Shown one piece after another: positions 1 to 27,849 of a DNA stretch of 27,849 nt. The notes beneath the pieces were generated by a model. That model was not told where the DNA came from. It was given only the letters and a program-made list of their open reading frames with translations, and did not search any database. Position numbers and translations under genes: made by a program. How positions within the stretch are numbered: the stretch's first letter is position 1; every line of letters starts with the position of its first letter. The DNA is from Alphaproteobacteria bacterium (GTDB lineage: Bacteria; Pseudomonadota; Alphaproteobacteria; UBA828): NCBI GenBank assembly GCA_022826345.1, contig JAJDVB010000122.1, positions 1 to 27,849 on the forward strand, read 5' to 3'.

Positions 1-469
1 GCCATGGGGTGGAAATCGCCGGATCGCCCTCTTCGCCGACCCGAGAGCCGCAGAAATCTGCGACCTCGCTGGGGTAAGAAAAATCTCAGATCACCTGGAG
101 CCCTTGCTCATCAAGGGATTCCCGACAGCGCACACGGCTCAATGTCCGCAGGCAGCCACGCGCCAGAATGGGAGTGCAATCCCGCTTGGCGGGCGCATCG
201 CGCCAAGCATCGATCGAAACCTCGACGTTCGCGACCTGCATTTCATCGATGTCAAAGCGTCGGTGAAAGTATCGGCTGCACGGGTCGCTGCCGATATCGG
301 GGATGACATTTTCCCGCCATGGACGCGCAAGAGTGGACTTCAGTCATCCGGGACAGCCGCTGACGCGGCCGCCTAGGAACCACGAGGATCGATGGTGTTG
401 TGCGTCGGTCACGCCTGGCAAGGAAAATTCGCGCTGGCACTGCGGCTCTGACATGCTGACCCGATGGTG

Positions 470-565
470 GGCAGCGTGAAGCGGCCAATTGGGATCGTCC
501 AGCAGCTCACGTGCAAGTGCCATCATATCGGCTTTACCGGCGGTGATCCTCGGGGCGTTTGCAGC
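470..565 (-). pseudogene. remnant of an NADH:flavin oxidoreductase (old yellow enzyme) C-terminus
   Basis: An open stretch of about 32 codons reads A-G-K-A-D-M-M-A-L-A-R-E-L-L-D-D-P-N-W-P, then LHAA. The pattern KADMxALAR-x-LLxDPxWPxHAA is typical of the C-terminal end of old-yellow-enzyme-type NADH:flavin oxidoreductases, just after the FMN phosphate-binding segment. Nothing upstream (toward 640) continues the barrel in any frame, and an in-frame TAA lies shortly before it, so only a relic remains. The sequence after LHAA no longer resembles the family. The assignment rests on this one motif and is tentative. Confidence 0.4.
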
Positions 566-756
566 TTCCCGCGATTAGGCGCGTTCGGCGAAACCGATAC
601 GGCGATTCGGCAACGCTGTATCGTCATTATCTGGTCTCGATGGAACATTGCCATGTTTTCAGGGGTGCCATAGAGCGCCACCTGCCGCTCGACAATCTCG
701 GCCGAAGGCGAGCATCCTGGTACGTCACAGGGATGGGTTTCGCCGCGGGTGCGGCA

Positions 757-1136
757 TCATTCGGAGTCTCCCAGTATGAAGGCCTGGGTTTCTCGCGCCG
801 CCTGGACGGTCCGGTCGAGCTCCTCACGACAGCCATCGCGGATCATTTCGTCACGTTTGAGAGTGGAGAGGATGTAGGTGCTGAGATAGGTGCGCTTGAT
901 CAGTTCCATCACGCCGGACGTCAGATCGCCGGACGCCACGGCTCTTCGATGGCGCGCGGCTCTCAATGCGGCATTGCGGGTGAACGTCGCTGGTGCGTGT
1001 CGGTCTCTTCGGCGGCCTTTTAGACCTGTTCCCACTCGGCGTCCGAGAACCTGATCGATCGCGGTGAGCGCTGGTCGGACGGTTTGGCGCCGGCGCCCGC
1101 TTCGGTGTGCGATTCGATTGGGTCGTTGTCGGCCAT
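757..1136 (-). pseudogene. decayed ribbon-helix-helix type DNA-binding protein
   Basis: The gene starts at an ATG (1136) with a GAGGA ribosome site 7 nt upstream. The first 38 codons end in SPRSIRFSDAEWEQV, a pattern usual for the start of ribbon-helix-helix proteins, and then hit an in-frame TAA (1020-1022). The family-like continuation KAAEE follows directly. About 20 nt later the frame must shift to recover APATFTRNAALRAAR, the expected helix region, after which it stays open through a tail (ELIKRTYLSTYILSTLKRDE) to a TGA at 757. One stop and one frameshift therefore split an otherwise recognisable gene of about 125 codons. Such proteins are often antitoxins or plasmid relaxosome components. 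The role here is not known. Confidence 0.55.
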
Positions 1137-2107
1137 GGGAATGTCCTCAAGTTCAGTGGGTTTCTGCAAAACTGTGTGGTTGACCCGGAGACGCGCTCAA
1201 CGCGCAAGTGGCGGAGGATGCTAGAGCTCGCGTGTTACGCGGAGAATACGTGGCAGCCATTGACGGTTCCGAGCGTGTTTCGTTGTGTTACGCGGGTGAT
1301 TTAACCGCGCATATTCAATGGGTTGTTCGCGTATTACAATGAGATTCGCTCGCTCCAACACACCCGTGTCAGAGCTGATCGTAGCGCTTTCGTCCCCCGC
1401 GTAGTGGGGAGGACTTGTGTCTGCGAAATTGTCCACATGCACCCCAGGTGCGTGGGGTGTGAGCGCCAAAGCGGCTCCGCCGTAGAGCGGGGCCTACGAC
1501 AGCCATGAAGACGGTCAAGGCCCAGCCTGAGTGATGGTTGCGAGGGGGAGACGTCGCGGCACTGCGTCACGCAGGACGCGGCGACGGCGCACGGGAGGGT
1601 CGTGAATGCGCGCGGGCAGGACCGAACGGGCGAGGCAACGCGTCAGTTGCGAGCGCGAAGTGCGACGCAGCTCGTTCACTTCGCCGGTGCGAAGTGACGG
1701 GCGGCGTGTCGCGTCGAGCGGAGCGAGCGGCGGGCGATGGCGCGCAAGCGCCGAGCCGGACGCGCAGCGGAGGTGCGCCACCGCGACAGTTGCGGCCGTG
1801 GTTGAGAGCGCGAAGCGTCGGCGGCCGTTCAGGTCGTTCCCGCAGAGAGTTGCGACGGAGGCGGGGAAACGCCGGCGAGCCCGGGCGCTGAATGGGGGGT
1901 GTCAGGCTCCGCTTCGGAGATGAGCGTAGCGGCGGAAGCGAAGCCGGCGGGAGTTGGCCGGAGAGCGACGGCAACGCGGCGGCCGAGGCTCGGGCGGCAC
2001 TCGTGCGTAAGCGCCGCGACGTAGGCGGCGAACCGGCGCGGTTACCCGGCAGCCCGGCGACATCGGCATCCCGGGCGTAGCGAAGCTCGCAGCGGATGGA
2101 GGCCAGG
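1137..2107. other. non-coding GC-rich spacer with small hairpins
   Basis: I see no convincing gene here. Open frames exist on both strands, but they are arginine/proline-rich shadows without ribosome sites or recognisable motifs. Two clean inverted repeats stand out: CACCCCA/TGGGGTG with a 6-nt loop (1440-1459) and TCACTTCGC/GCGAAGTGA with a 4-nt loop (1676-1697). From about 1600 to 2090 the DNA is full of short imperfect gcgNagcg words, for example around 1700-1760 and 1915-1945, as in decayed repetitive intergenic DNA. Neither hairpin is followed by a T-run, so neither looks like an intrinsic terminator. Confidence 0.5.
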
Positions 2108-2542
2108 TTAGATCGCAGACGCCCGCATGGGGTTGAAGCTCTCGACGCCGGGGAAGTCGCGTTCGTTGTCGGTGACCACGATGCAGCCGTTGACCTCGGC
2201 GGTTGCGGCGATGATGGTGTCCAGCGCGCTGCGTGGGCGGCCTTCCGCCCTGCCCTCGGCCATGAGCAGCGCCCAGACGAGAGCGGCGTTCTCGTCGAAC
2301 GACAGTACCCGTCCCGCGAAGAGTGCGGACGGGCCCTCGGGGCCGGCAAACCAGGCCTCGAGCCGGTCGCGCCCGCGGCCGGCGGGCTTTTCCAGAATTC
2401 CGCGACGGATCTCGGCGAGGGTGAGCGAGGAGATTAAGAGGTCGTTGTCGTCCTGCCCGGCCATCCAGGCCAGCAGGGATTGCGATGGAGCGGGTTTGGT
2501 GACGTTGCTGACGATGTTGGTGTCCAGAAGGTAGCGGCTCAA
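2108..2542 (-). CDS. PIN-domain ribonuclease toxin (VapC family)
   Basis: This 144-residue protein is a PIN-domain endoribonuclease, the toxin half of a type II TA pair. The acidic metal-binding residues are visible: D7 in LLDTNIVS, E44 in LTLAEIRRG, D108 in SALDTIIAATA, and D125/D129 in VTDNERDF. The length is normal for VapC. Translation most likely begins at TTG (2540-2542), which overlaps the stop of the upstream antitoxin gene in a TTGA, so the two are translationally coupled. VapC toxins cleave tRNA or rRNA when the antitoxin is degraded; the target of this one cannot be read from the sequence. The family call is secure. Confidence 0.9.
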   Translation of the reverse strand: MSRYLLDTNIVSNVTKPAPSQSLLAWMAGQDDNDLLISSLTLAEIRRGILEKPAGRGRDRLEAWFAGPEGPSALFAGRVLSFDENAALVWALLMAEGRAEGRPRSALDTIIAATAEVNGCIVVTDNERDFPGVESFNPMRASAI

Positions 2543-2841
2543 AGATCGACCTCCCGGCCCGGCTCGAAGGGACGGGGCGGAATGGTGTCGGCGCCGACCA
2601 GGGGCGAGCGGCGGAGCGCTTCGAGGATGCCTCCCTTGCGCGGCTCACGGCCGGTGATACCGTACGTGACGGCGGCGCGCAGGCGCTCGGCCTGCGGACC
2701 ATCCTCGGCAAGACGCCGCGCGAGCGAGCGGATGAGCTCGCGGTCGGCGTCGCGGCCGAGAACCTCGAAGCGGGCCATGCCGCGCTCGGCCAGTCGGCGG
2801 CGGTAGTTGTCGGTGGCGCGTCTTTGGGACGAGTCGCTCAC
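2539..2841 (-). CDS. cognate antitoxin of the downstream PIN toxin
   Basis: This 100-residue, arginine- and glutamate-rich protein lies directly upstream of the PIN toxin and overlaps its start by 4 nt. GTG (2839-2841) is chosen as the start because a GGAGG ribosome site lies 5 nt upstream; the longer open frame runs through the promoter. The N-terminal half (DNYRRRLAERGMARFEVLGR) looks like the DNA-binding, dimerising part of a small antitoxin. The C-terminal tail (GGILEALRRSPLVGAD) is the kind of extended segment that wraps a PIN toxin. It should bind VapC and repress its own promoter. The role comes from gene order and composition; I do not name a Pfam family. Confidence 0.75.
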   Translation of the reverse strand: MSDSSQRRATDNYRRRLAERGMARFEVLGRDADRELIRSLARRLAEDGPQAERLRAAVTYGITGREPRKGGILEALRRSPLVGADTIPPRPFEPGREVDL

Positions 2842-2865
2842 GGGAGCCTCCTGTGTATTCCCGGA

Positions 2866-2894
2866 TATATAGCCTGTAATAGAGCGAACGGCAA
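2866..2894 (-). promoter_or_regulatory. sigma70-type promoter of the PIN TA operon
   Basis: On the minus strand TTGCCG (2894-2889) and TATATA (2871-2866) are separated by exactly 17 bp. The -10 lies about 25 nt upstream of the antitoxin's GTG. The short AT-rich palindrome TATATA may also serve as the antitoxin operator. Confidence 0.6.
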
Positions 2895-3025
2895 CGTGCC
2901 GCCCGTCGCCCCTCGCCGGGCGAGGGGGATGGTCCCGGCGAGGAGGCCGGTTCCGTGCGGCGGGGCCGGATCGGGCGCCGTACGGAGGAGCGCGGCCGGT
3001 CGGCGGCGGGAGGCGAGCGGTCGGC

Positions 3026-3286
3026 TCAATGGAGCGGTGCGTCGCCCCTGCCGGCGGCCATCGACCGGGCGACGAGCGTGCTCCAGGCCTCGCGATCGAG
3101 GCCCATGCGGCGGTTGAGGCGATCGCAGAGCCGCTCCGCATCGGCCAGGGTGAGCGCCACCAGGGCGGTGGGCACGTAGCCGTCCATCCCCTCGAAGACG
3201 ATGCGGATCTGCTGGGGCTGGTCGGGCTGCTCGTAGGCCGGCGCGAAGGCGAAGACCGGCTCGTCGGGAAGCTCGTGCGTGGTCAT
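3026..3286 (-). CDS. small conserved-looking hypothetical protein
   Basis: This is an 86-residue acidic protein of unknown function. The ATG at 3284-3286 is preferred. The same frame stays open further upstream, but that part is a Gly/Pro/Ala-rich shadow, whereas the body from this ATG (HELPDEPVFAFAPAYEQPDQ ... DADAERLCDRLNRRMGL) has balanced composition and a clear alpha/beta pattern. It has no signal peptide and no membrane segment. No strong ribosome site precedes the ATG, which weakens the exact start. It lies just upstream of the PIN TA pair on the same strand but has its own 185-bp gap, so co-transcription is not obvious. Confidence 0.6.
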   Translation of the reverse strand: MTTHELPDEPVFAFAPAYEQPDQPQQIRIVFEGMDGYVPTALVALTLADAERLCDRLNRRMGLDREAWSTLVARSMAAGRGDAPLH

Positions 3287-3690
3287 CGAAGGTGACCGGC
3301 AGGAGGCCCCGGCAGGACAGCCCGAGCCGGCCGCCGACGCCGAAGCCCCCGGGGGACACGCGACCGATACCGGCGATGCGGAACAGCCTGCGCCGTCAGA
3401 ACCGTCCAACGGCGCCCCCGTCCCGGAAACCACCGGATCGCCCGGCGTCCCGGACGCGGCAACCGTCGCCCCGACAGGCCACGAGGCGATCGACGCCATG
3501 AACGCGATGCCCGTCGCGGGAGGCGGACCCAGGGTCATCGTCAACACCGTGGGCATCGACGGGGACGGCGATGGCGACGCTTCGCCGGCGGCCGGCGCCG
3601 GATAGAATTCGCAGTCACGCCGGACGGGCCCCAGCTGATAGCCGGCGATATATAAGTGCGTCAGGATCTGGAATCGGGAGAGGAGAAAAG
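3287..3690. other. intergenic region, no gene recognised
   Basis: Opposing open frames cover this stretch on both strands (plus strand 3279-3605; minus strand to 3556). Both are low-complexity and rich in Ala, Gly, Pro, Thr and Asp, as expected for shadows of GC-rich DNA. An AT-rich patch (gatatataag, about 3647-3656) upstream of the next gene may be part of its promoter. Confidence 0.4.
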
Positions 3691-3981
3691 ATCACGGATC
3701 GGGAATCGAGCGGCGGTATCGACGAAAGCACCTTGACCAAGGGACAGTTGAGGAAACTCAACGCGCTTCGGAAAAGTGTCGGGGACGAGATCGGGGAGCA
3801 GGCGTTCGCCGCGTGGCTGGCGCGAGAGGATGCGGCCAAAGGGAAGTCGGACGGAAACGCGGCGCTGATCGCGGATGCGCTGTGGCCGATGGTCGAGCAG
3901 GGAACCCTTGCGATCCCGCGCGGGGGCTACCTCATCAGGCGCGGCCGCGGCCGCATAATTGTGGAGCGGGCGAGCGGGTAG
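3691..3981 (+). CDS. small hypothetical protein, start codon uncertain (ATC after a strong ribosome site)
   Basis: A basic protein of about 96 residues of unknown function. The well-formed part runs from LTKGQLRKLNALRKSVGDEI to the end (GGYLIRRGRGRIIVE). A very good Shine-Dalgarno (GGAGAGGAG) ends 5 nt before 3691, but the codon at the normal start distance is ATC, not ATG. Either ATC is used, which is rare, or a G-to-C change has damaged the start. The alternatives are TTG at 3733, which has a weak site, or ATG at 3571, whose extra residues look non-coding. It has no membrane segment or known motif. The end is rich in Arg and Gly, which might bind nucleic acid. Confidence 0.5.
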   Translation: MTDRESSGGIDESTLTKGQLRKLNALRKSVGDEIGEQAFAAWLAREDAAKGKSDGNAALIADALWPMVEQGTLAIPRGGYLIRRGRGRIIVERASG

Positions 3982-4070
3982 AGCGGGAGACCCTTGATCG
4001 CTGGTGGCGCCCTTGGGTTAGGCGCTGCTGGGCGGAGAGGCGCAAGGAACCGACGGTGCGGCCCGGCTCT

Positions 4071-4400
4071 TCAATCGAGCACGTTGGCGATGACGATGCC
4101 CGCCTCGGCCGTGAAGGGGTTGACGAACTCCACGCCGCCCAGACGACGGCCGTGCTGCATGTCCTCGCTGAAGACGGTCGAGCAGCCGGCCTGACGGGCC
4201 GTCGCCCACAGCATGGCGTCCCAGAACGAGAAGCGGTGTTCGTCCACGGCGCTGATCGCGTCGACGAGAGTGGCGCTGTCGACCGAGGCCACCTCGAAAA
4301 CCTCTAGCCAGTCGCGCACGAACCGGCCGGCAACAGAAGGCGTAAGCAAGTCCTTCCGCGTGATCGCGTGGAAGAACTCGGCCAGGGCCTGAAGGGTCAC
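4071..4400 (-). pseudogene. VapC PIN toxin, 5'-truncated copy
   Basis: The 109 residues match the C-terminal three quarters of the intact VapC at 17704-18162 closely. Shared blocks are TLQALAEFFHA, RDWLEVFEVA, FWDA-LWAT and EDMQHGRRLGGV. Homology stops abruptly at about 4400, immediately before the truncated sulfite reductase that begins on the other strand. The missing part is the first 42 or so residues, including the first catalytic aspartate (D10 in the intact copy), and its antitoxin gene is gone too. The GTG at 4398-4400 is only the first available codon. Without the first PIN strand and aspartate it should be inactive. Confidence 0.85.
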
Positions 4401-4414
4401 CGGTCGACCGCGCC

Positions 4415-5551
4415 GTGACCCGCACGCACGACATCGGCATCCGCATCGTCCACAACGGAGCCGGTGAGATCGGCTACGAAGTCTCGGTCGGCGGCGGGCT
4501 CGGGCGCACCCCGGTGATCGGAACGGTCATCCGCGACTTCCTGCCCGAGGTGGATCTGCTTCCCTACGTGGAGGCCATCCTGCAGGTCTATAACGCCATC
4601 GGGCGCCGCGATAACAAGTTCAAGGCGCGCATCAAGATCACGGTGGGCGAGCACGGGATCGAGGCCTTCCGGCAGCGCGTCGAGGAACGCTTCCGGCTTC
4701 AGCGGAAGGCATTCGGGGGCGCGGACCGGGCGCTCCTTCAGGGCATCCGCGCGATGTTCGCGGCGCCGGCATACATCGAGGCGCCGACCGGAGCGTTCGA
4801 CGCGGCGCTCGCGCGCGATCCGGTGTTCCGGTCATTCGTGGACACCAACCTGCACCCGCACCGCAATCCCGATTACGCGATCGTCACCGTCTCGCTCAAG
4901 GCCCACGGCGCGACGCCGGGCGATGCCACCGCAGAGCAGATGCGCGTCATCGCCGCCCTGGCGGAGCGCTACGGGCACGACGAGATCCGGATCAGCCACG
5001 AGCAGAACTGCATTCTGTCCCACGTGCACAGGCGCGATGTGCCGGCGGTGCATGCGGCGCTGCGAGAGGCGAGCCTCGCCACCGCCAACGTCGGGCTGGC
5101 ATCGGACATCATCGCCTGCCCGGGGATGGACTACTGCAATCTCGCCACCGCCCGCTCCATTCCCATCGCCCAGGGAATTATCACACGCGTGAAGGAGCGC
5201 GGGGACGATCGCCTTGTCGGCGATCTCAAGATCAAGATTTCCGGCTGCATCAACGCGTGCGGGCATCACCATGTCGGCCACATCGGCATTCTCGGTCTCG
5301 ATCGCGCCGGTGCCGAGAACTACCAAATCACGCTCGGCGGCGACGGAACCGAGACCGCCGCGCTCGGCGAGCGCACCGGCCCAGGTTTTTCCGCGAGCGA
5401 TGTCGTTCCTGCCGTCGACCGGCTGATCGACACCTACCTCGCCCTCAGGTCGGACGAGGACGAGGCCTTTCTCGCGACCTATCGGCGCGTCGGCATGCAG
5501 CCCTTCAAGGCGGCGCTCTATCCCGACGCCGCTTCGGTCCAAGGAGGCTAG
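4415..5551 (+). pseudogene. nitrite/sulfite reductase hemoprotein (CysI-type), N-terminally truncated
   Basis: About 378 residues of a siroheme [4Fe-4S] sulfite/nitrite reductase, which reduces sulfite to sulfide in sulfur assimilation. Both cluster-ligand pairs are present: C-x5-C in IACPGMDYCNLATARS and C-x3-C in SGCINACGHHH. Full-length relatives have about 550 residues, so roughly 170 N-terminal residues (the first ferredoxin-like half and the start of the first NIR_SIR domain) are missing. Family-like reading (DRAVTRTHDIG) begins at 4406, next to the broken vapC, so the 5' end was lost at the same junction. The DUF934 gene normally found beside it follows 2 nt downstream. The remaining protein could still be translated from GTG 4415 but should lack activity. 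Confidence 0.85.
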
Positions 5552-5553
5552 GC

Positions 5554-6024
5554 GTGGGACGCGGGAGCCCCGGAATTCTCGTTCGCGACTGCGGGTTCCA
5601 AGAGGACGACTGGCGCGGCGAGTTCATCCGCTGGAGCGGAGAGGACGACCATCGAGTACTGCCTGACGGGGCGGCGCTGGAGGTCGAGAACACCGCGCAC
5701 GCCGAGGACATCGTGCCCGCCTTCGAGCGCATCGCTCTCATCCGCATCGCTTTTCCGTCGCACATGGACGGCCGGGGTTTCCCGCTGGCCCGCCATCTGC
5801 GCCTGCTCGTCTACCGCGGCCGGCTCCGCGCCTGCGGGCGCATTCTCGCCGACCAGTATGCCATGGCTAGGCGGAGCGGCTTCGACGAGGTGGAGATCGA
5901 CCCGGCTCTCGCCGGGCGGCAGCCGGAAGAGCAGTGGCTGTTTCGTGCGAACTGGCAGGCGCACGATTACCAGGAACGGCTGGGTCGACGAACCCGGAGC
6001 TCGTCCCGCACCGGTGGAAAGTGA
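5554..6024 (+). CDS. DUF934 protein of the sulfite-reduction operon
   Basis: This 156-residue protein belongs to the DUF934 family, which sits between sulfite reductase and cysH in many Pseudomonadota and is thought to assist sulfite reduction. The signature is clear: HMDGRGFPLARHLRLL, GRILADQYAMARRSGFDEVE and QWLFRANWQAHDYQERL. GTG at 5554 is chosen because AAGGAGG lies 6 nt upstream and only 2 nt separate it from the reductase stop. The last dozen residues (GRRTRSSSRTGGK) are poorly conserved-looking. The cysH gene usually found next is absent; an istA remnant takes its place. With the reductase truncated, this gene has probably lost its partner and promoter. Confidence 0.85.
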   Translation: MGRGSPGILVRDCGFQEDDWRGEFIRWSGEDDHRVLPDGAALEVENTAHAEDIVPAFERIALIRIAFPSHMDGRGFPLARHLRLLVYRGRLRACGRILADQYAMARRSGFDEVEIDPALAGRQPEEQWLFRANWQAHDYQERLGRRTRSSSRTGGK

Positions 6025-6095
6025 TACGGGCGGCGGTGATCTGCTCGCGAGAATGTCGGCATCGACGGTTCGCCATCGCAGCTGCCGTGTCGGAA

Positions 6096-6284
6096 CAGCA
6101 CGGCGACGCCGCAGTGCCGTGCGAAGTCGTGGATGCTCGGATTGAACCGGAGATCCTTGCGGCCGGTCTTGTCGACCCCGGCCTTGAGGCTGTCGATGAT
6201 CCAGCGCCCCGGGACGGCGCCGAAGTACTCGAACGCGCCGATGCGCGATTGGACAGTGGTGTTGCCGAACCGACGGTCGATCAC
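6096..6284 (-). pseudogene. IS21-family transposase (IstA) fragment
   Basis: The 63 codons from ATG 6284 read like the middle of an IstA DDE domain: AFEYFGAVPGRWIIDSLKAG, then NPSIHDFARHCGVAVL. Intact IstA proteins have FFGGVP, PDNLKSGV and NPTYQDLAxHYGxAVLPxRxxKPRDKAKVE in this order. The second catalytic Asp (D31 of the fragment, in IIDSLKAG) is kept, but the following PRDK..E segment is lost and no istB or terminal repeat is visible. It abuts the 3' end of the DUF934 gene and probably marks the event that removed cysH. Confidence 0.6.
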
Positions 6285-6612
6285 AACATCCCCTTTGAAC
6301 GGGCCAACTCCCCCCGTTCGGCTGGAGCCGGCGCCGCGTCTCCCTGCGCGGCGCCGGATCCCTCTCCGTCAACCATGGCAAGCGGCCTGAGCGCCCAACA
6401 GCTGTTTTCGGGAAGAGACTTCAGAGGCGTCTCGCAAGGCGGAAGCGATTGGAGGAGCACCGACGGCGAAGGGCGCGGAGCGGCGCCACGATGGACAACA
6501 CGCCGCGACAAGGGCGTGGAGCAAGGCGCGCGGCTGGAGACGGCGGCGGGACGGCGGCGCGGCACGCGAAGGCCAGCAGCGCCGACGGCGGAAAAAAGGG
6601 AAGATCGAGCGG
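6285..6612. other. intergenic region, no gene recognised
   Basis: This stretch is GC-rich with only shadow frames (Arg/Ala/Pro-rich) and no ribosome site or motif. It is probably debris from the istA and cysH rearrangement. Confidence 0.35.
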
Positions 6613-7179
6613 CTAGACGAGCGCCCGCCGGATGCAGCGCGTCATGGCAGCGTGATCCCCCGCGTTGGACCGGCGCGAGGCGTCCAGCCAGGTGGCGCTG
6701 TCTATGCGCGTAAGCTCGATGGCGCGCTCGGCACGCGCGGCAAGCTGCTTCAGATACTGGAGCTGCGTGCGGCCGTTGCCCTCGCGGAACGGGTGAACAT
6801 GGTTGACGTCGCCCAGCACCGGACCCGCGCGCTCCGCGAACCCATCCGGCTCCGACCCCCGGAAATACTCGGCCGCGACGATGCGGCGGTGAACGTCCGC
6901 CATGCCGGCCGCGATGAACCGTCGCGGCTGGAAACGACTCCCGCCCTTGGCCATCTCCACCGTGCGGACCTCCCCGGCCCACGCATAGAGGTCCTGGAAG
7001 AGGTGGCGGTGGATCGCCATCAGGTGGGCAAGGTCGAAATCGCCCGCCGGCACGGGCTCAAGAAGGCGCTGGGCGACGAGCTGGCGTTCCGCCGCCTCCA
7101 GCGCCGGGGCGTCCCGAATGTCCAGCCTGTTGCGGAGAACGATGTAGTCAGGAGGATAGCAGTAGTTGGGGTCGCTCAT
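6613..7179 (-). CDS. fic: Fic-domain AMPylase toxin
   Basis: This 188-residue Fic protein transfers AMP (or another nucleotide group) from ATP to hydroxyl side chains of target proteins. The catalytic motif is complete: H129-P-F-R-E-G-N-G-R-T-Q, with the general-base histidine, the metal-binding Glu133 and the ATP-binding GNGR. The upstream part (FDLAHLMAIHRHLFQDLYAW, AGEVRTVEMAKGGSRF) is the usual Fic flap and substrate-clamp region. The length suits stand-alone toxins of the VbhT/FicT kind. It begins with ATG 7179, overlapping the antitoxin stop in ATGA, so the two genes are coupled. Activity should be held off by the small upstream protein. Confidence 0.92.
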   Translation of the reverse strand: MSDPNYCYPPDYIVLRNRLDIRDAPALEAAERQLVAQRLLEPVPAGDFDLAHLMAIHRHLFQDLYAWAGEVRTVEMAKGGSRFQPRRFIAAGMADVHRRIVAAEYFRGSEPDGFAERAGPVLGDVNHVHPFREGNGRTQLQYLKQLAARAERAIELTRIDSATWLDASRRSNAGDHAAMTRCIRRALV

Positions 7180-7397
7180 TCTGCCGCGGCGACGCGGCCG
7201 CGGTCCTCTATCCGGCGCGCAATGTGGGCGCGGCGCCTCTCGGGCGACCACCCCTCGCGCTCGAACATCTCGAACATGGCGATCTCTTCCGCCGTCAGAG
7301 GGTTGCCCTCGATCGTCTGCAAGTGCGCGGCTTCGGTCAGCAGCTGGTGTGCGGCGGCAGTCGCCGCGGAATTGGAATGATGCTGCGTCTTGGACAT
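7176..7397 (-). CDS. VbhA/FicA-like antitoxin of the Fic toxin
   Basis: This 73-residue protein is encoded immediately upstream of fic and overlaps it by 4 nt. It contains IEGNPLTAEEIAMFEMFERE, resembling the inhibitory region of class I Fic antitoxins, whose helix carries (S/T)xxxE(G/N). The Glu-Gly pair is present, but the Ser/Thr four residues earlier is a Leu here, with a Thr two residues before the Glu. That helix places its Glu near the toxin's ATP site and blocks productive nucleotide binding. ATG 7395-7397 is chosen because it gives a typical length; a longer frame upstream is Arg/Pro-rich. No clear promoter was seen. Confidence 0.75.
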   Translation of the reverse strand: MSKTQHHSNSAATAAAHQLLTEAAHLQTIEGNPLTAEEIAMFEMFEREGWSPERRRAHIARRIEDRGRVAAAE

Positions 7398-8131
7398 GGT
7401 GCGACCGTACCACGTTGCGCCGGTGAAGGCGACAGGCGGGCGGGCGATAAGAGCGGGGAGCAAACGCCGCGCAAGGGACGCAGCGCGATTCTACCTGCAC
7501 CGTCACGGCGAACTCTCGACTCGAAGGAAAGCGGGTGAAGTCCGGGCGGTGGCGCCGGTTCGGCGTTTCCCGCGCTGGTATTGCCTGTCGGACCGCCCGA
7601 CGACGAGGGCGGCCGCAGCTCGACCGCCCTCGCGGCCGGCCCTATGGCGACCGGCCTGGTGGGCTCCGAGCGGGTTCGCCGCCATCCCCACCGCCGCGCT
7701 CGATCCGCCCCACAGTGCGGCGTCTCCCGCGGTCCCCGCGCTTGTCGGGTCCGGGTCCCCATCGAAGCCGGAGGCCGCCCCGCACCTGCCAGCCCAGGAC
7801 CCCGTCACCCTCCCGCCAACAACAAAGAACCCGCTCCAGCCCCAACCGCGCCTCCGGTGCCTCGGGCACTCTTGCGCTATCGCCCGGACGCAACCGAAAG
7901 GACTCCCGCCAAATCCACGCCGCCAACCAACGGCCCACCGATATGCCCTCGTGAGAAATGCAGGCTAGCCCGCCTTTCTCACCACTAACACGGTCGAGCC
8001 CGTCCTCACGTATAATCCAGATATTTCAATAGGTTGAAAGAAGGCGCGAGGGTATGCTCAAGGCGGGGTCGGGCAAAACAATCACCCTGTAACCACTTCG
8101 AAGAAAACTCCAGAGGTCAGGAAGTCTAATC
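7398..8131. other. long spacer, no gene recognised
   Basis: Between the Fic antitoxin start and the UbiB-family stop there are only proline/arginine-rich shadow frames. Toward 8000-8100 the DNA turns AT-richer, marking the edge of the lower-GC ubiB/dxs block. One structured repeat (7951-7982) is listed separately. Confidence 0.4.
7951..7982. repeat. inverted repeat, possible hairpin
   Basis: GTGAGAAA (7951-7958) is mirrored by TTTCTCAC (7975-7982), with an inner AGGC/GCCT pairing also possible. No T-run follows on either strand, so a terminator is not supported. Confidence 0.45.
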
Positions 8132-9742
8132 CTACAGCAGCTGCAGGACGAGCAGCGCAGCAAACAGGCAGACCATTAGGGTGAGGAGGAGGTGCAGCGC
8201 CGATAGCCGCTGAGCCCCCTTCGACAAGCCCGGCACAAGGTCAGAGGCCAGGGTGAGGAGGAGATGCAATGTGGATGGAACGTGCGGCCTTCTGATCCTT
8301 ACCCGCATGCTCAAGGGTTCAGTCCCGACGCCTCCCTCCAACTTCTCCAGCACCCGATCCGCCCGAGCAAGGATGCGCGGCAGATGGGCGGACGCCTCTA
8401 GCGTCTCTGACACCGCAGCGCGCATGTGCGCTTCAACACCGAGATTATCCCGCGCCCAACGCTCAATCAGGGGCTGCAGGACGACCCACATATTCTGATC
8501 CGGCATGAGCCGCTTGGTCAATCCTTCGGCCATGAGCATCGTCTTTTGCAACAACAGCAATTCCGGCCGGGTCTGCACCTCGAAAGCTGCGGTAGTTTGG
8601 AACAGCTGGGCAAGAAGATTAGCGATCGAGATATTTTTGGAAGGCTTGGCGAGAATCGGTTCGCCACACGCTCGCAAGGCATGGATGAATGCGGTTCTTG
8701 GCATGTGGCGCGGCACGAAGCCGGCCCTGAATTGGACTTCTGCGGCGTGCTCATAGTCGCCGGTAAGGAAGGCCAGCAGCATTTCAGCCAGGTAGCGTCG
8801 GGTCCGGTCGTCAAGCCGGCCCATGATCCCGAAGTCGACGGCGACGATATTGCCCTCAGAATCCACCATGAGATTGCCGGCATGAAGGTCGGCATGGAAG
8901 AAGCCGTCTCGGAAAACCTGGTAGAAGAAGGCGCTGGCAGTCTTTTCGAGCACGTCACGGAGATTATGTCCTGCATCGATCAGGGCTTGCCACTCATCGA
9001 TCGGAATGCCTTCAACCCACTCGAGCGTGAGCACGCGGCGGCCGGTTCGTTCCCAATCGACCGCTGGGACGCGGAACCCAGGATCATCCACGAAGTTTTG
9101 GCGCAATTCTGAAGCGGCGGCCGCCTCGAAACGCAAGTCCATCTCGATCATAGCGCTCTGTGCAAAGGCTTCGACCACGCCGACCGGGCGCAAGTGCCGC
9201 CAAGACGGCGCGACGCGCTCTGCAAACTCGGCGAGCCAATAGAGAAAATCGAGGTCCCGCTCGAAAGCGTTTTCCACGTCTGGCCGCAGGACCTTGACCG
9301 CGACTCGATCTCCCGACGCAGTGACCGCGGAGTGCACTTGTGCGATCGACGCCGAGGCCACCGGCTCGTCAGAAAAGGATTGGAAGAGCGACTCCAACGG
9401 GACGCCAAACTCCGATTCGACGATCGCGCGCGCCTCCCGCGTGCTGAAGGAAGGCAGGTGATCCTGCAGTTCCGAGAGCTCGGTTGCCAGTTCCACTCCG
9501 ATCAGGTCTTGCCGAGTGGATAGCCCTTGCCCGAGCTTGACGAAACTCGGCCCCAACGCCTGAAGCGCGCCTGCGAGCCGTTGTCCGGGCTGCCCAAGCC
9601 CCCGTTTGCGTGGCACCATCCCAGCGAAAAAGATGACGGTAGGCACGAAGCCCTGTGCCTTGAATGGGAAGAGCGCGTCCCAGCGTCCCAGGACCCAGGC
9701 GATGCGCAACAATCTCCAGATGTTCTTCAGCGTTGCGCCCAT
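8132..9742 (-). CDS. ABC1/UbiB-family atypical protein kinase
   Basis: This 536-residue protein belongs to the UbiB/ADCK (ABC1) family of atypical kinase/ATPases, which support isoprenoid-quinone synthesis at the membrane. The motifs are in order: KxGQ (K69-L-G-Q72), the Ala-rich nucleotide loop ASASIAQVH (129-137), the ATP lysine K150 in VAVK, the ExD pair E200/D202, D285 in FFHADLHAGN with N290, and the metal-binding D303 in VDFG. Hydrophobic C-terminal segments (LLTLMVCLFAALLVLQLL) probably anchor it in the membrane. The start is ATG 9742. It follows the dxs-like gene on the same strand, so the original unit was probably isoprenoid-related. A short internal duplication repeats LHLLLTL near the C-terminus. 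It could act in a pathway other than ubiquinone. Confidence 0.88.
   Translation of the reverse strand: MGATLKNIWRLLRIAWVLGRWDALFPFKAQGFVPTVIFFAGMVPRKRGLGQPGQRLAGALQALGPSFVKLGQGLSTRQDLIGVELATELSELQDHLPSFSTREARAIVESEFGVPLESLFQSFSDEPVASASIAQVHSAVTASGDRVAVKVLRPDVENAFERDLDFLYWLAEFAERVAPSWRHLRPVGVVEAFAQSAMIEMDLRFEAAAASELRQNFVDDPGFRVPAVDWERTGRRVLTLEWVEGIPIDEWQALIDAGHNLRDVLEKTASAFFYQVFRDGFFHADLHAGNLMVDSEGNIVAVDFGIMGRLDDRTRRYLAEMLLAFLTGDYEHAAEVQFRAGFVPRHMPRTAFIHALRACGEPILAKPSKNISIANLLAQLFQTTAAFEVQTRPELLLLQKTMLMAEGLTKRLMPDQNMWVVLQPLIERWARDNLGVEAHMRAAVSETLEASAHLPRILARADRVLEKLEGGVGTEPLSMRVRIRRPHVPSTLHLLLTLASDLVPGLSKGAQRLSALHLLLTLMVCLFAALLVLQLL
8178..8268. repeat. 19-bp direct repeat within the 3' end of the UbiB-family gene
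   Basis: AGGGTGAGGAGGAGGTGCA (8178-8196) and AGGGTGAGGAGGAGATGCA (8250-8268) match at 18 of 19 positions and lie 72 bp apart, which keeps the frame. They encode the two LHLLLTL segments of the C-terminal membrane region, consistent with a small internal duplication. Confidence 0.7.
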
Positions 9743-9752
9743 GACACGCGGA

Positions 9753-9866
9753 TCAGACGCGCCGGCCCGAATCGATCGTGGCGATGATCCGGTCGGCCGA
9801 CAGGCGGCGCCAAATATCCCCCACCAAACGCACGAAGGCGTCTCGCTGGCGCAAAACTGCGTACAA
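9753..9866 (-). CDS. possible 37-residue protein between dxs-like and UbiB-family genes
   Basis: A short frame starts at TTG (9864-9866), about 25 nt after the dxs-like stop, and ends 10 nt before the UbiB-family ATG. The product (RQRDAFVRLVGDIWRRLSAD, then RIIATIDSGRRV) looks like amphipathic helix rather than shadow sequence. The ribosome site is weak (GGGACGGA). It may instead be the remnant of a larger gene. I recognise no family. Confidence 0.25.
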   Translation of the reverse strand: MYAVLRQRDAFVRLVGDIWRRLSADRIIATIDSGRRV

Positions 9867-9891
9867 CGGTCAATCCGTCCCGTGAGAAGCG

Positions 9892-10641
9892 TCAGTCGGC
9901 GCCGGCTTCCTTTCCGAGGGCAAGACGTACCGTTGCAACGATGGATGTGCAGTCGAGGGCGGCAATTTGGACCTGCTGCTCGGCCGTGTCCTGATCGAGG
10001 AACGCGTCCGGCATGACCATGGGACGGAACACAAGCCCGGAATCGAAAGCACCGGCCCGCGCCAGCACATGCACCACCTGCGTAGCAAACCCCCCGACAG
10101 AGCCCTCCTCAATCGTCACCAGCATCTCGTGGTTGGCTGCAAGGCGTTTGACGAGATCCTCGTCAAGGGGTTTTGCGAAACGGGCGTCAGCAACCGTCGT
10201 CGACAAGCTACTCGCGTCAAGCTCCTTGGCTGCCTCAAGACAGTCCTGCAGCCGTGCGCCGTACGATAGTAAGGCCACCCGCGTGCCCTCTCGTACGATT
10301 CTGCCCTGACCCAGCGCCAGTGCTTCGGGATTCTCCGGCAGCGCAACCCCGACGCCGACGCCACGCGGGTAGCGGAAAGCACATGGACGATCATCAATGG
10401 CGACCGCGGCAGCGACCATCCCGACCAACTCCGCCTCGTCCGCCGCTGCCATCAGGATCATTCCCGGAAGACAGCCCATATAAGCGATATCGAAGGCTCC
10501 ACAGTGATCCTGACCATCGAATCCCACGAATCCGGCCTGGCCGACAGCGAATCGGACCGGCAGATGCTGGATTGCCACATCGTGCACGATCTGGTCGAAG
10601 GCCCGCTGCAAGAACGTCGAAGATATCGCCGCAAAGGGTTT
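9892..10641 (-). pseudogene. dxs: dxs-like gene, 3' part (split by the transposon)
   Basis: This is the C-terminal half of a 1-deoxy-D-xylulose-5-phosphate synthase-like protein. It covers the pyrimidine-binding and transketolase C-terminal domains ([54 protein letters not shown]). It continues the half at 13515-14677: removing the transposon and one 8-bp target copy joins GMKP to [10 protein letters not shown] in frame and gives 634 residues, a normal DXS length. The frame runs out into the transposon end with no native start, so it should not be expressed as a functional enzyme. Confidence 0.9.
10634..10641. repeat. target-site duplication, left copy
   Basis: AAGGGTTT here is repeated exactly at 13515-13522 on the other side of the transposon. 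An 8-bp duplication is the length made by IS1595-family transposases, and deleting one copy with the element restores the dxs reading frame. Confidence 0.9.
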
Positions 10642-10689
10642 GGGGATTATATACCCGCGTTGACGGGGGCCGGTTAGCCCGCTAGGCTC
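10642..10689. repeat. left terminal inverted repeat of the IS1595 element
   Basis: It begins GGGGATTATATACC-C-GCGTTGAC and aligns to the reverse complement of 13467-13514 at 38 of 48 positions, including the terminal 14 bp exactly. It contains the -35 and -10 of a promoter pointing into the element. Confidence 0.9.
10660..10688 (+). promoter_or_regulatory. inward promoter in the left inverted repeat, upstream of the methyltransferase
   Basis: TTGACG (10660-10665) and TAGGCT (10683-10688) are 17 bp apart. The predicted transcript starts near 10695, just before the ATG at 10725. This supports 10725 as the first usable start codon for the methyltransferase message. The mirror promoter in the right repeat has the same layout. 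Confidence 0.65.
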
Positions 10690-10724
10690 CGGCGCGTACC
10701 TCACGACCACGGGGGGCGCGCAAG

Positions 10725-10925
10725 ATGGGCGAGCAAAACGACACCGAGCCGAGTAAGCTGGAAGAGGGGCAGCCCGGCAGCCCGGCAGCCCGGCAGCCCG
10801 GCAGCCCGGCAGCCCGGCAGCCCGGCAGCCCGGCAGCCCGGCAGCCCGGCAGGAAGTCGGAAAGCCGAACTGGAAGAACAGAACGCTCTTCCACGGCGAC
10901 AATCTCAAGTTTCTCCGCGCCATGA
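10725..10925 (+). other. leader frame of the methyltransferase, out of phase in this sequence
   Basis: From the first ATG after the promoter a 66-codon frame reads [14 protein letters not shown], then a GSPAARQP peptide repeat encoded by the octamer tract, then out-of-frame residues. It ends at a TGA that overlaps the internal ATG 10922 (ATGA). The distance 10725 to 10922 is 197 nt, so this ATG is out of frame with the methyltransferase by 2. Losing one 8-bp unit, or gaining two, would make it continuous. In the present state the short leader peptide may be made, with re-initiation at 10922 through the ATGA overlap. Confidence 0.6.
10768..10852 (+). repeat. octanucleotide repeat tract, (GGCAGCCC) x 10 plus a partial copy
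   Basis: Ten perfect tandem copies of GGCAGCCC run from 10768 to 10847, followed by GGCAG. The unit length is not a multiple of three, so slipped-strand gain or loss changes the reading frame between the upstream ATG (10725) and the methyltransferase body. Three units encode GSPAARQP in any frame and contain no stop codon, as expected for a contingency tract. Confidence 0.95.
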
Positions 10926-12190
10926 ATTCGGAGACGGTGGACCTCATTGCCACCGATCCGCCCTTCAAGAAGGGCAAGGACTTTCACGCAACGCCAGACT
11001 CCCTCGCGGACGGTGCGAGCTTCGAGGATCGCTGGACGTGGGAGGATGACGTTCACGGCGACTGGATTGACCAGCTCGAAGACGATCATCCGGCAGCGTG
11101 GGCGGTCATCGACTGGTCGCGCCTGTCCTACGGCGACGACATGGGCGCGTTCCTGTGCTTCATGGCCGTGCGCTTGCTCGAAATGCGACGCATCCTGAAG
11201 CCCGCGGGCAGCGTCTACCTCCACTGCGACCCGGACGCGAGCCATTACCTGAAGACTCTCATGGACGCCATTTTCGGGAAGAAGCACCTGCGGAACGAGA
11301 TTGTCTGGTGCTACAAGACGGGCGGACGATCAAAGAACCATTTTCCACGAAAACATGATTATCTTCTCTGGTACGGGAAACACCGGACTTCCCACACGTT
11401 CAACTATGACGCGGTGAGTCTTGATCGCGACCCAAGCACCATGCATGAGCCGGTGCTGATAGACGAGGCGGGGAAACCGTACCAGCGGAACATAAAGGCG
11501 GGGAAGGAATACAGATACTATCTCGACAAAGGCGTACTCCCTGATGATTGGTGGATTGATATACAGGCTCTCAATCCCGCCGCCAAAGAGCGATATGGCT
11601 ATCCGACGCAAAAGCCCTTGGCTCTCTACGAGCGCATCATTGACGCCTCTTCCCGCGTTGGAGAGATAGTTTTAGATCCGTTCTGCGGTTGCGCCACGAC
11701 GCCGATTGCGGCGGAGAGCAAGCGACGCCAGTGGGTAGGTATCGACATATGGGACAAAGCCCATGATGCCGTTCTTCACCGCTTGAGCGCGCGCGGTCTA
11801 GAGACCGAGGGTGCCGATTACTTCGCCAAGGTTGGGGATGTCTACATGGAAGACAAACCGCCTGAGCGATCAGACGACGGTGAAACAGCGGCGCAGTTCC
11901 TTCGCGTCAAAAAGCGCGTGCCAGAGCCGCCCGGCCCGAAGATGACGCGCGCGGCCATGTACGAGCACCTGCTAGGCCAGCACGGCCCGCGCTGCCAGGG
12001 CTGCGACCGCGTGTTCGACGATCCGCGCTACCTAGAGCTCGACCACAACACGCCACGCAGCGATGGCGGGTGGAACCACATTTCCAACAGAGTGCTGCTC
12101 TGCGGCCCCTGCAACCGCCTCAAGAGCAACATCTACACGCTGTCGGGGTTACGCGGGGAGAACAAGAAGCGCGGCCACATGGCCACCTAG
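10922..12190 (+). CDS. beta-class DNA methyltransferase fused to an HNH nuclease domain
   Basis: This protein joins an N6-adenine/N4-cytosine DNA methyltransferase to an HNH nuclease-like domain. Motif IV is TDPPF (11-15), YPTQKP lies at 227-232, and the AdoMet-binding DPFCGC at 252-257 follows, the order of beta-class enzymes; the region between holds target recognition. A zinc HNH follows: C358/C361, LELDH (H375), H386, N389, and C394/C397. The conserved lead-in to motif IV ([19 protein letters not shown]) is encoded upstream of ATG 10922 in the same frame but has no start codon after an in-frame TAA (10754). The full protein therefore needs ATG 10725 and a changed repeat number. From 10922 the protein lacks about 20 conserved residues and may be inactive. 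Methylation and cutting could form a self-contained modification system. Confidence 0.88.
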
Positions 12191-12205
12191 AGGGAGGGAG
12201 ACACG

Positions 12206-12451
12206 ATGACCGCGAAAGTCGAGATCGAGATGGCAGAAGATGGCGAGGTCGTCATCCTGACAGAGCCAAACGTGTCAGGCGAAGGACTCGTTGGGCTGCT
12301 CTTGAAAACACAGACGATGGAGTTCCATGCTTCTGATCTTCCGACCGAAGCCAATCTTCGAATCGCTCTACGTCCTCGGGACGCAAAAAAACTTGCACAG
12401 TCCTTACACCGGGTCGCGAAAAGATGTTTGAGAAGCCAGCGACTCCATTAG
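12206..12451 (+). CDS. small hypothetical passenger protein of the transposon
   Basis: This 81-residue protein starts at ATG 12206, after a strong GGAGGGAG ribosome site and 15 nt downstream of the methyltransferase stop, so it is almost certainly co-transcribed. It has an acidic first half (EIEMAEDGEVVILTEPN) and a basic helical end (RPRDAKKLAQSLHRVAKR). No known motif, signal or membrane segment is visible. It ends directly against the convergent transposase stop (12452). A role with the methyltransferase is only an inference from order. Confidence 0.7.
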   Translation: MTAKVEIEMAEDGEVVILTEPNVSGEGLVGLLLKTQTMEFHASDLPTEANLRIALRPRDAKKLAQSLHRVAKRCLRSQRLH

Positions 12452-13441
12452 TCACGACCGCGCCCCACTTGCCAGCCCGTTATCGGCGATCAGTGCTGCG
12501 TAGGGCAGGTTCTTTCCGATCATCCCGGCTGCAACGTCCGCCATTTGCGCCAGTGTGTCGCGCTCGCGGATGTTATGGCGACCGGAGAATTCGGCGATGT
12601 ACCGATGCAGGTGCTTCGGCGACAGCTTGTGGTACGTCCCGGCAATCCCGCGCCGGAACATCGCCCAGAAGCTCTCGATCCCGTTGGTGTGTGCCATCCC
12701 GCGAACAAACTCATTCACGCTATGGTTGACGGCCTCATGGTCGAACCAAGCATCCAGCGCATTGTAGGCGGCGCTCTCATCGGTGTAAACGGTCGCGCCC
12801 AACCGCACGTTCTCGGCCACGAAACCGGCGACGTGCGGGCCGTCAGTGCGCTGTACGTGGCGAACGGCAACGCGCTTGGTCTCCCGATCCTTCACGCCCA
12901 CGACCGCCTCTTTGCCCACGGCGCCGCGCCCGGTCCCGGCCAACTCGGCACGCTTGGCGTTCGACATGTTCTTGCGCTTCCCGCCCACATAGACCTCATC
13001 GGCCTCGACCGGGCCGTCGAACGGCGGGTTGTGGTCGTCATCGTCGCGGTCGAAAGCCTTGCGGATGCGCTGGAGCATGTACCAGGCGGTCTTCTGCGTG
13101 ACGTTGATCTCGCGATGCAGCTTCATGCTGCTCACGCCCTTCAACGAAGTCAGGTGCAGGTAGATCGCGTACACCCACTTGCGCAGAGGCAGAGGCGAGC
13201 GCTCCATGACGGTGCCGGTCTTCACGGAAAAGTACGACCGGCAATCGGAGCACCAATACGGCATGAACTCATGCTTGGATTCGCAGGTCCGCTCGCTACC
13301 GCAGCGCGGGCAGTGGCGGCCATTCGGCCAAATCTTCGCTTCAAACCACTTGCGGGCCGCGTCATCCGTCGGAAACAACTCGGCCATTTCCATGATCGAG
13401 ACGCCTTCGCGGTGGGACTTTCCGGGTGCTGTTGCGGTCAT
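12452..13441 (-). CDS. IS1595-family (ISXO2-like) transposase
   Basis: This 329-residue transposase moves the element by DDE chemistry. An N-terminal zinc ribbon (C44-x2-C47 and C64-x2-C67) is followed by a helix-turn-helix-like region (SMKLHREINVTQKTAWYMLQ). The ISXO2-like catalytic core follows, with D148 in VEADEVYVGGK, D221 in VYTDESAAYN and E256 in HTNGIESFW. All expected parts are present and the length is normal, so it is probably active. ATG 13441 has a GGGAG ribosome site about 9 nt upstream. Transcription should come from the promoter inside the right inverted repeat. Confidence 0.95.
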   Translation of the reverse strand: MTATAPGKSHREGVSIMEMAELFPTDDAARKWFEAKIWPNGRHCPRCGSERTCESKHEFMPYWCSDCRSYFSVKTGTVMERSPLPLRKWVYAIYLHLTSLKGVSSMKLHREINVTQKTAWYMLQRIRKAFDRDDDDHNPPFDGPVEADEVYVGGKRKNMSNAKRAELAGTGRGAVGKEAVVGVKDRETKRVAVRHVQRTDGPHVAGFVAENVRLGATVYTDESAAYNALDAWFDHEAVNHSVNEFVRGMAHTNGIESFWAMFRRGIAGTYHKLSPKHLHRYIAEFSGRHNIRERDTLAQMADVAAGMIGKNLPYAALIADNGLASGARS

Positions 13442-13466
13442 CGGGCTGACTCCCTGATTGCCCAGA

Positions 13467-13514
13467 GAGTCTAGCAGGTTACGTCGCCCTTGTCAACGCC
13501 GGTATATAATCCCC
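13467..13514. repeat. right terminal inverted repeat of the IS1595 element
   Basis: Read on the minus strand from 13514 it begins GGGGATTATATACC-G-GCGTTGAC and pairs with 10642-10689 at 38 of 48 positions. It holds the transposase promoter. Confidence 0.9.
13468..13496 (-). promoter_or_regulatory. transposase promoter inside the right inverted repeat
   Basis: A perfect TTGACA (13496-13491) is separated by 17 bp from TAGACT (13473-13468), about 26 nt upstream of the transposase ATG. The transposase bound at this end would cover its own promoter, giving autoregulation. Confidence 0.7.
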
Positions 13515-13522
13515 AAGGGTTT
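13515..13522. repeat. target-site duplication, right copy
   Basis: AAGGGTTT is identical to 10634-10641. See the left copy for its meaning. Confidence 0.9.
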
Positions 13523-14677
13523 CATGCCGTCGGCTGCCAGCCCCGCCGCAAATGTCACTGCATGTTGCTCCGACAGGCCAACATTGAACGTGCGATCGGG
13601 ATACACCTCACCGAACGGGTCGACGCCTGTCCCCGAGGGTAACGCCGCCGTGACGGCCACGATCCTGTCGTCGCGGCGCGCTTCTTCAGTCAGACTGTTC
13701 GCGAACACCCGCGCGTAGGTAGGCGGGTCGGACGCTCCGCCGTCAGACGCGCCGTCAGCAACTTCGGATTCTCCAACGCCCTGCAGTCGGTCGTTGGAGC
13801 TCTTCGCCGGGGGGCATCCCTTTTCCCTTTGGGTCACGACATGAATCAGGATGGGGCCGTCGTTGTCGTCGTCGTCGCGTATATTGCGTAAGATAGGAAT
13901 GAGATGATTCATGTTGTGGCCATCAATCGGCCCCACATAAAACATGCCAAGTTCTTCGAACAGCGTTCCGCCTGTCACAAAACTGCGAACATGGCTCTCG
14001 GCCCGTTGCGCTGACTTTTGAACTGCGCGCGGTAAGCGACTCGAGGCTCGCAGGCCGATGTCGCGCAACGACCGGTAAGATTTAGAGGAAATCAGCCGCG
14101 ACAGATAGGCCGACACGGTTTGGACCTGAGGCACTATCGACATGCTATCGTCGTTGAGAATGACGATCAGCTTGTTAGCCATCGCACCGGCGTTGCTAAG
14201 TCCTTCAAACGCCACTCCGCCGCTTATGGCATCGCGATCGATTACGGCGACCACCTTGTTGTCTTTATGCTGTAGATCTCGTGCCACTGAAAAACCAAGT
14301 GCCGCCGAGATTGAGGTCGAGGCATGGGTCGTGCCAAATGAATCATATTCGCTTTCCGAACGCTTGGTGAAGCCCGATAGCCCACCGCCCTGCCGCAGCG
14401 CGCGGATGCTATCGCGACGGCCCGTCAAGATCTGGTGAGGACACACCTGAGGACCCGCGTCCCAAATGAGCTGATCGGTAGGAGTGTCAAACAGGTAATG
14501 TAGTGCCACTGTCAGTTCGACAATGCTTAGGGCAGCATGCCAAGCTCCACCAGTGACCGAAACCATATCATTGACTTCAGCCCTCAACTCGTCGGCAAGC
14601 TGCTGCAGTTGACTCGGTTGCAAAGCTTTGAGGTCGCTCGGGTTCTCGATTCGGTCCAGCAATGGCGTATCTGGCAT
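13515..14677 (-). pseudogene. dxs: dxs-like gene, 5' part (split by the transposon)
   Basis: This is the N-terminal half of a 1-deoxy-D-xylulose-5-phosphate synthase-like protein, the thiamine-diphosphate enzyme that opens the MEP isoprenoid pathway. ATG 14677 has GAGGGAG 6 nt upstream. The fold signature is plain (VELTVALHYLFDTPTDQLIW, LSEQHAVTFAAGLAADGMKP), but key residues differ from active DXS. The first SGGH histidine is Ala45, the VGHQAYPH histidine is Pro76, and the metal-binding GDG is D147-R148-D149. The TTHASTSIS histidine is kept. The gene was therefore diverged or already failing before the transposon entered after GMKP. The frame runs 7 codons into the element and stops at 13493. 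Loss would be tolerable only if another dxs exists elsewhere. Confidence 0.9.
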
Positions 14678-15266
14678 AGTTATCTCCCTCGCATCGCAAC
14701 TTATTACCATCGATTTTGTCCCGGGCCGTGGTGTAAGAGCCTCGTGCTCTGCGCGGCATCCGGTGGGTAGGGCAGGGACGCTCGGTGATCGGCCCCCAGC
14801 GACCGGTCCGGTTCGAATGTTAGTGCATTGCGGGCTTGCCGCCCAGAGCTCGACCTACCTCGGGGATTTTGATTCGTGCCCCCCGGCTGTGGAAGCCGCC
14901 AAACTGATCTTTTCCCAGTCGAGCGGCTGTGCCCACTGCCTGCCTGTTCCGGGCGGGCCGCTATCTGTTCGGACTAACACCCACGTTACGCCCGCGGTTC
15001 GACCGGGCCAAGCGGCAGAGGCGCGGACGACCGCCGAGGACTCGGGCGCTTGCCGGCGATCATCCCGCCTCCTCGGCGCGAGGCGAGATCATCTTCCGGG
15101 CCTTCCTCGCCGGCTTCACCGTAGGCGCGGACGAGGCCAACTCGCCGGCACAGCGCGCTCGCCGGTACAGCACATCTGCTGGTGCAACGCACCCAATGTG
15201 CTTGCACGCGTGAGCACGCGGAAGTACGAATGTATGAATTTCCAACTACCAATCCCTGAGGTCGCC
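14678..15266. other. intergenic region, no gene recognised
   Basis: The block upstream of the dxs-like gene contains only shadow frames and no tRNA or recognisable motif. GC rises again from about 14900, marking the right edge of the lower-GC segment. The last 60 bp hold a possible promoter for the next operon. Confidence 0.4.
15202..15230 (+). promoter_or_regulatory. possible promoter of the AbrB/PIN TA operon
   Basis: TTGCAC (15202-15207) and TACGAA (15225-15230) are 17 bp apart, about 35 nt upstream of the antitoxin ATG. The inverted repeat GTGCT/AGCAC (15198-15217) overlaps the -35 and could be an antitoxin operator. The -10 match is weak. Confidence 0.35.
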
Positions 15267-15560
15267 ATGCCCCTCGTCACCGTCAAGCCCAGGTTCCAGG
15301 TCACCATCCCGGCCGGACTGCGCAAAGGCATCGATCTTCGCGAAGGCGACATCATGGAGGCGAGCCTCGTCGGCGACGGCATCCTCTTTCGTCCCAAGCA
15401 GGTGGTGGATCGCGAGGCGGCCGCGGGGCGCATCGGCGCCGCCCTCGCGGTGACCCAACCCTCGCCAGGGGACGCAGGCCGCTCCGAAGACGAGATCATG
15501 AACGACACCATCGCGGACATCGCCTCCTCGCGCCGGGAGCACCGCAGCCGTGAGAAATGA
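15267..15560 (+). CDS. AbrB/MazE-type (SpoVT-AbrB) antitoxin
   Basis: This 97-residue antitoxin has an N-terminal swapped-hairpin AbrB domain (VTVKPRFQVTIPAGLRKGID, then LREGDIMEASLVGDGILFRP). The KxRFQVTIPAxLRxxxxLxEGD pattern is diagnostic. The charged, flexible C-terminus should bind the PIN toxin. ATG 15267 follows a TGAGGT ribosome site. The stop overlaps the toxin start (ATGA), giving coupled translation. It probably represses its own promoter as a dimer or toxin complex. Confidence 0.88.
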   Translation: MPLVTVKPRFQVTIPAGLRKGIDLREGDIMEASLVGDGILFRPKQVVDREAAAGRIGAALAVTQPSPGDAGRSEDEIMNDTIADIASSRREHRSREK

Positions 15561-15949
15561 GGGTCGTCCTCGACTGCAACGTACTGGTATCCGCAGCACG
15601 GGTCGACGGCGCCTGCAGGGCGCTGCTGGACAGGGTGGTGCGCCAGCACGATATCGTCCTCTCCCGGCCCATCCTGGCGGAGTACGCAGCGGTGGCCGGG
15701 AGGCCCCGACAGGCGCCCTACCGGGACGCACTGCGGACCGTCATCGCCGAGATCGAGCGGATGGCCGTCATGGTCGAGCCGGCGGACGCGGTCTACGGCC
15801 TCCGGGACCCTGACGACGAAGTCTATCTGGCGACCGCCAAAGCTGGCGGCGCCGTCTTGATCACCGGCAACACCCGGGACTTCACGGAGTCGCGATACGG
15901 GACGGTCGAGGTGCTCACGCCCCGCGCCTTCCTCGATCGAACGACGTAG
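15557..15949 (+). CDS. PIN-family toxin paired with the AbrB-type antitoxin
   Basis: This 130-residue PIN ribonuclease is of the group annotated as putative toxin component, PIN family. Acidic active-site residues are visible: D6 in VVLDCNVLVSA, E42 in PILAEYAAV, D86/D87 in LRDPDDEVYLATA and D108 in TGNTRDF. The LRDPDDE-x-YLATA block is typical of this group and separates it from the VapCs elsewhere in the window. It starts at ATG 15557, inside the antitoxin stop. The length is usual, so it is likely functional. Confidence 0.88.
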   Translation: MRVVLDCNVLVSAARVDGACRALLDRVVRQHDIVLSRPILAEYAAVAGRPRQAPYRDALRTVIAEIERMAVMVEPADAVYGLRDPDDEVYLATAKAGGAVLITGNTRDFTESRYGTVEVLTPRAFLDRTT

Positions 15950-16104
15950 ACCAACCGGCCCTTCTTCGCGTGCTTCTCAAGCGTCGCCGCAGGGCGCCAG
16001 CTAAATCCTAACCTACCGTATCAATTGGATTATTTCAGGGTTGCAGGATTCTACAGGTCGCGTGTCAACACTATCGCAACACGACGACCGCCGGCCGATA
16101 TCCG

Positions 16105-16422
16105 TCAGGCGACCGCCCTGAGGCCGTTCTTCTCCACCAGCGTCAGGAGCTTCAACGAGGCGCCACGCGGACGCTTCTCGCCGCGCTCCCACTGGCTCAC
16201 CAGACCCGTCGTCACGTTGAGGTAGCGCGCGAACACCGCCTGGCTCGCATGCTCGCGCAGCCGAAGCGCGCGGATGTCCTCCGGCGTCATCTCCTTCACC
16301 GGCGTGAGACACATCTCGTCGAACTTGCGCATGGTCCGCTTCGACATCAGGTCCGCCTCGGCCAGACCGAGCGCAGCTTCGTGCACCGACGCCAGCACCT
16401 CGCTCTCATACTGCTTGGTCAT
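16105..16422 (-). CDS. HTH (XRE/HigA-like) antitoxin
   Basis: This 105-residue protein has a helical N-terminus (ASVHEAALGLAEAD) and a C-terminal helix-turn-helix (IRALRLREHASQAVFARYLN, then VTTGLVSQWERGEKRPRG). The QWERGEKRP turn is characteristic of XRE-type regulators. Its start overlaps the end of the toxin gene by 17 nt, so the order is toxin first, antitoxin second, as in higBA-type pairs. It should neutralise the RelE-like toxin and repress the shared promoter. Confidence 0.85.
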   Translation of the reverse strand: MTKQYESEVLASVHEAALGLAEADLMSKRTMRKFDEMCLTPVKEMTPEDIRALRLREHASQAVFARYLNVTTGLVSQWERGEKRPRGASLKLLTLVEKNGLRAVA

Positions 16423-16789
16423 CGCATTCCACCTCGATTATCGCGCCAATGGCCTGCGCTGCCGCAAGGCCCGCCGCGTCCAGCGCCAGATACTCGTCCG
16501 CCAGCGACCGCAGCCCCGAGAGCTCCTTGCGCCGAAGGTTCTCCCGGTCGCTCTTCGCGAATCCGTGGACGAAGAACGCCAGTGCGCCCCGGCGGAACAC
16601 CAAGATCGTGCGGAACCCGCCGGAGCGCCCGCCGCCCTTGCGCGCGATGCGCTGCTTGATGACGCCCCCTCCGAGGTCGGCGTCGATGAGCCCGTCCCGC
16701 GCGCGCCGGACAGCCTCGCACAAGGCTGCATCCTCCAGTCCCTCGCGGTCGGCGAACCGGGCGAAGGCCTTGGTCTTGAACGTCTGCAA
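16406..16789 (-). CDS. RelE/HigB-like toxin
   Basis: This 127-residue basic protein of the RelE superfamily (PF06296-like) is probably a ribosome-dependent mRNA interferase. Recognisable parts are LGGGVIKQRIARKGGGRSGG, FRTILVFRRGALAFFVHGFA and KSDRENLRRKELSGLRSLAD. The strand order and the basic GGRSGGF loop fit the group. Translation most likely starts at TTG (16787-16789) with a GAGGG ribosome site; no ATG fits in this frame at the N-terminus. It leads a two-gene operon with the HTH antitoxin. Confidence 0.85.
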   Translation of the reverse strand: MQTFKTKAFARFADREGLEDAALCEAVRRARDGLIDADLGGGVIKQRIARKGGGRSGGFRTILVFRRGALAFFVHGFAKSDRENLRRKELSGLRSLADEYLALDAAGLAAAQAIGAIIEVECDDQAV

Positions 16790-16826
16790 TCCGGCCCTCG
16801 CGAGCGCCCGCGTTCATGATCCCTTT

Positions 16827-16853
16827 GTAATACCGAGTGCGGCCTTTTTTCAA
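16827..16853 (-). promoter_or_regulatory. possible promoter of the RelE/HTH operon
   Basis: On the minus strand TTGAAA (16853-16848) lies 15 bp before TATTAC (16832-16827), about 37 nt upstream of the toxin start. The spacer is short, so the assignment is moderate. Confidence 0.4.
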
Positions 16854-17001
16854 TCCGCGTTCGCAGTCGCCGACGACCCTCCGCCCCACGCGGCACCGCC
16901 TGCGCCATTCTCGCAGCCGAGCACCGGCCGCCCGGCATACGTATGGCCGGCCCGCGACGGCCGGGACGGGCCGGCGCTCCGCGCCACCCCGATGGCTCCG
17001 G

Positions 17002-17100
17002 TCAGGCCGCCTCGCCGACGGTCACGTTGGGCCGCTTGCCCAGCCGGCGCAGCGTCCCGTCGATCGTCGCCGCCCTGGTTTCGCGGTCCGGGTTGAGCGT
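17002..17100 (-). pseudogene. 32-codon relic with a good ribosome site but ACG instead of ATG
   Basis: The frame LNPDRETRAATIDGTLRRLG, KRPNVTVGEAA is preceded by AGGAGG and a 4-5 nt spacer, but the codon at the start position is ACG. The balanced composition differs from the shadow frames around it. It may be a small gene that lost its start, or the tail of a decayed one. No family is recognised. Confidence 0.3.
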
Positions 17101-17108
17101 CGGTCCTC

Positions 17109-17324
17109 CTATGGCCTATCCCGGTCGATCCCGCGCTGGGCGAGCATCTTGTTGAGCAAGCCCGCGCCGATCACCTTTCTGCCGTCCTTCACCGTCGTCT
17201 AGCGTCCGCCCGCGTAGAGCGTTCCGTGCGCATCGGCGTCCTCCGAGGCGACGAAGCGTGCCTCGACGTTCGGACCCTCACCGACCGGGCGCAGAGGGGC
17301 GGGCGCCCCTCGCCGTTCAGCGGA
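17109..17324 (-). pseudogene. decayed coding relic interrupted by an in-frame amber stop
   Basis: A single frame reads NVEARFVASEDADAHGTLYA-GGR, then TAG (17199-17201), then TTVKDGRKVIGAGLLNKMLA-QRGIDRDRP and a final TAG. Both halves have protein-like composition and share one frame, which suggests an old gene with a premature stop. It sits just upstream of the ACG-start relic on the same strand. I do not recognise the family. Confidence 0.3.
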
Positions 17325-17703
17325 TCAAGCCGAACGTGCCGATGTGCGGGGGGACGGACGGCTGATTGGTTCGGGCCTCGTGGAGAAGCCGAACCGGACA
17401 GCGATGCTGGCCGCCGGGCATCCGTTCTCCGATGGCCGCGACGACCGGCACACGGCCGACTCGCCTGCCGGTTGCCCCGGTGCCCGCCGTCCGGTCACGG
17501 ACCGCGCAATCCGCACCGAACCGGAGCGCGCGGGAGGCAGCCCGCAGCGCAGTGCATGCAGTGGGGCGCGATGGGTGGATCGCGAAAACGATCGTCCAAG
17601 CGACCCCGGCAGCGCTGCGTGACGGGACGGTGTTGGCAGAAGCGCTACGCGGTGGAGGTACTACCGGGCCGGGGAGCGCGGAGAGCCGATCCGCCGGCCA
17701 AGC
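17325..17703. other. intergenic region, no gene recognised
   Basis: Only arginine/proline-rich shadow frames are present, with no ribosome site, repeat or hairpin that stands out. Confidence 0.35.
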
Positions 17704-18162
17704 TCACGGATCGAGCATCGGCGCCATGAGCGTGGCGGCGTCGGCCGCAAACGGGTCGATGAACGCAACGCCACCCAGACGGCGTCCGTGCTGCATGTCC
17801 TCGGTCACGACTGCCGAGCAGCCCGCCTGCCGCACCGTCGCCCAAAGCAGCGCGTCCCAGAACGACAGACGGTGCTCGTCAACCGCGTTCATCGCGTCGA
17901 CGAGAGCCGCCCCGTTGGCCGCGGCGACCTCGAACACCTCCAGCCAGTCGCGCACGAAGTCGCCGGCTTGGGACGGCGTGAGCAGACCCTTCCGGGTGGT
18001 GGCATGGAAGAACTCGGCCAGCGCCTGAAGCGTCAGCACGCAGTCGCGCCGCGCCGCCCGCCCCACCAGCTCCACGGAGCGGCAGTGCCGCTCGCCGCCG
18101 TCCCGGTCGACCGCATAGACAAGAATGTTGGTGTCGAGAGAGAAGCGCGCCTTAGCGGTCAT
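17704..18162 (-). CDS. vapC: VapC-family PIN toxin (intact paralogue of the 4.1-4.4 kb fragment)
   Basis: This 152-residue PIN endoribonuclease has D10 in SLDTNILVY, E50 in ALAEFFHAT, D103 in FWDALLWAT and D122 in TEDMQHG. All four acidic positions are present, unlike in the truncated copy at 4071-4400. The start is ATG 18162, inside the last codons of the antitoxin gene (11-nt overlap). The length and motifs are normal, so it should be an active toxin when free of its antitoxin. Confidence 0.92.
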   Translation of the reverse strand: MTAKARFSLDTNILVYAVDRDGGERHCRSVELVGRAARRDCVLTLQALAEFFHATTRKGLLTPSQAGDFVRDWLEVFEVAAANGAALVDAMNAVDEHRLSFWDALLWATVRQAGCSAVVTEDMQHGRRLGGVAFIDPFAADAATLMAPMLDP

Positions 18163-18397
18163 AAAGCGCGGTCCGGTCGATCCTGAGCCCGCCGAGCGGC
18201 GCCCCCTCTTCCATCCGCGCCATCATGCGCCCATGGGCCGCCGCCCATTCGGGATCGGCGGCCTTGTCCGCAGTGTGGGGCACGAGCTTGGCCACGGGCC
18301 GGCCGCGCCGGGTGATCAGGAAGCCTTCGCCGCGCTCAACCTCGCGCATGAGCTTCGAGAACTCCTGGTTGGCGGTCATTAGGGAGACGGTGCGCAT
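18152..18397 (-). CDS. Phd/YefM-type antitoxin
   Basis: This 81-residue antitoxin has the prevent-host-death N-terminus (MRTVSLMTANQEFSKLMREV, then ERGEGFLITRRGRPVAKLVP). The N-terminal half should dimerise and bind the operator. The tail (GGLRIDRTALYDR) should wrap the VapC toxin. AGGAGGGGG lies 7 nt upstream of ATG 18397. It is the first gene of the operon and overlaps vapC by 11 nt. Confidence 0.9.
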   Translation of the reverse strand: MRTVSLMTANQEFSKLMREVERGEGFLITRRGRPVAKLVPHTADKAADPEWAAAHGRMMARMEEGAPLGGLRIDRTALYDR

Positions 18398-18415
18398 GGG
18401 TCTGCCCCCTCCTTC

Positions 18416-18456
18416 TAGTATGTAGTATATTTGTCGATAGTCCGGCCCTGCGTCAA
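18416..18456 (-). promoter_or_regulatory. promoter/operator region of the Phd/VapC operon
   Basis: An AT-rich island stands out in the GC-rich context. On the plus strand it contains TAGTA-tg-TAGTA, a direct repeat. On the minus strand TATACT (18429-18424) fits a -10. TTGACG (18456-18451) resembles a -35 but is 21 bp away, so exact promoter elements are uncertain. The repeat is a plausible Phd operator. Confidence 0.4.
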
Positions 18457-19140
18457 GGCCGCCTGTCGGCTTGGTCGATGCGCAGTCCGGCGAAGGCGAG
18501 GCAGGCGGCGGCCTCGGCTTCGGTCTCGAAGGTCCCCAACTCATCGCCTGTTTCCAGGTCGATCACGGTGATCTGCGGCGGCCAGAGCGGCACGAGGTGA
18601 CGCTCTGGCGCGCGGATATTGGAGCGATCCGCGCAGCGCGGACAGCGTGCGGCGCCTGGCGTGTCGGCCCCGCAATCCACGCATCGCCGCTGCGCGCGCC
18701 GTCTTGCGCAGCGCTTCTTGCCGCTGGCGCTCTTTCGCTCGGACGAGACGCGCTACTTCTCCAGGGTGAGGCACTTGCCGCAACGGGACACGCCCCCGGG
18801 GCTGGGCTCGGAGCAGCGCACGCGGCGGCCGGCAGCACGCCGGGCGGCATAGCGCCGCCGGTCGAGCTTCCGCCGCGCCGCGCAGCAGGGCTCGCAGACC
18901 GAGGCATTGTCGGAGGGGCGGCGCCGGCCGCAGGACGTACAGAGCCCCGACTCCTGCCGGTCGCGGCGGGCGCGTTCGGCGGCGCGCCTCTTCTCGGCAC
19001 AACCGCCGCACACCTCGAGGCCGTGCTCGGGCGAAACGTGGCAGCACCGGGTACACAGCCCCTGTGCGGCGCGGCCGGCATGACGTTGGCGAAGGAAGCG
19101 ATCGTGCGCTTCCTTACTTGGCGGCGTCCCGGTAGGGCAT
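18453..19140 (-). pseudogene. decayed multi-zinc-ribbon protein
   Basis: Combining frames recovers a protein of about 228 codons. It starts MPYRDAAK at ATG 19140, hits TAA at 19114-19116, and one frameshift later continues KEAHDRFLRQ with repeated zinc ribbons. LCTRC...VCGGC and LCTSC...VCEPC are complete; the third (RRVRC...RCGKC) has lost its first cysteine. An in-frame TAG (18753-18755) follows, then a fourth ribbon (RCVDC...RCPRC) and a C-terminal domain (LWPPQITVIDLETGDELGTF, then ETEAEAAACLAFAGL). The frameshift, the stop and the missing Cys show decay. The C-terminal 75 codons remain open from an internal ATG at 18680. Function is unknown; cysteine ribbons suggest nucleic-acid or protein binding. 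Confidence 0.7.
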
Positions 19141-19155
19141 GACGGGGATGCCCGG

Positions 19156-19479
19156 TCAGCGCGCGTGGCGGGCGGCGAATATCCCGGCCACGGTCTCGCC
19201 CCAATACTGGATGCCGGACGCCTTCAGGTTCAGCGCCGTGCAGACGATGATCTCGTCGCGCTCGGGCCGTAGCTTCCTGACGGCGCCCGCGCTCATGATC
19301 GTGCGGCGTTTGCTGCGCCGGCCCTTCGTCCTGGGCTGCTCAGCCTCGACCGCGTGGATCTGGCCGTCGGACAGCGAGCGATACTTCTCGATCACGTAAC
19401 GGTCGCCTTCGAGGCCCTCCCCGAATACGTGCACCAGGTAAGTCTGCGCGTTGCGCTGGAACATCCGGCCGATCCGCAT
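19156..19479 (-). CDS. small hypothetical basic protein
   Basis: This 107-residue protein starts at ATG 19479 after a purine-rich ribosome site (GGGGGAGGCGG). It has a folded-looking beta-rich first half (QTYLVHVFGEGLEGDRYVIE, KYRSLSDGQIHAVEAEQPR), a basic linker (TKGRRSKRRT) and a last part ending IVCTALNLKASGIQYWGETV. It ends 15 nt before the zinc-ribbon pseudogene on the same strand, so they were probably one transcription unit. No known domain is recognised. Confidence 0.65.
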   Translation of the reverse strand: MRIGRMFQRNAQTYLVHVFGEGLEGDRYVIEKYRSLSDGQIHAVEAEQPRTKGRRSKRRTIMSAGAVRKLRPERDEIIVCTALNLKASGIQYWGETVAGIFAARHAR

Positions 19480-19684
19480 CGTCCGCCTCCCCCTCGTTCC
19501 CATTTGCCGGCGGCCGGGGCTCTCTCGGGAGCGCAACCTGACCGCCCCGGTTTCGGCCGGGCTCTCGCTCTCGCCGGCGCAGACGCGCGGGAGCGGAACG
19601 CGGTGCATACTCGGGGCGGCGCGTTGCGCCGGCGCTCCAGGAGCCGCAACCCGCGCATAGCTCGCGGGCGCGCCGGCCGGCATC

Positions 19685-19713
19685 TTGACATGTAGTGCAA
19701 AACGCACTACATG
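19685..19713 (+). promoter_or_regulatory. promoter with embedded palindromic operator, DUF1778/GNAT operon
   Basis: TTGACA (19685-19690) and TACATG (19708-19713) are 17 bp apart. The spacer is filled by the perfect inverted repeat ATGTAGTGC-aaaac-GCACTACAT (19690-19712), 9-bp arms. A ribbon-helix-helix antitoxin bound there would occlude RNA polymerase, giving classical TA autoregulation. Confidence 0.75.
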
Positions 19714-19737
19714 GAACAGCCTAGCATGGAGACGAGC

Positions 19738-20046
19738 ATGTTGAACTTCGATACCACGTCAAACATCTCGGCAAAACAGACAAGGACAACCCAGGTACGT
19801 CACGATGATCGACTGGCGAATCTGATCGAGCGTGCCGCACTCGCGCTGGCCGTAGACAAGTCGGTCTTCCTGCGTGCGGCGATCGAGCGCGAGGCCAGAC
19901 GTGTGCTCGACCTGCAATCTCGGCATACATTGACGCCAGAGGACGCCAAGTTATTCACTGCGGCTCTGGACGCCCCACCTGCTCCAACCCCGCGCGCTCT
20001 GCAGGCTGCCCGCAACTATAGTGCGCGCGTGGTGCATGCCGACTGA
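19738..20046 (+). CDS. DUF1778 (TacA-like) ribbon-helix-helix antitoxin
   Basis: This antitoxin of about 102 residues belongs with GNAT toxins. The ribbon-helix-helix part is QTRTTQVRHDDRLANLIERA, then ALALAVDKSVFLRAAIEREA. The tail (TLTPEDAKLFTAALDAPPAP) is the usual toxin-binding segment with an FxxALD motif. An ATG at 19711 is in frame but lies inside the operator and -10. ATG 19738, with GGAGA 5 nt upstream, is therefore preferred; ATG 19726 is also possible. It overlaps the toxin gene by 11 nt. Confidence 0.85.
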   Translation: MLNFDTTSNISAKQTRTTQVRHDDRLANLIERAALALAVDKSVFLRAAIEREARRVLDLQSRHTLTPEDAKLFTAALDAPPAPTPRALQAARNYSARVVHAD

Positions 20047-20599
20047 GCATCCCGCCTTCAGGATCGAACTCTTCGACGCGGCGCGGCACGACCGTACCCG
20101 TTTCGATTGCGGCGTCCGTCGTCTAAGCAACTACCTCAAGTTGAGCGCCAAGAAGCAGCAGAAGGACGACATGACACGTGTCTGTGTCGTCGTCGAAGAG
20201 GGAATCTCACGAATTCTAGGCTACCATGCCATCAACCTCGGCATGATGAATGTGAACGAACTCAAGCGGCGGCCGCGGGGGGCGCCCGATCATGGGGAGA
20301 TCCCGGTGCTGTTCCTGGGGCAGGTCGCAGTCGACCGGGAAGCACAGGGCAGAGGTCTCGGTGGTATTCTCATGCACCACGTTTTCGAAAAGGCGTGCGT
20401 GATTGCCGACGCGGCCGGGTGCCATGCAATCATTCTCGACGTGGTCTCGGACGGCGGTGAGGAGGAGTTAGCTCGCCGCAAGGCGTGGTATGAGAGCTTC
20501 GGTTTCTCGGCCTTCGCAAGTAACCCCGCGCGCATGTTCGTCGCAATGACTCAGGTGCGCGCAGTGGTTCAGGCAAACTCTGGAGACGCGAACGCGTAG
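20036..20599 (+). CDS. GNAT-family acetyltransferase toxin (TacT-like)
   Basis: This 187-residue GNAT toxin of the TacT/AtaT type blocks translation by acetylating charged aminoacyl-tRNA. The N-terminus FDCGVRRLSNYL-KLSAKK and the acetyl-CoA loop VDREAQGRGLGG (Q-x-x-G-x-G class) are clear. WYESFGF near the C-terminus holds the catalytic tyrosine position. ATG 20036 gives the family-like start MPTEHPAFRIELFD and an 11-nt overlap with the antitoxin. All key parts are present. Confidence 0.9.
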   Translation: MPTEHPAFRIELFDAARHDRTRFDCGVRRLSNYLKLSAKKQQKDDMTRVCVVVEEGISRILGYHAINLGMMNVNELKRRPRGAPDHGEIPVLFLGQVAVDREAQGRGLGGILMHHVFEKACVIADAAGCHAIILDVVSDGGEEELARRKAWYESFGFSAFASNPARMFVAMTQVRAVVQANSGDANA

Positions 20600-20872
20600 T
20601 GTGCTGCGTTTCGATAGAGCCTTGACCCGGAATGCTTCTCGCCTCGAACTGGCGGGACCGCAGGGGAACGGCTCAGAGCTCAAGTGTTCAGCGGTGATCT
20701 CGACGTCGAGGACCGTGGTCCAGTGCATCCTGACGTTTCCCGGGATACCGCTTCACTTTGGGCATGTCTTCTCTGTGCTCTTTTCTCGGCCGTATTCAGT
20801 GCCGTGACTCTCACTGTCAGTCAGCGCCCGACTTCGACGCTGATCGCAAACCAACGTATTGATGTCCGTGAA

Positions 20873-22120
20873 CTATCTGGGGTCAAAACTGGGCGAAGAA
20901 CCACGCCCGTCCGACCCGACCGCTGCCGCAGTGCCGTCAGGAGCTAAGTCATCCGGCAGGATATTCGCTCCGATCGCGTCCGCCACGCGCGCTGCGGCCT
21001 CCTTCACGGTGTCTCCGCCAAGATGCGCGTAGCGCGCCGCGCTCTTCATCTGGGAGTGCCCAAGAAGCTTGGCAATGACCGGCAGGCTCTCACCGAGAGA
21101 GAGCGCGCGGCTCGCAAAGGAATGTCGCAGATCGTGAAGCCGAACGTCCTCCAGTTCCGCTCGCGCGCGGATGCGAAACCAATGGTTGTCCAGCGACGAC
21201 AGCCGCTGCCCCGGACGAGTACCCACGAGTACCCACGGATTGCCGGCCAAGCGCGGCACCGCGGCAAGAACCTCCGCCGCCGCCGGCGACAGTGAGACCA
21301 CGCGCGGGCCCGTCTTTGAATCGCGCAAGCGCAGCTCGCCCGCGCCCAAGTCCACATCCTTCCACTGCAGGGTCATGACCTCGTTGCGTCGGCACCCGGT
21401 CAGCATCAGAAGCCGGATCGCCGCTATGGCATGCACAGGCGCCTCGTCTGCGGCCTCCATCTCATCGAGCACGCGGCCGAGACGGCGAAACTCGATATCG
21501 GTCAGGAAGCGCTCCCGACGGCCCACCCTGTAGCGCTGCACCTGCCGGCACGGGTTTGCTCCCTCGGGCACGAGACCCCACACCGCAGCTTGCCGGATCA
21601 GCTGCGAGAGCGTGTCCACGGCACGGTTCGCCGTGTAGGGCCGCTCTCGCAGCCCGTAGTGCAGATCGGCCACGTGCTTGGGTGTCAGCGCTCCGATCGG
21701 CACACCCCCAAGCGCCGGTACGATGTGCTTGTCGACAACCGTCCGGCATTGGACCACAGTCCTTGGCTTGCACCGGACTTCGACGTGCTCGCGGAGAAAG
21801 CGCGACGCCACTTCGGCCACCGTCGGGCTCTTCCGTCTCGGCGCCGGCGACAGGCCCGGGTCCTCGCCCGCCTTGATGCGCACGATCGCTGCCGCTGCAC
21901 GGCGTCGCGCCTGGTTCGCAGTGATCACTCCGTGACGGCCCACCGTGACCCGCTTCGACCCCTCAGGCCCCCTCGTCTGCACGATGTACACCTTGGATCC
22001 CGAGGGATAGACCCGGACCCCGAAGCCCGCAAGTTCCCGGTCCCAGAACATCGTGTCCTTTTCAACGCCGAGCGCGTCCACCGTGCGCCGCGAGATCGAG
22101 CGGTACTTGAGCTTTGCCAT
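20873..22120 (-). CDS. tyrosine recombinase / integrase (second of a tandem pair)
   Basis: This 415-residue site-specific recombinase has an N-terminal arm-binding domain of the DUF4102 type (SISRRTVDALGVEKDTMFWD, FGVRVYPSGSKVYIVQTRG), a core-binding domain and a C-terminal catalytic domain. Catalytic residues are visible: R in LLMLTGCRRNEVM, H-x-x-R in LHDLRHSFAS, H in LLGHSQMKSAARY and the nucleophilic Y in that segment. ATG 22120 has GGAGGG upstream. It lies 13 bp after the first integrase on the same strand and is clearly homologous to it, so it arose by duplication or as a paired system. It probably serves an integrative element whose limits are not visible here. Confidence 0.93.
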   Translation of the reverse strand: MAKLKYRSISRRTVDALGVEKDTMFWDRELAGFGVRVYPSGSKVYIVQTRGPEGSKRVTVGRHGVITANQARRRAAAAIVRIKAGEDPGLSPAPRRKSPTVAEVASRFLREHVEVRCKPRTVVQCRTVVDKHIVPALGGVPIGALTPKHVADLHYGLRERPYTANRAVDTLSQLIRQAAVWGLVPEGANPCRQVQRYRVGRRERFLTDIEFRRLGRVLDEMEAADEAPVHAIAAIRLLMLTGCRRNEVMTLQWKDVDLGAGELRLRDSKTGPRVVSLSPAAAEVLAAVPRLAGNPWVLVGTRPGQRLSSLDNHWFRIRARAELEDVRLHDLRHSFASRALSLGESLPVIAKLLGHSQMKSAARYAHLGGDTVKEAAARVADAIGANILPDDLAPDGTAAAVGSDGRGSSPSFDPR

Positions 22121-22133
22121 CGACTCGGCCCTC

Positions 22134-23345
22134 CTATTCCCCTTCTCCGCCCTCTGGCCCGCCGCCACGGGTATACGCGGCGATGTCGGCGCCGATGCTC
22201 GCGCCCACCCTGCCCGCTGCAGCCCTCTCCGTTTCGCGCGCAAGATGCGCGTAGCGCGCGGTGCTCTCCATGTCGAGATGGCCGAGGAGCTTGCCGATCA
22301 TCGAGAGGCTCTCACCCAGCGCCAGCGCGCGCGAGGCGTAAGAGTGTCGAAGGTCATGGATGCGCAACTCCTCAAGACCCACGCCCTCGCGCAGCCAATG
22401 CCAATCCGCATAGAGGCTTTTCAAGTGCCCTCCCGTCCGGGCGTCGGCGATCACCCAGGGATTGCCGGGGATGCGGGGGATTGACGCAAGCACGCGCTCT
22501 GCCATCGGCGTCAGCGCCACCTTGCGCGCCCCGGTTTTTCCCACCCGCAGCCGGAGCTCCCCCGCCGTGCGGTCCACGTCGTCCCACCGAAGGGTGAGGA
22601 TCTCCGTCAGCCGGCAGCCCGTCAGCATCAGAAGACGGAAGGCCGCCACCGCATGGCACGAGACCGTGCCGGCGGCCTCCGCCTCGGTGAGTGCAGCACC
22701 CAAGTGGCGGTACTCGTCCACCGTCAGGAAGCGCTCGCGTTTGCGCTCCTTGTACTTGCGCACGCCCCGGCATGGGTTGGTGCCTTCGGGCAGCATGCCC
22801 CAGACCGTCGCCAGGGAGAACATCTTGCTCAGGATCATCAGGGCGCGGTTTGCGGCGCGGGGTGTGTGGCGCATCTGGTAATGCAGCGCCGATATATGCC
22901 CGCCGTCGACGGCGGCGACGGGCTTGGCTCCGAGCGCGGGCAGGATGTGGTTCTCGAGGGAGCCGCGGTAGATGCCTGCAGTATGGGCGTTGCAGTTCTG
23001 CGCGACATGGCCGGTCATGTATCGCCCGGCGAGATCGAGGACGGTGAGCTCTGACTGCGCCGTTGAAGCTGTCGGGTCCTCTCCCTTCTTGATGCGGTCG
23101 ATGACGACGGCGGCGTGCTTTCTGGCCTGGTCTGCGGTGATGTCTCCATGCTGGCCAAGAGTGACGCGCCTTGGGGCGGAGTGGGCTCTGGCCTGCGCAA
23201 CGTAGACCTTCCGGCCCGAGGGGTAGACGCGGACGCCGAAGCCCGGGAGGTCCCTGTCCCAGAAGACAGCGTCGGAAGTATCGACGGCGAGAGCGTCGAC
23301 GGTTCGCTTCGATATTGAGAGTCCGGATCGGGCGGGCTTGGTCAT
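22134..23345 (-). CDS. tyrosine recombinase / integrase (first of a tandem pair)
   Basis: This 403-residue integrase has the same domain order: DUF4102-type arm domain (SISKRTVDALAVDTSDAVFW, FGVRVYPSGRKVYVAQARA), core-binding and catalytic domains. R is in LLMLTGCRLTEILTLRW, H-x-x-R in IHDLRHSYAS, and H and Y in LLGHLDMESTARYAHL. ATG 23345 is preferred because the longer frame (to 23402) would be translated through a repeat cluster. The ribosome site is weak (AAGAG). The upstream direct repeats may be arm-type sites or an operator. Both integrases keep complete catalytic sets, so neither is obviously dead. Confidence 0.93.
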   Translation of the reverse strand: MTKPARSGLSISKRTVDALAVDTSDAVFWDRDLPGFGVRVYPSGRKVYVAQARAHSAPRRVTLGQHGDITADQARKHAAVVIDRIKKGEDPTASTAQSELTVLDLAGRYMTGHVAQNCNAHTAGIYRGSLENHILPALGAKPVAAVDGGHISALHYQMRHTPRAANRALMILSKMFSLATVWGMLPEGTNPCRGVRKYKERKRERFLTVDEYRHLGAALTEAEAAGTVSCHAVAAFRLLMLTGCRLTEILTLRWDDVDRTAGELRLRVGKTGARKVALTPMAERVLASIPRIPGNPWVIADARTGGHLKSLYADWHWLREGVGLEELRIHDLRHSYASRALALGESLSMIGKLLGHLDMESTARYAHLARETERAAAGRVGASIGADIAAYTRGGGPEGGEGE

Positions 23346-23349
23346 CTCT

Positions 23350-23398
23350 TGATTACGGTATCTGCTTTTGATTACGGTATCTGCCGATTCCGTAATCA
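23350..23398. repeat. direct and inverted repeat cluster upstream of the integrases
   Basis: TGATTACGGTATCTGC occurs twice (23350-23365 and 23369-23384), 19 bp apart. The first half appears a third time inverted as CCGTAATCA (23390-23398). It begins 5 bp from the integrase ATG. It could be integrase arm sites next to an attachment site, or an operator for the int genes. Confidence 0.8.
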
Positions 23399-23587
23399 CC
23401 ATATGCTATCCGTCATCACTCCGCAAGCAACCGATGTCGAGCTCGCGCGTATTGAAGCGTAGGCGAGTCAGGGTCACAAGCTCTGGTTAAAACTATAAAA
23501 CGTTGTACTATATGTCATTTTTTAACTCTTGTCGTGCTCCAGCGTGCTCGAGCGTTCGCGTGTCAGATAGGCAGCTGTCATGAAATT

Positions 23588-23615
23588 AAAAAACGAGGCC
23601 TCCCGACGAGGCCTC
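23588..23615 (-). terminator. hairpin with T-run on the minus strand; may also act in the lipoprotein leader
   Basis: GAGGCCTC-ccgac-GAGGCCTC (23595-23615) forms an 8-bp stem. Read on the minus strand it is followed by a run of six T (23593-23588), the form of an intrinsic terminator that would shield the integrases. No minus-strand gene is seen to its right. On the plus strand the same hairpin lies in the 5' leader of the lipoprotein gene, about 30 nt before its ATG. Confidence 0.6.
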
Positions 23616-23641
23616 TTCAGAACGAGGAGAGCCTCAGAGCC

Positions 23642-25576
23642 ATGAAGAAGACGAAGCTGACTCGCAGTTTGCTGGCGGCGTGCTCGATCGTCGCCCTTTC
23701 CGCCGTCATGTACGGCTGCAGTAGTAGCGGACCAAGCCAGGCCGACCTTGATGCGGCCGAGGCGGCCGCGGCCGCGGCTGCGGCTGATGCGGCAGCGGCC
23801 GCAGAGGCCCAGGCGGCGGCAGAGGCCGCAGCCGCAGAGGCCGAGGCGGCGGCAGAGGCCGAAGCCGCTGCGGCCGAGGCGGCGGCAGAGGCCCAGGCGG
23901 CGGCAGAGGCCGCGGCCGCTGCGGCAGAGGCCCAGGCGGCGGCCGATCTTGCGGAGACCCAGGAGGCGGCAGCCGCGGCGGCCATGGCAGCGATGACGGC
24001 CTCGACCGAGGCCGCGGCGTCGGCCATGAGTGCTGCGAATGCGACGGAGAACATCGCGACCCTGCAGACCGGCGGAACAGCGGCAGCCTCTGCAAAGGCG
24101 GCCAGTGATGCCGCTGATGCCGCGATGGCTGCGTACATGAAAGCCAAGGCGGCTTCCGAAGCCGCTGCTGCGGCGGACAACGGCCCCGATGCGGAAGCAG
24201 CTTGGGCCATGGCGGTGTCAGCTCAAGCAGATGCCGAAGCCGCCGCGATGACGGCTAGCGAAATGTCCGATGCAGCGGTCGAAGCCGCGATGACGGAACT
24301 CCACATCGACGGCACCGTGAAGACCGTGGGCGAGAGTTCCGTCGACGCGGCGACGGGCACGCTGACTTCACAGCCCGCTAATCGGGTGACCACCGGCTAC
24401 ATCGGCAGCGTCTCCCGAGTCGTGGATGCGATTGACGGGGTTGACTTCAATCAACGGGGTATGTCGGCAGAGGCCTTCACCTCAGATGGTATCGCAATCC
24501 CCGACGACACCACCGACAATGCTGCGGACGTCGCGTACGTTCAGGCCGTCGGGGCTGGATCGGCAAACATCGGCAAGGTGCTCGACACCTCTGACGACAT
24601 GGCCCGGCTGACGATCATCACCGCTCGTGAGGGCTCAAAGATGGTTCGGGTGTTTGCCGATAGGTTGGCTGACAACACCGCAGGAGGCCTCTTGACTGCT
24701 CAGGGCGCCCTTGCGGATATCGATACCTCCACCGGCGCAGACGGTACTCAGGCCGCAAGCGTGAAGTCGATCGGCGATTTTTACATGGCGGCAAACACGG
24801 CTGATACGGACAACAACGCGCTTGACGCAATGGACGAGGTCGATCCCGCTTCCGACCCAGTGGAATTGTTCGAGCTGTCTGGAACAATAACAGACGGTAC
24901 CACGGACACCCCAACAACGAGCTATGCTCGGGTCGTGTCGACGACCACAAACAACGACACTGGCGTCACCACTCGCGTTTACCGGGCCGTCGACATCATG
25001 GCCGTCGCGGGGCCTGACGTTATTGGCGATACGGACGACAATCCTGAGGAGGTCCAGGTAAGGGCGTCCCTTCCCACGGCGGATGACTACGACCACATCC
25101 ACTTCGGTGTGTGGGCGGGCCTCATGGACAACGAGGACGGCGATAACTCCGTGATTGCCGATCTCGGCATCGGTTTCGTGCAGAACTACGATATGTCCGG
25201 CGTCACCACGGGGCACGTCACTGGTACCGCCAAATACAGCGGCGACTGGGTTGCTGTCGTGAGGCAGATGCACTCCACCAAGATGAGTGTCGAAGACGGC
25301 CATGCCAGCATGACCGCGAACTTCTCCACGGACGAGTTCGAAGCCGTGCTGGATGATCTTGCCACGCTGACAGGCGAGATGAACGGCAACACGTTCTCGG
25401 GCACGGATGCTACGGTCTCGCACGATGACATGGATGCGTCGGGCACCTTCGCCGGTTCGTTCAGCGGTGCCGTCTACGGCGACGACGGTGCGGAAGCCGG
25501 CGGCGTCTTCAGCTTTGACGGTGGCGATGCTGGCGCGTTCCGTGGTGCCTTCGGCGGCAGGGACGACAATCAGTAG
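23642..25576 (+). CDS. surface lipoprotein with Ala-rich stalk and TbpB-like C-terminal barrel
   Basis: This 644-residue lipoprotein has a signal peptide (KKTKLTRSLLAACSIVALSA) and a lipobox ending at C26 (VMYGC-SSS). A very Ala/Glu-rich helical stalk runs from about residue 35 to 220. A Thr/Asp-rich middle follows, then a C-terminal region resembling the TbpB beta-barrel: GTAKYSGDWVAVVRQM, MTANFSTDEFEAVLDDLATL, then AVYGDDGAEAGGVFSFDGGD and GAFGGR. The GxFYGpxAxExGGVF pattern typifies such barrels. These are usually flipped to the outer face by a Slam protein, and one begins downstream. ATG 23642 has GAGGAG 12 nt upstream, slightly far. Ligand unknown. A terminator separates it from the next gene. 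Confidence 0.85.
   Translation: MKKTKLTRSLLAACSIVALSAVMYGCSSSGPSQADLDAAEAAAAAAAADAAAAAEAQAAAEAAAAEAEAAAEAEAAAAEAAAEAQAAAEAAAAAAEAQAAADLAETQEAAAAAAMAAMTASTEAAASAMSAANATENIATLQTGGTAAASAKAASDAADAAMAAYMKAKAASEAAAAADNGPDAEAAWAMAVSAQADAEAAAMTASEMSDAAVEAAMTELHIDGTVKTVGESSVDAATGTLTSQPANRVTTGYIGSVSRVVDAIDGVDFNQRGMSAEAFTSDGIAIPDDTTDNAADVAYVQAVGAGSANIGKVLDTSDDMARLTIITAREGSKMVRVFADRLADNTAGGLLTAQGALADIDTSTGADGTQAASVKSIGDFYMAANTADTDNNALDAMDEVDPASDPVELFELSGTITDGTTDTPTTSYARVVSTTTNNDTGVTTRVYRAVDIMAVAGPDVIGDTDDNPEEVQVRASLPTADDYDHIHFGVWAGLMDNEDGDNSVIADLGIGFVQNYDMSGVTTGHVTGTAKYSGDWVAVVRQMHSTKMSVEDGHASMTANFSTDEFEAVLDDLATLTGEMNGNTFSGTDATVSHDDMDASGTFAGSFSGAVYGDDGAEAGGVFSFDGGDAGAFRGAFGGRDDNQ
23754..23990 (+). repeat. 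low-complexity Ala/Glu-coding repeat region
   Basis: Imperfect repeats of gaggcggcggcagaggccgcagcc type units encode (A)nEAQAAAEAAAAEAEAAAE. The tract is prone to unequal recombination but keeps the frame when 3n units change, so stalk length may vary. Confidence 0.7.
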
Positions 25577-25584
25577 GTTCTGAC

Positions 25585-25603
25585 CGTTTGGAAGTTCCAA
25601 ACG
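25585..25603. repeat. perfect 9-bp inverted repeat after the first lipoprotein gene
   Basis: CGTTTGGAA-g-TTCCAAACG lies 8 nt after the stop codon. The 1-nt spacer makes it more like a protein-binding palindrome than an RNA hairpin, unless the loop opens. Confidence 0.7.
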
Positions 25604-25610
25604 TTTAGTG

Positions 25611-25647
25611 GCGCCCGGTCCGGCAACGGGTCGGGCGCTATTTTCTT
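25611..25647 (+). terminator. Rho-independent terminator after the first lipoprotein gene
   Basis: GCGCCCG (25611-25617) pairs with CGGGCGC (25632-25638), with additional inner CCG/CGG pairing, followed by TATTTTCTT. It lies 35 nt after the lipoprotein stop and would end or reduce transcription before the second lipoprotein gene. Confidence 0.8.
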
Positions 25648-25670
25648 ACCCCCGTCGAGGAGGAATAAGC

Positions 25671-27431
25671 ATGCGGACGAAACTCGCGATGGTGGTTCTC
25701 TCCGGCTTTGTTCTGGTCGCCGCAGCGTCGTGCGGCGGAAGCGATGGCCTCTCCACGGCCGAAGAGGAGGCGCTGCAGGAGCGCCTTGAAGCAGCCGAAC
25801 TGGAGGCCGCAGAAGCCGCGCGACAGGCCGCAGAAGCCGCGCGACAGGCTGCTGAAGCCGCGCGAGAGGCCGCAGAAGCCGAACGGCTGCGCCAGGAAGA
25901 GGAGGCGGCCCGCCAAAAGGCCGAGGAGGAGGCCGCAGAAGCCGAGCGGCTGCGCCAAGCTGAGCAGGAGGCACGGGAGGAAGCCGAGCGGCTGCGCCTG
26001 GAAGAGGAGGCGGCCCGCGCAGAAGCCGAGCGGCTGCGCCGGGAAGAGGAGGCGGCCCGCGCAGAAGCCGAACGGCTGCGCCAGGAAGAGGAGGCGGCCC
26101 GCCAGGCCGCCGAGCAAGCACGGCAGCAGGCCCAGCAGGAGCAAGAGCGACTTCAAGGAGAGCTGACCGAAGCCCAGCGAGAGGCACTCAAAGCCCGTGC
26201 CAACTTGTTTAGCGTGCAACTGGCTACCCCTGAGGAACGCACCGATGTGACCCCCGATTGGCCTAGGAACGGGCGCCTGACATTCACGCCGGGCGGAAAT
26301 TTCAGCCCCAGTTCGTCGGCACCGGGTGTTCCCGGCGGCTGGCGCAGTGCCGGCTTTACCGCTGAGTCCGGAACGGCGGGCGCACTGGTCAATGAAACGG
26401 TCTACCTCTACACCAACATCCAGGCACCCAGCACCAGGGCGTTCTGGAAAGAGTTTGGTTTGAATGAGCCCATGACCACCACGCTCGACGACTTTGCGAG
26501 GGGTAGTTCAGGACAAGCCAAAACCGAAACTCCGACGGGTACTACTACTACCAACGTCACGGAGATTACGGTACGTGGCAGCTTCGCCGGCGCAGGTGGC
26601 ACGTTCACTTGTTCCACCTGCACCGCAACTGACCTTGGTAGCGGCGTTCTCGCTACCCGCGATCAGATCAACGCGCACATCGCCAGTCACGTCACATTTG
26701 ACCAAGGGGAGCCAACCTTTCAGGCGCCCACCAGCTGGACCTTCAAGCCTGACAGTATTAATTCGGTCGTGACGCGGGATGCGGCGGGGGCGACGCTGGA
26801 TGAGGACGACGCGTACCTCTACTTCGGCTCCTGGTCCTCCATACCGGACGTCATCAGCGCCACCACGGGTTACGACTTCGAGTACATTTCGGGCGGCGGA
26901 GCCGAAGCGGGAGGCGACCTAACCAACTTTGGCGACCTTGCTGGCGCAGCGACGTTTCGCGGCGGCGCGGTGGGCATGTACACAACGCAAGGGCAAGTCG
27001 GCGGGGCAAACGCCAAGATCGGCACCTTCACCGCTACCGCCACGTTGCAGGCTGATTTCACTGCCAACACGCTCGGTGGCCGGATCACCGACTTCCGTGA
27101 AGACGGCAGCGACCTCGCAGGCTGGCGGGTTACGTTGGGGTTAGCTGATGATGTCAGTCGGGGCGCGCCCATTGCCGCTGCCGCTGTAGCGACTCAAACG
27201 AATGGCACCTTGGCAAATATCGGCGGCCTGTCGATTGGAGGTAACTGGGGTGCCACGTTCCACGGCAGCAACAATCCCGGATACAGCGAACTCACTGACA
27301 AGACCATGTATCCGGCGACCGGGTACCCGCCGGTCGACCTAGCGGGCGTGACTGGCTGGTTCAGTGCCGCGCGCGCCGATCCCAACGATGTTGCCATTGC
27401 CGGAGTTTTTGGGGCCACTCCCAGTAATTGA
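25671..27431 (+). CDS. surface lipoprotein with long coiled-coil stalk and barrel-like C-terminus
   Basis: This 586-residue lipoprotein has a signal peptide (MRTKLAMVVLSGFVLVAAAS) with lipobox C21 (VAAAS-C-GG). A charged heptad-rich coiled coil (about 28-185, EAERLRQEEEAARAEAERLR-type) follows, then a beta-rich C-terminal part. Its end (GAATFRGGAVGMYTT, GTFTATATLQADFTANTLGG, GVTGWFSAARADPNDVAIAG-VFG) resembles TbpB-type small barrels that need Slam, with a G-x-F-x-A...V-x-G-VFG ending. ATG 25671 has a perfect AGGAGG upstream. It lies between another such lipoprotein and slam, so it is probably a Slam client. Sequences C-terminal to the stalk differ from the first lipoprotein, so the ligands probably differ. 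Confidence 0.83.
   Translation: MRTKLAMVVLSGFVLVAAASCGGSDGLSTAEEEALQERLEAAELEAAEAARQAAEAARQAAEAAREAAEAERLRQEEEAARQKAEEEAAEAERLRQAEQEAREEAERLRLEEEAARAEAERLRREEEAARAEAERLRQEEEAARQAAEQARQQAQQEQERLQGELTEAQREALKARANLFSVQLATPEERTDVTPDWPRNGRLTFTPGGNFSPSSSAPGVPGGWRSAGFTAESGTAGALVNETVYLYTNIQAPSTRAFWKEFGLNEPMTTTLDDFARGSSGQAKTETPTGTTTTNVTEITVRGSFAGAGGTFTCSTCTATDLGSGVLATRDQINAHIASHVTFDQGEPTFQAPTSWTFKPDSINSVVTRDAAGATLDEDDAYLYFGSWSSIPDVISATTGYDFEYISGGGAEAGGDLTNFGDLAGAATFRGGAVGMYTTQGQVGGANAKIGTFTATATLQADFTANTLGGRITDFREDGSDLAGWRVTLGLADDVSRGAPIAAAAVATQTNGTLANIGGLSIGGNWGATFHGSNNPGYSELTDKTMYPATGYPPVDLAGVTGWFSAARADPNDVAIAGVFGATPSN
25873..26110 (+). repeat. 42-bp (14-residue) coiled-coil repeats
   Basis: Units resembling gcagaagccgagcggctgcg followed by ccgggaagaggaggcggcccgc recur with 42-bp spacing around 25980-26105, with looser copies upstream. 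They encode AEAERLRxEEEAAR, two heptads per unit. Confidence 0.8.
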
Positions 27432-27497
27432 GCGAGCGCGCGCACGGGCAGTAACGTTTTCCGGGATGGGGTGGATTTAGGGTTTTCGAGGCTCTCT

Positions 27498-27541
27498 TCC
27501 GGCGGGTTGATGCAGACTGCGACTCTCCTCATCCCGCCGGA
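27498..27541. repeat. 9-bp inverted repeat upstream of slam
   Basis: TCCGGCGGG (27498-27506) pairs with CCCGCCGGA (27533-27541) around a 26-nt loop. No T-run follows on the plus strand. It lies in the leader of the slam gene and might affect its expression. Confidence 0.5.
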
Positions 27542-27582
27542 GGCCCCCGGCGCGGAGCCGCCCCTCACGGATAAGGATTCCC

Positions 27583-27849
27583 ATGCGCAGTCTCTGTGCC
27601 GCCCTGCTGCTGTTGATTTCCCTTCCCGCTGCCGCTCAGGACTTGAGCGCCCTGTTCCAGGAGGGCATGAAGGCGGTGGAGCAAGCTCTCGTGGCGCAAG
27701 ACGAAGAGCGCCGCGACGCGCTTCTCGACGAGGCGATCGCCACCTTCCGCGAGATGCTGGTCGCGGATCCCGGTCTCGTCCGCGTCCGCCTCGAGCTCGC
27801 CCGCGCCTTCTACCTCAAGGGCGAGGACTCCCTCGCCCGGCGCCATTTC
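27583..27849 (+). CDS. Slam-type surface lipoprotein assembly protein, N-terminal part
   Basis: The first 89 residues of a gene cut by the window end. A signal peptide (MRSLCAALLLLISLPAAA, then QD) is followed by TPR-like helices: EAIATFREMLVADPGLVRVR, LELARAFYLKGEDSLARRHF. The block RVRLELARAFxLKGEDxLARRHF is characteristic of the periplasmic N-terminal domain of Slam (DUF560) proteins, which carry a C-terminal outer-membrane barrel and move TbpB-like lipoproteins to the surface. ATG 27583 has AAGGA 7 nt upstream. Its position after two such lipoprotein genes supports the call. The barrel cannot be seen here. Confidence 0.8.
   Translation, partial: MRSLCAALLLLISLPAAAQDLSALFQEGMKAVEQALVAQDEERRDALLDEAIATFREMLVADPGLVRVRLELARAFYLKGEDSLARRHF

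What the first reader, a model, noticed from the sequence alone, without database searches (positions are those of the whole stretch)
10725..12190. Octanucleotide tract looks like a phase-variation switch for a methyltransferase-HNH protein
Ten tandem GGCAGCCC units (10768-10847) sit between a promoter-proximal ATG (10725) and the conserved N-terminus of a DNA methyltransferase. The distance from ATG 10725 to the in-frame ATG 10922 is 197 nt. In this sequence the upstream start is out of frame and terminates at a TGA overlapping ATG 10922. Nine or twelve units would place it in frame and restore the conserved residues ([12 protein letters not shown]...) ahead of motif IV. No other start codon precedes motif IV in the methyltransferase frame after the TAA at 10754. 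Phase-variable methyltransferases with simple repeats are known (Mod proteins of Haemophilus and Neisseria), but an 8-bp tract in a mobile-element methyltransferase-HNH fusion is unusual to my knowledge.
Basis: partly seen in the sequence, partly recalled or inferred. Interest (0 to 1): 0.88.

Follow-up and report, generated by a model that had tools for sequence, protein, structure and literature searches.

The report
Transposon-borne methylase with slippage-type switch
A jumping DNA element carries a DNA-marking enzyme fused to a DNA-cutting domain, and a stuttering eight-letter repeat at the start of its gene looks like a reversible on/off switch, here set to off.

Summary
In detail: 10.6 perfect GGCAGCCC units (10768-10852) lie between ATG 10725 and the conserved N-terminus of a DNA methyltransferase-HNH protein. 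Ten units put the ATG out of frame; 9 or 12 restore it. Eight relatives enclose transposase and methylase in the same way. In the methylase family such tracts recur at this place: an octamer in Nitrospira, a heptamer in Boseongicola, poly-G in two Chloroflexi, repeat-encoded leaders in further proteins; 5 of 105 loci carry one. The octamer and heptamer units are arrayed nowhere else in their genomes. On a tree eight tract bearers need eight changes. The internal Met 10922 would lose a core strand and an Asp-Asn pair found in 300 of 300 complete relatives, so 10 units should mean OFF. Best reading: slipped-strand phase variation of a transposon passenger. Not shown: unit number changing within one population, methylation, or cleavage. 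Phase-variable methylases are a known kind; the IS1595 carrier, the methylase-HNH chain and the 7-8-nt units make this a new variant.

The parts
10634..10641 (.). left copy of the 8-bp target-site duplication AAGGGTTT (in dxs)
   Evidence: identical to 13515-13522
10642..10689 (.). left terminal inverted repeat of the IS1595-type element (GGGGATTATATACC...)
   Evidence: 50-nt arms, 80% complementary, starting 2 nt outside; first 20 nt match in 19 of 20
10660..10688 (+). possible promoter inside the left end: TTGACG-17 nt-TAGGCT (weak -10)
   Evidence: own reading, positions checked; not reported by the consensus scan, which found the counterpart TTGACA-17-TAGACT in the right end (13496-13468, minus strand)
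10725..10925 (+). leader ORF of the 10-unit allele: ATG 10725 to TGA 10923-10925, 66 codons; the ATG is the proposed start of the full methylase
10768..10852 (+). octanucleotide tract (GGCAGCCC)10.6, proposed slippage switch
10862..10921 (+). conserved N-terminal block [20 protein letters not shown] of the methylase, in frame but cut off from ATG 10725 in the 10-unit allele
10922..12190 (+). methyltransferase-HNH ORF as listed from the internal ATG (422 aa); methylase domain about 10937-11767, HNH domain about 11993-12130
12206..12451 (+). small ORF (81 aa) inside the element, no Pfam, PADLOC or NCBIfam match and no tblastn match in the 88 loci then held
12452..13441 (-). IS1595-family DDE transposase, 329 aa, convergent with the methylase
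13467..13514 (.). right terminal inverted repeat
13515..13522 (.). right copy of the 8-bp target-site duplication AAGGGTTT
9892..10641 (-). C-terminal part of the split dxs (1-deoxy-D-xylulose-5-phosphate synthase)
13523..14710 (-). N-terminal part of the split dxs

Best explanation
The region is a 2873-bp IS1595-family transposon with a passenger gene for a beta-class DNA methyltransferase fused to an HNH nuclease domain. It jumped into dxs. Translation of the passenger is meant to begin at ATG 10725, 36 nt beyond the end of the left inverted repeat. Slipped-strand gain or loss of whole 8-nt units in the tract just after that start shifts the reading frame, so one unit number in three gives the full enzyme (9 or 12 units: ON) and the others a short leader peptide (10 units, as here: OFF). 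The OFF state could leak slightly through re-initiation at the overlapping ATGA at 10922, but that product lacks the first strand and helix of the methylase and should be inactive. Shown by sequence: tract, frames, transposon anatomy, recurrence of tracts in relatives, single occurrence of two long tract units in their host genomes. Inferred: that the tract mutates often enough to switch, that the enzyme methylates and cuts DNA, and that switching is under selection.
For: Tract and frames. Transposon: transposase, inverted repeats, perfect 8-bp duplication, and an uninterrupted 646-codon dxs frame across the empty site. Start at 10725 rather than 10922: of 340 relatives held, 300 had the N-terminal block complete before a DPPF motif, and 300 of 300 carry Asp-Asn at residues 13-14; the model gives the first 30 residues mean pLDDT 89-94, with strand 8-11 and helix 14-20; the sister protein P0003 (84% identical) starts MGEPNWKNR and the window leader starts MGE. 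Recurrence: 5 of 105 unique leaders carry a tract against 23 of 3091 control windows; within 100 nt of the block 5 of 106 against 3 of 621 upstream regions of other ORFs, p 0.0023. Arrays of period 4-12 with at least 4 copies: 2 of 107 leaders against 1 in about 7856 control windows, p 0.0005. In-frame alleles: L054 poly-G 11; leaders of P0226 (GTGDRGP x6), P0308 (GQPGSRAA x2.2) and P0079 (KQAS x2.5). Out-of-frame allele: L025 poly-G 12, no in-frame start. Scattered gains: 8 bearers, 8 changes. Three exact copies of GAAGAGCA occur only at this leader in a 2.5-Mb genome, of CAGGGAC only at its leader in a 4.1-Mb genome. Enzyme: Pfam methylase and HNH above cut-off; fold match to CcrM, RsrI and M.BceJIV; the window keeps 110 of 111 columns invariant in the other 36 rows of A1; middle-region swaps, e.g. 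P0004/P0066 96% - 28% - 92% along the chain.
Against: No unit-number change at this locus or within one population was observed; no genome, reads or second allele of this element were available. With the same thresholds on both sides, enrichment over other ORF starts is weak in the 250-nt window (6 of 103 against 12 of 594, p 0.037) and not significant for periods of at least 4 alone (2 of 103 against 6 of 594, p 0.34; within 100 nt 2 of 106 against 1 of 621, p 0.057). Most relatives, 100 of 105, have no such tract. One further octamer array, of another unit, lies between genes in the Nitrospira genome, so such arrays are not confined to methylases. The tract folds no better than shuffled sequence (z -0.57). 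The tracts in L010 and L043 contain assembly gaps, so their phase is unknown. The nearest relative, P0003, has no tract.
Confidence: 0.72

Rival explanations
1. The tract is a dead expansion: a slippage event once put this passenger gene out of frame, and what is seen is a decaying pseudogene in a transposon that no longer needs it. (The rivals listed here are not all mutually exclusive, so their odds need not sum to one with the best reading.)
For: This copy is out of frame and the closest relative P0003 has no tract; an insertion in dxs would be expected to be harmful or recent.
Against: No stop elsewhere in the 1.3-kb methylase-HNH frame; 110 of 111 columns invariant in the other 36 aligned relatives are kept, the exception being Glu for Gln at residue 55; perfect target duplication and a full-length transposase frame; tract-bearing in-frame relatives.
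Confidence: 0.15
2. The tract is one of the dispersed 7- to 8-nt tandem arrays known from some bacterial genomes (recalled: the short tandemly repeated repetitive sequences of cyanobacteria) and happens to have landed in a leader that tolerates it; frame effects are incidental.
For: An octamer array of another unit, (CGGCGATC)6.9, lies at a contig end between genes in G001.
Against: Each of the two tested leader units is arrayed only there in its genome; no array in 800,000 bases sampled from two single-contig genomes and none in the rest of the 146 loci.
Confidence: 0.1
3. The switch grades rather than gates: translation re-initiates at ATG 10922 through the ATGA overlap, so the unit number selects between a long and a short enzyme of different activity, as reported for G-tract variation of HsdS in NgoAV.
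For: ATGA overlap at 10922-10925 in the 10-unit state and the same overlap (ORF ending 4061, ORF starting 4058) in L010 as assembled; passages of PMC7394358 on NgoAV.
Against: The short form lacks a core strand and Asp-Asn invariant in 300 of 300 complete relatives. The ATGA arises from the conserved Met-Asn codons, so the overlap needs no selection.
Confidence: 0.08
4. Assembly or sequencing error in the unit count; the true allele is in frame and fixed.
For: Assemblies of relatives have gaps inside such tracts (L010 and L043).
Against: The 85-bp tract is gapless here and shorter than common read lengths; even a miscount would leave a mutable tract in place.
Confidence: 0.06

Closest known systems
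Phase-variable Type III mod and Type I hsd genes (phasevarions; Haemophilus, Neisseria, Moraxella)
   Same: simple repeats whose unit is not a multiple of 3 in an adenine-methylase ORF, giving ON/OFF by frameshift (passages of PMC7394358, which give 17.4% of Type III mod genes and 10% of Type I systems with repeats, 13.8% of Type I systems switching when recombination is included); shuffled recognition regions (recalled for Mod).
   Different: no Res or HsdR partner in the element; single chain with an HNH domain; best PADLOC match is a Type II methylase; unit of 7-8 nt; carried by an IS1595 transposon.
Phase-variable Type IIG enzyme of Campylobacter jejuni (PMC4889913, seen only in a search listing and the start of its abstract)
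   Same: one chain with methylase and, by recall, nuclease; switching of expression
   Different: by recall a poly-G tract and a PD-(D/E)XK nuclease; not a transposon passenger
IS1595-family insertion sequences and their passenger-bearing members (Siguier and co-workers 2009, recalled, not read)
   Same: transposase family, GGGG-type ends, 8-bp duplication
   Different: no title or abstract start on a repeat-switched methylase-HNH passenger appeared in the listings; of those papers only passages of PMC7371123 and PMC6563490 were opened
Beta-class N6-adenine methylases CcrM, RsrI, M.BceJIV
   Same: fold and motif order
   Different: these lack, by recall, the HNH domain and the tract

Membership tests
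IS1595-family transposon | IS1595-type DDE transposase | tested here: met
   PF12762 3.5e-39; NF033547 186.4 bits, cut-off 75
IS1595-family transposon | terminal inverted repeats and 8-bp target duplication | tested here: met
   19 of 20 end bases match, AAGGGTTT on both sides, empty site gives an open dxs frame
IS1595-family transposon | actual transposition | not testable with these tools
   no experiment
Repeat-mediated phase-variable methylase | perfect repeat tract, unit not divisible by 3, between start codon and catalytic domain | tested here: met
Repeat-mediated phase-variable methylase | an ON frame exists at other unit numbers | tested here: met
   9 and 12 units, by frame arithmetic
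Repeat-mediated phase-variable methylase | unit number varies between cells or strains | tested here: inconclusive
   tract length and unit differ between relatives; no second allele of this element
Repeat-mediated phase-variable methylase | methylation follows the unit number | not testable with these tools
   no methylome
Type III Mod | partner Res helicase-nuclease gene | tested here: not met
   within the element only methylase-HNH, small ORF and transposase were found; a Res gene elsewhere in the genome could not be sought
Beta-class adenine methylase | motif IV before motif I, fold of CcrM and RsrI | tested here: met
   DPPF at 32-35, DPFCG at 272-276; N6 specificity itself untested
Dispersed short tandem repeat arrays | same unit array at many places in the genome | tested here: inconclusive
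   not met in G001 and G003; window genome not held

The most novel reading that the evidence does not exclude
A mobile, self-contained restriction-modification-like module that repeatedly evolves its own slippage switch: IS1595-type transposons (here in hosts of at least three phyla by record titles) carry a methylase-HNH gene between genomes, swap its recognition region, and can arrive silent in an unmethylated host and be switched on later, so that epigenetic phase variation itself moves between species as part of a transposon.
Probability: 0.3. Interest if true: 0.82.

Novelty: new variant of a known kind. Interest (0 to 1): 0.6.

Why it matters
Phase-variable methylases are best known from host-adapted pathogens (passages of PMC7394358). 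Here the same device recurs in a transposon-associated methylase family whose 80 best genome records are, but for one, titled MAG, with tracts scattered over the family tree at one position. It gives a direct way to ask whether slippage switches are selected for defence, for tolerance of a possibly self-cutting passenger, or for gene regulation, and it offers a ready count: unit numbers and methylation in long-read metagenomes.

Tried and rejected
Viral contigs: no exact match to four GGCAGCCC units; 8 relatives, 33-43% identical in the best segment. Phage and plasmid records: only distant methylases (below 60% identity); 0 of 210 phage and 1 of 2360 plasmid records with a match cover 80% of the query. 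Genome draws at E up to 1e-150, centre genome included, gave few relatives: 1 of 146, 1 of 194, 2 of 24, 1 of 120, 3 of 295 and 5 of 28 genomes; in the first, second and fourth the one hit was the centre itself. One family gave 20 of 98 (one search returned the same set). DNA hairpin as driver of slippage: not supported. The consensus promoter scan did not report the left-end promoter. Dispersed arrays as explanation. The small ORF has no family. Of 337 relatives, 35 start within 20 residues of the DPPF motif, nearly all at the internal Met; they were not counted as OFF alleles, because contig ends, gaps and lost starts give the same picture; P0123 and P0225 among them correspond to the tract-bearing L010 and L043. 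P0149 and P0032 leaders were not counted as tracts on the tree. L101 (L028) poly-C lies upstream of its ATG; it is kept in the 5 of 105 and 5 of 106 counts but not labelled on the tree. L142 enters only the 250-nt window. The host of the window was not identified; that many relatives come from sponge symbionts is recalled from isolate names, not from a call.

Full report
Observation. The tract is as described: GGCAGCCC repeated 10.6 times without error at 10768-10852, the only perfect period 4-12 array of at least four copies in the 27.8-kb window, never matched in 100 shuffles. ATG 10725 and the internal ATG 10922 are 197 nt apart and out of frame. By frame arithmetic, 9 or 12 units connect ATG 10725 to the methylase-HNH frame (485 or 493 codons), 10 units stop at TGA 10923-10925 after 66 codons, and 8 or 11 units stop at 11047.

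What carries it. The gene lies in a transposon. A DDE transposase of the IS1595 family runs from 13441 to 12452. The ends of the element, 10642 and 13514, are inverted repeats (50-nt arms 80% complementary; 19 of the first 20 bases alike) flanked by the perfect 8-bp duplication AAGGGTTT. Leaving out the element and one duplication copy gives a 646-codon dxs frame, stop included, without internal stops; the two halves match TIGR00204 over positions 3-383 and 377-614 of 616, each below the whole-protein cut-off as expected for halves. The right end carries a TTGACA-17-TAGACT promoter-like site facing the transposase; the left end holds TTGACG-17-TAGGCT facing the methylase, my own reading (positions checked), not reported by the scan.

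Where translation should start. The family is large: the search scored only the 8000 candidates sharing most words, all passed, and the 120 listed all carry both Pfam domains. Relatives usually start a few residues before a block [13 protein letters not shown]. Of 340 relatives held, 300 have that block complete before a DPPF motif, and in 300 of 300 the Asp and Asn (13 and 14 of P0001) are invariant. In the AlphaFold2 model (mean pLDDT 73.8, pTM 0.67, 37 sequences) the first three blocks of ten residues have means of 93, 89 and 94, with a strand at 8-11 and a helix at 14-20. The fold matches CcrM, RsrI, M.BceJIV and EcoP15I Mod, as does the profile. Starting at 10922 (residue 21) would remove the strand, the helix and the Asp-Asn pair. 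The sister protein P0003 (84%) starts MGEPNWKNR; the window leader starts MGE and the methylase frame after the tract reads KPNWKNR, as if leader and tract had been inserted behind the third codon (inference). ATG 10725 is the only usable start between the left end and the tract.

The same element type elsewhere. With the window transposase, 10 of the 88 loci then held showed a homologue near the methylase, 36-59% identical. In 8 of these 10, ends starting GG with 17-20 of 20 matching bases and a perfect 8-bp duplication enclose transposase and methylase (L004, L006, L008, L010, L013, L017, L024, L082); in L002 and L023 one gene lies at the very start of the contig piece and none was found. 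The order differs: in some, such as L010, the transposase precedes the methylase on the same strand; in others, such as L008, L013 and L024, the two converge as in the window. The ends of L024 begin GGAGACG, unlike the rest. L009 looks like a methylase-only version with such ends. After a second search round, 20 of 146 loci, duplicates and two short fragments included, had an IS1595-type match. So the gene is a recurrent IS1595 passenger, but most of the loci show no such transposase nearby.

Tracts in relatives. Among 105 unique loci with at least 60 nt upstream (one of 106 dropped), 5 have a tract in the 250 nt before the conserved block: L010, Nitrospira sp. SB0677_bin_15, GAAGAGCA, 6.9 plus 6.9 units around a 100-N gap, starting at an ATG that overlaps the transposase stop as TAATG; L043, Boseongicola sp. 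SB0675_bin_26, CAGGGAC, 8.9 plus 8.1 units around a 10-N gap; L025, Chloroflexi, G12 with no in-frame start; L054, Chloroflexi, G11 with an in-frame ATG; L028, C11 upstream of its ATG. Control windows in the same loci: 23 of 3091. Against upstream regions of other ORFs, period 3 left out: 100-nt window 5 of 106 against 3 of 621, p 0.0023; 250-nt window 6 of 103 against 12 of 594, p 0.037; periods of at least 4 only, 2 of 106 against 1 of 621, p 0.057, and 2 of 103 against 6 of 594, p 0.34. For longer arrays (period 4-12, at least 4 copies) the leaders of L010 and L043 (and their duplicates L093, L099) hold the only ones in loci L001-L146; with 1.16 Mb sampled from four host genomes added, 2 of 107 leaders against 1 in about 7856 windows, p 0.0005.

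Protein leaders. Of 337 relatives with a readable N-terminus from three searches (three more had no DPPF in the first 200 residues), 21 have a long leader, 4 of these with tandem residues, and 35 start within 20 residues of the motif, nearly all at the internal Met. P0226 (72% identical to the L043 protein) reads MKKPLTRNSARQTPSGTGDRGPGTGDRGP... in frame, and the L043 leader reads MAETMKKALTRNSSRQASSGTRDQGPGTRDQG: a related heptamer-type leader in the ON state. P0308 reads KEGQPGSRAAGQPGSRAAGQEANW; an 8-residue period fits three 8-nt units, inferred from protein only. P0079 reads KQASKQASKQ, which fits a 4-nt unit, likewise inferred. P0149, from Nitrospira sp. SB0661_bin_20, shares 91% of its N-terminal part with P0123 (the L010 protein) but has a short, degenerate leader. 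On a tree of 73 sequences (a sample of those held, built without the leader), the 8 rows labelled as tract bearers need 8 changes, also when only well supported branches count (shuffled mean 7.7): tracts were gained, or lost, many times.

Unique in the genome. Three exact copies of GAAGAGCA occur only in the L010 leader in the 2.5-Mb genome G001 and in none of 17 other genomes; three of CAGGGAC only in the L043 leader in the 4.1-Mb genome G003 and in none of the 17 others; GGCAGCCC/G in none of these 18. Against this, one other octamer array, CGGCGATC x 6.9, sits at a contig end between genes in 280,784 bases sampled from G001; G003 had none in 110,900 bases. Two single-contig genomes had none in 400,000 bases each.

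The enzyme. The window keeps 110 of 111 columns that are invariant in the other 36 rows of alignment A1. The middle of the chain, where the recognition region is expected, is swapped between three pairs of relatives chosen by eye: P0004/P0066 96%, 28%, 92%; P0003/P0023 89%, 36%, 86%; P0123/P0149 91%, 32%, 78% identity for the N-terminal, middle and C-terminal parts. This is what a working, specificity-changing methylase family would show. Methylation and HNH cleavage are untested.

Reading. Taken together, a slippage-driven ON/OFF switch is the best explanation of the tract, and the sequenced allele is OFF. Direct proof of switching is missing. Literature: passages of PMC7394358 and PMC11868660 describe repeat-driven switching of methylases of Type I and Type III systems. 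The listings of searches of the open-licence library, which lacks most subscription papers, show no title or abstract start on a repeat-switched methylase-HNH in an IS1595 element; most listed papers were not opened. Search 60, for octanucleotide repeat with phase variation, gave one paper, on Haemophilus (listing only).

Noticed in passing
9892-14710 (minus strand): dxs, a gene of isoprenoid precursor synthesis, is split by the transposon with a perfect target duplication; whether a second dxs exists could not be checked because no genome is held.
   Followed up: partly
20873-23402 (minus strand): Two adjacent, overlapping tyrosine-integrase ORFs with arm DNA-binding domains.
   Followed up: no
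2108-2542, 4071-4400, 15557-15949, 17704-18162, with Phd/YefM antitoxin 18152-18544: Four PIN-domain ORFs, possibly toxins, and one antitoxin-like ORF in about 16 kb.
   Followed up: no
23534-25576 and 25608-27431: Two neighbouring long ORFs with lipoprotein-like starts (by eye) and alanine- or glutamate-rich repeats, no Pfam match.
   Followed up: no
L105 and L010 (genome G001): Two IS1595-methylase copies with 85% identical transposases in one Nitrospira genome, one with and one without the octamer tract.
   Followed up: partly
L009 340-1885: A methylase-HNH gene alone between IS1595-like ends with a perfect 8-bp duplication: possible non-autonomous element.
   Followed up: partly
L179 1-55 (genome G001): An octamer array CGGCGATC x 6.9 cut off by the contig end between genes; both it and the half tracts of L010 are 55 nt long, which looks like an assembler limit.
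   Followed up: partly
L005 / L090: The methylase frame is open 438 nt upstream of the block, and its upstream translation contains LPWNNLIADNG, resembling the window transposase C-terminus (LPYAALIADNG): possible transposase-methylase fusion remnant.
   Followed up: no
P0004/P0066, P0003/P0023, P0123/P0149: Middle region of the methylase swapped between otherwise close relatives.
   Followed up: yes
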